A stretch of 64,000 nucleotides of DNA from Parabacteroides massiliensis (GTDB taxonomy: Bacteria > Bacteroidota > Bacteroidia > Bacteroidales > Tannerellaceae): the NCBI RefSeq assembly GCF_900155425.1, contig NZ_LT700192.1:272215-336214 (forward strand). Reading direction: 5' to 3'. Both the position numbers and the translations under genes were made by a program. Below the pieces are notes generated by a model. The model did not search any database. It was not told the origin of the DNA and was given only the letters and a program-made list of their open reading frames with translations. Of this stretch, positions 1 through 64,000 are shown in pieces (the stretch's first letter is position 1; the number at the start of each line of letters is the position of its first letter).

Positions 1-52
1 CAAAGGAGAATACGAAGAAAAAGATATAAACGGTCGTGAAAATCACGATTGA
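1..52 (+). CDS. 3' end of another TMTC/PMT-like membrane glycosyltransferase (partial)
   Basis: The first 17 codons read through KGEYEEKDINGRENHD to a TGA stop. They are nearly identical at the nucleotide level to the last codons of the complete gene at 6729-8036. The sequence on to the peptide gene start at 82 also matches that copy. The window therefore begins inside a further repeat of the same cassette. The function is inferred only from the full-length copy. Confidence 0.85.
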   Translation, partial: KGEYEEKDINGRENHD

Positions 53-81
53 AGTATTAACAAATTAAAAACTTAAAGACA

Positions 82-456
82 ATGGTACAATTAAAGAAAA
101 AAGCCGTGTTGTTAATTGGAGCATTGATGTTGCTCCTCGGTATGGGAATGAATCTCCAGTATGCGCTGGATGATTATGGGTTGGCAGATAATAATGCCGT
201 GATTGCTGTTTGGGCTCAACAGACGAAAACAGGTGATGATCCTGCTGGTACAGGAGACATACAGAAAGGATGTAGGGATTGTAATCTTGCTGGGGGAGGA
301 GGTGCTACTTCTTGTTCCTGTATATCAGGTTCAGTATCTGCATTTGGTGTAACTGCTACAGGTAAAGGATGTGAAGTCTCAACAGGAACTGGTTATTATT
401 CATGCTGTAGGGTAACAAGCGACGGTTTATGCAGATGTCCATCTTGTAAAAATTAA
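82..456 (+). CDS. Small exported Cys-rich peptide with NVEALA-like leader, copy 1
   Basis: This 124-residue product has a Lys-rich start (KKK at 5-7), a hydrophobic stretch at about 8-23, then a polar segment ending AVIAVWA at 39-45. Val-43 and Ala-45 fit the -3/-1 positions of signal peptidase I, so cleavage after Ala-45 is plausible. The remaining 79 residues are rich in Gly, Ser and Thr and carry ten Cys, including CRDC, CSC, CC, CRC and CPSC. The first 53 residues are almost identical to the copy at 8066, while the tails share no clear similarity. This resembles the NVEALA small proteins of Bacteroidetes, which often sit beside six-bladed propeller genes. It lies 29 bp after the glycosyltransferase stop and precedes a propeller lipoprotein. 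Possible roles are a secreted peptide, a RiPP-like precursor or a surface ligand; none is shown. Confidence 0.8.
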   Translation: MVQLKKKAVLLIGALMLLLGMGMNLQYALDDYGLADNNAVIAVWAQQTKTGDDPAGTGDIQKGCRDCNLAGGGGATSCSCISGSVSAFGVTATGKGCEVSTGTGYYSCCRVTSDGLCRCPSCKN

Positions 457-461
457 AAATA

Positions 462-577
462 GGGCTGTACCGAAATTATACATTTTTTCCATATTATGAT
501 TGATTTGGGGTTTAATGTTAACTTAGAAAAAATTAGATCGGAATTGTCATGACAAAAGTGTATTATAGGAACAGCCC
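462..577. repeat. Inverted repeat between peptide and propeller genes (attenuator or MITE-like remnant)
   Basis: GGGCTGTACC at 462-471 pairs with GGAACAGCCC at 568-577 (9 of 10). A looser match continues inward (TTATACA against TGTATTATA). Copies 2 and 3 of the cassette have a different, smaller hairpin here. It could be a partial terminator that favours peptide expression, or the ends of a small inserted element. Confidence 0.45.
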
Positions 578-595
578 GTTAAACTAAATAAGAAT

Positions 596-1765
596 ATGAA
601 AAAGAATATTTGTTTGTTGCTAATAGCGGCTCTGATGTGTTCTTGTGCCGGACAAGATAATGGAAAAGATGATTTTATAACTATTTCGATTGATCCTGAA
701 GACTCTCAAATTGTATCCATTGCGGATTTTTTCGAAAAGATTGCAATTGTCCCGTTGGAAACGAATGACACTATATTGATAAATGCAGTGTATAATATTA
801 TTCCATTGAATAAACGTTTATATATTTTGGACCGGAGAAGTTCTTCTGTTTTTATTTTTTCTGATCATGGAGAAGCCAAAGCGGTTATCCATGATCAAGG
901 AGATGGTCCCAACAAATATACAAACGCATCAAGCATTGCGGTTAATGGAGAAAAGAAAGAACTGTATGTGATGGATAACCAATTGAAGAAAAAGTTTGTA
1001 TATGATTTGAATGGCCGTCTATTACGTGTGGATACAATTCCTTATAAAATAAGCCAAATATTGTTTTTAGGGGAAGGAAGGGAAGTCTGGGCACGATCAA
1101 GCATTGACCCTGAAGATGGATATATCATGAATTGTTTTAAACAGGATGAGTTAGTGGCACAATATCATCCTTATCATTATGAAAATGGTGCAACCATTTC
1201 TTTTTGGGAGTCTCCGTTCGTTTTGTTTGAAGATGGCTTATATACCCATATTATGTATAATGATACGATTTATAAATATGATTTTAACTATCCCAAAGGA
1301 GGTTTAGTGATTAAATTAGGCCATGCCATTCCGAAAGAATTGATAGCTTTGCCGATGCAAAGTAGGGAAGATGAAATATTCAAATATCTCAGGAAAAATA
1401 AAAAGGTTGCTCATTCTCCTTATTTATATATTTCCGATGAGACTAAAGTCGGAGTCTCATATCAATATGATGGTTATAATTGCTTTTATATCTACGATAG
1501 GCTAAACGGGGAAAGTTGTTCTTTTAGAGGACCTCATATTGGGAAAGTTCATATTGTTGATATCTTATACGGTACAATTGCCTGTGGCGATTATTTCTAT
1601 TATATACTTGATCCGTCTAAATACCAGGATCTGGAAACGAAAAAAAAATCAGAGATACAGTCGTTTTATCCTGAGTTGTTCAACACGCTGGAAAGAGCAT
1701 CTATTGATGATAATCCGATTCTGATGGTGGCAAAATTAAACAAAAAAATATTTCGAAATGAATAA
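596..1765 (+). CDS. Six-bladed beta-propeller lipoprotein
   Basis: The 389-residue protein has a lipoprotein signal (MKKNICLLLIAALMCSC, lipobox Cys near residue 17), so it is expected to be membrane-anchored outside the cytoplasm. The body has the repeated short strands and the GDGPNKYTNASSIAV-type blade typical of Bacteroidetes six-bladed propeller proteins. These usually bind ligands or partner proteins rather than catalyse. The segment around residues 155-220 is close to the fragment carried by the chimeric pseudogene at 5055. The gene follows the peptide gene and overlaps the next gene by 8 bp, which suggests co-translation. A binding or sensing role for the adjacent peptide is inference. 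Confidence 0.8.
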   Translation: MKKNICLLLIAALMCSCAGQDNGKDDFITISIDPEDSQIVSIADFFEKIAIVPLETNDTILINAVYNIIPLNKRLYILDRRSSSVFIFSDHGEAKAVIHDQGDGPNKYTNASSIAVNGEKKELYVMDNQLKKKFVYDLNGRLLRVDTIPYKISQILFLGEGREVWARSSIDPEDGYIMNCFKQDELVAQYHPYHYENGATISFWESPFVLFEDGLYTHIMYNDTIYKYDFNYPKGGLVIKLGHAIPKELIALPMQSREDEIFKYLRKNKKVAHSPYLYISDETKVGVSYQYDGYNCFYIYDRLNGESCSFRGPHIGKVHIVDILYGTIACGDYFYYILDPSKYQDLETKKKSEIQSFYPELFNTLERASIDDNPILMVAKLNKKIFRNE

Positions 1766-2399
1766 AACTATACATTTTACATATATGTCTTTGATATTGA
1801 CTTTGTTCGTTTTATTTATTATAGGTTATATTCGGCAAGGTGATAACAAGTTGATTTATGAAAGTTTAAAGAAAGATTCGTATAATTATCATCAAATATA
1901 TAGTATTAATTTAGAACAAATGAATACTGATAATATAACAGTTTCAGATACATTGTCTGTTTTGAAAGAAAATGGAGAAAACATATTAGTATCTGAAATC
2001 CTAAATACAGGTGATAAATTTGTAATTCGTTTTAATGATGCAGGATGCATATCATGTATGCAATATTTTAAAAAGCACATTGATTATATTAACATGTTTA
2101 TATCGGAAGTAGGAGCTCAAAATGTAATTTGTTTGTTGAATTCCAATAATCCGAGGATTATACGGTCGTTTAAAAAACAGTATTGCATTTCTTGTGAAGT
2201 TTATGGGCTTTCAATAGGACTTTTATCTCCTATTATGGAAGTAAGTGATACTGTTGTTGCTTATTATTTTTGTGTTTTATCGAAGGAGTATTTAATGGAA
2301 AATTGTTTTATAAATATTCAAGAAATTTCAGAACGAACAGATGCTTATTTTGAATCGATAAAACGTAAATTCGCTGTTTTGGATGGTAAGGGGGATTAA
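1758..2399 (+). CDS. Membrane-anchored thioredoxin-fold protein
   Basis: The 213-residue protein has an N-terminal membrane segment (about residues 8-25) and a later CISC motif in a DAGCISCMQYFKKH context (about 95-108), the position expected for a thioredoxin-like active site. A second CISC near residue 141 is unusual. The C-terminal part is not recognisable. The copy in the third cassette (9464) has CTEC at the same place and adds a DUF1573 domain, which is missing here. It overlaps the propeller gene by 8 bp and the signal peptidase gene by 17 bp. Oxidising or isomerising disulfides in the Cys-rich peptide is a reasonable inference, not shown. Confidence 0.65.
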   Translation: MNKTIHFTYMSLILTLFVLFIIGYIRQGDNKLIYESLKKDSYNYHQIYSINLEQMNTDNITVSDTLSVLKENGENILVSEILNTGDKFVIRFNDAGCISCMQYFKKHIDYINMFISEVGAQNVICLLNSNNPRIIRSFKKQYCISCEVYGLSIGLLSPIMEVSDTVVAYYFCVLSKEYLMENCFINIQEISERTDAYFESIKRKFAVLDGKGD

Positions 2400-2904
2400 A
2401 ATAATCGTAATTGTTGTATTTACTTGTGTGTTGATTCGCCTCTTCCTTGGTGAACCTTGCTACATTCCATCCGAAAGCATGGAGCCGACTCTATGTACCG
2501 GTGATTGGGTTTGGGTGGACAAAGCTTCATGCGGCGCTTTGCTACCCGACCGTTTTGCTGATATTCCTTTGCTGAATGTTTTTACCTGGATTACGTTTTT
2601 GCGTGAGAAGGATTTGAAAAACAATTGGAATTTGGGACGTATGCCGGGATGGCGAGAACCGCAAGAAAATGATATCGTCGTTTTTCGTAGCCTGGAAAAT
2701 CGGAATATGCTTTTGGTAAAGCGGGTAATCCGAATAGCAAGGCGAGATGGTGTAAATTGGTACTATATGATGGGAGACAACCGCAATAATTCGGTGGACA
2801 GTCGTTTTTTCGGGGAAATCCCGGAGAGTTCGATTGTCGGCAGGATCAGTCGGGTATTGTTTTCTGTAAAAAATAAAAAACGCATATTAAAAAGAATAGA
2901 ATGA
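2383..2904 (+). CDS. Signal peptidase I (S26), cassette copy A
   Basis: The 173-residue protein has an N-terminal membrane anchor (about 6-22), then the box PSESMEPTL with the nucleophilic Ser, the general-base Lys in LLVKRVIRI, and the conserved MMGDNRNNSVDSRFFG box. This is a complete type I signal peptidase with a single anchor, smaller than housekeeping Bacteroidetes enzymes. It releases exported proteins from their signal sequences at the outer face of the inner membrane. The start overlaps the thioredoxin gene by 17 bp and its end overlaps the GT2 start by 4 bp. A near-identical copy is at 10364. Its repeated link to the peptide gene suggests a dedicated processing peptidase. Confidence 0.9.
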   Translation: MVRGIKIIVIVVFTCVLIRLFLGEPCYIPSESMEPTLCTGDWVWVDKASCGALLPDRFADIPLLNVFTWITFLREKDLKNNWNLGRMPGWREPQENDIVVFRSLENRNMLLVKRVIRIARRDGVNWYYMMGDNRNNSVDSRFFGEIPESSIVGRISRVLFSVKNKKRILKRIE

Positions 2905-3629
2905 TGGAAACGGACATAGATTTGATACTGCCTGTTTATAATCCGGATGAGGGTTGGGAGTTAACCGTTGTCTCGAAATATAAGGAACTGGAAGTCTTGT
3001 GGAAACATGCAGACATTCATTTATATGTGGTAAATGATGGTTCGGCAAGAGGCTTTGAGAAAGTTGTCACTGATTATATCCGGCAAAATATACCAGAAGT
3101 TCATATTTTGAGTTATTCGATCAATCATGGGAAAGGTTTTGCTTTGCGTAAAGCCGTGTCTGCGTGTAACTCTGATTATATCCTTTACACGGATCACGAC
3201 TTTCCTTATACGCTTGATTCTATGTCAAGGGTATTGGAAATGTTACAGCGAGGAGTTGATGTGGTTGTATCGACTCGGGATAAGGCTTATTATGATTGTT
3301 TACCGTTTTCTCGTCGTTTAATCTCTCGATTTGTTCGTGGATGTAATCGTTATTTATTGAGAATGAACTATTCAGATACGCAAGCCGGTTTGAAAGGGTT
3401 TAATCGCAAAGGTCGTTTTGTTTTTCTTTCTACTTGTATAGATACATATTTGTTTGATTTGGAGTTCGTTTACAAAGCATGTCATCATCCAGCTTTGGTT
3501 ATAGGGGAAATTCCGGTGAAGTTAAGAGAAGCTGTTTGTTTTCCGGTATTTGGAATTGAAACTTATTGGAAGGAACTTTTACAGGTTTGTATATCAAGTA
3601 GAGATGAAAAGTTTAAACAGAGAAGATAG
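2901..3629 (+). CDS. Family 2 glycosyltransferase (DPM1-like), cassette copy A
   Basis: This 242-residue GT-A protein has DLILPVYNP at the N terminus, VVNDGS (about 42-47), a DHDFPY metal-binding motif (about 99-104), and SDTQAGLKGF further on. It lacks C-terminal membrane helices, like dolichyl- or polyprenyl-phosphate sugar synthases of the DPM1 type. Such enzymes load a sugar from a nucleotide donor onto a lipid phosphate at the cytoplasmic face. The start overlaps the signal peptidase gene (ATGATGG junction). Together with the TMTC/PMT-like gene it could supply lipid-linked sugar for protein glycosylation. Substrate and product are unknown. Confidence 0.85.
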   Translation: MMETDIDLILPVYNPDEGWELTVVSKYKELEVLWKHADIHLYVVNDGSARGFEKVVTDYIRQNIPEVHILSYSINHGKGFALRKAVSACNSDYILYTDHDFPYTLDSMSRVLEMLQRGVDVVVSTRDKAYYDCLPFSRRLISRFVRGCNRYLLRMNYSDTQAGLKGFNRKGRFVFLSTCIDTYLFDLEFVYKACHHPALVIGEIPVKLREAVCFPVFGIETYWKELLQVCISSRDEKFKQRR

Positions 3630-3735
3630 TGTCAAAAACAATGTTTCATGGTATCTGTATTCTTCCACTGTTGACGGCTGCGCCTTTATTGTATAGACTA
3701 TAAAGGAATAGTGTTATTTGTGTAATTTTAATAAA

Positions 3736-3785
3736 GATGAGTGCGAAAAAATAGAGATAAAAGGTCGTGAAAATCACAATTTGAA
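3736..3785 (+). pseudogene. Remnant of the TMTC-like gene 3' end
   Basis: GGTCGTGAAAATCAC and flanking bases, followed by the shared GCAAATTAAAAACTTAAAGAC leader, match the 3' end of the TMTC-like gene and the spacer before the other peptide genes. Small indels destroy the frame, and nothing of the rest of the gene remains. It marks the boundary of a second cassette whose glycosyltransferase was lost. Confidence 0.75.
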
Positions 3786-3816
3786 TTAGTATTAGCAAAT
3801 TAAAAACTTAAAGACG

Positions 3817-3986
3817 ATGGTACAATTAAAGAAAAAAGCAGTGTTGTTAATAGGTGCATTGATGTTACTCCTCGGTATGGAAATGTGAATGGTTCGGTAT
3901 CTTGTTCAGGAAAGGAAAATTGTGAAAGGAATACTTTTTCCGGCTATGTACAATGTGATGATAAAGAGTCTGTTCGTTGCGATTAG
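3817..3986 (+). pseudogene. Peptide gene copy 2, inactivated by a 160-bp deletion
   Basis: The first 20 codons give the conserved leader start (MVQLKKKAVLLIGALMLLLG), then the frame hits TGA after GMEM. The rest matches the 3' half of the gene at 8066, and the gene is exactly 160 bp shorter than that copy (170 against 330). In the intact copy, ATGGGAATG occurs at 8126-8134 and again at 8286-8294, 160 bp apart. Deletion between these short direct repeats explains the product and, as 160 is not a multiple of three, the frameshift. Confidence 0.9.
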
Positions 3987-4015
3987 ACTGTAGGAAATTT
4001 TGTTTTAACTTAGAT

Positions 4016-4046
4016 CGTGGATGAATTTGTTTGCAATTTGTCCACG
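4016..4046 (+). terminator. Hairpin after peptide pseudogene
   Basis: CGTGGA (4016-4021) pairs with TCCACG (4041-4046), and the same hairpin follows the intact peptide gene at 8425-8455. A following T-run is weak, so an attenuator or mRNA 3'-end stabiliser is as likely as a full terminator. Confidence 0.4.
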
Positions 4047-4065
4047 GTTTGTAAAATAAAAAATT

Positions 4066-5058
4066 ATGAATTTAAAATTAAGTAATATCATATTAACTGT
4101 CATATCTATTTTGTTATTAATTTCTTGTCAAAAAGAAAGAAAATCGCAGTTGGAAACTGTAAAGTATAAACAACTTTCGTTTGTAGAAGGTTGGGGTGAT
4201 TCAATATTTTTATCTCAAGTGCGAGATTTACAATTTTATGAGAATCGGCTTTATATTTCGGATCAATATTTGTCTCAAGTAATGGAAACGAATCAATATT
4301 TTATTCTTAATAGGTTTATAGGAAGGCAGGGACCAGGTCCTAGAGATTTTGTGAGTATAGAGTCTATTGCCTTAGAAGATAGTTTTTTGTATGTTTTTGA
4401 CATGGGACATAGCGCTGTTTTGTGTTTTGATCAAAAAGGTGAATACCGTGGTAAGTATGCCTTGTTGAATGATCGTATTTATATGCCATATCGTTTTTTT
4501 GTGGATGATTAATGTTTATATGTTTCAACCGCAGAAAAGGAAGGTTTGTTTTTAGAGGTGAATATGCGGATAGGTACGGAATCACATTGGGGGAAGAGAA
4601 AGGATTTTGGAGAAGAGTTGCCTAACCGAATACGGAATAGTAGGCATCTTCTGAATTTTGAGGATAAATGTATAACTGTCTCAGATAATATTCCTATAGT
4701 GGAAATTTATGATTTGAAAAGTAAACAAATGGTTGATAGTTTGGACTTTTCAGATATAGATTATATAAAAAAAGATCTAATTAAGAATGAAAATATACGG
4801 AAGTTGAATAGTTACACAAAGATAGTATCAGATGCTTATGTGGATGGCAATTACTTATATGTGTTGTTGTTTGGAACAGGCTCTTCTGGAGAAGTTCTTT
4901 CGAATGAGATACTAAAAATAGAATTATCTCCGATATTGGAAAAAAAGGAAATTATCCAATTACCCGGAACGAATTATTTACATATCTGTGTCAATCAAGA
5001 TAGTATTTATGCATACAATCGGAAGGAAGCACGGGTTGAATTATTAGTTAGAGAATGA
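4066..5058 (+). pseudogene. Propeller lipoprotein copy broken by a nonsense codon
   Basis: This gene is nearly identical to the intact lipoprotein gene at 8475-9467. The only disabling change seen is at 4510-4512, where TCA (Ser) of the intact copy is TAA, after FFVDD. Downstream the reading frame stays open to the same end. It has the same lipoprotein signal (LISCQKE) and the blade motif GRQGPGPRDF. High identity to the intact copy means the duplication, or gene conversion, is recent. Confidence 0.9.
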
Positions 5059-5332
5059 ATGCAACAAGAACAGTCGGCATGTTACTATTCTATAAAATAG
5101 ATCAAATGCTGTTTTTAGGTGAAGGAAGAGAAATATGGGCACGATCTGTAATAGATCATGAAGACGGATATGTTATGAATTGTTTTGATCATAATAAATT
5201 AGTGGCACAATATCATCCGTATCATTATGAAAATGGTGCAACTGTTCATTTTTGGGAATCTCCATTTGTTTTGTTTAAAGTGTTTAAAGAAAATGTATAT
5301 GCTCATATTATGTATAATGATACTATTTATGC
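5055..5332 (+). pseudogene. Chimera of thioredoxin/DUF1573 gene start and propeller gene middle
   Basis: The first 12 codons (MNATRTVGMLLF) are those of the thioredoxin/DUF1573 gene at 9464, including the 4-bp overlap with the propeller gene. From about 5087 the sequence switches to the middle of the propeller gene at 596 (LFLGEGREIWARS, then VAQYHPYHYENGAT). The junction lies in a shared TATAAAATA stretch. From about 5330 it switches again, into a peptide-gene tail. A functional protein is unlikely; the open frame runs to 5459. Confidence 0.8.
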
Positions 5333-5452
5333 GATAATATGTATACATATCCAGATGGCTCTTTTACATCAAGCGTTGCATGGGTTTGTGTTGACCAATA
5401 TGTATGTCCTTCTTGTAATTGTACTCCGGTCCCATGTGGAGGAATACCTTGA
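5333..5452 (+). pseudogene. Orphan Cys-rich peptide tail
   Basis: Read in the frame starting at 5333, the DNA encodes 39 residues ending in a TGA. Near the end they include VCVDQYVCPSCNCTPVPCGG, which carries all five of the Cys. This has the composition of the variable peptide tails but no leader. It lies in the correct position, upstream of a propeller lipoprotein gene. I read it as the 3' remnant of a third peptide gene whose leader was replaced by the chimera. Confidence 0.65.
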
Positions 5453-5507
5453 AGGATAAAAGGGAATTGATTTTTATTTTTTAACAAACGAACAAATAAA
5501 ATGCTTT

Positions 5508-6665
5508 ATGAAATATATCACAATTATATTATTGTTTTTGTGCCTTATGTCATGTCATAATGGACGCCAATCGTCTTGTGAGAATGTCCCGGTAGAGAAA
5601 GACTCGGTACAATTACGCGTGATTCCTGTTTCTATTTCGGATACAGCCTATCGCAATGTAGACCAGACTTTCGAACAAATCTCGTATGTGGTATTGTCGG
5701 ACAATGTTGTAATAGGAGAAATAGTCCGTACTCTTGTTTCTGATGAACGTATCTTTATATTGGATAACCAAAATAAGCTCTTTTGCTTCGATATGCAAGG
5801 AAAGGTCGAGTATGTGATTGATGAGCATGGTCCGGGTCCTAACGAATACGGGAATGTATTGGACTTTGCTTTGAACCCCCCGTTGAAGATGTTGTGGATG
5901 TACGATTCAACACGCAGGAAGTTGCATTGTTACGATATGTATACCGGCAAACGTCGTCAATCTATCTCTGCCACTTATATGGCACCGGAACGCATGGCGA
6001 TTTGGAACGGCTCTTTTTTCTTTTTTATGGGAGATCATTATAATTATCCTGATAATCCGGAAATGCACTACTCGTTGTTCTGTTCCTTGTCCGGAACTAA
6101 AATCGATAAATCTTTTTTCCCCCATGATAGAACGTCAGAGTTTAGATTTTCCTATGGGAAGGAACATCCTTTTTATTATAATAACGATAAGTTGTATTTT
6201 ATTAAGGATTATGAAACAGTCGTTTATCAGTTGACATCAGAATCTGTTACACCTGTATACAAGGTGGAATTGCCGGACTCTTTACCGTTGGATGTTCTGA
6301 TGGAAGTGACACCATCATTGAAGTTGATGCAAACCCGCTACTCATGGTTGTTGAGTAATGCTTATGAAGCGGATGGTTTTTTGAATTTATGGTTTCAGAA
6401 ACAGGGAAGCTGTTATGCAGTATATTATGATTTGTTGAAAGATAAACTCATATATGCCGGTAAGCAGGTTAATAATCATCCTGTGAAAGATTTGTTATTT
6501 ATATCTCAAATTCATGGAGTGTATAAAGATATGTTTTTTTCTGTGGTTCCTTCTTTTGTAATCCAGTACAAGATATCTGAAAATCCGGATGTTTTTCCGG
6601 ATGATCTGAAAAATTTAACGGAAGAAAGTAATCCGATTATTGGCTTTTATCGGGTGAAAAGATGA
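5508..6665 (+). CDS. Six-bladed beta-propeller lipoprotein, divergent paralogue
   Basis: The 385-residue protein has a lipoprotein signal (LLFLCLMSCHNG) and a blade motif DEHGPGPNEYGNVLDF matching the GPGP motif of the other propeller proteins. Sequence outside these motifs is divergent, so it is a separate paralogue rather than a recent duplicate. It lies upstream of the TMTC-like gene, with a 63-bp gap, and after the orphan peptide tail. By family it is an extracytoplasmic binding or scaffold protein. Partner unknown. Confidence 0.75.
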   Translation: MKYITIILLFLCLMSCHNGRQSSCENVPVEKDSVQLRVIPVSISDTAYRNVDQTFEQISYVVLSDNVVIGEIVRTLVSDERIFILDNQNKLFCFDMQGKVEYVIDEHGPGPNEYGNVLDFALNPPLKMLWMYDSTRRKLHCYDMYTGKRRQSISATYMAPERMAIWNGSFFFFMGDHYNYPDNPEMHYSLFCSLSGTKIDKSFFPHDRTSEFRFSYGKEHPFYYNNDKLYFIKDYETVVYQLTSESVTPVYKVELPDSLPLDVLMEVTPSLKLMQTRYSWLLSNAYEADGFLNLWFQKQGSCYAVYYDLLKDKLIYAGKQVNNHPVKDLLFISQIHGVYKDMFFSVVPSFVIQYKISENPDVFPDDLKNLTEESNPIIGFYRVKR

Positions 6666-6728
6666 AAAAGTAGTATTAAGCTCAGTATTTTTCCTTGGTT
6701 ATTCGTTTAGTTTATAAAAAGGCGAAAA

Positions 6729-8036
6729 ATGAAAAAACTGAACAATATCGTTAACTTTAAATTCTTGTTGGGGTTCCTGCTCCTTTATGGATTGGTAGCG
6801 TTTTGCTATTCTCCTGTTTTCTCCAACGGTTTCCTGGATTCGTGGGATGACCAATGGATGGTGATGAACATATTTACGGAGAGTGGTTTTCGGATGGAAA
6901 ACCTGATAGCGGTGTTTACACAATCCTATAAAGGTCAATATAGCCCGTTGGTGGAATTGAACTATATGGTGCTGTACGGCTTGTTCGGCTATGATCCGTT
7001 TTGGTTCCATTTGATGAGCTTTGTCTGGCATTGTGGATGTGCCACGTTGCTTTTTTTCTTGATTTTCCGTTTGTTGGAGATGTCCGGCCAATCCGGATCT
7101 CGTCGAAGTTTGTGGGTGGCTGCCTTGACTACCTTCCTTTTTGCCATTCATCCGGTGAATGTAGAATCTATTGCTTGGATCAGTGCGGTGAAGGTTCCGA
7201 TGTATGTATTTTTTTATTTGTCAGCCTTGTTGTTGTATCTTCGTTATGTCCGGTCACAAAAACTCGGTTGTTATATAGCAGCTTTATGTTGTTTTGTCTG
7301 TTCGTGTTTGAGTAAAGAACAAGCCTTTGTTTTGCCCCTGTCCTTGCTTTTGGTAGATTGGTTTATCGGTCGTAATCTGAAATCATCGGATTTGTGGATA
7401 GAGAAAATGCCATTCTTTATTTTATCGGCAGGCTTTGCCTTGTTGACGTTGGACTTACAGGGACCTCGTAGTGAGGCGGTGTCTTATACGGCAGTACAAC
7501 GTCTGTTGTTCGGCTGCTATTCTTTGTTCGAATATTTTACGAAGTCCTTGCTTCCGATCAATCTGAATTATTTATATCCTTTCCCAATTTTGCCAGGAAA
7601 TAGCGATATTCCGGTTCGTTTTTATGTTTATCCGGTGCTTGTGGCAGGCTTGTTCGGAGTTTTGTATAGTTTCCGTAAGAAACGTCTTTTGATGTTCGGC
7701 AGCTTGTTCTTTGTCATTCATTTGTTGCTATCACTACATGTCGTAGCGATGCCTCGTTTGGGAATAGTTGCTGATCGTTACCTTTATTTGTCCCTTTCGG
7801 GTATTTTGTTGTTAGTCTCATATAAAATCATAGGTTGGGTGGAAAAAGGGTATCGTGTGTTTCCAAAGCTCCTGTTGTTTTCATCAATACTTTTCTATAG
7901 CCTTTATTTTATGAGCTATACGTATAGCTACAGCAAACAGTGGGAGGATACGGACACCGTGAAGCATTATTTGCGTAGTTTTTATAAAGGGGAATACGAA
8001 GAAAAAGATATAAACGGTCGTGAAAATCACGATTGA
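6729..8036 (+). CDS. TMTC/PMT-like GT-C membrane glycosyltransferase
   Basis: This 435-residue polytopic protein has about ten hydrophobic segments. Family hallmarks are FLDSWDDQWMV (about 37-47, acidic first-loop pair), YSPLVELNYMVLYGLFG (about 76-92), FAIHPVNVESIAWIS (about 137-151) and SCLSKEQAF (about 192-200). These match the PMT-superfamily TMTC-like O-glycosyltransferases, which use a lipid-phosphate sugar donor at the outer membrane face. Here the usual C-terminal TPR region is missing. A GT2 enzyme able to make such a donor is in the same cassette. The peptide gene starts 29 bp downstream. A role in glycosylating the peptide or the propeller lipoproteins is inference. Confidence 0.8.
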   Translation: MKKLNNIVNFKFLLGFLLLYGLVAFCYSPVFSNGFLDSWDDQWMVMNIFTESGFRMENLIAVFTQSYKGQYSPLVELNYMVLYGLFGYDPFWFHLMSFVWHCGCATLLFFLIFRLLEMSGQSGSRRSLWVAALTTFLFAIHPVNVESIAWISAVKVPMYVFFYLSALLLYLRYVRSQKLGCYIAALCCFVCSCLSKEQAFVLPLSLLLVDWFIGRNLKSSDLWIEKMPFFILSAGFALLTLDLQGPRSEAVSYTAVQRLLFGCYSLFEYFTKSLLPINLNYLYPFPILPGNSDIPVRFYVYPVLVAGLFGVLYSFRKKRLLMFGSLFFVIHLLLSLHVVAMPRLGIVADRYLYLSLSGILLLVSYKIIGWVEKGYRVFPKLLLFSSILFYSLYFMSYTYSYSKQWEDTDTVKHYLRSFYKGEYEEKDINGRENHD

Positions 8037-8065
8037 AGTATTAACAAATTAAAAACTTAAAGACA

Positions 8066-8395
8066 ATGGTACAATTAAAGAAAAAAGCCGTGTTGTTAAT
8101 TGGAGCATTGATGTTACTCTTCGGTATGGGAATGAATCTCCAGTATGCGCTGGATGATTATGGGTTGGCAGATAATAATGCCGTGATTGCTGTTTGGGCT
8201 CAACAGACAAAAACAGGTGATGATGGAAGTGGAACAGGAGGAGATGGGTATTCTTGTAAAGTAACTTTGATTTGTAAAGATCGGGATGGGAATGTGAATG
8301 GTTCCGTATCTTGTTCAGGGAAGGAAAATTGTGAAAGGAATACTTTTTCCGGCTATGTACAATGTGATGATAAAGAGTCTATTCGTTGCGATTAG
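8066..8395 (+). CDS. Small exported Cys-rich peptide, copy 3
   Basis: The 109-residue product is identical to copy 1 over nearly all of residues 1-53 (leader, AVIAVWA, then QQTKTGDD), then diverges. The tail has six Cys spaced through GYSCKVTLICKDRDGNV and on to ESIRCD, an even number that would allow three disulfides. The start is fixed by the conserved spacer AACTTAAAGACA just before ATG. It lies 29 bp downstream of the TMTC-like gene and is followed by a hairpin at 8425-8455, then a propeller gene. Conserved leader plus diversified tail argues that a common machinery handles different cargo peptides. Confidence 0.8.
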   Translation: MVQLKKKAVLLIGALMLLFGMGMNLQYALDDYGLADNNAVIAVWAQQTKTGDDGSGTGGDGYSCKVTLICKDRDGNVNGSVSCSGKENCERNTFSGYVQCDDKESIRCD

Positions 8396-8424
8396 ACTGT
8401 AGGGCATTTTGTTTTAACTTAGAT

Positions 8425-8455
8425 CGTGGATGAATTTGCTTGCAATTTGTCCACG
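8425..8455 (+). terminator. Hairpin after peptide copy 3 (attenuator candidate)
   Basis: CGTGGA (8425-8430) pairs with TCCACG (8450-8455), 30 bp after the peptide stop and just upstream of the propeller gene. The same element follows copy 2. It would let the short peptide be made in excess over the downstream processing genes if it acts as a partial terminator. Confidence 0.4.
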
Positions 8456-8474
8456 GTTTATAAAATAAAAAATT

Positions 8475-9467
8475 ATGAATCTAAAATTAAGTAATATCAT
8501 ATTAACTGTCATATTTTTTTTGTCATTAATTTCTTGTCAAAAAGAAAGACAATTGCAGTTGGAAACTGTAAAGTATAAACAACTTTCGTTTGTAGAAGGT
8601 TGGGGTGATTCAATATTTTTATCCAAAGTGCGAGATTTACAATTTTATGAGAATCGGCTTTATATTTCGGATCAATATTTGTCTCAAGTAATAGAAACGA
8701 ATCAATATTTTATCCTTAATAGATTTATAGGAAGGCAGGGGCCAGGTCCTAGAGATTTTGTGAGTATAGAGTCTATTGCGTTAGAAGATAGTTTTTTGTA
8801 TGTTTTTGACATGGGACATAGCGCTGCTTTGTGTTTTGATCAAAAAGGTGAATTTCGTGGTAAGTATGCCTTGTTGAATGATCGTATTTATATGCCATAT
8901 CGTTTTTTTGTGGATGATTCATGTTTATATGTTTCAACCGCAGAAAAGGAAGGATTGTTTTTAGAGGTGAATATGCGGATAGGTACAGAATCACATTGTG
9001 GAAAGAGAAAGGATTTTGGAGAAGAGCTGCCTAACCGAATACGGAATAGTAGGCATCTTCTGAATTTTGAGGATAAATGTATAACTGTCTCAGATAATAT
9101 TCCTATAGTGGAAATTTATGATTTGAAAAGTAAACAAATGGTTGATAGTTTGGACTTTTCAGATATAGATTATATAAAAAAAGATCTAATTAAGAATGAA
9201 AATATACGGAAGTTGAATAGTTACACAAAGATAGTATCAGATGCTTATGTGGATGGCAATTACTTATATGTGTTGTTGTTTGGAACAGGCTCTTCTGGAG
9301 AAGTTCTTTCGAATGAGATACTAAAAATAGAATTATCTCCGATATTGAAAAAAAAGGAAATCCTCCAATTACCCGGAACGAATTATTTACATATCTGTGT
9401 CAATCAAGATAGTATTTATGCATACAATCGGAAAGAAGCACGGGTTGAATTATTAGTTAGAGAATGA
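8475..9467 (+). CDS. Six-bladed beta-propeller lipoprotein (intact copy)
   Basis: The 330-residue protein has a lipoprotein signal (SLISCQKERQ) and blade sequences including DSIFLSKVRDLQFYENRLYISDQ-type strands and GRQGPGPRDF. It is the intact counterpart of the pseudogene at 4066-5058. It overlaps the next gene by 4 bp (ATGA), a sign of translational coupling. It is expected to sit on the periplasmic or outer surface. It is shorter than the propeller at 596 and shares only the general fold, so the two may bind different partners. Confidence 0.8.
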   Translation: MNLKLSNIILTVIFFLSLISCQKERQLQLETVKYKQLSFVEGWGDSIFLSKVRDLQFYENRLYISDQYLSQVIETNQYFILNRFIGRQGPGPRDFVSIESIALEDSFLYVFDMGHSAALCFDQKGEFRGKYALLNDRIYMPYRFFVDDSCLYVSTAEKEGLFLEVNMRIGTESHCGKRKDFGEELPNRIRNSRHLLNFEDKCITVSDNIPIVEIYDLKSKQMVDSLDFSDIDYIKKDLIKNENIRKLNSYTKIVSDAYVDGNYLYVLLFGTGSSGEVLSNEILKIELSPILKKKEILQLPGTNYLHICVNQDSIYAYNRKEARVELLVRE

Positions 9468-10342
9468 ATGCAACAAGAACAGTCGGCATGTTACTATTAC
9501 TTTTATTTTGTATGTCATGTGGAAGAAAAGAACATGATAAACAAAATAAACGTATTGTACACGACCATATTGGGAGAGAAATGCTGTTTCCGAAGGATAT
9601 AGTATATACTCGTTTTTTGAAAGACACGATAGATTATCGGATGCCGGAAAATGTTGAATATAAAGTAGTAGTTTATGTGGATTCAACGGGATGTACAGAA
9701 TGTAAATTGAAACTTCAGGAATGGAAAGATTTCATTTCTTATATAGATACGTTGTCAGGGGGAAAAGTGGCGTTTATGTTTTTTTATAATTTGAGCGATT
9801 ATAAGAAAGTAGGGTTTCGCCTGAAACATGAAAATTTTGATTACCCAGTTTGTTTGAACAGAAGTGAAGAGTTGAGTCGATTGAATAATATTCGGGAAGG
9901 AGACCGAAATCATACGTTTTTGTTAGACAAGGAAAATCATATATTGGAAATCGGAAATCCAATGTTTGATTTGGAAATCCGTGATAAATATGTGGCGTAT
10001 ATGACGGATGACCGTGAATTGTTGTCTTTTATAGAAAATAAGACACAGGTAACAGTTGCGCGTCCTGTAATTGATTTGGGAAAGATCGATAAAGGAATGG
10101 AGAAAGAAGTCTCATTTCTGCTGAAGAACACGGGACGAAATCCATTGACCCTATTTGAGATGCAGACTTCTTGCGGATGTACTCGTGCAACATACGATCA
10201 ACGGACTGCATTGACAAATGAAGAGATTCTTGTAACGGTTAAAGTTGTAAAGGAATATGCAGGCTCTTTTTCAGAAACGATTTCTATCCGTTGTAATACG
10301 GATGATCCGATCTTTTTGGAAATCAAAGGGAGTGTTCAGTAA
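9464..10342 (+). CDS. Lipoprotein with thioredoxin-like and DUF1573 domains
   Basis: The 292-residue protein starts with a lipoprotein signal (LLLLLFCMSCGRK). Residues of about 60-165 form a thioredoxin-like region with STGCTECKLKLQ, and about 190-292 form a DUF1573 Ig-like domain (VIDLGKIDKG, then TSCGCT). DUF1573 proteins are common exported Bacteroidetes proteins of unknown function. The thioredoxin-like half parallels the gene at 1758 in the first cassette, which lacks DUF1573. It is translationally coupled to the upstream propeller gene and 21 bp from the signal peptidase gene. A redox role on the peptide Cys residues is inferred. Confidence 0.75.
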   Translation: MNATRTVGMLLLLLFCMSCGRKEHDKQNKRIVHDHIGREMLFPKDIVYTRFLKDTIDYRMPENVEYKVVVYVDSTGCTECKLKLQEWKDFISYIDTLSGGKVAFMFFYNLSDYKKVGFRLKHENFDYPVCLNRSEELSRLNNIREGDRNHTFLLDKENHILEIGNPMFDLEIRDKYVAYMTDDRELLSFIENKTQVTVARPVIDLGKIDKGMEKEVSFLLKNTGRNPLTLFEMQTSCGCTRATYDQRTALTNEEILVTVKVVKEYAGSFSETISIRCNTDDPIFLEIKGSVQ

Positions 10343-10363
10343 AAAAATAAATATGTACCAAAG

Positions 10364-10879
10364 ATGATAAAAACGTATACATGTCTTTGTCTATTTACTT
10401 GTGTGTTGATTCGCCTCTTCCTGGGTGAACCTTGCTACATCCCATCCGAAAGTATGGAGCCGACTCTATGTACCGGTGATTGGGTTTGGGTAGACAAAGC
10501 CTCATACGGGCCTGTGTTACCTGACCGTTTTGCCGATATTCCTTTGTTGAATGTTTTCACCTGGATTACGTTTTTGCGTGAGAAGGATTTGAAAAACAAT
10601 TGGAATTTGGGACGTATGGTGGGATGGCGAGAACCGCAAGAAAATGATATCGTTGTTTTTCGTAGTCCTGAAAACCGGAATATGCTTTTGGTAAAGCGGG
10701 TAATCCGAATAACAAGGCGAGAAGGCATAAACTGGTACTATATGATGGGAGACAATAGCAGTAACTCAGTGGACAGTCGCTTTTTCGGGGAAATACCTGA
10801 GGGGTTGATTGTCGGCAGGATCAGTCGGGTATTGTTTTCTGTAAAAGATAAAAAGCGCATATTAAAAAGAATAGAATGA
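10364..10879 (+). CDS. Signal peptidase I (S26), cassette copy C
   Basis: The 171-residue protein has the membrane anchor, PSESMEPTL with catalytic Ser, LLVKRVIRI with catalytic Lys, and MMGDNSSNSVDSRFFG. It differs from the copy at 2383 in only about a dozen positions after the divergent N terminus. In the GDN box, Arg of copy A is Ser here; whether activity changes is unknown. It overlaps the GT2 gene by 4 bp. Duplication of the peptidase with each peptide set argues that it belongs to the system rather than to general secretion. Confidence 0.9.
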   Translation: MIKTYTCLCLFTCVLIRLFLGEPCYIPSESMEPTLCTGDWVWVDKASYGPVLPDRFADIPLLNVFTWITFLREKDLKNNWNLGRMVGWREPQENDIVVFRSPENRNMLLVKRVIRITRREGINWYYMMGDNSSNSVDSRFFGEIPEGLIVGRISRVLFSVKDKKRILKRIE

Positions 10880-11622
10880 TGAAAACGGACATAGATTTAA
10901 TACTACCTGTTTATAACCCGGATAAAGGTTGGGAGTTAACCGTTGTCTCGAAATACAAGGAACTGAATGCATTGTGGAAACATGTTGATATTCATCTGTA
11001 TTTAGTAAATGACGGTTCGACAAGAGGTGTTGAAGAAAATGTTATCAATTATATCCGGCAAAACATACCGGAAGTCCATATTTTAAGTTATTCGGTCAAT
11101 CATGGAAAAGGTTTTGCCTTGCGTAAAGCCGTGTCTGCGTGTAATTCTGATTATATCCTTTATACGGATCACGACTTCCCTTATACGCTTGCTTCTATGT
11201 CAAGGGTATTGGAAATGTTACAGCGGGGAGTAGATGTGGTTGTATCGACTCGGGATAAGACCTATTATGATTGTTTGCCGTTTTCTCGTCGTTTAATCTC
11301 CCGATTTGTTCGTGGCTGCAATCGTTATTTATTGCAAATGAACTATTCGGATACGCAAGCCGGTTTGAAAGGGTTTAGCCGCAAAGGACGTACTGTTTTC
11401 CTTTCTACTTGTATAAATACATATCTGTTTGATTTGGAGTTCGTTTACAAGGCATGTCATCATCCGGATTTGATCATGCAGGAGGTTCCGGTGAAGCTTA
11501 GAGAGGCTGTCTGTTTTTCGGTATTTGGCTTTGAAATTTGTTGGAAGGAACTTTTACGGAGTTTATATATGAAAAGCAGTGAAAGATGGAAATATAAATT
11601 TGGCGTATTACCTAAAAAATAA
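10876..11622 (+). CDS. Family 2 glycosyltransferase (DPM1-like), cassette copy C
   Basis: The 248-residue protein is highly similar to the GT2 at 2901. It keeps DLILPVYNP, LVNDGS, DHDFPY and SDTQAGLKGF and has no membrane helices. The C-terminal 25 residues differ (ending GVLPKK), where the duplicated segment stops. It overlaps the signal peptidase gene by 4 bp. It probably makes a polyprenyl-phosphate-linked sugar for the TMTC-like enzyme, by analogy to DPM1; this is inferred from fold and context. Confidence 0.85.
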   Translation: MMKTDIDLILPVYNPDKGWELTVVSKYKELNALWKHVDIHLYLVNDGSTRGVEENVINYIRQNIPEVHILSYSVNHGKGFALRKAVSACNSDYILYTDHDFPYTLASMSRVLEMLQRGVDVVVSTRDKTYYDCLPFSRRLISRFVRGCNRYLLQMNYSDTQAGLKGFSRKGRTVFLSTCINTYLFDLEFVYKACHHPDLIMQEVPVKLREAVCFSVFGFEICWKELLRSLYMKSSERWKYKFGVLPKK

Positions 11623-11845
11623 GATTATAAGAGATTGTTTAATTTTTGTAATACTGTTTGTATGTTCTTGTTCAGCATCCCGAGTCATGAAACGGAATGT
11701 ACAATTGAACGCTTTCCCGATGATCCATAAAAGCATTCCAAACCGTCTGTTTTATTCGTCGAACGGCTTGAATGAAACAGACGGAAGGGAACTGAAAATA
11801 TTGGGAAATACAATAATTGAAAAAAGTTTCCTTTTAGCTCAGTAG
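11579..11845 (+). CDS. Possible small lipoprotein or truncated remnant
   Basis: An open frame with a GTG start overlaps the GT2 end by 44 bp and encodes 88 residues. It has a basic start, a hydrophobic stretch and a lipobox-like FVCSCSAS (about residues 29-36). No family is recognised. The DNA after it (AGCTCAGTAGTTTTCCC) resembles the spacer before the TMTC-like gene at 6675-6715, so this may be the place where the next cassette repeat broke off. Could be a real short lipoprotein or leftover. Confidence 0.35.
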   Translation: MKDGNINLAYYLKNKIIRDCLIFVILFVCSCSASRVMKRNVQLNAFPMIHKSIPNRLFYSSNGLNETDGRELKILGNTIIEKSFLLAQ

Positions 11846-11888
11846 TTTTCCCGAGTTGTTCGTTTAGTATAGGTAATAGGAAATAAAA

Positions 11889-12898
11889 ATGGATTTTGAT
11901 TATAGACTTTTAGCAAAATATTTGACAGGCATGCTTTCTCCTGAAGAAATGAAACAGGTGGAAGAATGGCGTGAATTATCAATTGATAATGAGGAAGCTT
12001 TCTCTAAATTGATGAAACTTCGCGTTTCGTGGAAGTTCACTCAATATAATACGCCTGAGCATATCGAAAAGGCATTGAATGGATTGAATGCCAGGATAAA
12101 TAGTAGAAGGCAATTTCAAATATTTTGCTCTGTGATGAGATATGCAGCCGTAATCTTGTTACTTGTATCTTTTTCTTATGTGGGATGGGGCTATCTGAAG
12201 CCGGACAATTATGTAACGATTAGGGTGGAACAAGGGAAAGATGTGAAAAAAATCGTGCTTGCAGATGGTTCTACTATTTGGTTAAAGGCCGGTTCTTCAT
12301 TGAAGATTCCGGAGACTTTTGCCGAAGGCGGTCGCAAACTCTCCTTGCAAGGAGAAGCATTCTTTGACGTTGCAAAGAATGCTTCTCCTTGCAAGGAGAA
12401 GCATTCTTTGACGTTGCAAAGAATGCCCAGTTCCCTCTATATGTTTCGACGAATTATGTGAATATTAGGGTTCTTGGAACCGCTTTCAATGTAAAAACAG
12501 ACGAGAAACACCAAAACGTAGAAACCGTTTTAGCAAGAGGTAAAGTCGCTTTACTCGATAAGCAGTGGAACCCCATTTTAGATATGTCACCGGGAGAAAA
12601 GGTGACATATGACAACAATAAGAACGAATATGCCACAGAGGTTGTGGATGTGAATGTATGTACGGCGTGGCGACTGAACCAGTTTGTCTTCGAAAATGTC
12701 ACGTTGAGGGAAATAGTTAACCAACTCTCCGTAAAATTTAATGTAAACATAAATTTAGAATCAACGAAGCTTGCCCAGCGTAAGTTCCGATGTGTGATCA
12801 ATGAAGATGAAAGCTTGCCTGACATCTTGAAACTCTTGAAATATTTAGCTCCCATCCAATATCGGATAGAGGGGAAAGAAATCTTTATATATGAATAA
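11889..12898 (+). pseudogene. FecR-family anti-sigma factor, frameshifted by a 44-bp duplication
   Basis: The first part encodes an N-terminal cytoplasmic region, a membrane segment (about residues 80-100) and the start of the FecR domain (ADGSTIWLKAGSS, then LQGEAFFDVAKNA). A 44-bp tandem duplication at 12340-12427 then shifts the frame, so the product stops at 12461. Removing one repeat restores a single frame of 321 residues, including VSTNYVNIRVLGTAFNVK and a C-terminal domain related to STN. FecR proteins pair with an ECF sigma factor and sense a SusC/TonB signal. No sigma gene is next to it. The SusC at 13006 has the matching STN domain. Confidence 0.85.
12340..12427 (+). repeat. 44-bp tandem duplication forming a 27-bp-arm inverted repeat
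   Basis: Two 44-bp units (12340-12383, 12384-12427) are identical except for the last base. Each unit contains the 16-bp palindrome TCTCCTTGCAAGGAGA and the inverted repeat GCATTCTTTG/CAAAGAATGC around ACGTTG. Across the junction, 12340-12366 and 12373-12399 are perfect reverse complements with a 6-bp loop. Such a structure favours slippage, so loss or gain of a unit could switch the FecR frame. Confidence 0.95.
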
Positions 12899-13005
12899 TA
12901 AAAAATGAATGCCTATGATGAAATGACAGATTAGAAAAGTAACACACACAACAAAAGAAAACTATAAACTTAAAAACTTAGTACTAACATTATTGAATCA
13001 CATGT

Positions 13006-16000
13006 ATGATTAAAAATGCATCAATTGCTACATTAGCAATGTTTTTGTCAGCTGCATCGCCCGCTATGGCGACAAGCGATGCGCATTCTTTGTATGTGAA
13101 TCTGGAACTGGCCTTGAATCAAACGACAGTCGGTACCGTCATACGAAGTATTAGTGAACAAACTGGGTATGAATTTTCTTATGATGAGACTTTATTAAAT
13201 AAGAAAATCTCCAAAGTCTCTGTTAATCTTAAAAATGAACATATAGAAAATGTTCTGAAAGAGGTATTTAAGAATACAGGGATCTCTTATAAAATAGTAA
13301 ATAATCGTGTATTTCTGAAGGATGATAATTCTCAAAGGAGTGTTCATTCCGAACCTGTTGTGACAGCACTCCAACAGCAGAAGAAAAAAATATCAGGTGT
13401 TATTGTCGACGATACCGGTTTGCCGGTCATTGGTGCAAATATTGTCCTGAAAGGTGGGGCTGGAGTCGGTACGATAACGAATATTGACGGAGAATTTACA
13501 TTGGAAGAGATTCCGGATGGAGCGACTTTGCTTATCTCTTATATCGGATATTTGGATCAAGAAATTTTAGTGACGAAAGATAAAAATACATACCAGATTA
13601 CCTTGCATGAAGATACTCAGAAATTGGACGAGGTTGTTGTGGTTGGGTACGGTGTGCAGAAAAAAGTAAATATGACAGGATCCATTTCGAATGTGAAGTC
13701 GGAAGAACTGTCGGTGATTCCTAATACTAACTTGTCCAATTCATTGGCTGGACGTGCTCCTGGAGCAACTATTACCGGTAATTCTGGTCTGATGGGAGCT
13801 TCTTCTGAGATCCGTATGCGTGGTGGATTCGGCGATCCGTTGTTCGTTATCGATGGTGTTATCCGTGATAAAGAGGCTTTTGATAATTTGGAACCGTATG
13901 AAATAGATCAGATGAGCTTCCTGAAAGATGCCGCGTCCGCTTCTATTTATGGATCGGCAGCTGGTAATGGGGTTGTGTTGGTCACGACAAAAGGAGGTGT
14001 TAAGAATCAGAAACCTGTGTTTAATTATCAGGGATCCTATGCTTTTAGCAAACCTACCCAAGAACTGTTTGCGGATAGATGGACGGCTATTGATGATTTG
14101 GATTACCAAAATGCTGTAGCCCGTTTTCAAGGCACGAAAGAGCCGAACGGTGAGGCGGAATATGCTTACTTCCGTGACAACAACATCAATTATAATGTAA
14201 ACGATTATATTTGGCAGAATCCTTGGAACACAAAACATTCTTTGAGTGTGACAGGCGGAAGCGAGAAAGTGCAATATTATGTAATGGGGTCTTTCTTGGC
14301 AGAAGAAGGCTCTTATGTATCGTTGGAAAATAAGAAATTTTCTTTGCGCTCGAATTTAACGGTAGAATTGAGCAAATATATCAAGATGAATGTCAATTTG
14401 GATGCAAATCAGTCTAATGACAAGCGTTTCTATTGGCCATTCTCGGATGACGACGATCAAGCTGTGTATGATTTATACCGTTGTACATTCAATGCTATGA
14501 AGACAACGCCGTTCTACTCTAATTTGGACGGGACACCTTCTGCTACAATTACAGATTATCCGATTTATCAGGATTATGGTTCATGGCAAGGGTGGAATCC
14601 TGTAGATCAGGTTGTCGGTAACCGTTATCTGAAAACTCGTCGGCGCAATATGAATGGGATCGTTTCGTTCGATTTTAACTTGGATTTCATTACGAAAGGA
14701 TTGAGTACAAAGATCATGGGTAGCTATATTGGACATGACTACAATCGGAAACGTTTCATGACTTTCCAGAAGAACTACAAATTTCAGCAGGCAGATCCTG
14801 AAGGAAATCGTTTCTTGCCGGCTCCTTTAAATTTGAATGAGTTCAATACGTTCAACTTCTCTCAAAATTATGAAAACTTGGACTATCGTGCTAAACAATT
14901 GTGGACCGAGCAGTTCAATTGGTTTGTGAACTATGCCAATACATTTGGTAAACATGATGTTAACGCGATGGTTGTATTCGAACAGGCTTCTAACGGAGGG
15001 GAATGGATACAGGCTAAAGGGGAACAACCACTTTCCAACTTAGACCAGATGTTTAATTATTCGAGCGATGCCGAACGTCGTTGGGGTAACGCTGAAGAAT
15101 ATACCGGTGGACGTCTTTCATGGATTGGTCGTTTTAATTATACATTCGATCAAAAATATATAGCCGAGTTCTCTTTCCGTTATGATGGTAACACTTTGTT
15201 CCCCGATGGGCATCGTTGGGGCTTTTTCCCTTCTGTATCGGCTGCATGGCGTTTAAGTGAAGAATCTTTTATGGAAAATACGACCGATTGGTTGAGTAAT
15301 TTAAAGCTGCGTGCATCGTATGGAACAACAGGTAATGACTTGGATGTGAATGATGAAGAAATAGCAGCATTCTCTTATCTACAGAAATATAATAAGGGGG
15401 GAAATTATGTGTTTGGTAACAATTTAGCTAATACGATTACGCCTGGTGCTACGCCGAACTTGGCTTTAACATGGGCTACATCTAAGACTGTTAATGGTGG
15501 TTTGGATTTCGGTTTCTTCAATAACCGACTATCTGGTACAGTCGATGCATTCTATCGTAAAGAAACCGATATTTTGGGAGCACGCACCGTGACAATCCCT
15601 AATACATATGGGCAAACATTAGCTCCAGAAAACTACGCTGAACGTTCTTGGCGAGGAGGTGAAATCGCTCTGACTTGGATGGATAAGGCTGCTAATGGTG
15701 AGATCGATTATTCTGCATACGTGAATTTAGGTTTTGCTCGCGACAAGTGGGATGTCTTGGATGTTTCAGCTACTTATCAGGAAGGTGGAGCGTTACATGC
15801 ATTGTCACCGGTAGGAAAGGCTGACGGTATTTTGACCGGTTTGATTGCTGATCATTTGTTGACCGATCCAGCTGAAGTTGAAGCCTTGAAAGCGAAGGGG
15901 TTTAAACAGTATGGTCGTGATCCATATTTGGGTGGTATTTTGTATAAAGATACTCGTGGAGATGGTTATACGGAAGGTCCTGATGGACGTATTGATGGAA

Positions 16001-16524
16001 ATGATGCGTATAACTTGTTGAGTGAAAATGGAACACCGCGTATTAATTATGGTTTTGGAGGTAATATTAAGTGGAAAGGTATCACGGTAGACGTGCATTT
16101 TCAGGGTGTTGGCAAATATGATCGTTTTGTCGGTGGAGTTGATGGTGGTTTCTATCAGCATGGTGGTGCCGTTCGTCCTTATTTCCCAATTTGGACAAGT
16201 GATAAAGTCTATGATCCAGATTTGAATCCGAATGGTGTTTATCCACGCATTGTAGGGAATGGTTGGTATGAATCAGGTGCAGGAAATACAAGTTACTGGA
16301 TGCGTAATGGGGCATACTTGCGTTTGAAGAATTTGAATATCGGCTATGATTTGCCGAAAGCGATTCTTCGTCCGTTGGGACTTACGCACGCACAAGTATT
16401 TGCCAATGCAACAAACTTGTTCTGTATTTCGGATGTAACGGAATTTTTGGATCCGGAACAAAAATATTATGATTCCTATCCGTTGATGAGAACATTTTCT
16501 TTTGGTCTTAATTTCTCATTCTAA
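13006..16524 (+). CDS. SusC-like TonB-dependent transporter with STN domain
   Basis: The 1172-residue outer-membrane protein has a signal peptide, an STN domain (about 28-105, ALNQTTVGTVIRSIS), a carboxypeptidase D-like regulatory domain (about 125-205, ISGVIVDDTGLPVIGANIV), a TonB box region (DEVVVVGYG), a plug with the SusC motif (FGDPLFVIDGVI) and a 22-strand barrel ending in FSFGLNFSF. It imports a glycan or glycoside bound by the SusD partner 18 bp downstream, using TonB energy. The STN domain is the feature of transporters that signal through FecR anti-sigma factors, and such a gene lies just upstream but is frameshifted. Substrate unknown. Confidence 0.95.
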   Translation: MIKNASIATLAMFLSAASPAMATSDAHSLYVNLELALNQTTVGTVIRSISEQTGYEFSYDETLLNKKISKVSVNLKNEHIENVLKEVFKNTGISYKIVNNRVFLKDDNSQRSVHSEPVVTALQQQKKKISGVIVDDTGLPVIGANIVLKGGAGVGTITNIDGEFTLEEIPDGATLLISYIGYLDQEILVTKDKNTYQITLHEDTQKLDEVVVVGYGVQKKVNMTGSISNVKSEELSVIPNTNLSNSLAGRAPGATITGNSGLMGASSEIRMRGGFGDPLFVIDGVIRDKEAFDNLEPYEIDQMSFLKDAASASIYGSAAGNGVVLVTTKGGVKNQKPVFNYQGSYAFSKPTQELFADRWTAIDDLDYQNAVARFQGTKEPNGEAEYAYFRDNNINYNVNDYIWQNPWNTKHSLSVTGGSEKVQYYVMGSFLAEEGSYVSLENKKFSLRSNLTVELSKYIKMNVNLDANQSNDKRFYWPFSDDDDQAVYDLYRCTFNAMKTTPFYSNLDGTPSATITDYPIYQDYGSWQGWNPVDQVVGNRYLKTRRRNMNGIVSFDFNLDFITKGLSTKIMGSYIGHDYNRKRFMTFQKNYKFQQADPEGNRFLPAPLNLNEFNTFNFSQNYENLDYRAKQLWTEQFNWFVNYANTFGKHDVNAMVVFEQASNGGEWIQAKGEQPLSNLDQMFNYSSDAERRWGNAEEYTGGRLSWIGRFNYTFDQKYIAEFSFRYDGNTLFPDGHRWGFFPSVSAAWRLSEESFMENTTDWLSNLKLRASYGTTGNDLDVNDEEIAAFSYLQKYNKGGNYVFGNNLANTITPGATPNLALTWATSKTVNGGLDFGFFNNRLSGTVDAFYRKETDILGARTVTIPNTYGQTLAPENYAERSWRGGEIALTWMDKAANGEIDYSAYVNLGFARDKWDVLDVSATYQEGGALHALSPVGKADGILTGLIADHLLTDPAEVEALKAKGFKQYGRDPYLGGILYKDTRGDGYTEGPDGRIDGNDAYNLLSENGTPRINYGFGGNIKWKGITVDVHFQGVGKYDRFVGGVDGGFYQHGGAVRPYFPIWTSDKVYDPDLNPNGVYPRIVGNGWYESGAGNTSYWMRNGAYLRLKNLNIGYDLPKAILRPLGLTHAQVFANATNLFCISDVTEFLDPEQKYYDSYPLMRTFSFGLNFSF

Positions 16525-16542
16525 TTTTAAATCAGAAAGAAT

Positions 16543-18336
16543 ATGAAAATGAATAAAATCAAATATGCCATAATAAGTGCAGCTTTCGTATTGGGAGGAA
16601 TGGCAACCGGTTGTGATACATTAGATATTGACAACTTGAATAGTTACGATGAGTCGATGGTTTGGGATGACGTTAACTTGGCTACGGCGTATGTGAACAA
16701 TCTTTATTCGGAGTGCTTTGGAAACTGGAGTGCTGGTGCAGACAATAACTCAGAACAAGTGACAGGTATGCCATGGTATTTGGGTACTATTACAGAAACA
16801 GGTAGTGCTTATAAAAAGTGGGATTACACGACGATTCGCCATATTAACGAGGCTATCAAACGTTTGGAAGAAGGTGCATTGGATAGCAAAACGGCTAATG
16901 GCTTGTTGGGCCAGGCTTATTTCATGCGTGCCTATATGTATTATTGGATGGTTTTGCATCATGGCGGTGTTCCTTATATAAAGGTTCCTCAAGACAAGGA
17001 TATGGATGATTTATGTGTAAAACGTAACTCTACTCCAGAGTGTTTCCAGTTTATGGTTGAAGATTTGGATCATGCCATCACATTATTGCCTGAGAAGATT
17101 GCTGGAAGTTCTGCTGAGTACGGACGTATCGACCAGTGTTTTGCCAAAGCATGGAAAGCAAAAACTTTGTTGTTGAAAGCTTCTCCACAGTTCAATCCGA
17201 ACAATCCATATGGTAATGTTTATTGGGAGGAAGCCTATGTGGCAGCAAAAGAAGCTTATGATTATTGTGTGGCTAAAGGTATCGCTTTAACTCCGAATTA
17301 TTCAGATATTTGGATACAGGAACAAGGACCGGAGGTTGTTTTTCCGGTAGTGAATTCGAATCCGAATAAGACTTCAGCATGGGAGTACACGACCCGTCCT
17401 GCTTCTGTCAGCCGTGACAAATCTTATAGTAACCCGACTTGGGAGTTTGTAAAAAGCTTTCCTATGTTGGATGGAAAACAATATGATGATCCGAGTAGTA
17501 AATATTATGTTGGAGACGAACAGGCTTTACTGAAATCTTTCTGGCAGAATCGTGATCCGCGTTTCAATAATGTCTGTTTATATAATGGTCGGGAATATCC
17601 AGTAGCTGGAAAGTCTGCGAATTATAGGCAATATAATGCTTTGGGTATCAGTAGTCCTGATGATCAATATGGTGTAAATCCGAATGCACATACGAATGCC
17701 GTGAACAATGATATTTTCTCAGGTTTTTATATTTACAAAGCTGCAGATTTAACATTGACTCAGGATAAAGTGATGACGTATGATATTGATTATATCCTGA
17801 TGCGTTTTGCTGAAGTGATGTTTATCTATGCCGAAGCTGCTAATGAAACCGGACATTCGGAAACTGCAGTTGAAATGTTAAAGCAGATTCGTAAACGTGC
17901 CGGAATCGAGGCTGGGAACGATGGACTTTATGGATTGAAAGTCGGTAATCGTGAAGAGATTCGTCAGGCTATTTTGGATGAACGTAATATTGAATTGTGT
18001 TTTGAAGGGCATCGTTTTTGGGACTTGCGTCGTACACGTAATATGATGAAATTGGCTGGCTGGACTAAACATGGACTTGAAGCGATTGCTATCAATCCGG
18101 ATGGTACGGATATGGATCTGAATACTGCCAGAGCCAAAATTAATAATAATGAGTTGACTACCGGTGATTTTCGTTATGTGATTCGTCAAGTACCTTATAC
18201 GGAAGCAGCTGAACGTGAGTTCGTGATTGAAGAGTCTTTCTATTTTTTCCCAATTCAGAAAAGTAACATCGACCAAAATCCGAATCTCGAACAGAACAAT
18301 AATTGGGGCGGAACTTTTAATCCGACAATGGAATAA
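16543..18336 (+). CDS. SusD-like surface glycan-binding lipoprotein
   Basis: The 597-residue lipoprotein has a signal ending GGMATGCDT and the TPR-rich SusD/RagB architecture: GQAYFMRAYMYYWMVLHHGGVPY early on, and the C-terminal RagB/SusD motifs ILDERNIELCFEGHRFWDLRR and YFFPIQKSNIDQNPNLEQN. It caps the SusC channel and binds the substrate at the cell surface. It follows SusC by 18 bp and is followed by a strong hairpin terminator at 18363-18412. Confidence 0.95.
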   Translation: MKMNKIKYAIISAAFVLGGMATGCDTLDIDNLNSYDESMVWDDVNLATAYVNNLYSECFGNWSAGADNNSEQVTGMPWYLGTITETGSAYKKWDYTTIRHINEAIKRLEEGALDSKTANGLLGQAYFMRAYMYYWMVLHHGGVPYIKVPQDKDMDDLCVKRNSTPECFQFMVEDLDHAITLLPEKIAGSSAEYGRIDQCFAKAWKAKTLLLKASPQFNPNNPYGNVYWEEAYVAAKEAYDYCVAKGIALTPNYSDIWIQEQGPEVVFPVVNSNPNKTSAWEYTTRPASVSRDKSYSNPTWEFVKSFPMLDGKQYDDPSSKYYVGDEQALLKSFWQNRDPRFNNVCLYNGREYPVAGKSANYRQYNALGISSPDDQYGVNPNAHTNAVNNDIFSGFYIYKAADLTLTQDKVMTYDIDYILMRFAEVMFIYAEAANETGHSETAVEMLKQIRKRAGIEAGNDGLYGLKVGNREEIRQAILDERNIELCFEGHRFWDLRRTRNMMKLAGWTKHGLEAIAINPDGTDMDLNTARAKINNNELTTGDFRYVIRQVPYTEAAEREFVIEESFYFFPIQKSNIDQNPNLEQNNNWGGTFNPTME

Positions 18337-18362
18337 ATTATTACTTTTATTTTTTCATAAAT

Positions 18363-18412
18363 AAAGAGGGAGGCCAAAAAGACTTACAACCCTTTGGTTG
18401 TCCCTCTTTTTA
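18363..18412 (+). terminator. Terminator after SusD gene
   Basis: AAAGAGGGA (18363-18371) pairs with TCCCTCTTT (18401-18409), with an inner CAAC/GTTG helix and a following T-run. It separates the transporter pair from the downstream enzyme genes, so these may be expressed at a lower level or from another promoter. Confidence 0.8.
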
Positions 18413-18444
18413 GTTTTCTTTATTTATAACTTAATCTATATCAG

Positions 18445-19338
18445 ATGATGAATACTAAATTATCTTTATTGATTTTGGCATTGCTGTTTGTGTGCTCCGA
18501 AATGATGGCTCAGGAAAAGATAACGATTGGGGTTATCCAATATGACTTGGGCGATGTAGATAAAAGCTTTAAGGATCTGCATGATCAGGGATTTGGTTCT
18601 TGTGAACTTAATTATCAGAAAAACAAGTTTACAAAAGATTTTGCTGAAAAAGTAAAGGCGGCCTCCAAGAAACATAATATAAAGGTAACAACGGTTGTCG
18701 GTGTGCCCGGAAGCCATTGTGTTTGGAATTTCCGCCAAGGGCCAGCTACGATTGGTCTGGTGCCAAAAGAAGAACGGGCAGAAAAAATTAAAGTATATCA
18801 TGAAATGATTGATTTCTGTGCAATGGCGGAAATTCCCGCTATGCACTCTCATTTCGGTTTTATACCGGAAGATCCCTCTTCCGAACAATATAAAGATTTT
18901 ATCAAGGTCATGCAGGATTTGGCGAATTATGCCAAGCAGCGCGGTGTGATGATCTATTTTGAAACCGGACAGGAAACGCCGACGACTTTGATTCGTGCCA
19001 TTAAAGACATTGCTACAGGTAATGTGTTTATCAATTGCGACTTGGCTAATTTATTGATGTATGGAAAAGCGAATTCTCTGGATGCTGTGAAGCAGTTCGG
19101 CAGCCTCATTAAGGAATTCCATGCTAAAGATGGTAGATATCCGGACCCGAACAATCCGTATGAATTGGGAGCTGAAGTACCCATTCCTACCGGAGAGGTG
19201 AATTTTCCGGCTGTCATCGCAGAACTGAAGAAGCAAGGATTTCAGGGAGCATTGACTATTGAATGTGAATTGAATGGTGCAAGACATGATTATGTGATAA
19301 AAACACGTGAATATTTGCAAGGATTATTAGATAATTAA
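18445..19338 (+). CDS. Exported sugar phosphate isomerase/epimerase-type TIM barrel
   Basis: The 297-residue protein has a signal peptide (MMNTKLSLLILALLFVCSEMMAQ) and an AP-endonuclease-2/xylose isomerase-like barrel. Motifs include MHSHFGFIPED (metal-ligand His), YFETGQETP (Glu), NCDLANLLMYG (Asp), EFHAKDGRYPDPN and ALTIECELNG (Glu), the usual metal ligands. Relatives accompany Gfo/Idh/MocA oxidoreductases and DUF1080 proteins in loci for 3-keto-glycoside processing, as here. A hydratase, isomerase or epimerase step on an oxidised sugar in the periplasm is inferred. Confidence 0.8.
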   Translation: MMNTKLSLLILALLFVCSEMMAQEKITIGVIQYDLGDVDKSFKDLHDQGFGSCELNYQKNKFTKDFAEKVKAASKKHNIKVTTVVGVPGSHCVWNFRQGPATIGLVPKEERAEKIKVYHEMIDFCAMAEIPAMHSHFGFIPEDPSSEQYKDFIKVMQDLANYAKQRGVMIYFETGQETPTTLIRAIKDIATGNVFINCDLANLLMYGKANSLDAVKQFGSLIKEFHAKDGRYPDPNNPYELGAEVPIPTGEVNFPAVIAELKKQGFQGALTIECELNGARHDYVIKTREYLQGLLDN

Positions 19339-19572
19339 TGTCTTTATCAGATGTTATTTATATTTTTAAACAATTAATAATCGGATGATAATCTGTAACT
19401 ATCCAGTCAATCATTATCACTAGCTTATAAACTTTACTTCGGTACGATTTTTTTTAGTTAACTTATAGGCTAAAGTTTAGTTTTTCAATTATGTAATGTG
19501 TTGATTTTTTACAATTAGACTTCTTGATATTGACTAAATAGTTACGCTAATCTATATAAATTATTTTTTACT

Positions 19573-20829
19573 ATGAGAACAAACAGAAGAGGTTTTCTGA
19601 AAACCCTTGGAGGGGTTGCGCTCTTTTCGATTGTGCCGCGTCACGTATTGGGAAATGGGTATATCGCTCCGAGTGATCAATTGACTAAAGGTATTATTGG
19701 TACCGGAGGGATGGGAAGAGGCCATGTCAATTATGCCGGTACACGTTTGGTTGCCGTTTGTGACGTTGATAAAAATCACCTTGAATTGGGAAAGAAACTG
19801 GTGAAGGAAAAAATAGCCGCTTATCATGATTTCCGCGATTTGATTCTGGACCCGAATGTCGATATTGTGCACATCGCCACTCCACCTCATTGGCATGGTA
19901 TCATGTCTGTCGAGGCCGCTAAAGCCGGGAAAGACATCTGGTGTGAAAAGCCGATGACGCGTACGATCGGTGAAGGAAAGCGTGTGATGGAGGCCGTACA
20001 GCAATACGGACGTATGTTCCGCCTGAATACATGGTTCCGTTTTACAGACCAGTTCTATGGACTGGGCACTCCTGTCAAACCGTTGAAGAAGCTGGTGCAA
20101 AGCGGATTGTTGGGATGGCCGTTGAAGGTGACGATCAGTGCGCATACCGGTTTCAACTGGAAGTTTTTCTGGGTAGGAAAAGAATATCTCGAACCGCAAC
20201 CGGTTCCGGCAGAGTTGGACTACGACATGTGGCTCGGCCCGGCTCCTTACAAGCCTTATAACCTGCATCGCGTACACCAGACTTTCCGCGGATACTGGGA
20301 TTATGACGGTGGAGGGCTCGGAGACATGGGGCAGCATTACATCGACCCCGTACAATATATACTAGGTAAAGACGATACCAGTCCTATTAAAGTGGAGGTT
20401 GATGCCCCGCAACAGCATCCGGATGCTGTCGGTACTTGGCGTTCCATTACCTACACGTATGACGATGGTTGTCAGATTGTCCTTTGGGGGGGGGACTTCG
20501 GTGATCCGAATACGCCGTATATTGCCGGACCGAAGGGTAATGTATATAAAAATTTTGTATGCGATATTCCCGATTGGGAGAGGAAACTTGCCGATTTCCC
20601 CGAACCCGAACCTCAGGTTACGGACTTTATAGAATGTGTGAAGACACGCCAGCCTTTCGCCCTGAACGAAAAGAATGGTTTCCGTTCGGCTACTATTGTC
20701 AATATGGGAGCAGTGGCTCTGCGTTTGAACCGGACGCTGAATTTCGATCCTGTAAAACTTGAATTTATTGACGACGAGGCTGCAAATCGTTTGCTGGACC
20801 AGCCGATGAGAGCACCCTGGAATATATAA
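19573..20829 (+). CDS. Tat-exported Gfo/Idh/MocA-family oxidoreductase
   Basis: The 418-residue protein starts with a twin-arginine signal (RTNRRGFLKTLGGVALF). The Rossmann region shows GIIGTGGMGRGHV (about 36-48), LVAVCDVD, and the family signature WCEKPMTRTIGE (EKP near residue 123). The C-terminal half is the alpha/beta substrate domain with GGGLGDMGQHYIDP. These enzymes use tightly bound NAD(P) to oxidise a sugar, here probably at C3 of a glycoside. Export by Tat fits folding around the cofactor. It lies between the TIM-barrel gene and the double-DUF1080 gene. Confidence 0.9.
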   Translation: MRTNRRGFLKTLGGVALFSIVPRHVLGNGYIAPSDQLTKGIIGTGGMGRGHVNYAGTRLVAVCDVDKNHLELGKKLVKEKIAAYHDFRDLILDPNVDIVHIATPPHWHGIMSVEAAKAGKDIWCEKPMTRTIGEGKRVMEAVQQYGRMFRLNTWFRFTDQFYGLGTPVKPLKKLVQSGLLGWPLKVTISAHTGFNWKFFWVGKEYLEPQPVPAELDYDMWLGPAPYKPYNLHRVHQTFRGYWDYDGGGLGDMGQHYIDPVQYILGKDDTSPIKVEVDAPQQHPDAVGTWRSITYTYDDGCQIVLWGGDFGDPNTPYIAGPKGNVYKNFVCDIPDWERKLADFPEPEPQVTDFIECVKTRQPFALNEKNGFRSATIVNMGAVALRLNRTLNFDPVKLEFIDDEAANRLLDQPMRAPWNI

Positions 20830-20831
20830 CG

Positions 20832-20863
20832 AATTGACAATTGATAATTAACAATTGACAATT
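20832..20863. repeat. AATTGACAATT repeats in intergenic spacer
   Basis: The spacer reads AATTGACAATTG, then ATAATTAACAATTGACAATT, giving two direct copies of AATTGACAATT around TAATTAAC. Such short AT-rich repeats are common in Bacteroidetes spacers. No clear function is visible. Confidence 0.6.
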
Positions 20864-20881
20864 ACATAAATAGATAATAAT

Positions 20882-23800
20882 ATGAGAAAAGCATATATTT
20901 CAATAGCTGCCCTGTTGCTTTGCGGAAGCATGCTGATGGCGCAGACTCCGGCCAACCGTACGGCCAAAACGACCGCAGCCGATGTGTTGGCTCAGATGCC
21001 TGCGGCGAAACAAGCGGCGTACAATAAATTGATTGGTGATTTGAGTTCTACCGGCGAAGAAGGTGTTCTGATGCTGGTAAACATGATAAATGCTCCGGGC
21101 AAAGGCAGTAACGCAAATGTCGACTATGCTTTGAGCGGTCTTACGCATTATGTCATGGCGAAAGGGGAGGAGAATGCCCGGTTAGTGACTGCGAAGGCTT
21201 ATCTGAAAGCTTTGGAAATGGTAAACGAGCGAGAAACGAAAGCATTCATTATCCGCCAACTTCAGATGTTGGGAAAAGATGAATGCATAGAAGTATTGGC
21301 TTCTTACCTGAATGACGAGGCGTTGAGCGGTCCCGCTGCCCGGGCACTGGCTGCCAACGGTAGCGAAAAGGCAGGGCAGGCATTGGTTGCAGCCTTGAAG
21401 ATGCGTTCCGGTTCTTCCAAAACACAAAAGGATGTGATTCGTGCGATTGCCGATGCCCGGGTGAAAGAGGCGGAAACGCTCCTGTTGACATTGCAGGGAG
21501 CAGCCGATCCGAATATGCAGAAAGAGGTTTTGTATGCCTTGAGTTGTGTCGGAGGTTCTACCTCTTTGCCGGTCTTGGCGCAAGCAGCCGAAAATGCCGG
21601 TTACACGATGGAAGTGACTGGTGCCAACGAAGCCTATATCGCTTTGCTGAAACGATTGGTCCAGAGTGATCGTGATGCGGTGATGAAAGCTGCAAAGAAA
21701 TTGCAGAAAGCAGCGGCTAAAGCCGGACAGGAGCAGACGCGGGAAGCAGCCTTGCAGATACTGTTAGCAGCCGAGGAACCGGCCAAAGTATCCAAGATGA
21801 TCATCGCAGCCATGAAAGATCCGAGCAAGAACTACCGGAACGCAGCTTTGAGCTACGCTTCTGATTTTGCAGATAAGGAGCTGTATATCGAATTGATGAA
21901 AATGGTTCCGAAAGTCAAACCGGAACTGAAAATAGATATCCTGAACTGGATCGGACGTGAGGCCAAGAAATCTGCCAAACACGACATTATCCAGAATCTG
22001 GAAATACGTTTCGATCTTCCTGCCAAGCAAATCCTGTTGGAGCAGCTCGGTGATGCGAACTTCGATGTGAAGCAGGCTGCTGCTTGGACATTGGTAAAGA
22101 TCGGCGATAAGTCCTATATCCCTTCATTGGCCGAATTACTGAAGAGCGATGACAAGCAAGTTGTCTTGCTGGGACAGGATGCTTTGGCCGCCTTCCCGGG
22201 AGATATTGACGGGGCAGTGGCGAAAGCTGTCTCTTCTGCTGCCAATGCGGGAAAAATAGCAGGATTGGAATTGTTGGCCATGCGCAAGGCTACTGCCAAT
22301 ATCAATACCGTACTTGATCAGATACAGATAGGCTCTCCAGAAGTGAAAGCCGCGGCTTATGTGGCTTTGAAGGATGTGGTGGGAGAACGTGATATAACCA
22401 ATATGTGTGGTATGCTGGAAACGGCAGACGCATTGGCTGTTCCTCCTATGCAACGGGCTGTTATTTCGGCATTGTCTTCTCTTTCGGCAGCCGACCGGGT
22501 CGAAACGGTGACACGTCGTATGTTGCAGGCCGGCAATAAAGATTATTTGTATTATCTGGTGTTGGCTTCTACCGGACAACCGGATGCGCTGGCGACGGTC
22601 GTAAAAGGTTTCCGTTCCAATACGGGTGTCAAAAGGGATGCAGCCTTCGAAGCCCTGCTGAACTGGAAAGGTATTGAGGTGGCAGACGAATTATACACGA
22701 TCTGCAAGGAAAACCCATCCTCCAATTATTTCGACCCGGCTCTCACTACCTATGTGAAACTGGTGTCCAATCCTGCATTTACAGGTGAAAACCGTCTGTT
22801 AAGCTTACGTAAGGCAATGGAAATTGCCAAAACAGATGCACAAAAGATCGCAATCCTGCAACAGATAGAAAATACCGGAACGTTCTTGGGCATGTTGTAT
22901 GCCGGCGAATTTCTGGATCAGAAACCTGTACAACAGGCTGCCGCCAATGCAGTCATGAATATTGCTTTGGGTAATAAGGAGTATATGGGGGCGAATGTCC
23001 GTACCCTGTTGAATAAGGTGATGGAAGTGCTCGACAATCCGGATGCCGGCTATCAAAGGGAAGCAATCAAGAAACATCTGGCAGAGATGCCGCAAGGCGA
23101 AGGATTCGTTTCTTTGTTCAATGGCAAGGATTTGACCGGCTGGAAAGGCCTGGTGCAAAACCCGATTGCCCGTGCGAAGATGAAGCCGGCACAGTTGGCC
23201 AAAGAGCAGGCAAAAGCCGATGAAGTCATGCGTAAAGGTTGGAGTGTGGAAGACGGTATGCTGATATTCAATGGCAAGGGCGACAATCTGTGCACGGAAA
23301 AGCAATACGGAGATTTCGAAATGTATGTAGACTGGATGCTTGATCCAGCCGGTCCTGAAGCGGATGCCGGTATTTACTTGCGTGGTACACCTCAGGTGCA
23401 GATCTGGGATACTTCGCGTGTCAACGTGGGAGCACAAGTCGGTTCCGGTGGATTATACAACAACCAGGTGAACGAAAGCAAGCCGTCGAAAGTGGCGGAT
23501 AATAAGCTGGGTGAATGGAACAGTTTCTATATCAAGATGGTCGGTGACCGTGTGACGGTCGTGCTGAACGGAGAGAAAGTCGTGGATGATGTGATCCTGG
23601 AGAACTATTGGGATCGTAAACTTCCGATCTTCCCGATCGAGCAGATTGAATTGCAGGCTCATGGCAGCAAGGTCTATTACCGGAATATTTATGTAAAAGA
23701 ACTGGAACGTAAGGAACCGTTCAAACTGTCGGCTGAAGAAGAGAAGGAAGGTTTCAAGGTTCTGTTCGACGGTACGAATATGCATGAATGGACAGGTAAC

Positions 23801-24334
23801 ACAGTCGATTATACTCTGGAAGACGGTTGCATTTCTATGATACCGAGCAAGAGCTACGGTGGAAACTTGTATACGAAAGACGAGTATGGCAACTTCGTAT
23901 ACCGTTTCGAATTCCAGTTGACGCCGGGTGCTAATAACGGTGTCGGTATCCGTACCCCGATGGAAGGGGATGCCGCTTATGTCGGTATGGAAATCCAGAT
24001 TCTGGATTGTGAACATCCGATTTATAAGGATATTACTCCTTTGCAGCATCACGGTTCCGTTTATGGAATTATCCCGGCTAAGGCGGACCATCATAGCGCA
24101 TTCAAACCTGCGGGTGAATGGAATTATGAAGAAATTGTGGCCGATGGCGATAACATCAAGGTAACGGTCAACGGGGTGGTCATCATGGAAGGTAATATCC
24201 GCGAGGCGACAAAGAACGGTACTGCCGACCATAAGGAACATCCGGGCCTGTTCAATAAGAAGGGACATATTGGTTTCTTGGGCCATGGTTCTCCTGTCAA
24301 GTTCCGCAATATTCGTATTAAAGAGTTGAAATAA
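20882..24334 (+). CDS. Exported HEAT-like repeat protein with two DUF1080 (3-keto-glycoside hydrolase-type) domains
   Basis: The 1150-residue protein has a signal peptide (LLLCGSMLMAQ). Residues of about 40-720 are helical HEAT-like repeats (for example VKQAAAWTLVKIGDKSYIPSL). The first DUF1080 jelly roll begins near residue 737 (GFVSLFNGKDLTGWKG) and the second near 956 (GFKVLFDGTNMHEWTG). DUF1080 proteins include 3-keto-disaccharide hydrolases. The scaffold-plus-two-enzymes layout is longer than the usual 200-280-residue single domain. With the Gfo/Idh/MocA enzyme it suggests oxidation then cleavage of a glycoside. Substrate unknown. A terminator follows at 24360. Confidence 0.85.
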   Translation: MRKAYISIAALLLCGSMLMAQTPANRTAKTTAADVLAQMPAAKQAAYNKLIGDLSSTGEEGVLMLVNMINAPGKGSNANVDYALSGLTHYVMAKGEENARLVTAKAYLKALEMVNERETKAFIIRQLQMLGKDECIEVLASYLNDEALSGPAARALAANGSEKAGQALVAALKMRSGSSKTQKDVIRAIADARVKEAETLLLTLQGAADPNMQKEVLYALSCVGGSTSLPVLAQAAENAGYTMEVTGANEAYIALLKRLVQSDRDAVMKAAKKLQKAAAKAGQEQTREAALQILLAAEEPAKVSKMIIAAMKDPSKNYRNAALSYASDFADKELYIELMKMVPKVKPELKIDILNWIGREAKKSAKHDIIQNLEIRFDLPAKQILLEQLGDANFDVKQAAAWTLVKIGDKSYIPSLAELLKSDDKQVVLLGQDALAAFPGDIDGAVAKAVSSAANAGKIAGLELLAMRKATANINTVLDQIQIGSPEVKAAAYVALKDVVGERDITNMCGMLETADALAVPPMQRAVISALSSLSAADRVETVTRRMLQAGNKDYLYYLVLASTGQPDALATVVKGFRSNTGVKRDAAFEALLNWKGIEVADELYTICKENPSSNYFDPALTTYVKLVSNPAFTGENRLLSLRKAMEIAKTDAQKIAILQQIENTGTFLGMLYAGEFLDQKPVQQAAANAVMNIALGNKEYMGANVRTLLNKVMEVLDNPDAGYQREAIKKHLAEMPQGEGFVSLFNGKDLTGWKGLVQNPIARAKMKPAQLAKEQAKADEVMRKGWSVEDGMLIFNGKGDNLCTEKQYGDFEMYVDWMLDPAGPEADAGIYLRGTPQVQIWDTSRVNVGAQVGSGGLYNNQVNESKPSKVADNKLGEWNSFYIKMVGDRVTVVLNGEKVVDDVILENYWDRKLPIFPIEQIELQAHGSKVYYRNIYVKELERKEPFKLSAEEEKEGFKVLFDGTNMHEWTGNTVDYTLEDGCISMIPSKSYGGNLYTKDEYGNFVYRFEFQLTPGANNGVGIRTPMEGDAAYVGMEIQILDCEHPIYKDITPLQHHGSVYGIIPAKADHHSAFKPAGEWNYEEIVADGDNIKVTVNGVVIMEGNIREATKNGTADHKEHPGLFNKKGHIGFLGHGSPVKFRNIRIKELK

Positions 24335-24359
24335 CGCTCCCTTTACTATGTAGTAGAGT

Positions 24360-24394
24360 GAAGGTGTGTCGTAATGAACGATGCACCTTCTTTG
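24360..24394 (+). terminator. Terminator closing the glycoside locus
   Basis: GAAGGTGTGTCGT (24360-24372) pairs with ACGATGCACCTTC (24378-24390) with two mismatches, followed by TTTG. It lies 26 bp after the DUF1080 gene stop. Confidence 0.7.
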
Positions 24395-24414
24395 TTCATC
24401 ATCGCCTATAAAAG

Positions 24415-24600
24415 TCAGTAAATTTTCTTCAAGCTGTGATCTTTTGAAGATTTCTTTGATTGCCACCGGAAGTTGCGTACCATCTCCTCCGTCGTTTCCA
24501 GCAGCACGCCTTCCAAGGCGATGATTTTCGAGTCGTCCTTCTGCGTCACGTAACGTATGCAGCCGCCGAACGAGTGGTCTTTTCTGATCTTTCCTATCAT
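24415..24600 (-). pseudogene. N-terminal fragment of a relaxase/mobilisation protein
   Basis: The 61-residue fragment starts MIGKIRKDHSFGGCIRYVTQ and contains ALEGVLLETTEEM, the typical start of Bacteroidales relaxases (usually over 300 residues). It ends at a stop just after SLKKIY, with no HUH-type motif, so most of the protein is lost. The start is 4 bp downstream of the mobC-like frame, the normal operon order. It is the truncated end of an old mobilisable element that abuts the glycoside locus. Confidence 0.7.
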
Positions 24601-24604
24601 GACG

Positions 24605-24949
24605 CTATCCTCCTTCAGGTCTATAATCGTCTATGATCCGTTTCAGCTTTCCCAGCAACCCGTCTATCAGCAGCCTTGTCCTGTAAAAGCTTGTCTGATG
24701 CGAGAGCTTTGTCAGCTAGTCCAGGTTGTTCGCCATTCCCGCCAGGCTGCGCAGTAGCGCGTTCTCTTCAGGCGTATGCCTTGCAGTTACGGTGGCCGCT
24801 AGACTCCGGCTGGACTTTCTGGCCCTGAATCTGAGAGCCTCGTAGCTGACGGAGGAGAACTTCACTGTCACGCCTCTGGTCAATTTACGCGGCCTGCCCA
24901 ATGTCAGACGGCCGCGTTTTTTCTTCATCTCATTCATATCCTTTGTCAT
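24605..24949 (-). pseudogene. MobA/MobC-type mobilisation accessory protein, amber-interrupted
   Basis: The frame encodes a basic ribbon-helix-helix-type protein (RLTLGRPRKLTRGVTVKFS, then ALLRSLAGMANNLD). A TAG at about 24716-24718 interrupts it where relatives have Gln (NNL-x-QLTKL context). The frame continues as LTKLSHQTSFYRTRLLIDG to a natural stop at 24605, next to the relaxase start. It would have helped relaxase nicking at oriT. Confidence 0.7.
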
Positions 24950-25224
24950 ATATTTTTCTTTTTCGTCCGTACTTCTTTCATTTCAAAATCTGCGACCGGC
25001 GGGAGTAGATTTACCCTCTCTGCAACCGCCGAGCGCGGGGAGCAAGAGTTTTCGAGAATCCGGAAACATAACCTTGCTATTACTTTGCAGTAATAATGAC
25101 CGGTTTTCATTACATATCAACCGATCACGACACATAGCTGTGTCAAAGTCATGAGTTGATTCATTTTCTCCACCATTTCGTGCAAATACTCGTTTTTGTT
25201 GCAAAAAAATATTTATTCAGGTAA

Positions 25225-25863
25225 TTAGCTATTAATGAAGTGTTTTTTTACTTGTTGTATTGTTGACACAGCTTTTCCCGTGAGCTTCGCCACGTTCCGA
25301 ACCGAATAGCCTTTCTTTAACAAGGCGATCGCCTCCCGGTATTCCTCTTTCCTCTGCTCGTCCGTTTTCCGGCTTCCCGGCCTCCGTCCCAACCTGCCCC
25401 CTTTCTGGATATACAACTCCCGTCCGCTGTTTAGGCGGTCAATGATCCCCTGGCGTTCAATTGCGGCCAGTTCCCCCAATAGGGTAGTGATCAAAGAGGA
25501 CAAGGGATTTACCGTCTTGTCCGGCCGTAATGTTTCCAGATTCAGATTTTGGATATACACACATATCTTATGCGTATGCAGCGTATCGAGTGCCTTTCGG
25601 ATCTCCAGGGTGGAACGCCCCAGGCGTGAGATCTCGGTCAGCAACAACATATCCACCCGGTTCTGCGGATTTGTGCAGTATTCCAGGCAACGGCTTAACA
25701 CTGGACGTTCGATATTGGCCTTTCGTCCGCTTATCTTTTCCTCAAAGACCGCTGTCACCTCGTACCCCCGTCCGGCTGCGAACCTTTCCAGATCAACGAC
25801 CTGCCGTTCGGTCGATTGCCTGGCCGACTGCGAGCTTACACGTGAATAAATAACCACATTCAT
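25225..25863 (-). CDS. Serine recombinase (resolvase/invertase family)
   Basis: The 212-residue protein has the resolvase catalytic domain: VIYSRVSSQSARQSTERQ (catalytic Ser in YSRVS), LLLTEISRLGRSTLEI (Arg pair), GELAAIERQGIIDRLNSG, and a C-terminal helix-turn-helix (GYSVRNVAKLTGKAVSTIQQ). It matches small Bacteroides site-specific invertases or resolvases, which either invert promoters or resolve cointegrates. No clear inversion sites were found beside it. It lies between the mobilisation remnants and the C-terminal half of a split sigma gene. Confidence 0.9.
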   Translation of the reverse strand: MNVVIYSRVSSQSARQSTERQVVDLERFAAGRGYEVTAVFEEKISGRKANIERPVLSRCLEYCTNPQNRVDMLLLTEISRLGRSTLEIRKALDTLHTHKICVYIQNLNLETLRPDKTVNPLSSLITTLLGELAAIERQGIIDRLNSGRELYIQKGGRLGRRPGSRKTDEQRKEEYREAIALLKKGYSVRNVAKLTGKAVSTIQQVKKHFINS

Positions 25864-25965
25864 CCCTTTTTCTTTTATTATTCCTTATCTATTGTTTTAA
25901 TCACTTATCCACCTCTTTCAAAGGCGGCATGATTTCCTGATCTATCCAAAAAAGAAATTCGCGAA

Positions 25966-26370
25966 TCAATCTATAATTACTATCTTTGTATCGTAATGCT
26001 TGGTAAAGTCTCTGTTGTAAAAACACGTAACCAAGTTAATAGAAAGAAAAACGGCACAAAGTATATAATAATCATTTCTGGACATATGCCTCTTTAAAAA
26101 CCGGAGCGCCAAATACAAATGACTTTCCACCGTACGTTGCGGCATTTGGATCTGCTCCGCAACTTCTTTAGCCGTCAGCCCTTTTATATAAGTAAGGATA
26201 AAAACTTCACGACGCTGCGCTGGCAGGTGTTCCAGTAATTCATACAAATGACGATAAAAATCCTTAACAGAAAGTTCCTTTATAACAGAATCATCACCTT
26301 TCAATAGATTCTGATAATCTTCCAAATATTTTTCGTAATTCTGGAAAACTTCTGTTAGTGCCTTATACAA
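25966..26370 (-). pseudogene. C-terminal half of an ECF sigma factor, split by the integrated element
   Basis: This open frame contains sigma region 4: ELLEHLPAQRREVFILTYIK followed by GLTAKEVAEQIQMPQRTVESH. It ends with a hydrophobic tail. Region 2 is missing. That region is found in the same orientation at 37555-37860. The two halves meet in frame at the 19-bp repeat (YEKYLE here, YEKSLE there) if the intervening DNA is removed, giving about 218 residues. The first roughly 17 codons of this frame come from element or repeat DNA. Confidence 0.9.
26320..26338. repeat. Left attachment repeat of the integrated element
   Basis: TTCCAAATATTTTTCGTAA matches the right repeat at 37558 at 16 of 19 positions and sits at the junction with the C-terminal half of the sigma gene. 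I infer attL. Confidence 0.75.
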
Positions 26371-26537
26371 AAGACTTTAGGAGAATTACCCGATTTTGAG
26401 GTAATGAATTAGCAACTGTGCCATATGCTATGTTCTGCCTTGAATTGCATTCAAGTAACTCTTTATTATTGCAAAGGTATAAAAATTATTTGGCAAGCAA
26501 TAAAAATAGGATATATTTTGTCTCTTGTCAAATAATT

Positions 26538-29066
26538 CTATTGATGTATTTTTATAACTTTCCATTTACCCTGTCCAGCATATATAACATCGGCAGTAAC
26601 ATAGCAGTCTTTCGTGATATTATACTCACAAAGAACAGAATGATGAACGTAGTAATCACCAATAAATGCAAAATCAGGAGAATCATCCCAAGAACCATTT
26701 TTATATTTTAATTCTAAGTGACCTTGAATTGTCTTTATTGCACTTGTGTTTATTTCTGCAGTTTCTTCTACATTAAGTACAATAGGCCTTTTTTCACCTT
26801 TCCTGTCTTTTGTTACACAATAGAATATTTTCAAGCATTGTCCTACTTCGGGACGAAGATCCGTATCATTAAAGAATACGATACCTCCAATTTTTCCTTG
26901 ACCGAAAGTGTAATGGAATAATTTTTTTTGTATGTTTATATCGTCAACGACCACAATACCAGAATTAAAATTCGGTAAAGCAGTTTCTTTATTTACTTTT
27001 TCTACATTAGCAATAACTACTTTGTTTTCATTCTTTTTTATAATAGTATATTCTCTGAAACTGACAAAATCCCCTTTTGAAATAGTGCCCCATTTTTCTT
27101 TAAAAGCTTGAAATATTTGCTGGGAATCTTGCGTTACAATATGTAGAATTTTCTTCTCTTCATTCAAATATTCTACATATCCAAACTTTTGGGGAAGTCC
27201 CATCCATAGCCTTGTTTCACTCTTATGCATGCAAAGAGGTATATATTTAGCTTCTGTCACTTTTGTTTTATTCCAAGAGAAGCAACTTGTCTGAATTTGC
27301 TTTTCCTCTTTATCTACATGACACTTTACTCTAAAAACAGAACCAAATATCGCATTCGTCAAAAAAGGAAACCGCTTTACATTCACTTGAAATATAACGT
27401 CTACCCCATTTGTGAGAGTGCAATAAGTTTTTCCGTCTTTTTCCCATCTATCCACCAGCGTAACCTCTTTTGCTTCAATTTCTGAAAAAGCGTACTCTTC
27501 AGCAATGGTGGCATATCTATTATACAATAGCTTATTATTATTGGGCGGAATAACTGATGTGTCGACTCGTTCAATATATTCTTGGTATTTCCGGGAAGTG
27601 TTTTCATGAAATTTCTTATATATATTCAATTCGCATAAGGCTTCAGATGTTAGCTCTTCCTTTATAAGCAGGTCGGCTAAAGTCAAATGAATAGAGCCGA
27701 GAAAATCTTCATTTCGTTCAACAAGTAAAGCCTTAGAAAGCAATGCTATCTTTAATTCATTACTATCTTGTATACAATCTGCCAATTCACTCCATACATA
27801 GTATTTTTCACTCATTTCAAGTAATAAAGATTTGTACACATTGATAGCAAGGTCATATTGCTGTTGCCATGTATATATTATTGCTCGTTGTCTTAATATC
27901 CATTCATCTTTTTTAGCACGTTCAATAAGAACATTATACAATGAATCTAACCAAGATACTAGTTCTGCATCTCTTGGGTGTGATTCTTTGAGATATTCAT
28001 AACACTTCTTTGCTGCTTTAACAGCCAAAGGTTTATAAGTGTTACCATTATTATCTGTTTCTTCTTTCCAATCAGCATCCATGAGGTTTTCATATCTCCA
28101 ATCTCTAAAAAAGTAAATAAATCTCCATGTTTCTTGACCATTCATGTGACGCTCTGCAATTTTCAACACTTCAGAATGCCAATGAGAAGCACCATAAACG
28201 GCGTTTCTTTTATTATAGACAGTAAAAGCTTCAAACATCTCACGCATTTTACCTTCTTTATGAAGATTCATAATTTCCCAAAACTGCGGTTCACGTAACA
28301 GGTCAAGTGTTTCTGTTTTTGGGAGATTTATCTTTTCACACAGCATCTCGACATCAATATCCTCGCCGCTATTTACAATTTGACGACATATACGAGAAAT
28401 AAGCGAGGGAATTTCACTACCATTGTAATAGCCCTTGTTCAAATCTTCATAACGTAAATTTTCTGGTTCCCAGAGCATAAAGAAACGGTAAAAACTAAAA
28501 TCAGAATGTTCTTTTGAGAAACTCAAAGCAAAGTTCAATATTTGAGAATGAAGCATTGAAGGACGTTCATTCCTAAGATACATATAGTCTTTTAGCAACG
28601 TTCTTATTTCCAACGATGTCAAATTTGAAATTTTAGCCTTGATATAACGATAAATTATCCAGCCTAACTCTTCATGCAAAGCTGAATCTACATCATTTGC
28701 AGAGTCAATATAATTCTTTACCTGAACATAAGCATTTGAAGGATCATTTTTTGATAGCTCGGATGCTTTTGAAATAGCATCAGCGTTAGGTTGCAATCGT
28801 TTATACAAATTAGTATAAGCTCTTTCTCCTGCGCCACTATCATCCACCATTGTAGGAAGTAATGAAGACATCTCTTTCAAGCAAATTTTAGCTTTATCTA
28901 TGGCGTTTCTATTGCATAGTTGCTGACATATATCACGCAGAACCCAAAAGAGAGACATTTGTGCCCATGGGTTATTCCTATCTTCTTTCAGATCATCTAT
29001 GGCCATCTTATATGCTTCTTTTAGATTACCACTTTTACGCAATAATGTTACTTCTTTTACAGACAT
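26538..29066 (-). CDS. Large TPR protein with C-terminal OB/cold-shock-like domains
   Basis: The 842-residue protein has no signal peptide. Residues of about 1-480 are helical TPR-like repeats (GNLKEAYKMAIDDLKEDRNN, then YDLAINVYKSLLLEMSEKYY). Residues of about 520-842 contain several small beta domains, one with the cold-shock-like pattern FGQGKIGGIVFFNDTDLRPE followed by VGQCLKIFYCV. It starts 13 bp after the RecD-like helicase stop, so the two are co-transcribed. I do not recognise a named family. A scaffold that binds nucleic acid and partners the helicase is plausible. It is cargo rather than mobilisation machinery, and might be a defence or maintenance module. Confidence 0.65.
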   Translation of the reverse strand: MSVKEVTLLRKSGNLKEAYKMAIDDLKEDRNNPWAQMSLFWVLRDICQQLCNRNAIDKAKICLKEMSSLLPTMVDDSGAGERAYTNLYKRLQPNADAISKASELSKNDPSNAYVQVKNYIDSANDVDSALHEELGWIIYRYIKAKISNLTSLEIRTLLKDYMYLRNERPSMLHSQILNFALSFSKEHSDFSFYRFFMLWEPENLRYEDLNKGYYNGSEIPSLISRICRQIVNSGEDIDVEMLCEKINLPKTETLDLLREPQFWEIMNLHKEGKMREMFEAFTVYNKRNAVYGASHWHSEVLKIAERHMNGQETWRFIYFFRDWRYENLMDADWKEETDNNGNTYKPLAVKAAKKCYEYLKESHPRDAELVSWLDSLYNVLIERAKKDEWILRQRAIIYTWQQQYDLAINVYKSLLLEMSEKYYVWSELADCIQDSNELKIALLSKALLVERNEDFLGSIHLTLADLLIKEELTSEALCELNIYKKFHENTSRKYQEYIERVDTSVIPPNNNKLLYNRYATIAEEYAFSEIEAKEVTLVDRWEKDGKTYCTLTNGVDVIFQVNVKRFPFLTNAIFGSVFRVKCHVDKEEKQIQTSCFSWNKTKVTEAKYIPLCMHKSETRLWMGLPQKFGYVEYLNEEKKILHIVTQDSQQIFQAFKEKWGTISKGDFVSFREYTIIKKNENKVVIANVEKVNKETALPNFNSGIVVVDDINIQKKLFHYTFGQGKIGGIVFFNDTDLRPEVGQCLKIFYCVTKDRKGEKRPIVLNVEETAEINTSAIKTIQGHLELKYKNGSWDDSPDFAFIGDYYVHHSVLCEYNITKDCYVTADVIYAGQGKWKVIKIHQ

Positions 29067-29079
29067 TAGTATTCTTCTA

Positions 29080-31092
29080 TTATGTTAATTTTTCTATGAG
29101 TTGTGACAGTTTAATATCAGCTTCTCCGATATCAGAAAGTGGAGCAGCATAGTTAATAAACCCTTTCCCATTAAAGAAAAAAGTTATAGCAGCATAATTA
29201 CCAGAAGCTTTCATATAATATACGAGTTGGTAATGTTCTTCCACCACATTTGTTAATATGATACCACATTCATCACACAAAGAAATCATGCGACTATGTA
29301 GCATCTTTAATGACTCCAAAGATGGATGATAGTCTATTTTATATTTGATATTTTCATCATTCTGGAAGAAAAACAACAACTCAGTGTCATTGGCATCTGT
29401 TTCATATTTTGTAAACAGACCTGCTCCATTATATATTGCATCAATTCTTACTATACCGGTTGGTGTATTTACTTCATAAATATCTCTCCAAGGTTTACAG
29501 ATAACGTTCTTTACTGAATATAGAGTTCCATTCATATTCTTTACAACAGACCAATATTTACATTTTACTGAAGGTAATATTGATGAAGGATGAAAAGGTG
29601 TATCCTCTATATTATCAAAAGATAAAGCATTAACAGCTGTTTTTGCAGTTTTATTGATAGGGGTTATTTTAAGAGATGTAATAGGTGTTACATCAGGAAG
29701 ATTAATACACCATAACATCTTAGAAGCTCGAGTTATCGCTGTATATTTCCAACGAAGGCTATCCACATCAAGCCCTGTGCGTCTTGAAAAATCTACATAA
29801 ACTGTATTCCATTCACCACCCTGTGATTTATGGCATGTAAAAGCATAACCGTACTTTACATGAAGAGCATTGTAGAAAGGGTCTCCCCACATTGCCTTAG
29901 TAAATTCTTCAGATTTAGGATTAGTCAATCCTTTCTCCGTACGCATACGCATTACCATATTGATATAAAGAGCCTTCATTTCGTCAATTGTCAGTGAAGG
30001 TCGCTTGTTTTGGAGTAATGTATCAATAATATAGCGTTTATAAATATTACCATCTTCTACTTGAAAACTTATTTCTCTGAAATCAAGCGTAATGATTTCT
30101 TTTACTTTTCTCCCATTTTTTTCAGTCCAAATAGGTGCAGACTGAGAGATAATATCATTTGATGTTTCTACTACAGTTATGATATCACCATTCAATAATT
30201 CACATTTATCATAATAGTAGCTATTGCATACTACCATCAATTTATCTCCTACCGCCACATGATTCGTTTCAGGAAATATTATATTACGAATAGCCGTATT
30301 ATAATCAGCTGCTTGTTGATTTGAGAAACAAACTATAGCAGACGATTGTTCTGGATCTTCACAATATTTCTTAGCAACTTCCATTGCTCCAATATCCATT
30401 ACTTCATGTTCCTTTTTCTTGAACACAAGGCGATTTCGTTCTTTTTTCCGAATCAACTCACGAAGTATTGTAGCATTAGCCAAAATACAACTATTCTTAT
30501 CTTGACGAACAATGTCTGTGAGCTCATAAGAATATACATTCATTTCTAGTATATCAAAATAAGTTTCATCTAATGCAACAGAACAATCATCACCTACGGG
30601 AGGCAACTGCATAGGGTCACCAACAAAAATTACCTTTCCACCGAAGTTTAATCTTGCATAACTAAGTAAATCTTTTATTAATACTCCTGTACCAAATTGG
30701 AAAAGTTCATTCTTTGATTCACGAGAACTAATCATGGAGGCTTCGTCAATAATATAAATACACCTCTCGTGGTTATCTTTAAGTGGAAATATATATTTAA
30801 GTGTTCCTTCAGATTCTTCCACTATTAGATGAGAAAAATTATAGATTCCCCTATGAATAGTAGAAGCACCATAATTTGGTAATTTAGAACGTAATATTTT
30901 TGCAGCACGTCCGGTCGGAGCCATTAACTGAATATGTAAAGATTGAGTAGATAAATAATCTGCAATACTACGAATCAATGTCGTTTTACCTGTACCTGCA
31001 TATCCTTTCAAAATAAATACTTGGCTATCTTTATCTGCAATGAACTTTTCAATCATTATCATTGCTTGCTTCTGTTGTGCAGTTAATATCAT
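29080..31092 (-). CDS. RecD-like superfamily 1 DNA helicase (AAA/UvrD_C_2)
   Basis: The 670-residue protein shows Walker A GYAGTGKTT (residues 30-38), a Q-motif-like start (LTAQQKQAM), Walker B YIIDEASMIS (about 112-121), motif III VGDPMQLPPVG, and the C-terminal UvrD_C_2 pair TCHKSQGGEWNTVYVDFSR and YTAITRASKMLWC. The last roughly 190 residues are not recognisable. It is a 5'-3' helicase of the RecD2/Pif1-like group. It lies downstream of the structured RNA candidate and 13 bp upstream of the TPR/OB-fold gene. Accessory helicases with an uncharacterised partner are common in anti-phage cargo, but a replication role cannot be excluded. Confidence 0.85.
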   Translation of the reverse strand: MILTAQQKQAMIMIEKFIADKDSQVFILKGYAGTGKTTLIRSIADYLSTQSLHIQLMAPTGRAAKILRSKLPNYGASTIHRGIYNFSHLIVEESEGTLKYIFPLKDNHERCIYIIDEASMISSRESKNELFQFGTGVLIKDLLSYARLNFGGKVIFVGDPMQLPPVGDDCSVALDETYFDILEMNVYSYELTDIVRQDKNSCILANATILRELIRKKERNRLVFKKKEHEVMDIGAMEVAKKYCEDPEQSSAIVCFSNQQAADYNTAIRNIIFPETNHVAVGDKLMVVCNSYYYDKCELLNGDIITVVETSNDIISQSAPIWTEKNGRKVKEIITLDFREISFQVEDGNIYKRYIIDTLLQNKRPSLTIDEMKALYINMVMRMRTEKGLTNPKSEEFTKAMWGDPFYNALHVKYGYAFTCHKSQGGEWNTVYVDFSRRTGLDVDSLRWKYTAITRASKMLWCINLPDVTPITSLKITPINKTAKTAVNALSFDNIEDTPFHPSSILPSVKCKYWSVVKNMNGTLYSVKNVICKPWRDIYEVNTPTGIVRIDAIYNGAGLFTKYETDANDTELLFFFQNDENIKYKIDYHPSLESLKMLHSRMISLCDECGIILTNVVEEHYQLVYYMKASGNYAAITFFFNGKGFINYAAPLSDIGEADIKLSQLIEKLT

Positions 31093-31136
31093 TTATATTC
31101 CATTTTATGTTATTCATATTTGTCACCATAAGGCTA

Positions 31137-31361
31137 AACTAAAAAGCGTGGAACTGTATGCCACACTCTTTACTTGAAGGTCGTAGGAAACCATAGATGC
31201 AGATGTAACAATAGCAGCCCACGCTATATGCGTGAGAACCACTATGCTATCCTTGCATCTAATTGAAAATTTCCTACGTTTTCAAGTACAAGATGAGCAT
31301 AACGCTTCTTCTATTTTCATATGTCTTTGGACAGAGTTGTCTCAATCCATTTGCAAAAGTA
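31137..31361 (-). ncRNA. Candidate structured RNA with own promoter box and terminator
   Basis: On the minus strand a TACTTTTG box (31354-31361, matching TAnnTTTG) is followed by a nested stem spanning 31171-31288. The pairing tiers are 31172-31190 with 31270-31287, AGATGCA (31195-31201) with TGCATCT (31254-31260), ATAGCA (31211-31216) with TGCTAT (31245-31250), and CACGC (31220-31224) with GCGTG (31230-31234). A short hairpin (31146-31151 with 31161-31166) and a T-run at 31141-31145 follow. It lies upstream of the helicase gene, so it may be a free RNA, a leader attenuator, or part of a DNA-level site. It could also be a known Bacteroides RNA family that I cannot check here. Confidence 0.6.
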
Positions 31362-31406
31362 TAAAAAAGCCGTGATAATCCGCTCAATACAGGCAGATTA
31401 TTACGG
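31361..31406 (-). terminator. Terminator downstream of the MobV gene
   Basis: On the minus strand CCGTAATAATC (31406-31396) pairs with GATTATCACGG (31380-31370) with one mismatch, followed by CTTTTTT. It lies 14 bp after the relaxase stop and immediately before the promoter box of the structured RNA. Confidence 0.7.
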
Positions 31407-31419
31407 CCGTTCCTTTGAT

Positions 31420-32726
31420 TTATAGTTTTATACCTCTATCTTGTTTCTGCTTAGGTATTCCCATGGCTTCCCTAAACTCATTCATCTTCTTTCTGAACCA
31501 GTTCACATGTGAAACCCCGTCTATCTTGAAATCGAATTTACCGCTTTCATCCTGTTTGATGGAGCAGACAGAATGTCGGGTATCAAAACTTCGGTTAAAC
31601 TCGGAAGAATAGAGTTTACCTTTTATTCCGACCTCCTTGAACTCGCACAGTCTTCTGATTATTCCGTCATTGAAACCCAAACGTTCACGTAGGAAGTTTA
31701 CCACAGGTATAAGCTTCTCCACATACGGAAAGTAGCGTCTGACAAAATCTGTAAACTCCGACAGCTTACGGTGCTGTTGCTCGTAAGCGTTTCTTATCTC
31801 CTGTATCTGTTCGGCTTGTTGCCGTTCCCGTTGTCGGGCTTCGTCTTCAAGTTCAAGGATGCGGTCTTGCAAGTCCTCGTTCCTACGTTCCAACGATTTC
31901 ATCTTTCCACTTCCGAAAAGAGAACCCACACTGCTTGCAAGGGCGGTTGCCGTATCGGTGGCTGCGCTTTTGAACTTGTCGGTGCGGATTTCCGCTTTTA
32001 CCTGTCTCAACTCCTCCTGCGCTTTGGTCTTCTTCTCCTGCAATAGTCTGGTTTCGGTTTCAAGGGTTTCATTCTTCTTTTTCAAGTCCCGATAATACTG
32101 CATGGTGGTAGTGTGCCGTGCTTCCGAGCCCCGTACCCCACGTTGCAATCCGTATTTCGTCATCACCCTTGCGTAATTGTCGTGGTAGGCAATCAAGGTC
32201 TGGCGGTTGAACAGGTCATCGGCACACAAACGGACGGAATTTGTTTTCTTGCGGTACTTGCGCTTGCCGTCCGTCTGTTCTTTCTTGGCTTTGCGCCTTT
32301 CACCTATTACGATGGGAACAACGGCTGCGTGGATGTGTGGAGTCTTCTCGTCCATGTGCAGATGGGCAGCAACCACATTGTCTTTGCCAAATGTGGCTTG
32401 AAGCCATTGGATGCTGTCGTTGCACCATTCATCAAGCTTTCCTTTTTCCTGTATGTTCATCATGTCCTCGTGCGTACCCGATAAAACCACCCGGACAACA
32501 CGGACTTGGTCGTGTGTGATTTTCCGCTGATGCCTGCCGTGTTCAGCCTGTGGGCAATCGCTTCATCCCTGCCGTGAACGCCATCGGGGTATTCGACAAG
32601 CACCCTGTTCAGATGTGTTCTTGTCGGGTCTGCGTTTTTAGGTATTATCTTTCTCTCTATATGGTCGGACTGCGTGGTGTCCGATGTCCCCTTTGCTTTC
32701 TTTATGTCCAATGAAAAATATCCCAT
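31420..32726 (-). pseudogene. MobV-type relaxase (Pre/Mob), frameshifted in an A-run
   Basis: The first frame (32726 to about 32500) gives the relaxase start with HIERKIIPKNADPTRTHLNR. The second frame gives VVLSGTHEDMMNIQ and the metal-binding HMDEKTPHIHAAVVP, then a long coiled coil and a C-terminal domain, in all about 430 residues. The join is at about 32519, where the coding strand reads GGAAAATCACAC; one extra A restores SGKITHDQVRVVRVVLSG. So it is a one-base loss in a short A-run, either real decay or an assembly error. The relaxase would nick oriT and pilot the strand during mobilisation. Confidence 0.85.
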
Positions 32727-32798
32727 ATTATTTCTATTTTTGCGGTTATCGTTATGTTTCTTCTCTCTGCCTGTGGCATCGGTTCACAGGGTTTATTA

Positions 32799-32909
32799 TG
32801 CAAATGAGTCCTTGCTGCACTCGTTTGCACAGGGTTTCCAAAGGGATTTCCCTTTGGCTCGATAGGGTGTTTTTAGCGTTACGGAGTAATGCGTGAAGAA
32901 AACGCCCTA
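32799..32909. other. Candidate oriT: three hairpins upstream of the relaxase
   Basis: The gap between the primase and relaxase genes holds three inverted repeats in a row: TGCAAATGAGT/ACTCGTTTGCA (32799-32809, 32819-32829, one mismatch), CCAAAGGGA-TT-TCCCTTTGG (32838-32857, perfect), and TAGGGTGTTTT/AAAACGCCCTA (32863-32873, 32899-32909, one mismatch). MobV family origins lie just upstream of the mob gene and use such hairpins for relaxase recognition. A nick site was not identified. Confidence 0.5.
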
Positions 32910-32960
32910 TTAAGCTATGGTATTTCTGTCTAAATACCTTTGGGAAAGCGAACGTGCATA

Positions 32961-33932
32961 TTACAGATGAAATCCCCCTTTCTTTTTCGGTGGCTGCATC
33001 ATCCGCCTTGCGAATTGGACTTGCTTCTTCTCCTTTATCGGCTCTGCCGATTGGGACAAGGGCTTACCGCACAGGTAGTCGTTCAAGTCCTTATACTCAC
33101 GATAGTACATTGACTTGTCAAGCAGGCGTTCCCCAAACTTCTCTTTCAGTTTCGTGCAGGTGTTCCGTCCTGCCGTGTCGTTGTCAAGGAAACAGCCGAC
33201 TTGGGTGTAGGTCTCCAATATGCTTTCCGCTTTTGCAAGATTGGAAACGGAGTTCAATATGATATAGTCCTGTGTGTCCAATCGCGGGTGTTGCGGATTG
33301 TTTTCTACTCGGATGGTAAGGAATGAAAGGTAATCCATGAACCCCTCAAACAGGTAACACATACATCGTTGTCCGCCCTGCTGTCGGATATGGGTGATGT
33401 CTTTCGGGGCGACACATCCCTTGAAGTATCTGTTGCGCACTTCATATCCTCCTGCCATGTTCGGAAAGCCGATGGCAAAATAGGGTTTGTCGGCATTCAT
33501 AAACCGAAGCTCCCTGCATTCTCTTTTGGCAAGTCCGATGTTTATTCCCCTTTCTTGCAGATAGGCGATAAGAGCAGGAGAGGACAACTCACCAACCCTT
33601 AATCCCTGATAAGGCTGATTGTCGGAATGCTGTCTGCCAAAAGAGAACGATGCAGGGCGGATGTATGCTGTCCGCTCCTCTATGCGTTTCAGCAGATAGG
33701 CTACATCTCCCGAATGGTAGAGTTCCGCTGCCAATGCAATGATATTACCGCCTTTGCCGATGCCGAAGTCGTACCATTTTTCAAGCTCGGTGTTTACCTT
33801 GAACGATGCGTCCGTTTCTTCCCGTAACGGTGATTTGTACCACAGGTTCCTGCCTTGTTGCTTTACAGGCGTATAGCCCAGACTTTGCAGATAGTCTGCC
33901 AGTTTGATTTGCTTTACATCTTGGATTGTCAT
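32961..33932 (-). CDS. Toprim-domain DNA primase of the mobile element
   Basis: The 323-residue protein has an N-terminal primase-like zinc-finger region in which the usual Cys ligands are not kept (LWYKSPLREETDASFKVN, then DFGIGKGGNIIALA). A Toprim domain follows (CYLFEGFMDYLSFL and GCFLDNDTAGRNTCTKL, with the Glu and DxD acid residues). Proteins of this type accompany mobilisation genes in Bacteroides and prime the transferred or excised circle. It is downstream of the SF3 helicase gene on the same strand. Confidence 0.8.
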   Translation of the reverse strand: MTIQDVKQIKLADYLQSLGYTPVKQQGRNLWYKSPLREETDASFKVNTELEKWYDFGIGKGGNIIALAAELYHSGDVAYLLKRIEERTAYIRPASFSFGRQHSDNQPYQGLRVGELSSPALIAYLQERGINIGLAKRECRELRFMNADKPYFAIGFPNMAGGYEVRNRYFKGCVAPKDITHIRQQGGQRCMCYLFEGFMDYLSFLTIRVENNPQHPRLDTQDYIILNSVSNLAKAESILETYTQVGCFLDNDTAGRNTCTKLKEKFGERLLDKSMYYREYKDLNDYLCGKPLSQSAEPIKEKKQVQFARRMMQPPKKKGGFHL

Positions 33933-34183
33933 ATTACATACGGTTTTGAAGTTGATGAAAATTTGTTGATTTGATGAACTGTTGATGTAATATGTTTATA
34001 TACAGCCTCGTAACCTCTCAACATCTTCTCAACAAACCGCTCACCAAAAGAGAAATCCACAAACGGGTGTCGGTGGTCTCTCAACTTCTCTTTTGGCTTG
34101 TTGAAATTTTGTTGAGAATGTATATCGTTTATTGTCAGTGTATTTATACCCATATTCAACAATTCAACAGAAAAATGATAGTA
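33933..34183. repeat. Repeat-rich spacer with inverted TTGTTGA motifs
   Basis: CCAAAAGAGAA (34044-34054) and TTCTCTTTTGG (34086-34096) form a perfect 11-bp inverted repeat. Outside it, CTCAACA/TGTTGAG-type words recur many times on both strands. A 77-codon open frame crosses it, but the symmetry argues for a DNA or RNA site, such as an operator, attenuator or replication origin for the primase/helicase genes. Confidence 0.45.
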
Positions 34184-35431
34184 TTACAGGGATTCGAGTT
34201 GCTCCCTTGTGACGGTGTAGAAGCGTCCCACCCTCTTTATCGGCTCATAGTGACAACTTCTGTTGTAATTGCCCTGATAAGTGGTGTAGGTAAGCCCGTT
34301 TGGTGCAGGTGTTAGTTTCCAGCACTCCTGCACCACCTTACGCACTTGGTGCTTTTCCGCCTTTACCTGCGAGTGCACCAGCAGTACGACAAGGTCGTTA
34401 AGGCAGAATGAAACGCTATCCACATCCATTGCAACCATAATGTCAAGCAGCAGTTCCGACATCTCTATCTCCAGCCGATTGCGGTTGCTACGGATAATCT
34501 TCTGCAAGGCTTCTGTATGCAGCAATGTGGGGTTGAACCACATCCGGCTTTCCTTTTCGGTGGACAGTTTTCTGTGTTGCAGGAAATGGAGAAAGGCGGG
34601 TATCTCCGCTTTCAGCTTTTGCAGGAAGTCGGTATCATCGGACTGCAAGCGGTTTATCTTGCGCACCCAATAGCGTGTTTCCCCTGCGTCTATGATTACG
34701 GGCAGATGCTCGTTGTTGGAACACAGCACGAATTTGGCGAAGAACGCAATCTCGTCACGGTCTTTGCCTTTGGCTTCCACCTTATAGGAAAGTGTGGTGC
34801 TGAGGTTCTTCAACCGCTCGCTATCCTCCCTGCGGTTGAGCAGCACCTCATCCACCACGATAAGCAACTTGCCAGCCCAGTCGGAATTGAACTGGCTGCG
34901 GAAATCCTCGTTGGTGTTGAAAGTCACATTGTTCTGAAAAAGGGCTTTCAGAAAGTTCAGGAAGGTGCTTTTGCCCGTGTTGCGTTCTTCCGACACCAAC
35001 AGCAGGATAGGCAACTTCTGAATCGGTTGCAGGTAAAGCAGTTGTAGATAGTCCATCCCCAACTCGTATTGTTCCCCGAAGATGTGCTGTACCAAAGATT
35101 GGATATGCGATAAATCGCCCTCCTGCGGTCGGTGGTCTATCGGTTCGTAAAGGTTAAGGAACTTGCCGACCACGGAACGGTAGCCGATGTGTTCGGGTAC
35201 GGTGCAGAAGCCGTCATACTTGGGAACGCTGCCGATGTAATCCTTGCCGTAATCCTGTCGCAGGGTCTCGTTGTTCCATGCGATGCGTTTCTTCACATAC
35301 CCTCCGTTCAGTCTCGGTTGCTCCACAATCTTGTAGAGCGTTGTCTCGACACGGATAAATTCTTCCTTTGCCATGCCGCCATCCGATGGCGATCTGTGGC
35401 TGTCTTGTTGTTCGATAGCTGACATAATCAA
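34184..35431 (-). CDS. SF3/P4-type helicase (DUF5906-like) of the mobile element
   Basis: The 415-residue protein has Walker A SEERNTGKSTFLNFLKALF (about 150-168), Walker B KLLIVVDEVLLNRR, motif C-like AKFVLCSNNEHLPV and an Arg finger region GETRYWVRKI. This is the pattern of phage/plasmid primase-helicases of superfamily 3. It would unwind the excised element for replication. The start matches a TATTTTTG promoter box 30 bp upstream. The primase gene follows after a 250-bp repeat-rich spacer. Confidence 0.8.
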   Translation of the reverse strand: MIMSAIEQQDSHRSPSDGGMAKEEFIRVETTLYKIVEQPRLNGGYVKKRIAWNNETLRQDYGKDYIGSVPKYDGFCTVPEHIGYRSVVGKFLNLYEPIDHRPQEGDLSHIQSLVQHIFGEQYELGMDYLQLLYLQPIQKLPILLLVSEERNTGKSTFLNFLKALFQNNVTFNTNEDFRSQFNSDWAGKLLIVVDEVLLNRREDSERLKNLSTTLSYKVEAKGKDRDEIAFFAKFVLCSNNEHLPVIIDAGETRYWVRKINRLQSDDTDFLQKLKAEIPAFLHFLQHRKLSTEKESRMWFNPTLLHTEALQKIIRSNRNRLEIEMSELLLDIMVAMDVDSVSFCLNDLVVLLVHSQVKAEKHQVRKVVQECWKLTPAPNGLTYTTYQGNYNRSCHYEPIKRVGRFYTVTREQLESL

Positions 35432-35460
35432 ATGGTTTTAAGTTTGAAAATTACCAGCTG

Positions 35461-35468
35461 CAAAAATA
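35461..35468 (-). promoter_or_regulatory. Candidate Bacteroides -7 promoter box
   Basis: On the minus strand TATTTTTG fits the TAnnTTTG consensus, 30 bp upstream of the SF3 helicase start. A well-spaced TTTG -33 box was not found. Confidence 0.35.
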
Positions 35469-35572
35469 TAATCAATTATCGGATAGGTTGTTATGCAAAA
35501 CACGGCAGAATGGTGACAAATAGCCCCCGAAACAAAAACGTTCAATGGCTTGGGGCTGTGCAAACGGAAAAA

Positions 35573-35610
35573 CTCCCGAAAAGCAAATGTCGGATTACGC
35601 TTTTCGGGAG
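35573..35610 (-). terminator. Terminator after the HTH gene
   Basis: CTCCCGAAAAGC (35573-35584) and GCTTTTCGGGAG (35599-35610) form a perfect 12-bp stem. On the minus strand it is followed by TTTTTCC. It lies about 80 bp after the stop of the HTH gene at 35692. Confidence 0.8.
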
Positions 35611-35691
35611 AAAAAATCAGAGCGTCTGTCGTTCTGTCGTACTGACTTAATGAATTACTGACTTACCGAGTGAATAATGTCAGGCATTCAG

Positions 35692-36075
35692 CTACGAGAA
35701 GTATTCGGATTTGGATATACCGTTGGTATTCAGCGAGAAGAAGATGCTTGTTTTCTCTTTTCGCAGGTACAGTCTTTCAAGAACGGCATTGCGTACCCGT
35801 TCCGCTCCGAATGTGCCGATATGGAAAGCGAGGGTAACTATCGCTTCAAGGTTGTAAACCTCCATACAGCAATTATCGGATACCCGTATGCTTCGCCTTA
35901 TCCCGTATTCCCTTAAAACTCCGCTCTTGCAAAGAGCCTTCAGCCCTGCACGGAATGTCGGGGCGGTTACTCCGAACAGGTCGCAAAGTTCCCATTCGCT
36001 CATGGCGGTTGCGCTAATGTCGGTCGGCAAGGTGATGTTGCCGTTGCCGTCCGTTGTGATGATGCTTCGTTTCAT
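35692..36075 (-). CDS. Small helix-turn-helix protein of the mobile element
   Basis: The 127-residue protein contains a winged-helix-like region (MSEWELCDLFGVTAPTFRAG, about 26-45) and a second conserved block around NLEAIVTLAFHIGTFGAERVR. It starts 12 bp after the integrase stop, on the same strand. Such genes beside Bacteroides integrases may act as excision factors or regulators; no experimental role is known to me. Confidence 0.65.
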   Translation of the reverse strand: MKRSIITTDGNGNITLPTDISATAMSEWELCDLFGVTAPTFRAGLKALCKSGVLREYGIRRSIRVSDNCCMEVYNLEAIVTLAFHIGTFGAERVRNAVLERLYLRKEKTSIFFSLNTNGISKSEYFS

Positions 36076-36087
36076 GGCTATGCTTGG

Positions 36088-37308
36088 TTATGGGGTTACA
36101 CTTCCGAACGATGCGTTCAGCTTGTTGCCGAACATCGTCAGGTCATTGTCAAGTTTCTGCGTGGTTATCTTCGCATAGATTTGAGTCGTGACAATGTTCG
36201 TGTGTCCCAGAACACGGCTCACGCTTTCAATGGGCATCCCCTTGCTAAGAGCCAGTGTTCCAAACGTATGACGTCTTACGTGGTAGGAGATATGCTTCTC
36301 TATTCCGCATTCCGCCATTACCTTTTTCAGCTGTTTGCACATCGTCCAATAGTTGATTTTCCCGAAAACCAGCTTGTCTTCCGACAGATACTTGTACCGT
36401 TCGATTATCTGCAAGGGAATATCCAGCAACTTCACTTGGAACGGGACATTTGTCTTGTGCCGTTTCGACAATATCCATTTCTCACCGTTCACCTCCACTA
36501 TTTCATCCGTTGTGAGTTCTTTCATATCCACGAAAGACAAGGCGGTGAAGCAGGCGAAAATGAACAGGTCTCGCACCAATGCGAGGGTGGGGTTGTCAAA
36601 CTCGTGCGCCATGATTCTTTTGATTTCGTCCTCTGTCAGATACTCCCGTTCCTTAACATTCGGGCTGATATGGAACTGCGCAAACGGATTTCTCGGTATC
36701 AGTCCGTTATAGTGCGCACGCATGACCACGCCTTTCAGCCACATGCAGTTCAGCCAGATGGTGGCGTTTTTCAGTCCCCGTTCAGCCGTAAGATAAGCCG
36801 CAAACTCCTTGATGAAGTCGGGTGTAAGTTCCAGCATGGACATGTCTGTCCGTTTGTAGAATGACTTGATAAAGGCTGCGACATAGTTCCTTGCCCTTAC
36901 CATGACCTTGTACGTGCCGATGCTGCGGTCTTTACCGACACGTTTCAGAAAGTTGGCGCAATCCTTGTCAAAAGCCTTTATCAGTGTCTCATACTCGCTT
37001 CCTACCCCTTGGTAGGCATTGCGCACCATTTCAGCCGTTACGTATGCCTCTCGGTCGGATATGCGCTGATAGTGCTTGATGATTTGCGCCTTGATGTTGT
37101 CCAATGCCAGATTGATGTTCCGTGCTTCGGCACTCTTGCCTTTGGCTCGGTTGCCTTTCGCATCCCAAAGGGTTTTCGGGATGGTCTGCTTGCAACTGAA
37201 CTGCGCCACAGTACCGTTGATTGTCACTCGTCCCATGATGGGGACAATACCGTCTTTCTCCTTGCTGCCGTTCACGTAGAACAGCACTTTGAATGTACTT
37301 CTTGTCAT
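36088..37308 (-). CDS. Tyrosine integrase, IntDOT-like
   Basis: The 406-residue protein has a phage-integrase SAM-like N-terminal domain and a catalytic domain with YHVRRHTFGTLAL (His/Arg II), VLGHTNIVTTQIYAKI (His and nucleophilic Tyr). At the place of Arg I it reads FTALSFVDM, with Ser instead of Arg; IntDOT of CTnDOT also lacks this Arg, so the enzyme can still be active. It lies at the right end of the element, about 250 bp from the inferred attR, and presumably recombines the 19-bp repeats. Confidence 0.9.
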   Translation of the reverse strand: MTRSTFKVLFYVNGSKEKDGIVPIMGRVTINGTVAQFSCKQTIPKTLWDAKGNRAKGKSAEARNINLALDNIKAQIIKHYQRISDREAYVTAEMVRNAYQGVGSEYETLIKAFDKDCANFLKRVGKDRSIGTYKVMVRARNYVAAFIKSFYKRTDMSMLELTPDFIKEFAAYLTAERGLKNATIWLNCMWLKGVVMRAHYNGLIPRNPFAQFHISPNVKEREYLTEDEIKRIMAHEFDNPTLALVRDLFIFACFTALSFVDMKELTTDEIVEVNGEKWILSKRHKTNVPFQVKLLDIPLQIIERYKYLSEDKLVFGKINYWTMCKQLKKVMAECGIEKHISYHVRRHTFGTLALSKGMPIESVSRVLGHTNIVTTQIYAKITTQKLDNDLTMFGNKLNASFGSVTP

Positions 37309-37324
37309 ACTCGTTTTTTGTTTG

Positions 37325-37332
37325 CAAAGTTA
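37325..37332 (-). promoter_or_regulatory. Candidate integrase promoter -7 box
   Basis: On the minus strand TAACTTTG matches TAnnTTTG, 17 bp upstream of the integrase start. The spacing to the nearest TTTG is long, so this is tentative. Confidence 0.35.
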
Positions 37333-37554
37333 AATATCAACGAGTTAGACTTTGATACGCAAATCGGTGACAAACGGTGCAATAGCATCTCTCATATGTT
37401 AAATCTTACTCTTTCACGGGTAATGATTTGCAAACCATTCTTCTTCTTAAATCCGCTTTTCTTTGCGTTTCCCGATTTTTCGGCTTGTCATCATTTGACA
37501 CCGTAACAACTCTGATATTAAGTCGTTTAGCGTCATTTCTCCCGTTTTTCGAGG

Positions 37555-37860
37555 TTATTCCAGAGATTTCTCGTAAGTATGAGAATGGTATTTTTCAATC
37601 GAGAGGTTTTTCTTGAAATAGTCCAGACAACGAGTATAAGCGGATTGAAAAAGATAAGAATGGAAACCATCACTGACATATAGCTTTTCACGGTTTTCCC
37701 AAACATACAGAAAAACATCCTGAACAATATCCTCCGCTGCTTTTTGCTCGACTATAGAAGCAACATAAGCCATTATCCGGGGATAATAGTAACGGAAAAC
37801 ACTATTAAAGGCTTCTCTATTCCCTTTCTTTAGTTTATACAATAAAGAAATATCGAACAT
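37555..37860 (-). pseudogene. N-terminal half of the split ECF sigma factor
   Basis: The 101-residue frame holds sigma region 2: GNREAFNSVFRYYYPRIMAY, then AEDIVQDVFLYVWENRE and SYLFQSAYTRCLDYFKKN. It ends in a stop directly after the attachment repeat (YEKSLE). Region 4 is at 25966-26338 on the same strand. Each half lacks a needed DNA-contact domain, so the sigma factor is inactive while the element is integrated. Which anti-sigma factor it served is unknown; no FecR gene adjoins it. Confidence 0.9.
37558..37576. repeat. Right attachment repeat of the integrated element
   Basis: TTCCAGAGATTTCTCGTAA matches the left repeat at 26320 at 16 of 19 positions. It encodes YEKSLE within the N-terminal half of the sigma gene. 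I infer attR. Confidence 0.75.
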
Positions 37861-37979
37861 ATTACTAGCGATTTAAGACCATTCAATCAACATTTCATTT
37901 GCGAAAATAATGATATTTTCATAAACCTTATTATTTACAAGCATTTTTTTGCAACAGTCCACTCATAAGACAAAGGATA

Positions 37980-38816
37980 TTATAACAGGTCAGTAATCAC
38001 AGCCGCCGGAATATCCAGCTTTGAGAAAGCGAACATCTTTTTCCCCAGATCCTTTAACGAGGCTCCGATATGATACACGTCCGTTTCATCAACGATCAGG
38101 AAACGATCGTGACTGTCCCGGTACGTCCTGATGTCGATAGGCGGGTACTGGCTGTTATGCCTGTCAAGATCAAGTTGGAGTTGCTGCGTGATACGCTGGG
38201 TGTAAATGGTGGCCGAGACACCGACGCTGCGTTTACTCAACATGAGCAAGACCGTTTCGTCCACATAGTTGTCGATAAGCACGATCGAACGCCTGGCCGA
38301 CTTTACCAGATCGGTGGCGAACTTGTACGCATCGAAAATCTGGCCGTTATAAAAAATGCCTTCGACCGGGGGCAAGGCAGTACGCACGAAAAAATCTATC
38401 TTCTCGGTATGTTGAGCGACAGTCCTTTCAAGTTCTGACAAACGTTTATTAATGGAATACCCTTTTAAAAGATAGTCCTTTAAAACCTTATTCGCCCATT
38501 GCCTAAATAAAATACCTCTTTTACTATTGACACGAAACCCAATGGATATGATCGCATCCAAATTGTAATAAGTCAGATTGCGCATCACTTGCCGTTTGCC
38601 TTCCTGTCGAACTGTTCGGAAATCCCGAACAGTTGAACTCTCCTCTAATTCTTTCTGATCATATATGTTTTTTATATGCTCGCTTATATTTGCTTTGCTG
38701 GATTGAAAAAGATCCACAATTTGTGCCTGTGTCAACCAAACGGTTTCATCTTCCAGCCTCACTTCCAACCTGACCGCTTCATCCGGCTGGTATAATATGA
38801 TTTCTCCCTGTTCCAT
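37980..38816 (-). CDS. RhuM-family protein with C-terminal phospholipase D-like region
   Basis: The 278-residue protein begins with the RhuM/antirepressor-like region (VWLTQAQIVDLFQSSKANIS, then RNLTYYNLDAIISIGFRVNS and FRQWANKVLKDYLLKGY). After about residue 145 it has a region with SARRSIVLIDNYVDE and DSHDRFLIVDETDVYHIG, which resembles phospholipase D-type domains but lacks a clear HxK motif. RhuM proteins are common in bacterial accessory DNA; their molecular role is unsettled. The gene shares one base with the stop of the gene before it (TAATG), so they form an operon. Confidence 0.75.
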   Translation of the reverse strand: MEQGEIILYQPDEAVRLEVRLEDETVWLTQAQIVDLFQSSKANISEHIKNIYDQKELEESSTVRDFRTVRQEGKRQVMRNLTYYNLDAIISIGFRVNSKRGILFRQWANKVLKDYLLKGYSINKRLSELERTVAQHTEKIDFFVRTALPPVEGIFYNGQIFDAYKFATDLVKSARRSIVLIDNYVDETVLLMLSKRSVGVSATIYTQRITQQLQLDLDRHNSQYPPIDIRTYRDSHDRFLIVDETDVYHIGASLKDLGKKMFAFSKLDIPAAVITDLL

Positions 38817-39094
38817 TACTTACCTTTTCTTAATTCATCAAGCCTCTGCATCGCACCGCTGAACTTCTCACTAAACATCATATCATCGGGCAAAACAAAC
38901 CAGGTGGGAATACCTCTCGACTGTGGATTACCTATACATTCATCTTGCCCGTTCTGTTTGCGGTAATCGTCCCATTCACTATAAGCGATGTTCCAACGAA
39001 TACCTAATTTATAGGTATTTTCCCATTTAATAATAGCCAGTGAATATGCTGGATCATCTTTGCCGTCATAAATCACTTCTACAACTTCAACCAC
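38816..39094 (-). CDS. Small conserved protein of unknown function, upstream of RhuM
   Basis: With the GTG start at 39094 the product has 92 residues; an in-frame ATG at 39181 would extend it to 121 with no stop between. The sequence (VIYDGKDDPAYSLAIIKWEN, then GIRWNIAYSEWDDYR and GIPTWFVLPDDM) has no family that I recognise. Stop and the RhuM start overlap by one base, so it is likely a partner of RhuM. Confidence 0.6.
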   Translation of the reverse strand: MVEVVEVIYDGKDDPAYSLAIIKWENTYKLGIRWNIAYSEWDDYRKQNGQDECIGNPQSRGIPTWFVLPDDMMFSEKFSGAMQRLDELRKGK

Positions 39095-39181
39095 CCCTTT
39101 AGGAGAATTTATAAACTTCGGGTTTTTGATTTAATTATGTCGCCTCGAAAGGTGTCATGGCTCTTTATGCAAGGTTTCATG

Positions 39182-39409
39182 ATTAAATACTACCTATGCG
39201 AAGCGGAGGGTGGAGATTTTATCGTGAACCGTTGGGCTTTGACCTGGCATACAAGAAAGACATGACAAATACTTTTGCGGCACAATTCATATCAGGTAGC
39301 GAAAGCGGATGTGCTAATACAGGGAAGAGAAGATCTCGTATAAAAGGTTGATGGCTTATAAAAAAAGGGGGGGCAGCGAAAAGAAAAATATGCCGTAGAA
39401 TATTTTCTT
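39182..39409. other. Degraded spacer between the RhuM operon and IS110
   Basis: No intact gene is seen. On the plus strand one frame reads PLGFDLAYKKDMTNTFAAQF and on to RIKG then a stop at about 39351. It has coding-like composition but no start, so it may be a gene end displaced by the IS110 insertion. Confidence 0.35.
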
Positions 39410-40795
39410 CTATGGAACACATGCATTGCCAATTTCTATATGTGTGCCTGTAATTCGTTCTAATTCACGTTTGTATCTTGTAATCCGTTTTTCGAGTAAT
39501 ACTTTCTCGTCTATACCTACTCTTTCCGGATTATAAGTTGTTTGGTTTGCAACCATGGCAAAGAATATCTCGGCTACCTTGTGGGCAGTGGCAATGACTG
39601 CGGCTTTACCTCCGGCCCGTGAACGTATTCTGCGGTAGAAGTTCCCCAATTGGTTCTTCGCATTGGCGAGCGAAGAAGCGATACTTCTAAAAATCAACCC
39701 GACATTGTTCCGACGGTGTGGCACGTGGCTTGATATTCTTTTTCCTCCTGATATCTTGGTGTTCGGTGAGATGTTGCACCAACAGCAGAACTGTTTGGAA
39801 GACGGGAACTTCCGGGTAAAGTCGTGCCCCAGTTCACTCATCAGTTCAAGTGCGGTCAGGTGGCTTATGCCCGGTATCTCAAAAACGTTCACTCCCCACA
39901 TTTCGTATGCTTTCCTTTCCACGTCGAAGCTCACGGTATGCCTGGTCTTTTTATAATCGCGGCGTTTTTTTGCCGGGCTATATGAAGTATCTTCCACTTT
40001 GGCAACCTCCGCACGGTAGTTTTCCATGAGTTTCTCCAGTTCTGCATCGCACTCGCCAAGTTGGGTACAATAATGTTTGAAAGTATCATAGTTTTGTCTG
40101 AGGACAAACATGAGGTCTTCTTCCCAGTTGCCCTCAAGTGCCTTGGCTATTTCCTCTTTCGGGGTTTTGCACTGGATGTCAGCCAATTCCGCAAGTTTCT
40201 TGGGGTCACGTTCACCTGCAAGAATGGCCTCGATGATACGTATGCCGGATTTTCCCGTGATGTCAGACAGGACAAGCGTAAGTTTTATATTCATCTGCTG
40301 CATGGCTTTCTGCATACGCAGGACCATGCTTGAGGCTTCACGGGAGAGGGTGTCACGATGACGGGTAAGTGTCCTCATCCGTTTGGCGTCGTTGTGCGGT
40401 TGGAAACTTGCCTTGAGCAACCCGTACTGGTGCAGCAACATCAGCCATTCGGCATCCGACTCGTCGGTTTTCCTCTCCGTTATGTTCTTCACATCCCTTG
40501 CGTTGGTCAATACGACATCCAGCCCGTCCTCCTGAAGACGACAGAACAGCGGTATCCAGTACACCCCGGTGGATTCCATTGCGACTGTCTTTATGCCACA
40601 TTCCCTAAGCCATGCCGAGATGGCATGCAGGTCGGATGTATATGCTCCGAACGCACGGTTGTTGTCCTTGGAGCGGTCAGCAGGGATGCAGACCTGCATG
40701 ATACCGTCCGCGATGTCTATCCCAGCCGCATCGGGATTGACTATCCGAAGTTCCGCACCTTTGGCGCTCTTGACTTTTTTTGCTTTCTTTGCCAT
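39410..40795 (-). CDS. IS110-family transposase (DEDD recombinase)
   Basis: Starting at the ATG at 40795 (MAKKAKKVKSAKG) the protein has about 461 residues; an upstream ATG at 40909 would add 38 unlikely residues. The N-terminal RuvC-like domain has AAGIDIADGIMQVCI, MESTGVYW and TERKTDESDAEWL. The C-terminal transposase_20 domain has FEIPGISHLTALELMSELG and ISGGKRISSHVPHRRN with the catalytic Ser region. IS110 enzymes use a bridge RNA made from the IS non-coding end to choose donor and target DNA. Confidence 0.9.
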   Translation of the reverse strand: MAKKAKKVKSAKGAELRIVNPDAAGIDIADGIMQVCIPADRSKDNNRAFGAYTSDLHAISAWLRECGIKTVAMESTGVYWIPLFCRLQEDGLDVVLTNARDVKNITERKTDESDAEWLMLLHQYGLLKASFQPHNDAKRMRTLTRHRDTLSREASSMVLRMQKAMQQMNIKLTLVLSDITGKSGIRIIEAILAGERDPKKLAELADIQCKTPKEEIAKALEGNWEEDLMFVLRQNYDTFKHYCTQLGECDAELEKLMENYRAEVAKVEDTSYSPAKKRRDYKKTRHTVSFDVERKAYEMWGVNVFEIPGISHLTALELMSELGHDFTRKFPSSKQFCCWCNISPNTKISGGKRISSHVPHRRNNVGLIFRSIASSLANAKNQLGNFYRRIRSRAGGKAAVIATAHKVAEIFFAMVANQTTYNPERVGIDEKVLLEKRITRYKRELERITGTHIEIGNACVP

Positions 40796-41157
40796 GGTAA
40801 TATCGTTACTCTTGTTGATGGATAAATGGCATAAGCCATGTCCTGTCGATGAGCATTCTTCTATACGGCCTCTGACGACCAATCTTCGATTCGCAGGACA
40901 AGGAGCCATACTCTTTTGTGGGATTGAAAACCCAAGAAAAAAACGGCTTGCTTCTTATGCCTACAGCAAAGGTAACTAAAAACGTTTCTGCCGCCATAGG
41001 CGGCGGAAACGTTCTGTGTTCCACTCTGATTTCAATCAAGACAAAGGCTTGGCTTTACTCTTTTCGCTGTACAATAGGGATCGGACTATTTTATGAAGTC
41101 TGAGAGAAGGTTTAGTTTAGTCCATTAGCCTATATATATGCTAAATCAAAGTAAACT
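40796..41157. other. IS110 non-coding end with hairpin; possible bridge RNA region
   Basis: This stretch upstream of the transposase has no convincing gene. A near-perfect hairpin AACGTTTCTGCCGCC/GGCGGCGGAAACGTT lies at 40981-41013 (one mismatch). In the IS110 group the bridge RNA is encoded in the non-coding end next to the transposase start, so 40796-41010 is the place to look. The exact IS end was not determined. The last 140 bp before the next IS show nothing recognisable. Confidence 0.45.
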
Positions 41158-42232
41158 ATGCGAATCAGCAGTTGGCTTTCTGATTCAAAAATTAAAAATT
41201 AACAAATGTAAGTAGAGCAATAGCCAACTTTCCAAAGGTATGTACCAACAGCCCTTTGGTAGCTCTTACTTTAGATGCTCTTTGAATTTCTGTTTTTTCA
41301 TTCAGCCAGTTGAAAAAGGATTCGATAGGTTGTCTGACTTTAGAAACGGCTTGCGAGAAAAGGTCTCTTGCAGCTTTCTCCCTCTGTTTGAGAACTTCCG
41401 GTTCCCCTTTAATCTCTTTATGCGGAGTAAGCACTTTAACCGGATTGTTCTCATTAAAGAAAGAGAAATCGCTGTAAATCTTGTCTGCAAGCACCGTCTT
41501 TCCGGATAGGTATGGCACGCATTCGCTTTTGAATACGGTCAGGTCGTTGTCCGAAGCCGGTGTCAGAGTTATCATTTCCGGAAAAGGTAAGGTTCCCTCC
41601 CTACGCTGTCCTACCATATGCAGTTTCATGCCATAGTAGTACATGTTCTTAGTGGAGCAATACCCTTTTGATGTTATCTCCGTAGCTACTTTCCCCTCTC
41701 GGTTTTTCCCTTTACAGGTCACTATCGGCATAGAATCGACAATGGATATAATGGAGTCGCAATCCTTGGGCTTGAATGATTGTATCATGGTTTCCACCAG
41801 CACCTTAAATGTTTCTGAAAGCATATTTAGGCGTACGCAAAACGTTTGATAAGACGGCAATTTTGGAAACCATGATGACAGATACTCCTTAGCGAAGGTA
41901 TGTATCTCCTTGATGTTGAAGTATCTCTGGCAGTACCCGCAGAACAGATAGATGGTAAGAACCTCCTCATCCGTAAACTCAGGATTGGAATTGTTACTGA
42001 ATCTCTGGCAGTGGAAACGCAGAGAAGACTTATGGACATCACAGATATACATATACAAACCTATTAGTATTAACTTTTTCTCCTTGGGAATCATAATTAG
42101 AAAAATGAGTGGTTTTATTCTTCTAATTTACTGATTTTCAAGGAGATTACAAAATAAAATAATGAGATAATTAACTGAATTACAAACTTTTAAATCAAGA
42201 ATCTGAAGATGTTTTCAACTGCTGATTCGCAT
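41158..42232. mobile_element. Complete insertion sequence with 17-bp terminal repeats and AAACT target duplication
   Basis: ATGCGAATCAGCAGTTG (41158-41174) and CAACTGCTGATTCGCAT (42216-42232) are perfect inverted repeats. Direct repeats AAACT lie immediately outside (41153-41157 and 42233-42237). The 1075-bp element carries one transposase gene and appears intact. Confidence 0.9.
41192..42094 (-). CDS. DDE transposase, IS982-like
   Basis: The 300-residue protein has FTDEEVLTIYLFCGYCQRYF near the start, SIISIVDSMPIVTCKGKNR (first Asp of the DDE triad), GYCSTKNMYYYGMKLHMV, LADKIYSDFSFFNEN (second Asp) and PIESFFNWLNEKTEIQ (Glu). The pattern agrees best with IS982, though the broader IS5/IS4 group is possible. 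It fills the 1075-bp element from end to end. Translation is from the minus strand with the start 138 bp inside the right repeat. Confidence 0.8.
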   Translation of the reverse strand: MIPKEKKLILIGLYMYICDVHKSSLRFHCQRFSNNSNPEFTDEEVLTIYLFCGYCQRYFNIKEIHTFAKEYLSSWFPKLPSYQTFCVRLNMLSETFKVLVETMIQSFKPKDCDSIISIVDSMPIVTCKGKNREGKVATEITSKGYCSTKNMYYYGMKLHMVGQRREGTLPFPEMITLTPASDNDLTVFKSECVPYLSGKTVLADKIYSDFSFFNENNPVKVLTPHKEIKGEPEVLKQREKAARDLFSQAVSKVRQPIESFFNWLNEKTEIQRASKVRATKGLLVHTFGKLAIALLTFVNF

Positions 42233-42237
42233 AAACT

Positions 42238-42643
42238 ATATTTAGGCAGACATATTTGCCTATCTATAAGTTTTTTCCTTATCATTTGTATAGACTAAAG
42301 AATGCTTGCTTTTCTTTTGGTTGTAATGGCTCTTGGAAGCTCAAATGTAATTGTAGGACGAGGAAAAAATTTTGGAAGGAAGCTGTTCAAGAAATCCCGA
42401 TTATAAGCAAGTGCAAGGAAAGAAACAGAGTGAAAACAAAAAATCAGGAAATGCCTTTAATTGATGATTTTGTTTCTTGTTTGTTTCTCAATTAAAATCA
42501 TAAATTTTACAATATATTGATTATTAAATTGTTATGTGTATTATTGGGGCGATTAAATTTAATTACCGAATTTAATACGCCTAATTGATTATAAATGTGA
42601 ATTTATTCGTAAGTTTGTAACTGTTTTTAATAATACAATTGAT
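42238..42643. other. AT-rich spacer, nothing recognised
   Basis: No gene, RNA or strong terminator is apparent. The DNA directly preceding 42644 is AT-rich and probably carries the promoter of the winged-helix gene. Confidence 0.4.
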
Positions 42644-42841
42644 ATGAATGAAGAAATGATTGGTACGCTGGCCGGAAAAATCTGGGCAGTCTTATCTGAG
42701 CAACCAATGACCGTTAAGGAATTGAAAACTATAACCAAACTGAAAGAAGCAGAAATCTATGCAGCTATCGGCTGGTTGTCAAGAGAAGGAAAAATGACCG
42801 TTACCCCAAAGGGAAAAGATTTCGTTTACTCCTTGAACTAA
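42644..42841 (+). CDS. Winged helix-turn-helix protein (DUF2582-like)
   Basis: The 65-residue protein is a complete small winged helix: IGTLAGKIWAVLSEQ, then MTVKELKTITKLKEAEIYAA (HTH) and GWLSREGKMTVTPKG (wing). Such stand-alone proteins are common in Bacteroidetes and are presumed DNA-binding regulators. It stands alone on the plus strand, next to the IS, facing a minus-strand gene block. Confidence 0.85.
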   Translation: MNEEMIGTLAGKIWAVLSEQPMTVKELKTITKLKEAEIYAAIGWLSREGKMTVTPKGKDFVYSLN

Positions 42842-42901
42842 AAATCCCAATTCGGAAAAAGATGTATTGATGTTTTGTTGTCGGTATTACCGCTCATTTC
42901 C

Positions 42902-43285
42902 TCATTGCGTCTTTTTTTTGTTGACACCATATTCTTTGCAGTTGCATCCGTTCCTTTTTAGCCACTCTCCCAATATCACCCTATGGTTCAATTCGTTGTA
43001 ACCTCCTGAAGATACCAGGCAGATTTTGCCGCCATAGGATAGAAGTTTCAAAATCAGGTTTGACATATCGTTGCAGCGATCCAGCTGCTTGATATAAAGC
43101 ATCCGGAACAGATTTTTGCTTATGGTCCCGTTCTGTAAACCTTTTATAAGGAAGGGTAGGGGAGCCAGTTCAGGCAATGTGACTCCCGTATATGATTTGG
43201 GAGGATTGGCCTCTATCGAGATAGGGACAAAACTGTATTTCTCCAGAATATTGATACTCTTGTAACTACATGTCTTGAATCGCAT
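42902..43285 (-). CDS. DUF488-like protein
   Basis: The 127-residue protein shows SIEANPPKSYTGVTLPELAP near residue 22 and a C-terminal LVSSGGYNELNHRVILGEWL, which parallels the DUF488 pattern (Cys-His-Arg replaced by LNHR). Function unknown; members are found near mobile DNA and restriction genes. It lies 17 bp downstream of the next minus-strand gene. Confidence 0.5.
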   Translation of the reverse strand: MRFKTCSYKSINILEKYSFVPISIEANPPKSYTGVTLPELAPLPFLIKGLQNGTISKNLFRMLYIKQLDRCNDMSNLILKLLSYGGKICLVSSGGYNELNHRVILGEWLKRNGCNCKEYGVNKKKTQ

Positions 43286-43302
43286 GGCTTATTGTTTTTT
43301 AG

Positions 43303-43962
43303 TTAGACATATTCCAGTTCAAATACACCTTCGACAATCAACTGTCTGTAGTAGTCCTGGGTATAATTTTCAGGTTTGCCGATTCCGTAGGCGTCAATAA
43401 TCTCTTTTTTAATTTCATCGTCTAAGTCATTATAGTCGATTTCCTCGATACGAAAAAGGTCGAAATCCGCTTTTGTCTGGAGTCCCTTCTTCGCTCTTTG
43501 GATAATCGTGGCAGCGTTCGGATGTTGTGTGTCCGGAATCATGCATTTGGGTTCCAGGTAAATGAAGCGGTCCTTACCCAGATGGACACAAATCTGGCAG
43601 TTGCTTGCATCCGTGATTTCGGCTTCACCGTGTGTCAGAATCTTGTTCAGGTTGGTCATTGATATGTGATTGCTTTTCACCCCACGATAAATCTTACAAA
43701 ATGCATCTTCAATCACGTCTCTGATTTCGTCATGTTTGCATTGGTTAATCTCCAGTTCCTTTGTCCAGAAGTCAAAAGAAAAGCTAGCCAACACGTCACC
43801 GCCATCGGCTGTGTTGCAAACCGTCACGTCCATAAAATCGACAGTGCCGCTCTGTACATGAACCAGATGGCCATAGTACACGAATGACTGGTTGTTGGAT
43901 TCCTCTTTTCTGGTAATTTTATTGATAAGTCGGGTCAGCCAGTTATATTTATTCTTTTCCAT
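43303..43962 (-). CDS. Protein of unknown function, 219 residues
   Basis: It has a basic N terminus (NWLTRLINKITRKEE), a middle part with CKHDEIRDVIEDAFCKIYRG, and an acidic C-terminal part (IEEIDYNDLDDEIKKEIIDA). There is no signal peptide or membrane helix. I do not recognise a family. It overlaps the preceding gene by 14 bp, so both are likely translated together. Codon use looks like its neighbours in the island. Confidence 0.6.
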   Translation of the reverse strand: MEKNKYNWLTRLINKITRKEESNNQSFVYYGHLVHVQSGTVDFMDVTVCNTADGGDVLASFSFDFWTKELEINQCKHDEIRDVIEDAFCKIYRGVKSNHISMTNLNKILTHGEAEITDASNCQICVHLGKDRFIYLEPKCMIPDTQHPNAATIIQRAKKGLQTKADFDLFRIEEIDYNDLDDEIKKEIIDAYGIGKPENYTQDYYRQLIVEGVFELEYV

Positions 43963-44362
43963 TGTCTTTATTATTTTCAGTAGTGGTGAACTCTTTTATA
44001 TAATCACGGATTGTTTGAATATCTCTAATTTCTATCTGTCCGGTGCAGACCTGTCCTTTTCGGTTAAGGTATTGGATGAATGCCCTTCCGTTTGCCGGAT
44101 TCGGGAAAGAAAGAATGGCAAACTTCTTGCCGTTGGCCAGTAACCAGAATATTCTGGGAGAAACCCCCTTCCTGGCAGAAACATTAGCACCCGTTTCACT
44201 GGAAAGCATCTTGCAAAGAGGTGTGATTACCAACTTCTGAATCAACGAAGATTCGTTGACCTTTTCCGGCATCGGATTCAGACCCATCATGAATGTACGG
44301 GTGGCATTACGGGAACGTGATATTCTTTGGGCAAGTATTCCAAGGTTTTGCTTTATATTCAT
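43949..44362 (-). CDS. Protein of unknown function, 137 residues
   Basis: The sequence starts MNIKQNLGILAQRISRSRNA and includes MGLNPMPEKVNESSLIQKLV and ARKGVSPRIFWLLANGKKFA. It is basic and soluble, without recognisable motifs. It precedes the 219-residue gene with a 14-bp overlap. Confidence 0.55.
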   Translation of the reverse strand: MNIKQNLGILAQRISRSRNATRTFMMGLNPMPEKVNESSLIQKLVITPLCKMLSSETGANVSARKGVSPRIFWLLANGKKFAILSFPNPANGRAFIQYLNRKGQVCTGQIEIRDIQTIRDYIKEFTTTENNKDNGKE

Positions 44363-44954
44363 ATCTATATAATCTATTGATTTTCTTAACTATACAAAGA
44401 TAACTATATCTACTGAGGATCAGAAATTATCCGGTCTTAATATAATTCTAAACCTTCAAACCATACTATTCCATTATAGCGGCCACTATAAGAATGGTAA
44501 TGATACCCAAAAAGAAGGGTATTACTAACAATTCAACCTGAAAAAATCAAATTTGAAAAATTGTTGACAATGATACAGTTGGTCATGACCTTCCACTTTT
44601 AACATTTAGCTTGAATGGGAATGTAATGAATTCGGAAATCACAAGTTTGCATAGATGGATATATATGCGGTATAAACATACAGATAAGGGAAAAGGGAAC
44701 GTGGGTGCGTTCCCGGAAGTGGTGGAGGAGATTCTGTTTCTTGCTTGAGAGGAAGAAAGCGCTTAAATAGAATCAGAAGAGAGCAAAAAGAAATTAAATA
44801 AAGAAAAAGGGGAGAAGAGTAATCTATTAAAAAGGGTTCCAATCCATAAATCCAAATTTCAAGGGGGAAATCTAATTTGTGAACCGCAAAAATGGCAAAA
44901 GACAGCGTCCGGAATTTGCATCCAATCCCGTACACTGTCCTCTGTCCTATTCAT
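44363..44954. other. 592-bp stretch without a supported gene
   Basis: One minus-strand open frame (44639-44935) has Pro- and Phe-rich, low-complexity content and no start signal or partner; I do not accept it. The region otherwise shows nothing but the promoter side of the gene at 43949. Confidence 0.4.
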
Positions 44955-45383
44955 TCAGCCTTTCCTGAACAGTTGGGATGTCCGGAAGATGGCCCTTACA
45001 TTATTGGGAGGGAGAATCAGGTTGTTAAGCGGTAATCCTATAGTCTTGGCGAAAACTACACCTCTGACGGAACCGTATGCCAGTGAGGCGAACTGTGCAA
45101 GCAAATCAGCCGGGGCAATAAGGCCTTCGTGACTTTTCATCGCTTCTGCCGAGTCGGGCTCTATACCAAAATAAGATGCTAAATCCGCTTTCAGCAGGAT
45201 ACCGTTTTCTTTTGACAGAGTAACGGACACTGTGCAGCACATCACATTCTCCTCAAAATCATAAGAGAACCGGAATTTGTTTGCGACTTCAATGTCTTGT
45301 CCATCGTCCATATAGTTCTCAACAAATGTGGCAAACTGGATGAGATCCATGTTGATGAACTGGTATAATATCTCTTTGTGCAT
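44955..45383 (-). CDS. SecB-like chaperone
   Basis: The start at 45383 (MHKEILYQFINMDLIQFATF) overlaps the HTH gene stop (TGATATG), giving 142 residues. A longer upstream reading is out of frame with the HTH gene and should be ignored. The beta-rich core (FRFSYDFEENVMCCTVSVTL) and the end SLAYGSVRGVVFAKTIGLPL followed by ILPPNNVRAIF match the SecB end pattern (YAR...PPL.L.P.N). SecB-like proteins coupled to an HTH antitoxin form toxin-antitoxin-chaperone modules, where the chaperone protects the antitoxin. Order here (broken gene, HTH, SecB-like) fits that plan. Confidence 0.65.
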   Translation of the reverse strand: MHKEILYQFINMDLIQFATFVENYMDDGQDIEVANKFRFSYDFEENVMCCTVSVTLSKENGILLKADLASYFGIEPDSAEAMKSHEGLIAPADLLAQFASLAYGSVRGVVFAKTIGLPLNNLILPPNNVRAIFRTSQLFRKG

Positions 45384-45384
45384 A

Positions 45385-45843
45385 TCAGGAGAACATTGTA
45401 TGTGCGACAATGGATGAATAGGGGACGGAACGTCTTCTTGCTGTGGTAGCGGCAGTGGCACCCTCGGCATATCGGTTCGTGGTGAATGGGCGGCAGACAG
45501 TCCTGCTCTCGTATTCCACAACCGGATGATTGTCTTCCATAGTAACTTCAATCAGACTATGACCAATGGCATTCTCTATCTTGCTGATTGTCTTCAATCC
45601 GAGGTTTTCCTTACCGCTGAGAATTTTGGTCACCTGGGCGGGTGTCACTCCCATCCGTTCGGCCAGTTCACTTTGGAGGATGCCTTCAGTCCGGAGAATA
45701 CGGCGTAACTTCAATGCCAGTCTTTCGGAGACGGCAAGCCATTCACGGTTTTCCTTGCGGAATTCGATGTCCTTCTTTTCCTCGTCTGTCATCGGGCGGG
45801 ACATCTGCTTGAGTTTCTCTACATTGAATTTCATATCTTCCAT
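45385..45843 (-). CDS. XRE-type HTH protein with C-terminal extension, candidate antitoxin
   Basis: The 152-residue protein has an N-terminal helical region and an XRE helix-turn-helix (QSELAERMGVTPAQVTKILS, about 77-96, then GLKTISKIENAIG). After residue 110 a basic, flexible tail follows (VEYESRTVCRPFTTNRYAEG and on). In TAC systems such an extension is the chaperone-addiction segment of a HigA-like antitoxin. It is coupled to the SecB-like gene through TGATATG and starts 2 bp after the upstream gene ends. Role inferred from context. Confidence 0.8.
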   Translation of the reverse strand: MEDMKFNVEKLKQMSRPMTDEEKKDIEFRKENREWLAVSERLALKLRRILRTEGILQSELAERMGVTPAQVTKILSGKENLGLKTISKIENAIGHSLIEVTMEDNHPVVEYESRTVCRPFTTNRYAEGATAATTARRRSVPYSSIVAHTMFS

Positions 45844-45845
45844 TT

Positions 45846-46436
45846 TTATATGTCTGCACTGTCTTCAATGCCGTTCGCTTTCAGATAGTTCAGTACGTTG
45901 TCTATTTTGTTGAACACCTTGTCTTTCAGTACCGGGGAATTCTGTATGGTATCTCCCAGCTTGATTCCTCCATATACTATCAGATAACAGTTTGGTCCCA
46001 GTTTTATCGCATACAAGCGGAGCAACGACGGGCGGTTTGTGCCATACGACTTCATGGGTTCCAAAGTCCACAGACATTTGTATTTGCCATCCAGGAAGTG
46101 GAAATATTCATCAAAACTAGGCTTTTCGCCCACTTTCATGTTGGAAACAAGTTCTTCAATATATTCTTCCAGCTCTTCCGCTTCATCAAGGATCTTTTGG
46201 GCGGATGCTTCAGGTTCATTGGGGTCTAATCCTGCATCTTTTCAGAAAGGGGTGTCTATATGGACTGCATTATCCGTGAAAAACTTCTCCAGATAATCGA
46301 GGTCGTGCCATTCCTTGAACACACGGACATATTCATTCAGGTCTTCTTCATCAAACTGTATGCTGTACAGCCAATTCTCATATATTTCAACAATCTCCAA
46401 GATTATTCTACTTTTAAGTTGATTGAATTTATGCAA
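45846..46436 (-). pseudogene. Candidate toxin gene of the HTH/SecB-like module, broken by TGA
   Basis: From ATG at 46436 the frame reads MHKFNQLKSRIILEIVEIYE and on to HIDTPF, then TGA at 46242-46244. It continues open in the same frame for 132 codons (KDAGLDPNEPEASAQKILDE, then SNMKVGEKPSFDEYFHFLDG and IKLGPNCYLIVYGGIKLG) to a stop at 45846. Without the TGA, which could be a former TGG or CGA, it would encode 196 residues. I know no named family. Position and coupling to the HTH gene suggest the toxin or effector partner. Confidence 0.75.
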
Positions 46437-46628
46437 AAGTAAATATTTTATCGGAATATACCAAATAAAGCCCGGAGCAATTTACCTGTGGGTAAAACAT
46501 TGAAAAATGTTCCGACGGGAATGAATCTGTTACTGTAACTATTACAGCTTTATTCAAAGCTGTTTTATAACTAGGGCTATAGATGCAGTTCTGGTTTTAT
46601 GGTATCGGATGATGAATGTCGGGAATAT

Positions 46629-47054
46629 TCAAGGGATACACCTTATCGGTAGAATAATAGTACCATTTATTTTTTGTATTGTACTTCGCAAAATTGCCTC
46701 TTGAAATAAATTAGTCCGAAAAATGGAGAAATGCGAGCGAAAAAAAAGATACAAATCTATTTCCAGAAAAAAAAAATAATTATTTTGTTTCCTTTTCCTT
46801 TCGTTTCTTTCTTCTGATTTTAAAATAAACAGAACGCCTAGTAAACCGAAAGGAAGAACAATAACTAAATTTACTAGAAGTGCTATGGATACACATGTAC
46901 CAACATGCATAAATGCTGTTGAAAAACTATCAAAGAATGAAAAAAGTATAGCTAAGAATGTTCCTATAATAGTTATTGCTATGCCTATGCAAATCAGATG
47001 TAATATATCTAAAATTAAATCTTTAATGCAGTATATATAATCTTCCTTGTCCAT
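46629..47054 (-). CDS. Small membrane protein of unknown function
   Basis: The 141-residue protein has two clear hydrophobic segments (ILHLICIGIAITIIGTFLAI and VSIALLVNLVIVLPFGLLGV) followed by a charged stretch (KSEERNERKRKQNN). The C-terminal 45 residues look unlike the rest, after an A/T-rich homopolymer run, and may result from a frameshift. No family recognised. Confidence 0.4.
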   Translation of the reverse strand: MDKEDYIYCIKDLILDILHLICIGIAITIIGTFLAILFSFFDSFSTAFMHVGTCVSIALLVNLVIVLPFGLLGVLFILKSEERNERKRKQNNYFFFLEIDLYLFFRSHFSIFRTNLFQEAILRSTIQKINGTIILPIRCIP

Positions 47055-47250
47055 ATCTAAGTTCTTAAGATACTAATTATTAATAAATTTTTAATGTTCA
47101 AATATAGTAATTTCGGTTAGTTGGTGTATTTATTAATTTTTAAAAATAACATAATTTATATATTAACGCAATTACTCTGTCAGTCTGCATATGATAATTA
47201 ATAAAGGTTCTTACACCCAAAGGGACAGATTCAAAATATGAGGACAACAC

Positions 47251-47294
47251 AAAGAGTCATATTTCTCTTAAGTCGAAAGTGAATATGACTCTTT
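47251..47294 (-). terminator. Hairpin terminator candidate
   Basis: AAAGAGTCATATT (47251-47263) and AATATGACTCTTT (47282-47294) are a perfect 13-bp inverted repeat, 45 bp downstream of the small gene ending at 47339. The symmetry could serve either strand. Confidence 0.6.
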
Positions 47295-47338
47295 ATATTT
47301 GCAGTCATATTTTATAGAAATTTTATCATTTCTTTCCC

Positions 47339-47524
47339 TCATTTGGCTACGATATGAGCAACCATATTTCCGTCAAATGCTAACCTGTGAGTTTGATCAG
47401 AACAGATGCCATAGTCCTCACCGATTTCGTCGTTCCATCCATTTTCTTCGATGGCCTTGTTCGCTTCCAATTCCCAATCTTCATGAGAATTGATAAAATC
47501 TCTAAGTTTCTCTAATGTATTCAT
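47339..47524 (-). CDS. Small acidic protein of unknown function
   Basis: The 61-residue product (MNTLEKLRDFINSHEDWELE, then GWNDEIGEDYGICSDQTHRL) is soluble and acidic. It lies 53 bp downstream of the sliding clamp gene on the same strand. No family recognised. Confidence 0.5.
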   Translation of the reverse strand: MNTLEKLRDFINSHEDWELEANKAIEENGWNDEIGEDYGICSDQTHRLAFDGNMVAHIVAK

Positions 47525-47577
47525 GATTTTAAACTATTTGTGTTTGCCGGGAACCCGCCTGGCACGGTTTTGGTTAT

Positions 47578-48702
47578 TCACGCCATTGGCATAAGCAAGA
47601 AACTCATTTCAGTTTCCTGTTCTTGTTTTTCGGGAATAAGGATGAATGGTTTCGTAGGGTCGTTGAATCTTATCACAACGGTGTCGTCATTGATCGTTTT
47701 CAATATATTCAAAAGATTATTACCGTTGAGATATACTGTTGTTTCCGGACCGTCGTAATTAACGGGCATGTTTTCAGTTGAAGAACACTGGAAATCCATA
47801 TTCTCGCCACACATGATCAGCTCGTTTTTGCGGATCGTAATTGCCATTCTACTATACACGTTGCTAAATATCAGACACCGTTTAAGTACCGAAATCATCC
47901 CCTGTCTGTCCACGGTCATCTCACATGATGTGGATGGCGGCCAAATGCCTCTATAATTGGGATATTTCCCATCAATCAATCTGGCAGTAATGGTGTATCC
48001 ATTCGAATCAAATTGCACATTTCTGCTGTCGAATTTTATTGTACAGATGTCATCAGATCCTTTTTTGGACAAGTTGGCTATGATACCTGCTGTTTTGGAA
48101 CTGATAATAAATCCATTATCTGCTAATTCCTCATTTAGCTGGTGGCTAAACTGACTCAACACATGACCGTCTGTAGACACCATATCCAATCCGGTGTTGT
48201 TATGAACATTGAAATGGATTCCTCCCAGTACAGGACGAAGTTCCGCAGCTTTCATATCAACGAACTGGGTAAGCAGTGAACAAGCATGGGTGATTACAGA
48301 TGCGGATAATATGATTTCCTCTGTTTCTTCACTCAAGTTGGGTAGTGACGGATAATCACGCATTTCCGGATGCAGAGGAATAGAGAACTTGCCTTGTGGA
48401 TAATATATCACGAATTCTGAATCCAACAGATCCAAAGTAAGCTGGCAATCCAGGAGTTCTTTCAACCCATTCAGAAGCTGCCATGATGAAAGGTAGAATA
48501 TGTAGCAATTATCCTGAGGCTCATCTAAAGGGAGCGTTGTCTGGATGAATATCTCGGAATCCGATCCGGTTACTTCCAACTCGTCCTTTGACAATTTCAA
48601 CATAAAATATCCCAATGCCGGAGACACGTTCCGGTTTGAGACCACTCTACCCACGGACTGTAGTCCGTCATAGAACCTTTTTGCGTTTATCTTTATTTTC
48701 AT
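47578..48702 (-). CDS. dnaN: DNA polymerase III beta subunit (sliding clamp) paralogue
   Basis: The 374-residue protein has the three-domain clamp layout. It shows KINAKRFYDGLQSVGRVVSN at the start, LRPVLGGIHFNV and MVSTDGHVLSQFSHQ in domain two, and YTITARLIDGKYPNYRGI in the third, ending FLLMPMA, which recalls the MPMR-type end of bacterial clamps. It clamps polymerase on DNA. Its location among decayed mobile genes, with no replication genes, shows that it is an accessory copy carried by an element, perhaps a large plasmid or phage. Confidence 0.85.
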   Translation of the reverse strand: MKIKINAKRFYDGLQSVGRVVSNRNVSPALGYFMLKLSKDELEVTGSDSEIFIQTTLPLDEPQDNCYIFYLSSWQLLNGLKELLDCQLTLDLLDSEFVIYYPQGKFSIPLHPEMRDYPSLPNLSEETEEIILSASVITHACSLLTQFVDMKAAELRPVLGGIHFNVHNNTGLDMVSTDGHVLSQFSHQLNEELADNGFIISSKTAGIIANLSKKGSDDICTIKFDSRNVQFDSNGYTITARLIDGKYPNYRGIWPPSTSCEMTVDRQGMISVLKRCLIFSNVYSRMAITIRKNELIMCGENMDFQCSSTENMPVNYDGPETTVYLNGNNLLNILKTINDDTVVIRFNDPTKPFILIPEKQEQETEMSFLLMPMA

Positions 48703-48912
48703 GCCTTAAATATTATCTAATGCAAAGATAATCAATTGTTTCCCGTTCTCACAAGTAATTAGCAAATATACAGATCCGGTCCATGGAATCTACATCTTCA
48801 TTTAAGCGTGCCCCATATACGATAATCGCAATTAGCAGACCAGGGTGGGGCTGCGTATGCAATCAGTGGAGGGTAGGATAGGGCCGGGGACATGGCAGCC
48901 CCGGCATATCGT

Positions 48913-49527
48913 TTAGTCGCAAAATGTGTATTTCGCAATATAGCGTGGATATGCAAGAATATGCTTATTAGTCCCAATACCGAAATGACACTCTTCAAGC
49001 ACCTCTATCAGTTCCAAAAGCCCCATGTGGCTCAATATTTTCTGTATTTTCTCTTTACTGACCTGTACACAGTTTGGTTCCACGAAGAATGTGTGATTGT
49101 GAGAGTCCTTTATCTTTGCCATATATTCAACTGACTCTGTCTCTTCCGGATTGTCGGGTAGTGCCACTATATTAATTAGAGTAGCATCCGTTGTCGCCTG
49201 TTCCCCTGTCACGTTACAGGGAACGGAAAGATTGAAATCCAGAGTCGAACCGATCCACTTGTCGGGAGTATAGATTTCACCGGATTCATCTAACATGCTG
49301 ATGACGGCATCCCGTACCTTATCTTTCAGCTCGGATGGCATATCAATTAGTGTCAACATATTACGGCTGGTCAGTTGACCTTCTGCATAGTCACGGCTAC
49401 AGAATTGGATGCCTTTCTCTAAGGAAAAGTCAATGTAGTTTTCCCAGTACCGGTTTTCTTTGCGATTGCCGGTCGTGGAAATGTTGAATTCTGTACTGTA
49501 CGTGAATGAAGTATTACTATTTTTCAT
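48913..49527 (-). CDS. Protein of unknown function, paralogue 1
   Basis: The 204-residue soluble protein shares the order of blocks with the next gene (49639): NYIDFSLEKGIQFCSRDYAE, then WIGSTLDFNLSVPC, DATLINIVALPD, VEPNCVQVSKEKI and LEECHFG. The shared WIGS, DATLINI, PNCVQV and SHFG/CHFG words indicate duplication from a common ancestor. No family recognised. Confidence 0.65.
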   Translation of the reverse strand: MKNSNTSFTYSTEFNISTTGNRKENRYWENYIDFSLEKGIQFCSRDYAEGQLTSRNMLTLIDMPSELKDKVRDAVISMLDESGEIYTPDKWIGSTLDFNLSVPCNVTGEQATTDATLINIVALPDNPEETESVEYMAKIKDSHNHTFFVEPNCVQVSKEKIQKILSHMGLLELIEVLEECHFGIGTNKHILAYPRYIAKYTFCD

Positions 49528-49638
49528 AATGTTTTGGTTAAGAGTGATTTATATTTACTTGCAAAGGTAACTATTAAAAATCGAGTAACCAACCAATTAT
49601 CCGAATTTTGAATGCCAAAATAGAAATATAAGTTGGGG

Positions 49639-50328
49639 CTATGCTGCTTCCTGCTCTTTCTCCTGTTCGACCTGCCATCCCCATTTGTACTCTTTCAGGT
49701 CGATTTTCTCGTTGCCTCTGGTATATTTGGCAATTAGTTCGATAAAATGAAACAAATGGCGGTTGTATGGCGCATAATTCCAGTGTCCGAAGTGGCTTTC
49801 ATCAAGAATATCCACTAGTTCTTTAAGCGTCATCCGGTTCAGAAGGGCTGATATTGTGTCTTTGTCTACCTGCACGCAGTTAGGTGACACATAATATTTC
49901 AGACCGTCTGAGCCTACAATGAATGCTTTATAAATCTCTCTGTTGTATCTGTCATGCTTGGATGCGATATTGATAAGGGTGGCATCGCCTCTGAATTTAC
50001 GGCTCCGTACAATCTTGCATGGCAGACCTAAGTTGTAGCATGTAGATGATCCGATCCACATGGATGCTTCGAACACCTTTCCGATTTGCATCAGGATTGT
50101 GATAACAGATGCACGGATATGATCAACCATATCAGCCGGAATATCTTTGAACGGTCGGATGTCAGCACGATTAACCGGAACACCATAGGTGTAGTCATGG
50201 CTGTCATACACAACTCCTTTCTCGGTAGAGTAGTCGATGTAGTCATCCCAGTCATGATCATGGTCGCCGTGACCTACAGTTGAAAGATTATATACCATGT
50301 CGTTCGGAAGAGAAGTAGCTGCTGCCAT
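49639..50328 (-). CDS. Protein of unknown function, paralogue 2
   Basis: The 229-residue protein is a diverged duplicate of the neighbour at 48913. It has DYIDYSTEKGVVYDSHDYTY, MWIGSSTCYNLGLPC, GDATLINIASKHD, VSPNCVQVDKDTI and ILDESHFGHW. The N terminus has a His/Asp-rich run (GHGDHDHDWDD) and the C terminus ends EQEKEQEAA. It lies upstream on the same strand, 111 bp away. Function unknown. Confidence 0.65.
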   Translation of the reverse strand: MAAATSLPNDMVYNLSTVGHGDHDHDWDDYIDYSTEKGVVYDSHDYTYGVPVNRADIRPFKDIPADMVDHIRASVITILMQIGKVFEASMWIGSSTCYNLGLPCKIVRSRKFRGDATLINIASKHDRYNREIYKAFIVGSDGLKYYVSPNCVQVDKDTISALLNRMTLKELVDILDESHFGHWNYAPYNRHLFHFIELIAKYTRGNEKIDLKEYKWGWQVEQEKEQEAA

Positions 50329-51062
50329 ATCTAAAAGGATTAAGGGTTAAATACTTGATTTCGATACACAAAAATACCCATTATCAACGAGATAGAAAAG
50401 ATACTTAATCAGTATATATCCGGCAGGGTGGGTCCCGACTTTGCCAATGAAGCGGATAAGACTAGCTGTTGGTATAAAGGAGGAAGCCGTGTATCGGTTT
50501 CCGTGGGAAAAGATAATAAAAAAACGCCACGTCAGGCGGTTCCCTCAATCTTAGTCGCAATCAATATATGCATGAAACGGTACCATTTATAATAGTGCAG
50601 TATGGCGACCGTAATCACCAAGTGCACTTCAATCTATGGTTATGCAAACTTATATAAGAATTGGAATTTATAAGCGTATCTAATAAAAAATAAACTCACG
50701 TCATTTTATATATAGAGGAAATATACTCATTTCCCTTATAACTGTCAAAAGATGATTTGATTATTTTTCTTGTATTTCAAATAAATACGGAAAGCTCATA
50801 TTTTTTGATGTGTTTTTCATTATATTCCTTGCTATTTTAAAAATATAAAATTACAATAATCTAATAATACAGGTAACTAATTGTCCAAACATATAATTAC
50901 CTAAAACTATAAAATATCAAAACTCTGAATTCATGGAACTGATTATTCATTTAGAGTAAAAAAGGATAGATGATCCGGAACCCCAATCGATTCATCTATC
51001 CTCTTAGAAAATGCATATGTGAGAGAGGGTTGTTATTGTACCTTACTATGCTTCTATTTGTT
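50329..51062. other. 734-bp stretch without a gene
   Basis: AT-rich DNA with many stops on both strands. No RNA gene or notable repeat was recognised. Confidence 0.4.
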
Positions 51063-51672
51063 CTATGATTGGAGTTTGTTGTATTCATCCATGTTTCTTT
51101 GGTTGCTCTCGACAAGCAACCTTGCCTGTTCATCCCGTTCTTCCAGTAGCAATGACAATAGCTCCATTCCTCTATCAGAACTGTTGGCATAGTCTTGTTG
51201 TCTGGACGGTTCATGCAAGAGTGAACCATAGCACAACTGTTCCTTTGGGTCAATCATGATTATTATGACCTCTTTTGAACTTTTCTCATATAATATGGAT
51301 GTAATCATGGAATCAACCAGTATCGTTTCCCCTGTGTTTGCCTTTCCATAGATTATCTTTACAGGTCGTTTGTGGAGCTCAAACAGGCAGACGCTGTCAT
51401 CATCACCCTTCCCCAGAACAATTGGCAAATCATAGTGTGATAGCTGAAACTCTTCAGGGGAAAGAAGTGATCTCAGAGAGATAAACTTTCTTTTTTATGT
51501 CTTTGAGAGTGTCCAAAGAGAAATTTGGCTCAAGTCCTGCGTACTCCGTTTCCGATACTTGTCCGTCATGATTAGGGGAGTCTTTCCCTAAGCTTTCATC
51601 ACTTGTGTCTACTATATCACCGCTTAAACCCGTTATGAATCTCTTGAATAAATCATTTATAATCTTTATCAT
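51063..51672 (-). pseudogene. FtsK/SpoIIIE-like fragment, frameshifted, with altered Walker A
   Basis: The upstream frame (51672-51454) starts MIKIINDLFKRFITGLSGDI and ends at TSFP then TGA. The downstream frame carries PEEFQLSHYDLPIVLGKGDD, IYGKANTGETILVDSMITSI, VIIIMIDPKEQ and LLVESNQRNMDEYN. This is the start of an FtsK/SpoIIIE ATPase: LGKD, Walker A and IMIDPK. In Walker A the Lys is replaced (GET instead of GKS or GKT). The frames join through a one-base shift in the TTCCCCTG run near 51457. The protein ends abruptly after YNKLQS. Confidence 0.7.
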
Positions 51673-51718
51673 ATGCCGTTTACTTGTTGTGTTACTTTAA
51701 TTCAATTGGTTTTCAGAC

Positions 51719-52546
51719 TCAGCCCACGTGCAATAGCAGTTCTTCCGGCTTGATGTCTGCTTCTACTATTGGTTTGGGATTATTGCCGAGGTGTTGGTGT
51801 CCGATATGATATTTCCCGCATTTGGGACAGACGTAGATTCCCCAATTGACTTTATCCCATGGTTGGTCCTTTTTTACTTTTTTGACGGCCATAACCGCTT
51901 CGTTGTATGAGTCATAACCAACCTTCTTTTTGAACACTATTTTTCCGGTAACCGGATCATACTTTTTTTTCCAGTGGCTTGAGTGTTCCCTTTTCTGGTA
52001 TTTGATATCGTCTATTTGGCCGATATTGAACAGTTGGAATGAAGTGGCGCGGGACATCAGATGACGGTCCATGTTCCCGTTCTGCCGGAAGTCCTCTCTG
52101 TGCTGACGGAAATATGCCTGACACATCCGCTTCTCGACGATCCGGCGTATCTTGCGTGCGCTTTGGCTGTCCTCGATGGTTACGTCCAGATTCCGTAACG
52201 GAGTGCCGTTTTTAAACTTTATCCGTTCGTTGAACAGGACTCTTGTCTCTTACTTGAAACGTTTGTGCTGTCCTATGTCGTTTCTCTTCTTCCATTTATC
52301 CGCTATCTTGTTCAGCAGTGAGTTGATGGTAGAACGGAAGTGTGCGTTCTTGGAAGGATCATTCCCAAGGGCCAAACTTCTGCAGACGGACAGCCGGCTA
52401 GTTAGTTCAGTCTTGCGTGTTCAGTTCTTCCTGATGTATCTGTCTATGATATCCATTTCGGTCTCCAGGTTATACCGGTCCAGTTTTCCGTACTTTGACA
52501 AAGAGTGTTCCCAACGTTTCAATACAATAATGACTTCTGATTTCAT
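51719..52546 (-). pseudogene. Gene of unknown function with zinc-ribbon end, two nonsense codons
   Basis: From ATG at 52546 one frame runs 276 codons to 51719, broken by TGA at 52421-52423 (after DIIDRYIRKN) and TAA at 52250-52252 (after GQHKRFK). The fragments read RWEHSLSKYGKLDRYNLETE, RSTINSLLNKIADKWKKRND and finally YVCPKCGKYHIGHQHLGN, a Cys-x2-Cys/His metal site. The intact last part could be translated from 52126. Probably a decayed phage or plasmid nucleic-acid protein. Confidence 0.7.
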
Positions 52547-52694
52547 GATTCCTGATTTTACAGTTCGACAATTCTGTTTTACTCTCTATACCAGATCACC
52601 GAAAAAGTAAACAGTAATGGGGATCTTTTTTTGTGTGTTTACCTTTTTGGCAATCCGGTATATAGATCCGAAATCAATTTTAATCAGTAGTTAT

Positions 52695-53456
52695 ATGAGT
52701 TTGTTTAAAAAGTTATTTACAGAAAAGATGTTCTTCATTGTTGTAGGAACCTGTGTTTGTGTGTTGGTTGTCTTTTTTACTCTGGGTATCATAGAGGGAG
52801 TTGTCATTGAATCCAATGGCGAGACAAGGTGGGCAGCCTGGAGAAACCGGTTAGAGGAAGTCAACCAAGTCTTGAATAAAGAGAAAGTTGTGTTGTATAC
52901 CGATACTGTCCAAGGCGAGATGTTTGGATTCAAGGATTTGATGGTCATCCCTGTTTTGGAGCTGACGAGAGACTCAACGGGTGAGCACCGCAAGATGCTT
53001 AACTTCCAAATGTATGATGCTGCCCGTGGCATTCAATGCTTGCTGTTCCAGGAACATAGGCATATCTTTGACTCTAGGATGGTGAAAGTGAAGGATGCCG
53101 TTTTATGGATTATGGAATCAGACACGGTTGTCTATCTTTATGACAGCAGAGAGTCACATTACATCGCCTCCAATAAGAATCCAAGATACAGGTTGCTTTA
53201 TCCTTTTTCTAAAAGTGATCTTCTCAAGGATGACGTCGCTGATCCGGATGAAGTTACACCTAAAGAGCAAAAATCTCCTGTGACTTTGCCTGACGTATAT
53301 TGTGATGACAATGTGTACCCGTCCTTTTCTGTTGTCAATGGCCATTTGATCATCTCGGCAGAGTATGTCCGTTATCAAGGCAGAATGCATTGGGCTTATG
53401 ACCTGCAATCCAGAAGAATCATAGCTTTTCCATTGCAGCAAAACACCGGGAACTGA
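52695..53456 (+). CDS. Single-pass membrane protein of unknown function
   Basis: I choose the ATG at 52695 (MSLFKKLFTEKMFFIVVGTC), as it gives a basic start directly followed by one membrane helix; an earlier ATG at 52617 adds 26 hydrophobic residues. The 253-residue protein then has an extracytoplasmic part (VVLYTDTVQGEMFGFKDLMV, then DYDLQSR-type beta content). No family recognised. It is the lone plus-strand gene in this part and ends before a strong terminator at 53548. Confidence 0.6.
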   Translation: MSLFKKLFTEKMFFIVVGTCVCVLVVFFTLGIIEGVVIESNGETRWAAWRNRLEEVNQVLNKEKVVLYTDTVQGEMFGFKDLMVIPVLELTRDSTGEHRKMLNFQMYDAARGIQCLLFQEHRHIFDSRMVKVKDAVLWIMESDTVVYLYDSRESHYIASNKNPRYRLLYPFSKSDLLKDDVADPDEVTPKEQKSPVTLPDVYCDDNVYPSFSVVNGHLIISAEYVRYQGRMHWAYDLQSRRIIAFPLQQNTGN

Positions 53457-53547
53457 GTTAGTGGATATCTGATGTAAATAATCTTGGGGCTGTGTCAAAA
53501 CTAAAATGACTACTCCTCAAAGTTACAGATTATAACTATAATATTTA

Positions 53548-53597
53548 AAAGGGTCGTATCAAACTCTGTATTGAGTAATGATACGGCCCTTTCTTTA
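53548..53597 (+). terminator. Strong terminator
   Basis: AAAGGGTCGTATCA (53548-53561) pairs with TGATACGGCCCTTT (53579-53592) with one mismatch, followed by CTTT. It lies about 90 bp after the plus-strand gene. Confidence 0.8.
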
Positions 53598-53693
53598 GTC
53601 TTTCAAGATGCTCAAATTTCAAATTATAAGTTCATATTTTCAAAAAATGAGTTTTGACACACCTTCGTGAAATATGGTATGTCATTGGGAATG

Positions 53694-54089
53694 CTATTTG
53701 AAAGCTGATGCTCTGGCTTTGATAAATAGTCTGCCGTATAGATATCTCATTTTTACTCGCATGTTGTCGATGACCTCCGGATCCGTTATTTGTTCATTTA
53801 AGTCGGATGCGTTGAGTACTGCCATCAGCCTGGACAGCTCAATATAGTCCGGATCCGTCTCATAATGATTAATATACTCATAGACGAACTGGATGACGGG
53901 ATCTGGCATGTATGCTTGTTCCTCCGGCTTCAGTGTCCATTCAGTGTGTGAGACTCTATCAGATACGATAACCGGTGATACAGAGATACAGGTGAACAGC
54001 TTGCCGAAGCGCTCTTCACCCAGGTAAACTTTGTCGCCTATACGTAAATCGGATGCCGGTACGGGAATAAGGAAATCTGTATTTATCAT
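53694..54089 (-). CDS. Protein of unknown function, 131 residues
   Basis: The soluble protein reads MINTDFLIPVPASDLRIGDK and later YEYINHYETDPDYIELSRLM and DNMRVKMRYLYGRLFIKARA. No family recognised. The clean frame and normal codon use suggest a real gene. No partner on the same strand close by. Confidence 0.5.
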   Translation of the reverse strand: MINTDFLIPVPASDLRIGDKVYLGEERFGKLFTCISVSPVIVSDRVSHTEWTLKPEEQAYMPDPVIQFVYEYINHYETDPDYIELSRLMAVLNASDLNEQITDPEVIDNMRVKMRYLYGRLFIKARASAFK

Positions 54090-54369
54090 AATCTTTCGGT
54101 TTTTCAGTTTTTGTATAAAAGTACTAAATACTTTGCAATCATGGCCATAACCTCTTCATAGAAGCCGAATAATTACAAATAAATAACATTCATGAAAACA
54201 ATTGTATGTTTCTCGAATCTCGTTATTCGTGAATAGGCACCGCCTATCGGCATCAAGCCAAACTACACAGTCCCCTTCAATCAGAAAAGACCTGTCACAG
54301 AAAAATGACTAGATGTAACAACAATAACAACAGCAGCAGGAACATGTGTCTGATCTATTTCACGGGTAT

Positions 54370-54516
54370 CGTGAATTGATTGCAAATCAATTGGCTTGCC
54401 AAATATCTCTGAATAATGATGATGTGTTATGAAACACTATAAACAGCCAGAGTGTAAACGCAACCCATTTCTCGGTGACGTGAATTGATTGTAAAATCAA
54501 TTGGCCCAGCCAAATA
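54370..54516. repeat. Two direct repeats with an internal palindrome
   Basis: CGTGAATTGATTGCAAATCAATTGGC (54370-54395, continuing to GCCAAATA) recurs at 54479-54516 with two small changes. Each copy contains AATTGATT and AATCAATT as a palindrome. The wider gap 54090-54935 has no supported gene. The pair could be binding sites, or hairpin ends of a small non-autonomous element. Confidence 0.55.
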
Positions 54517-54935
54517 CCCCAAAAATACCTGCCAAATCCACAAACCGATAGCAATACCAACCAACATACAGCCAGCTGGACATGCCCAGATAAACGCAAA
54601 CCCAACCAAAATCATGCTCAACCTCACAAAAAACGCGCATCCACAATCCCAAGCCGCCCCAATGTCATATTCTCTAACACATCCAACCATCCCAACGGTT
54701 CGGCAATCCTTGACTCATGATCCCCCTTCAATTCCATTCCGATGTCCTGATGCAATGTGATTTCCTTATGATATGGCTTCCGGTCCTATTCAAAGGCATA
54801 TATTTATTCCATTATAAAGAAATGGCTGTATGTTCCGACCCTATACTTTGGGTAAAGTAGGAGGAGATTGTTTTCGACGGTGTCAGTCGGAGGTAGATGA
54901 TATGTCGGGATACAAGTGAACTACCGTTAAACTAA

Positions 54936-56174
54936 CTATTTAGCGGCTTCGGAGAAACCAATACCTCCTTTCTTTTCCTGCTTCTTCCTGCCATTGCTTT
55001 TTAGGACACGAGGTCGGTCATCCACAAGAGGACAGTCCACAGGCTTGACTTTCCCACGCTCCGTGGGTAGGGCTTTCAAGCCAAATTCCTTTATGTTGCA
55101 AGCTGCATTGAAGTCCCGGTCGTGGTGTGTACCACATTTGGGGCAAGTCCAACTGCGCTCGCTTAATTTCAATCCTTTATACACATGGCCGCATTTGCCA
55201 CAGGTCTTTGAGCTTGGGGCAAAGCGGCCTGTCTTAATGAGGTTTACGCCATACCAGCTGCATTTGTATTCAAGCAGCGTGAGGAACATCCCGAAAGACG
55301 CATCACCTACGGCTTGTGCCAAGTGATGGTTACGCTGCATTCCTTTCACATTCAAATCCTCCATGCAGATGGTACGCACTTGGCTGTCGTGCGTAAGCGC
55401 ATGGGTAATTTTGTGAAGGTTGTCCTTACGGCTGTTGGCTATGTATTCCTGCAACCTGGCCACTCTAATGCGAGCCTTGTTTCGGTTTGAAGAACCTTTC
55501 TGTTTGCGGCTCAACCGCTTTTGCAACAGTTTCAGGCGGCCAAGGCTTTTCTGCAAGTTCTTCGGGTTGTCAAACGTGCGTCCGTCAGAACATACGGCGA
55601 GCGATTTGATACCCAGATCAATCCCCAAAGCCGTATCAACCTGTACGCGGATTGGCGGGAGTACCTGAATGGCCGTATCAACCAATACAGATGCAAAGTA
55701 TTTGCCTGAAGGTGTCATACTGACGGTAACGGTCTTTACCGTCCCTTTGAAGTTACGATGCAGTACGGCAGGAATATCTTTCGCCTTTGGGATTGTGATT
55801 GTTTCTTTCTTAAAATCCACACGGCAATGCTGTGGACAAAGGAAGCTCTGCCTATCCTTACGGGATTTGAAGCGTGGAAAGCCGACCGCCTTGGTATTAC
55901 GGAAAAAGTTGGTGTAGGCGGTATCGAGATTGCGCAAAGCACTCTGCAAGGATTGTGAGTTTACTTCCGAGAGCCATTCATGCTCCGCTTTCAGCTCACT
56001 CTTCATCAGATTGGTCAGATATACGTTGCCGAGCGTTTCCTTCCGCTCCTTGTATGCCGTTATTTTCATATTCAACGCCCAATTATAGACAAAACGACAA
56101 CAGCCAAAAGTCTTTGCAAACAAAACCTTTTGCTCATCTGTCGGATAGATTCTATACTTGTAGGCTCGTAACAT
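54936..56174 (-). CDS. tnpB: TnpB RNA-guided nuclease (IS200/IS605 family)
   Basis: The 412-residue protein has the OrfB helix-turn-helix start (LRAYKYRIYPTDEQKVLFAK), then RuvC motifs: GIDLGIKSLAVC (Asp), TICMEDLNVKGM (Glu), and DRDFNAACNIKEFG (Asp). A zinc ribbon (CGKCGHVYKG, then CPKCGTHHD) lies between the last two. All catalytic residues are kept. TnpB uses an omega RNA from the right end to cut DNA at the donor site and retain the element. That RNA should extend from the 3' end of this gene towards 54850. The divergent tnpA is amber-interrupted, so the nuclease may outlast transposition. Confidence 0.9.
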   Translation of the reverse strand: MLRAYKYRIYPTDEQKVLFAKTFGCCRFVYNWALNMKITAYKERKETLGNVYLTNLMKSELKAEHEWLSEVNSQSLQSALRNLDTAYTNFFRNTKAVGFPRFKSRKDRQSFLCPQHCRVDFKKETITIPKAKDIPAVLHRNFKGTVKTVTVSMTPSGKYFASVLVDTAIQVLPPIRVQVDTALGIDLGIKSLAVCSDGRTFDNPKNLQKSLGRLKLLQKRLSRKQKGSSNRNKARIRVARLQEYIANSRKDNLHKITHALTHDSQVRTICMEDLNVKGMQRNHHLAQAVGDASFGMFLTLLEYKCSWYGVNLIKTGRFAPSSKTCGKCGHVYKGLKLSERSWTCPKCGTHHDRDFNAACNIKEFGLKALPTERGKVKPVDCPLVDDRPRVLKSNGRKKQEKKGGIGFSEAAK

Positions 56175-56204
56175 ACTGCAAATCTAACGATTTCAAACGA
56201 AACA

Positions 56205-56612
56205 ATGATACAGAAAGAATACATTTCAAAGGACCACTCGAAATTTCTCATCAAGTACCACATGATACCGGTATGCAAATACAGAAAGAAGTTACTAATT
56301 GGAGCAGTGGAATATGACATGAAGCAAATCATGCAGAAGATATCAAACTTTTCCTATTTTGATATTGAGGTCATGGAAACAGACAAAGACCATATACACA
56401 TGATGATATGCGGTGAACCAAAACTATCTCCGCTGCAAATTGTAAGAAGACTCAAGTAGATGTCAACAACCGCCATTTGTAAGAAGCATGAAAATTACCT
56501 TAGACATATATTTTACAGGGAAAACACATTTTGGACAGATGGTTACTTTGTGTCATCAGTCCAAAATGTCAGTCAGAAAACTATCAAGAAGTACATTGAA
56601 AACCAAGGATAG
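56205..56612 (+). pseudogene. tnpA: TnpA Y1 (HUH) transposase with internal amber codon
   Basis: The frame starts MIQKEYISKDHSKFLIKYHM and holds the HUH motif KDHIHMMICGEPK. At 56457-56459 a TAG follows IVRRLK, where relatives have a codon such as Gln, and the frame continues as MSTTAICKKHENYLRHIFYR to YIENQG (with the catalytic Tyr region). Total would be 135 residues. One base change would restore it. Confidence 0.85.
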
Positions 56613-56729
56613 CTGCGCTATACCGCATTTTTCATCCCCTAAACTGAAGATTTAGGAGTTTTAAAATGCGAAGTTCTATAAGGGAAGAATGAATCCCCCT
56701 TTCTTATTTGTAACCTTAATGTTGTAGTC

Positions 56730-57017
56730 TTAGTCGAGTTCGAGTTTCGAAATAGTCTTGACAAATTCCTTGGCCGGTTTGAAAGCCGGTATTTTGTGTG
56801 CGGGAATGATAATGGTTGTGTTCTTGGATATATTGCGTGCTGTTTTGGTTTTTCTCTCCTTACAGATGAATGAACCGAAGCCGCGCAGATAAACATTTTC
56901 ATCCTTTGCTAGTGATTCTTTGACGATTTCCATGAATGATTCAACCACGGCCATTGAGGCTTGTTTGTCAACTCCAGTGCTTTCGCTGATAGACTTTACA
57001 ATTTCTGCTTTTGTCAT
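56730..57017 (-). CDS. HU-family DNA-binding protein
   Basis: The 95-residue protein has the HU fold: MTKAEIVKSISESTGVDKQA, ESFMEIVKESLAKDENVYLR, GFGSFICKERKTKTARNISK and PAHKIPAFKPAKEF. It bends DNA as a dimer. Its start faces the DprA-like gene, and the spacer between them (57018-57146) should carry both promoters. Carried by mobile DNA, it may be an accessory HU copy. Confidence 0.9.
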   Translation of the reverse strand: MTKAEIVKSISESTGVDKQASMAVVESFMEIVKESLAKDENVYLRGFGSFICKERKTKTARNISKNTTIIIPAHKIPAFKPAKEFVKTISKLELD

Positions 57018-57146
57018 ATAAAATATAATTTATCGTTATTCTATAACAAAGTTACGTTCAATGTGTTAAATGAGCAAATTATCTTTTGGATAATTCTTGT
57101 TTTTAGATTTATTTTGCATGAGAGAATAAAACCAAAGGACATAGCT

Positions 57147-58070
57147 ATGAAAATGAATATCAAACAGCAATATTTATTGAGGTTGTTGGGTTTGGAGAAA
57201 AAAGGCGCCTTGACAGACTTTGAGGCATTTGCCTTGAAGGGGAATCTTGATTTCAGGAAAGCTTCAGCCGTGGCAGATATGCTTGTCTGGTATAGCAAGG
57301 AAGCCGGAATCCCCAAGCTGGCGAAAGTGACCCGGAAGAGAGTGATGGATGCTGCGGAAGATGTCAAGACTGCATTTGATATGCTGGATATGTTGGAGTG
57401 CGGTTGTGTGAGTCCTTTTGACAAGGTGTATCCAAATGGTTTCTTTTCGCTTTTGGATATCAAGCATCATGTTATCCATCCCCCGTATCTGTTTTGTAAG
57501 GGTAATGTGGATTTGCTGCTAAAGATCCGCCTCTCTATGGTAGTCTCTCAGGCATTCTCTGAAAATGACGAAAGTCTGACAGAAGGTATTATACAGGGGC
57601 TGAAAGATATCGGAGCGTTACCTCTGATACCTGTAACTAACTTTATGTGCAGGAAGCTGGTACGGCATTGTATGAACTGTGGTATCATTCCTGTATTGTT
57701 GTTGCCAGGCGGTCTGGACGGATTTCTGCTGGATGCCGACAATCCCTATGCGGACATACTATGTGATGTCATGGAAGCGGACGGGTTGCTTGTGACAGTC
57801 AATCCTCCCGGTGTCAAGCAGTCCAAGCCAGTCGTGATTAAGACATTGCTTCATGTTGCCGGGTTTTCCCCGAATGTGATTACCTATTATACGTTGTCTG
57901 AAGGTCAGTCCGACACGATGTTTGAGTCCGCTATTGCCAACAAGATGCAGGTATTTGTGCCGGACAATTTGGTTAGCTCCGGAACATGTCTGAGTCAAAA
58001 TCCTGTAAGTAAGAGGAAAGATGTCGTTTATTTAAAGCAAGGGTTTAAGATATGTGGATTGTTGCGATAA
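57147..58070 (+). CDS. DprA/SMF-like Rossmann protein
   Basis: I choose ATG 57147 (MKMNIKQQYLLRLLGLEKKG), since an earlier start overlaps the HU gene. The 307-residue protein shows VIHPPYLFCKGNVDLL (about 109-124), IIPVLLLPGGLDGFLLDADN (about 190-209) and ADGLLVTVNPPG, matching the DprA layout of GDP, VL.GGLD..YP..N and SE.PPG motifs, but the usual GSR and NR(I)I motifs are weak. Housekeeping DprA loads RecA on single strands. This copy overlaps the ComF-like gene by 19 bp. DprA-like proteins with phosphoribosyltransferases occur in mobile conflict systems; role here unproven. Confidence 0.7.
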   Translation: MKMNIKQQYLLRLLGLEKKGALTDFEAFALKGNLDFRKASAVADMLVWYSKEAGIPKLAKVTRKRVMDAAEDVKTAFDMLDMLECGCVSPFDKVYPNGFFSLLDIKHHVIHPPYLFCKGNVDLLLKIRLSMVVSQAFSENDESLTEGIIQGLKDIGALPLIPVTNFMCRKLVRHCMNCGIIPVLLLPGGLDGFLLDADNPYADILCDVMEADGLLVTVNPPGVKQSKPVVIKTLLHVAGFSPNVITYYTLSEGQSDTMFESAIANKMQVFVPDNLVSSGTCLSQNPVSKRKDVVYLKQGFKICGLLR

Positions 58071-58876
58071 CAGGATTCTGCTTCGGAATTGCGTTCGCCG
58101 GAGTTGTGTACCGTTTGCGGATGTGGAATAATGCGGGCAAGGAACTTCGTGCCCGGAAGGCTCTTGAGAAGGCTGTGCGTTGGATTTTTGAGCGTCGAAC
58201 GCTCAAAAATGAGTCGCTTGACGCCTTGTTGCTGGAGTCGGTCGCTTGTGGTTGTCATTTGGATGACCTTCTTGAGCGTCGTATTGCGTTGTTCACTACC
58301 GAGTGCTGTTATCCTCCGGGAAAACCCTTTCATCTGTTTGGCATTACGATGGCTTATTTGTATCCCTATCTGCCCAAGGATCGTCAGCTGTTGGAGGAAG
58401 ATCGAATGATAGGAGAGAAGCTGTATAATTTTAAAAGAGGTGAGTATGTGCCCGGTTTGGAAAATGAAATTTGTGCGTTGTTTGAGCGGCTCGGCCTTGA
58501 AAAGGGTGGTTACACGCTGTTGTGTATGCCGGCGAGTAATTGGGAACGGACAGAGATCCGTTACCGGCGATTGAGCAGTGATTTGAGCACACGTATGAAC
58601 TGGACCGATGGGTTTGGTACGTTGATCCCAGTCTCGCGGGAACCCGTTCATCTCACCGGCAGACGCCGTCCCATGGGAACGGAAGACTTTATGCTTGACA
58701 AACGTATGCTGAAGGGGAAAAAGATTGTCCTGTTGGATGACCTGCTTACTACCGGAATGACCGTTCTGAGTGTTGCCTCCCTGCTTCGTGATGCCGGCCT
58801 GACACCGGTAGCCGCCGTCTTTGTCGGAAGGACAATTGAAAAGGCCGTCAGATGGCAAGATCTGGCGGCCCGGTGA
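58052..58876 (+). CDS. ComF-like phosphoribosyltransferase
   Basis: The 274-residue protein has a hydrophobic start (WIVAITGFCFGIAFAGVVY, about 2-20) and, after residue 160, a type I PRTase domain with RYRRLSSDLSTRMN and the PRPP loop KIVLLDDLLTTGMTVLSVAS (about 226-245). ComF homologues act in competence. No zinc finger is seen at the N terminus, unlike standard ComF. It overlaps the DprA-like gene by 19 bp, so they are translated together. The pair on mobile DNA suggests a DNA-uptake-like or defence role. Confidence 0.75.
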   Translation: MWIVAITGFCFGIAFAGVVYRLRMWNNAGKELRARKALEKAVRWIFERRTLKNESLDALLLESVACGCHLDDLLERRIALFTTECCYPPGKPFHLFGITMAYLYPYLPKDRQLLEEDRMIGEKLYNFKRGEYVPGLENEICALFERLGLEKGGYTLLCMPASNWERTEIRYRRLSSDLSTRMNWTDGFGTLIPVSREPVHLTGRRRPMGTEDFMLDKRMLKGKKIVLLDDLLTTGMTVLSVASLLRDAGLTPVAAVFVGRTIEKAVRWQDLAAR

Positions 58877-58934
58877 ACAAAAGAAAGATTTTAGAATGAA
58901 ATATGTCTGCTGATTTCCAAACAGATAGAATCTG

Positions 58935-60233
58935 TTATTTAACGTATGGCTTTAGCTGCTTTTCCGCATAGTTCTTGAGCCATTGTGTGTAGGTGTTGTC
59001 CTCCATGGGGAGCCATTCACCTTCGATTCTATGCAGTGTCCCGTCCGGGGCAAAGGAATCCTTTCCTGAATACACCACCTTGTGTAAGGTCATGTTGTCC
59101 GGATTGTAAATGGCGTAAACCCGTTCGACGCAATCCCGGCATTCAGCACCGTAAGAGAAATTCCGGTAGCAGAGGATGATATACGTTGTCTCTCCGATTC
59201 GTTGTTTGTCCACGACGTCTATGGAATGCGAACGCAGATTAGTGTTGCCGTCGCAGGTAAATGTCAGGTATTTCATCGCGTTGATGTCCTTCAGGTGCAT
59301 CAGTACCATAAATGTGCCGTTTGCGTCCACCTGTTGATCGTCATTCATACAGTTCGCCACGCAGATAATTTGGTCGTTTCCCCTTGCTGAATTCGAGAAA
59401 GGGAAAACCTCCAGTATCTTCTTGCCAGGTAGCTGTGCACTTGCAATCTGTTTGGCTTGTGATACTGTGAATACGGGTAGGTTGAACTGCTCGATCCGCA
59501 CCTTCGCATCCGGAACATATTTGGAGTTCGGGTATTTCTTCACATACTCCTGCAGCTGGACGATGTTTTCGCCAATTGATTCATATGCCAGCCTGTCGCG
59601 GATGTCCTTTACCTCATTGGTGTATTTCCCGGTCGGGTACCGTTCGAGGAACTTCTCACAGTTATACACGTCTAGCTCGTCCTGCAGGGCAGTGTATGCG
59701 GCTTCGCGTCGTAGGGTCTCTGCTTTCTGCCGGAGGTTGTCATTCTTTATTTCCCGGATAAAGCTGTCAAGAGACTGCAGGGTGTTCTCTTTGGCAGCAT
59801 CATCATACATGCAGTGCTCGATACGTTCCAGTATTTTGCTGATAGACAATCCAAAATCAAACAGATAAGCATCGGCTTCTGTCAGTCTTTCTCCTCTGGA
59901 GGTAATCTTCAGAAGGTTACGGTATGCAGTGGTAGGGCTGTATTCACCGGTTGATGTTTGTGTACGCAGATAGCAGTCGGCAAGTTCATACACTGGATAT
60001 AATTCCCAGTGATCCTTTTGGCTTATTTCCTTCATTAGGTTTTTTGCCTTAAGGAAATCTCCATCTTCCACCGCTTTGTATACCTTGTTTATCTTACCTT
60101 TGAACGGAGTAGAATCATGCACTTTATCGGCTATGTCTATCATTCCCATATGAGCGTTTGAAATATTGCTGTGGGCGAATAAGGAATCGGATAGCAAAAG
60201 TGCCATGCTAAGGATTTGGTATTTCTTTTTCAT
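58935..60233 (-). CDS. Exported protein of unknown function with helical repeats
   Basis: The 432-residue protein starts with a signal peptide (MKKKYQILSMALLLSDSLFA). The middle is helical (VYKAVEDGDFLKAKNLMKEI, then EKFLERYPTGKYTNEVKDIR and VKKYPNSKYVPDAKVRIEQF, TPR-like repeats). The C-terminal half is beta-rich (YNPDNMTLHKVVYSGKDSFA). No named family. It lies downstream of the second HU gene with a terminator between. Confidence 0.6.
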   Translation of the reverse strand: MKKKYQILSMALLLSDSLFAHSNISNAHMGMIDIADKVHDSTPFKGKINKVYKAVEDGDFLKAKNLMKEISQKDHWELYPVYELADCYLRTQTSTGEYSPTTAYRNLLKITSRGERLTEADAYLFDFGLSISKILERIEHCMYDDAAKENTLQSLDSFIREIKNDNLRQKAETLRREAAYTALQDELDVYNCEKFLERYPTGKYTNEVKDIRDRLAYESIGENIVQLQEYVKKYPNSKYVPDAKVRIEQFNLPVFTVSQAKQIASAQLPGKKILEVFPFSNSARGNDQIICVANCMNDDQQVDANGTFMVLMHLKDINAMKYLTFTCDGNTNLRSHSIDVVDKQRIGETTYIILCYRNFSYGAECRDCVERVYAIYNPDNMTLHKVVYSGKDSFAPDGTLHRIEGEWLPMEDNTYTQWLKNYAEKQLKPYVK

Positions 60234-60244
60234 ACATGTCCATT

Positions 60245-60285
60245 TTAAAAAACCATATAGCCACTATGAATGCAGCTATATGGTT
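60245..60285 (-). terminator. Terminator after the second HU gene
   Basis: AACCATATAGC (60251-60261) and GCTATATGGTT (60275-60285) form a perfect 11-bp stem. On the minus strand TTTTTAAAA follows. It separates the HU gene from the exported-protein gene. Confidence 0.8.
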
Positions 60286-60394
60286 ACAAAATTAAAAATC
60301 TACTATTATGAAATGGATGGGTTTCCACAGTCGGTTTCAGCTTAAGCTGATGAACATTGAAAGTCATCCTTCCGGAAAAAGGCGAAGCCAGTTC

Positions 60395-60661
60395 TTAGAA
60401 CCAAGCGTCTTTGCTTGCTTTGAACTTAACAACTTTGCATTCCGGGATTTCAACCTTTTCTTTTGTTGCAAGGTTAATACCTGTACGGGCTTTACGCACG
60501 CTCGGAGCGAATGTTCCGAATCCATGCAATGTGATTCTGTCTTCTTGCTCCACTACAGATTGTTTGATAAGATCAAGTGTTGCTTCCAAGGCATTTTGTG
60601 CCTGTTCGTTTGTAATACCAGCTTTTTGGGCGATGCCCTTAATTAAATCCGCTTTTTTCAT
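60395..60661 (-). CDS. HU-family DNA-binding protein, second copy
   Basis: The 88-residue protein is a canonical HU: MKKADLIKGIAQKAGITNEQ, ALEATLDLIKQSVVEQEDRI, LHGFGTFAPSVRKARTGINL and PECKVVKFKASKDAW. It is shorter than and clearly different from the copy at 56730. It could be a chromosomal HU marking the end of the island. Confidence 0.9.
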   Translation of the reverse strand: MKKADLIKGIAQKAGITNEQAQNALEATLDLIKQSVVEQEDRITLHGFGTFAPSVRKARTGINLATKEKVEIPECKVVKFKASKDAWF

Positions 60662-60805
60662 ATTTTATATTTGGTTAATGATTATGTACTTGCAAAAATA
60701 GGTTATTATTTTTAAAATCAAAACATAACAGTCTAAAATCTACTGGATTAGAACGTACTTTAACATTCGTGATAACAAATGGTTGCCATATAGTAACAGG
60801 TTCAA

Positions 60806-61270
60806 TTATTTCAGGTAATGAATGTCATGCACACTTGCCTTGGTAAGGTCAAAGGAATGGATGACTCCACTTAATCCGCGGACCGCGTGGAGTTTATATC
60901 CGTAATAATATACTCCTTGTGATGCGCAGTATCCGATTGACGGTGCTTTCTCAAAATTCTTCTTCCCCATACTACAATGCTTGGAACGGGAAAAACGGCA
61001 TACTTCTATCGGCTTAGAGTCAATGCAGAAACAATCTTCGTCTCCGTCGATTTCTTTGGCCATTCTTTCACGGATTGTATTGCATAGGGATGAAGTGATT
61101 TTACGCCTGTCATTGTATAGTCTGCGGGATATAAGATTGGGAATCTCAAACTTATGTTCCTGCAACTTTGCAAACAACAATGACTCACTGTCAATGCCAA
61201 CAGCTTCCGATGTCATATTCAATGCCACCATTTCAGGTCTGAGAATCTTGGAACCACCCCTCTTCTTGGC
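60806..61270 (-). pseudogene. IS982-type transposase remnant
   Basis: The frame contains KKRGGSKILRPEMVALNMTS, NLISRRLYNDRRKITSSLCN, CFCIDSKPIEVCRFSRSKHC (first Asp) and GYCASQGVYYYGYKLHAV, then ends at a stop after HDIHYLK. Both ends are missing; a full enzyme has about 290 residues. No terminal repeats were found. It differs from the intact IS at 41158. Confidence 0.8.
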
Positions 61271-61623
61271 ACATTACCTAATTCATTGACTAAATTACCG
61301 GCTACTTGCTTGCATATGTTTAGAAATTTTGCGAATATTGCGTATAATATTTGTCTATTAAAAGTTTGGTAACCTTTAATTTTCTAAATACCAGAAGTAT
61401 GCACAACTTTTTATACATGAATATTTTATCAATTTAATTCCGCCAACGGGTTAGTGTTAGCATTCCGATAGCGGATATGAGTATTGTTCGGTTCATAATA
61501 ATTGTTGTTCTTAGTTCGACAAAGCCATAAAAAATACGTGTATTATGAAAAATATGATGTTTTTATTATGTTGCTGTTCTTACTTTAAGTTGTCATTTGC
61601 ATAAATTTTAATACTAAAAAGAG
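61271..61623. other. Spacer before the GG-leader peptide gene, no gene recognised
   Basis: AT-rich DNA without open frames of note. It must contain the promoter of the peptide/surface-protein operon; I could not identify a convincing TAnnTTTG box. Confidence 0.4.
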
Positions 61624-61776
61624 ATGAGTAAATTAAAAAAGTTATCTAAATCAGAGATGAATGTCATAATTGGTGGCGAAAGTAATCACAGTAGAAGCGG
61701 TGGTAAATGGGTGTATGATTCAAATACAGGTAAATGGTATTGGGGCGAGGTTTGTGATTCGATTGAATCTAAATGA
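61624..61776 (+). CDS. Double-glycine-leader peptide (bacteriocin/natural-product precursor type)
   Basis: The 50-residue peptide starts MSKLKKLSKSEMNVIIGG, the classic Bacteroidetes leader (LKKLSK.EM..I.GG) that is cut after Gly-Gly by peptidase-containing ABC exporters. The 32-residue core (ESNHSRSGGKWVYDSNTGKW and on) is rich in Ser, Trp and Tyr with one Cys. No exporter or modifying enzyme is visible in the window. It lies 40 bp upstream of the S74 surface-protein gene. It was too short for routine gene calling but the leader and start are clear. Confidence 0.75.
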   Translation: MSKLKKLSKSEMNVIIGGESNHSRSGGKWVYDSNTGKWYWGEVCDSIESK

Positions 61777-61816
61777 TATAATGACAAAGAGAGTGTTAAT
61801 ATTAATTAGGAAAGTT

Positions 61817-62980
61817 ATGAAGGCAATAAAAATTTTTTCGTGTTTGATTTTAGCAAGTTTATTTACCAATGTTAATGCCCAGTTACGGGTTCTGTCGGAT
61901 GGACGTGTGCAGGCGGGGACATTTATGCCGAATCAAGATTATGACAATATTATGACTTTTCAAGTGTTGGGAAAATATGGGGATATGCATGCTGGTGCAA
62001 AAATGCCTTTTGGTGATTTCGGAAGATATCAGAATCAGTCTTTAAATGTTTTTCTTGGCGAGTATGGAACGACAGATAGCGATCAGCTTTGGTTACATGG
62101 GAAATTAGGTGTTTTTCTGACAGCTACCGGTTATGCCAATAAGGTGATAGCTTATTACAATCCTGCTTCAAATAGTAATTTCGTTTTTAATACAAACCTT
62201 GTGGTGAACGGTGTCAACATCACTTCGGATGTCCGGTTAAAGGATAATATTCAATCGATAGAAGATCCATTGGGAACACTTTCTCAAATAGATGGGGTAT
62301 CTTATACTTATCGTTTGTCTGAAATTCAGGAAGCCCGTGAACCCGAAGAGGCTGTATTTTCAGGAACGTCAAACTCTGAGATATCAATATCTGGTGCTAC
62401 TTCTTCAACTGATAATACTGCTGTGACAGCAAAGGATGTAGAATATCAGCGTCTCCAACAAGAAATAGATCAACGGGAAGCTGCGGAAGCCAACCGTAGG
62501 CGGATCGGTTTTCTTGCTCAGGATATCCAAAAGGTTTTACCTGAACTGGTTCAAACAAACGAAAAAGGAATCATGTCGATTGACTATACCGGCTTTATTC
62601 CCCTGATAGTGGAAAGCTTAAAGCAAATGCAACAAACTATTCAAGATCAGCAGAAAGAGATCGAAACACTGCAAAGTCTTTTACCGGCTGAAACAAAATC
62701 CATGTTTCGGTCCACATCCAATGAAGAGGTGAGCGTGGTCGAGGGAGCGAAACTATTTAACAGGGCAGGTGCTTCCGTTTCTTATACATTGCCGTCAACT
62801 TATAATACCGCCGATCTGAAAATCTTTGATATTTCTGGGAAATTGTTGAAAAAAGTCGTCTTGACTGGCAACAACAGCATTGTTGAAATCAATCCGTCGG
62901 AGATAGGGCTTGGGACATTCGTCTATACGCTTTTTGTTGACAATAAGAAAGCTGATATATTGAAAAAGTTTATTAATTAG
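61817..62980 (+). CDS. Surface protein with peptidase S74 chaperone and sorting domain
   Basis: The start at 61817 (MKAIKIFSCLILASLFTNVN) gives a signal peptide and 387 residues. The region 120-330 has SDVRLKDNIQSIEDPLGTLS, RRIGFLAQDIQKVLPELVQT and MSIDYTGFIPLIVESLKQMQ, the intramolecular chaperone (endosialidase tail) type, followed by a coiled coil. The end (LKIFDISGKLLKKVVLTG, then GLGTFVYTLFVDNKKADILK) fits a type IX C-terminal sorting domain. So it is a trimeric, self-cleaving, secreted or surface-attached protein. Known S74 proteins include phage tail spikes. Confidence 0.8.
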   Translation: MKAIKIFSCLILASLFTNVNAQLRVLSDGRVQAGTFMPNQDYDNIMTFQVLGKYGDMHAGAKMPFGDFGRYQNQSLNVFLGEYGTTDSDQLWLHGKLGVFLTATGYANKVIAYYNPASNSNFVFNTNLVVNGVNITSDVRLKDNIQSIEDPLGTLSQIDGVSYTYRLSEIQEAREPEEAVFSGTSNSEISISGATSSTDNTAVTAKDVEYQRLQQEIDQREAAEANRRRIGFLAQDIQKVLPELVQTNEKGIMSIDYTGFIPLIVESLKQMQQTIQDQQKEIETLQSLLPAETKSMFRSTSNEEVSVVEGAKLFNRAGASVSYTLPSTYNTADLKIFDISGKLLKKVVLTGNNSIVEINPSEIGLGTFVYTLFVDNKKADILKKFIN

Positions 62981-63014
62981 AACGATTGACTTTGAATAAT
63001 AATGTAAGATCGGT

Positions 63015-63395
63015 ATGAAGAAAAATATATTTATCAATGCCTGTTTTTTATTGTTTTTACTGTTTTGTTTTTCAAATTCGATAGAGGCAGTGGAACCGGA
63101 AGATACCACACGAGTTTATTCTGCTCGTTCATGCGTGAGTGTTTTTGAAAATCAAACAGTCTCATCTTCGCGTACCATAGCAGGTTGTGATTCTCTTATC
63201 GTGCGTGGTGTGACGGTTTCTGATGTGGGAAATTTAACGCTTACGGCTCCAGACTATGTGGTTCTTTATGGAGCGTTTGAAGTGGTTCAAGGGGGAATTC
63301 TTAGTATTAATGAGAAAGAAGAACCTTTGATCTTTAAATTTTCTTATGATGCGGCAGGAAATAGAATTTTGAGGCAGACACAGGCTGTTCAATAA
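63015..63395 (+). CDS. Small secreted protein ending in an RHS-like repeat
   Basis: The 126-residue protein has a signal peptide (MKKNIFINACFLLFLLFCFS) and a beta-helix-like part (LTLTAPDYVVLYGAFEVVQG). It ends FKFSYDAAGNRILRQTQ, the start of a YD/RHS repeat (YDAAGNR). It lies 34 bp after the S74 gene and 16 bp before the SpvB-like gene. It may be a stub of a larger RHS-type protein or a cap protein for the following one. Confidence 0.65.
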   Translation: MKKNIFINACFLLFLLFCFSNSIEAVEPEDTTRVYSARSCVSVFENQTVSSSRTIAGCDSLIVRGVTVSDVGNLTLTAPDYVVLYGAFEVVQGGILSINEKEEPLIFKFSYDAAGNRILRQTQAVQ

Positions 63396-63411
63396 AAGAT
63401 TGATATAAATT

Positions 63412-64000
63412 ATGAATAAACATATAATATGCATACTGTTATTTTGGGTCGTTTCTGTATGTGGGATGTCTCAGAATACATCGAATATCTCCGGTTCTTT
63501 CGATATTGGTCCTGTCGGCAATGCTACCTACAATATTCCGGTTGATTTACCTTCTGGTACGGCAGGAGTTAAACCTGATGTATCTATTGTCTATAATAGT
63601 TTTTCCGGAGATGGAGTTATGGGAAAGGGTTTTTCTCTTTCGGCTATCTCTTCCATCACAAGGGTTAATTCGACTGTATTTCATAGTGGATATATTAGCG
63701 ATATAGAGTTTGATGATACGGACAAATATATGCTCGATGGAAATCGTTTGATATATGACGGGATGACACAGCAATACAGGACAGAGATAAATCCTTATTC
63801 ACAAATAAAGATATTTTCACCGAATACATCTTCTGCTCATTTTGAAGTGCGGACAAAAGATGGTTTGATTATGGAATATGGGAATACTACGGATTCCCGA
63901 TTATGTGCACAATCTCCTCACACGGATCAGGTTGCGTTCTGGATGTTAAGCAAGGTGAGGGATCGTGTCGGTAATTACTACACATATACTTACGATAAAG
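63412..64000 (+). CDS. SpvB/RHS-type secreted protein (5' part, runs off window)
   Basis: The frame opens with a signal peptide (MNKHIICILLFWVVSVCGMS), then GSFDIGPVGNATYNIPVDLP and YNSFSGDGVMGKGFSLSAIS, which match the SpvB N-terminal domain of TcdB/RHS-type insecticidal toxin complexes. It continues to the last base (VGNYYTYTYDK) without a stop, so at least 196 residues are present. In this family, large size and C-terminal RHS repeats with a variable tip are typical; the tip is not in the window. Confidence 0.85.
   Translation, partial: MNKHIICILLFWVVSVCGMSQNTSNISGSFDIGPVGNATYNIPVDLPSGTAGVKPDVSIVYNSFSGDGVMGKGFSLSAISSITRVNSTVFHSGYISDIEFDDTDKYMLDGNRLIYDGMTQQYRTEINPYSQIKIFSPNTSSAHFEVRTKDGLIMEYGNTTDSRLCAQSPHTDQVAFWMLSKVRDRVGNYYTYTYDK

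What the first reader, a model, noticed from the sequence alone, without database searches (positions are those of the whole stretch)
1..11850. Tandem peptide-export cassette with own peptidase, redox protein and two glycosyltransferases
The order propeller, TMTC-like enzyme, peptide, propeller, thioredoxin-fold protein, signal peptidase I, GT2 is repeated in this window, with at least four peptide loci in various states. Genes overlap or touch. The chemistry fits together: a Cys-rich exported peptide, a redox protein, a processing peptidase with complete catalytic boxes, and a lipid-linked-sugar pair. I know NVEALA-type peptides with propeller proteins, but not this full, duplicated set as a described system. 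The function (signal, adhesin, toxin, RiPP-like product) is open.
Basis: partly seen in the sequence, partly recalled or inferred. Interest (0 to 1): 0.88.

Follow-up and report, generated by a model that had tools for sequence, protein, structure and literature searches.

The report
Dedicated export cassette for small peptides
A gut-type bacterium carries a repeatedly copied gene set that appears to make, cut loose, cross-link and probably sugar-coat small cysteine-rich peptides outside the cell membrane; the same set recurs in distant relatives, so it looks like a real peptide system that we did not find described.

Summary
The genes are real and belong together. The window lies in a Tannerellaceae (probably Parabacteroides) genome; the cluster begins about 8 kb upstream. 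One unit is complete in the window: propeller, GT-C enzyme, peptide, propeller, redox protein, signal peptidase I, GT2. A second unit lacks its first two genes here. Between units the processing genes and leader are 83-98% identical, while core, propeller and redox protein differ.

Among 80 public loci, short TMTC-like enzymes (at most 500 aa) have the same leader nearby in 23 of 34, propellers in 26, the redox protein in 19 and SPase I in 9. Long ones have none of these in 41 of 41. GT2 is not specific (14 of 34 versus 12 of 41).

Leaders end at a Bacteroidetes 'Q-rule' site (A|Q, 29 of 41). Mature peptides start S/T/G-rich and mostly have even Cys counts (34 of 40). Core type and propeller type tend to travel together.

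Best reading: Sec-exported peptides, released by a dedicated SPase I, disulfide-bonded, probably O-glycosylated by a PMT-class enzyme, with a cognate propeller lipoprotein. NVEALA clusters look like a parallel version using a Wzy_C ligase-like enzyme. Glycosylation and function are inferred.

The parts
2..52 (+). 3' end of a TMTC-like gene (last 16 codons and stop)
   Evidence: sequence; same tail as the intact copy ending at 8036
82..456 (+). Precursor peptide type 1: 45-aa leader, cut predicted VWA|Q, core with 10 Cys
   Evidence: leader profile 65 bits; no Pfam or NCBIfam match at E 0.1
596..1765 (+). Propeller A, lipobox-like N-terminus, 6-bladed beta-propeller (DUF5128, DUF4934); partner of peptide type 1
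   Evidence: PF17170 8e-36; relative beside a type-1 core in another species
1758..2399 (+). Redox protein A: N-terminal helix + thioredoxin-fold domain with CISC motif
   Evidence: CxxC invariant in 15 of 15; model pLDDT 86.7; thioredoxin-superfamily matches
2383..2904 (+). Cassette signal peptidase I, copy 1
   Evidence: PF10502 5e-27, TIGR02227 above cut-off; cassette SPase group
2901..3629 (+). GT2 glycosyltransferase, copy 1 (candidate polyprenyl-phosphate sugar synthase)
   Evidence: PF00535 4e-16; matches to polyprenyl/dolichyl-phosphate glycosyltransferases, all far below cut-off
3817..3983 (+). Degenerate precursor peptide: leader start (stop at 3886-3888) run directly into the type-2 core
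   Evidence: sequence; type-2 core 95% over 37 aa at 3873-3983
4066..5055 (+). Propeller C pseudogene copy with an internal stop codon
   Evidence: 96% over 330 aa to propeller C; first ORF ends at 4512
5091..5330 (+). Fragment of propeller A
   Evidence: 75% over 80 aa
5339..5449 (+). Remnant of peptide type 4 core (a complete type 4 peptide is at contig C2:430446-430796)
   Evidence: 95% over 37 aa
5508..6665 (+). Propeller B, lipobox-like N-terminus, 6-bladed beta-propeller; partner of peptide type 4
   Evidence: PF17170 2e-27; relative follows a type-4 core in G033
6729..8036 (+). Short TMTC-like GT-C enzyme (no TPR or DUF1736 match)
8066..8395 (+). Precursor peptide type 2: leader as type 1, core with 6 Cys
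   Evidence: no family match above cut-off
8475..9467 (+). Propeller C, lipobox-like N-terminus by eye; partner of peptide type 2
   Evidence: PF17170 1.3e-4, 21.7 bits against a cut-off of 22.9
9464..10342 (+). Redox protein B: lipobox-like N-terminus by eye, CTEC motif, C-terminal DUF1573
   Evidence: PF07610 1e-18; 34.5% over 278 aa to the redox protein of the NVEALA clusters
10364..10879 (+). Cassette signal peptidase I, copy 2
   Evidence: 87% aa identity to copy 1
10876..11622 (+). GT2 glycosyltransferase, copy 2
   Evidence: 83% aa identity to copy 1

Best explanation
This is a peptide maturation cassette that works on the outer face of the inner membrane. A precursor is threaded out by Sec and held by its leader: Lys-rich N-terminus, membrane helix, then a conserved spacer N-x-x-Y/H-A-x-x-D/N-Y-G...N. 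While tethered, the Ser/Thr/Gly-rich stretch beside the membrane is glycosylated by the short TMTC-like GT-C enzyme, fed with a polyprenyl-phosphate sugar by the GT2. The redox protein sets the disulfides of the Cys-rich core. The dedicated signal peptidase I then cuts at A|Q and releases the peptide, whose new N-terminal Gln would become pyroglutamate. The mature peptide is bound by the propeller lipoprotein encoded next to it, its cognate receptor, carrier or immunity partner. The processing genes and the leader are the constant part; core and propeller (and redox protein) are the swapped part. Shown by computation: the gene set, its recurrence, the folds, the A|Q site, the Cys parity, the core-propeller linkage. 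Inferred: glycosylation of the peptide, order of events, binding to the propeller, and the end use (secreted competition or signalling peptide).
For: Linkage: of 80 genome-contig loci, 34 have a short TMTC, 41 a long one, 5 no complete ORF. Leader 23 of 34 versus 0 of 41, propeller 26 versus 0, redox 19 versus 0, SPase 9 versus 0. With 7 duplicate contigs dropped and a leader profile trained on the window's family only: leader 14 of 27 (p 1.6e-7), propeller 20 of 27 (1e-11), redox 12 of 27 (2e-6), SPase 5 of 27 (0.008), each versus 0 of 41. The leader ORF starts within 200 bp after the TMTC stop in 13 of 34 (my count from the table). Order sample: leaders in 5 of 393 genomes; TMTC matches over 500 bits in 4 genomes, all four among those 5. 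Enzyme: GT-C fold. Peptide: A|Q in 29 of 41, even Cys in 34 of 40 that have Cys (p 4e-6), S+T+G 0.55 in the first 25 residues versus 0.31 after (p 6e-8). Type 1 core 71% identical to its G048 relative while propeller is 43%, redox 46%, TMTC 51%; core dN/dS 0.13 with dS 1.7, near saturation. Partner: related cores at different loci have propellers over 200 bits in 6 of 11 pairs, unrelated cores in 1 of 689; same locus 3 of 3 versus 1 of 7. SPase: 10 of 15 cassette SPases, both window copies included, group at 99/99 apart from the two housekeeping and two NVEALA SPases. A GtrA protein (L065) and an Alg9-like transferase (L175) lie in one cassette each of those tested.
Against: GT2 is not enriched (10 of 27 versus 12 of 41), and SPase I is seen in a minority of neighbourhoods; SPase within 3.5 kb is only 3 of 27 versus 0 of 41 (p 0.06). 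11 of 34 short TMTC loci have no leader match, and 4 of these (L088, L090, L093, L099) have none of the five profiles, though small leader-like ORFs follow by eye. In the order sample G383 has a 438-aa TMTC-like ORF (305 bits) with no leader, propeller or redox match in 16 kb. 5 of 15 cassette SPases fall outside the main group. G033 keeps peptide plus two propellers at the same site with no TMTC, SPase or GT2 beside them. In G182 leader and TMTC are on different contigs. L067 has TMTC, GT2, SPase, redox and propellers but no leader match. Co-duplication of neighbours could give part of the core-propeller correlation, and 5 of 11 related core pairs have unlike propellers. The TMTC substrate could be the propeller or a lipid. 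I saw no outer-membrane transporter among the cassette genes but made no search for one.
Confidence: 0.55

Rival explanations
1. The GT-C and GT2 do not act on the peptide. They glycosylate the propeller lipoproteins or another envelope target, and the peptide is a small secreted companion or regulator.
For: Propellers are the most constant neighbours of the short TMTC (26 of 34). L067 has the enzymes and propellers without a leader match. GT2 is not specific.
Against: The peptide gene, not the propeller, sits directly after the TMTC gene in 13 of 34 (counted). The S/T/G-rich segment lies next to the tether. In the order sample the four genomes with a TMTC match over 500 bits all have leaders.
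Confidence: 0.2
2. A bacteriocin system: the peptide inhibits relatives, the propeller lipoprotein gives self-immunity; glycan and disulfides stabilise the peptide.
For: Variable cores on one leader, tandem copies and decay, patchy spread (5 of 393 in the order sample; 2 of 395 in the phylum sample), core-propeller co-segregation. Bacteroidetocin activity also depends on a thiol oxidoreductase gene (PMC6671954, passages).
Against: No double-glycine leader; no peptidase-ABC exporter among the ten window proteins scanned. The one core compared between species is well conserved. No killing data.
Confidence: 0.25
3. A signalling system: the peptide is a pheromone and the propeller its surface or periplasmic sensor.
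For: A propeller gene next to the peptide gene in 41 non-redundant pairs, co-segregating with the core; low dN/dS of the core.
Against: By eye no sensor kinase or regulator is constant in the cassettes read; this was not searched. Several leader peptides share one locus.
Confidence: 0.2
4. A decaying, recombining repeat cluster without a shared present-day task.
For: Pseudogenes and fragments between the units, a partial copy at C2:430083-431028, fragments in G052, single-N joins.
Against: Purifying selection on TMTC, SPase, GT2 and core; the same set in other families and orders.
Confidence: 0.07

Closest known systems
NVEALA peptides (PF14055) and their clusters, in the same genome and in 55 of 121 family genomes
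   Same: Small peptide with Lys-rich N-terminus, membrane helix and a closing ALA; propeller genes beside peptide genes; Trx-DUF1573 protein (34.5% to the window's redox protein B); SPase I and a Wzy_C-type enzyme at the locus (13 and 13 of 20 chosen regions)
   Different: Leader motif differs (profile comparison 52.7% probability, over the helix part alone). Enzyme is a Wzy_C O-antigen-ligase type, with weak TPR matches, not GT-C. The two own NVEALA SPases form their own group. A transglutaminase-like protein is added in 14 of 20
TMTC1-4 O-mannosyltransferases (PMC7801869)
   Same: GT-C fold, DD motif, KE(T/Q) motif, (D/E)RxxY motif
   Different: No TPR or DUF1736 match, no full SHKSYRP motif, no RxD by eye; linked to one peptide family
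PMT / OST / ArnT GT-C enzymes
   Different: 7-12% identity in those rows; Pfam PMT_2 matches only 5 of 15 members, best E 2.6e-5
Bacteroidota general protein O-glycosylation (PMC12871550, passages)
   Same: O-glycosylation of non-cytoplasmic proteins in the same phylum
   Different: That system works on a D-S/T-hydrophobic motif; only 5 of 41 mature peptides hold D[ST][AILMTV]
Bacteroidetocins (PMC6671954, passages)
   Same: Small disulfide peptides of Bacteroidales with a thiol oxidoreductase gene needed for full activity
   Different: 15-16-aa double-glycine leader and peptidase-ABC transporter, versus about 45-aa leader ending at A|Q
Bacteroidetes Q-rule signal peptides (PMC10653852, passages)
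   Same: SPase I cut exposes Gln
   Different: Here a conserved spacer of about 20 residues lies between the helix and the cut, and some loci have their own SPase

Membership tests
TMTC O-mannosyltransferases | DD motif (M1), KE(T/Q)xxT (M4), ERxxY (M7) | tested here: met
   D40 D41, K196 E197 Q198 and D349 R350 Y353 invariant in 15 of 15; motif list from the PMC7801869 Table 4 passage. E of M7 is D here; the T of M4 is not invariant.
TMTC O-mannosyltransferases | SHKSYRP (M2) and RxD (M3) motifs | tested here: not met
   Only Q-Y/F-x-P is kept at the likely M2 place; no RxD seen by eye
TMTC O-mannosyltransferases | DUF1736 region and TPR domain | tested here: not met
   No such Pfam match at E 0.1 in 15 members
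GT-C glycosyltransferase superfamily | GT-C fold with acidic residues in the first outer loop | tested here: met
   D40 D41 invariant
Signal peptidase I (S26) | Family profile above curated cut-off | tested here: met
   Copy 1: PF10502 95 bits, TIGR02227 98 bits; copy 2 not scanned, 87% identical
Signal peptidase I (S26) | Ser/Lys dyad and GDNR...NSxDSR box | tested here: met
   SMEP, LVKR and GDNRNNSVDSR in copy 1; copy 2 reads GDNSSNSVDSR; that these are the catalytic boxes is recalled
Thioredoxin superfamily (redox protein A) | Thioredoxin fold with CxxC | tested here: met
NVEALA (PF14055) | Match to the Pfam model | tested here: not met
   No PF14055 match for either window peptide or 10 relatives; none of the 12 PF14055 matches in the genome is in this cluster
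Bacteroidetocins / class IIa-like | Short double-glycine leader | tested here: not met
   Leaders of 41-48 aa, most ending A|Q
General Bacteroidota O-glycoproteins | D-S/T-hydrophobic sequon in the mature protein | tested here: not met
   Present in 5 of 41, absent in 36
RiPP modified in the cytosol (rSAM, LanC, YcaO etc.) | Modifying enzyme of a known RiPP class in the cluster | not tested
   No systematic scan; none among the ten window proteins scanned

The most novel reading that the evidence does not exclude
A new class of ribosomal peptides modified wholly outside the cytoplasm: leader-tethered, O-glycosylated by a peptide-dedicated PMT-class enzyme, disulfide-bonded, released by a peptide-dedicated signal peptidase I and received by a cognate propeller lipoprotein. 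It exists in two separately assembled versions in Bacteroidota: this one (short TMTC-like) and the NVEALA one (Wzy_C ligase-like).
Probability: 0.4. Interest if true: 0.88.

Novelty: new variant of a known kind. Interest (0 to 1): 0.74.

Why it matters
It gives a testable role to several orphan families at once: DUF5128/DUF4934 propellers, TPR-less TMTC relatives, accessory signal peptidases and unannotated leader peptides of Bacteroidota. If the peptide is the glycan acceptor, it would be a peptide-dedicated PMT-type glycosylation in bacteria with a simple, short substrate. The parallel NVEALA clusters, found in about half of this family's sampled genomes, would become explicable by the same scheme.

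Tried and rejected
GT2 as a specific cassette marker: rejected, 10 of 27 versus 12 of 41. Homology of this leader with NVEALA leaders: not shown; the profile match covers only the membrane helix. Plain duplication of the whole set: rejected, because core, propeller and redox protein differ between units. All cassette SPases as one group: not shown, 10 of 15. Phylum sample for leaders: only the window's own genus rang, 2 of 395, although the genome-contig scan finds leaders in other orders; at most 18 candidates a genome were scored, so distant ones may be missed. The windowed identity print was empty (a slicing slip) and was not used. 'Long' TMTCs were sorted by ORF length only; TPRs were not scanned in them.

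Core pairs with E between 1e-3 and 1 were left out of the table. One search placed a few cut sites poorly (e.g. L020 15062, L059, L177 4345, L097 6698), which if anything lowers the Q count. The 20 NVEALA regions were picked by me around hits, mostly on long contigs, not at random. G080, the twelfth relative with a TMTC match, was not fetched.

Papers: searches were. 'NVEALA' is in 0 papers of this open-access library, and no listed paper was about this gene set; subscription journals are not covered. Passages only were seen of PMC10653852, PMC7801869, PMC12871550, PMC6671954 and PMC10352776; other papers only as listings.
Full report
Where it is. The window is part of contig C4 of a 5.0 Mb genome. 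Its species is not given. So the host is a Tannerellaceae member, probably Parabacteroides. The cluster lies between a SusC/SusD/phosphoesterase-like group and a FecR/SusC/SusD-like group (names by eye) and runs from about 8 kb before the window to position 11622.

Anatomy. Unit 2 is complete in the window: propeller B, short TMTC-like enzyme, peptide type 2, propeller C, redox protein B, SPase I, GT2. Unit 1 in the window starts at its peptide: peptide type 1, propeller A, redox protein A, SPase I, GT2. Between them lie a broken peptide, a propeller pseudogene, a propeller fragment and the core of a fourth peptide type. Upstream are two more full TMTC genes and three more leader peptides, one of type 3 and one cut off by an N. 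A partial copy with a complete type 4 peptide, a TMTC tail and a truncated propeller lies at C2:430083-431028 beside an ORF that looks like a serine recombinase by eye. Single-N joins limit what can be said about copy number.

Constant and variable parts. TMTC copies are 90-95% identical in protein with dN/dS 0.13-0.39, SPase copies 87% (0.23), GT2 copies 83% (0.27), leaders 1 and 2 98%. By contrast propellers A and C share at best a 33-bit segment, redox proteins A and B a 21-bit one, and the Cys-rich parts of cores 1 and 2 an 18-bit one. So the processing genes stay, and the payload with its neighbours is exchanged.

Is the set found elsewhere? A family-wide search found the TMTC-like protein in 13 of 123 genomes, the own one included. 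I fetched 15 regions from 11 of the other 12. A leader is there in 7 of these 11 (G046, G048, G060, G070, G076, G089, G105) and an SPase in 4 (G046, G076, G084, G105); G052, G084, G108 and G116 gave no leader, G052 being fragments and the G108 and G116 contigs short. A scan of named genomes gave 80 loci. Sorted by ORF length, 34 TMTCs are short (at most 500 aa), 41 long, 5 without a complete ORF. Leader peptides lie near 23 of 34 short and 0 of 41 long ones, propellers 26 versus 0, redox 19 versus 0, SPase 9 versus 0, GT2 14 versus 12. To limit circularity I retrained the leader profile on the window's family only and dropped 7 contigs already used: leader 14 of 27 versus 0 of 41, propeller 20, redox 12, SPase 5, GT2 10 versus 12. 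The propeller, redox and SPase profiles were still built from family members, plus one NVEALA SPase. Short loci come from records labelled Bacteroidales and several of its genera, Chitinophaga, Pedobacter, Algoriphagus, Cyclobacteriaceae, Flavivirga, Puteibacter, Balneolaceae and one Phycisphaerales bin; the Algoriphagus, Pedobacter and Flavivirga leader matches are weak.

In an even sample of the order, leaders occur in 5 of 393 genomes; TMTC matches over 500 bits occur in 4 genomes, all among those 5. The fifth, G033, has peptide and two propellers at the matching chromosomal site without the enzymes. Against: G383 has a 438-aa TMTC-like ORF at 305 bits with no leader, propeller or redox match in its 16 kb. 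In a phylum sample only the window's genus matched, 2 of 395. The system is patchy.

The peptides. Eighteen leaders from 14 genomes share a pattern of Lys-rich start, helix, N, Y/H-A, D/N-Y-G and a closing A|Q. No Pfam or NCBIfam family covers the two window peptides or ten relatives. In 41 non-redundant leader-propeller pairs the residue after the predicted cut is Gln in 29; Cys number is even in 34 of the 40 with Cys (p 4e-6); the first 25 residues are 55% S+T+G against 31% later (p 6e-8). Related sequences are not independent, so these p values are indicative. The A|Q site fits the Bacteroidetes Q-rule, by which SPase I exposes Gln that is then cyclised (PMC10653852, passages). Between the window species and G048 the type 1 core is 71% identical with dN/dS 0.13 (dS 1.7, near saturation), while propeller, redox protein and TMTC are 43, 46 and 51%: in that one comparison the core is better conserved than its neighbours.

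The propellers. 65 of 89 non-redundant propellers have a lipobox-like N-terminus by a simple pattern. Related cores at different loci have propellers over 200 bits in 6 of 11 pairs, unrelated cores in 1 of 689 (p 2e-11); within one locus 3 of 3 against 1 of 7. Clear cases: core 1 and propeller A with G048, core 4 and propeller B with G033. Co-duplication may explain part of this; pairing as functional partners is inferred.

A parallel system. The same genome has 12 NVEALA matches in clusters with propellers, a Trx-DUF1573 protein, an SPase I, a Wzy_C ligase-like protein with weak TPR matches and a transglutaminase-like protein. NVEALA is found in 55 of 121 family genomes. Of 20 regions that I chose in 19 of these genomes, 13 have an SPase I, 13 a Wzy_C-like protein, 16 the Trx-DUF1573 protein, 15 a propeller and 14 the transglutaminase-like protein. 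The window's redox protein B is 34.5% identical over 278 aa to the NVEALA one. The two leader types are not shown to be related. So two peptide systems appear to share one plan.

Mechanism and limits. I commit to Sec export, membrane tethering by the leader, extracytoplasmic O-glycosylation of the S/T/G-rich stretch, disulfide formation, SPase I release at A|Q, and binding by the cognate propeller. Export and release rest on sequence signals, glycosylation on enzyme class and adjacency, and use as a competition or signalling peptide is a guess. GT2 is not linked specifically. No paper on this gene set was listed by seven searches of the open-access library, which does not exclude subscription papers.

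Noticed in passing
window 25225-37860: ORFs of what looks like a mobilisable or integrative element (recombinase, helicase-like, mobilisation, primase, integrase-like, names by eye) lie between two pieces that look like the two halves of one ECF sigma factor (25966-26370 and 37555-37860); an intact paralog is at C4:256978-257577.
   Followed up: no
window 11889-12898: The FecR-like gene after the cassette is split into two overlapping ORFs that share a short repeated piece, as after a frameshift or small insertion.
   Followed up: no
L022, L023, L024 (G000:C2:500500-540499 and 612000-631000): NVEALA peptide clusters with their own SPase I, Wzy_C ligase-like protein, Trx-DUF1573 and transglutaminase-like protein; much of the set recurs in other genomes.
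   Followed up: partly
L088, L090, L096, just after the TMTC-like gene: In Pedobacter records the ORF after the short TMTC is only 47-50 aa and looks like a leader with almost no core, followed by a lipoprotein-like ORF of 424-505 aa.
   Followed up: no
L064:12684-19992 (G070): Beside a cassette lie ORFs that by eye resemble a peptidase-type ABC exporter, an HlyD-like protein and LanC-like proteins; possibly an unrelated peptide cluster.
   Followed up: no
L175 and L176 (G182): Leader, propeller and redox genes with an Alg9-like transferase on one contig; TMTC, SPase and a GtrA-like ORF (by eye) on another: a split version of the cassette.
   Followed up: no
contig C4:268243 and C4:272214: Single N bases join near-identical pieces of the repeat cluster, one of them one base before the window; likely joins of a collapsed repeat.
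   Followed up: partly
L174:8105-10843 (G033): At the matching chromosomal site a relative keeps only one leader peptide (type 4) and two propellers; G052 (L072) keeps only fragments.
   Followed up: partly
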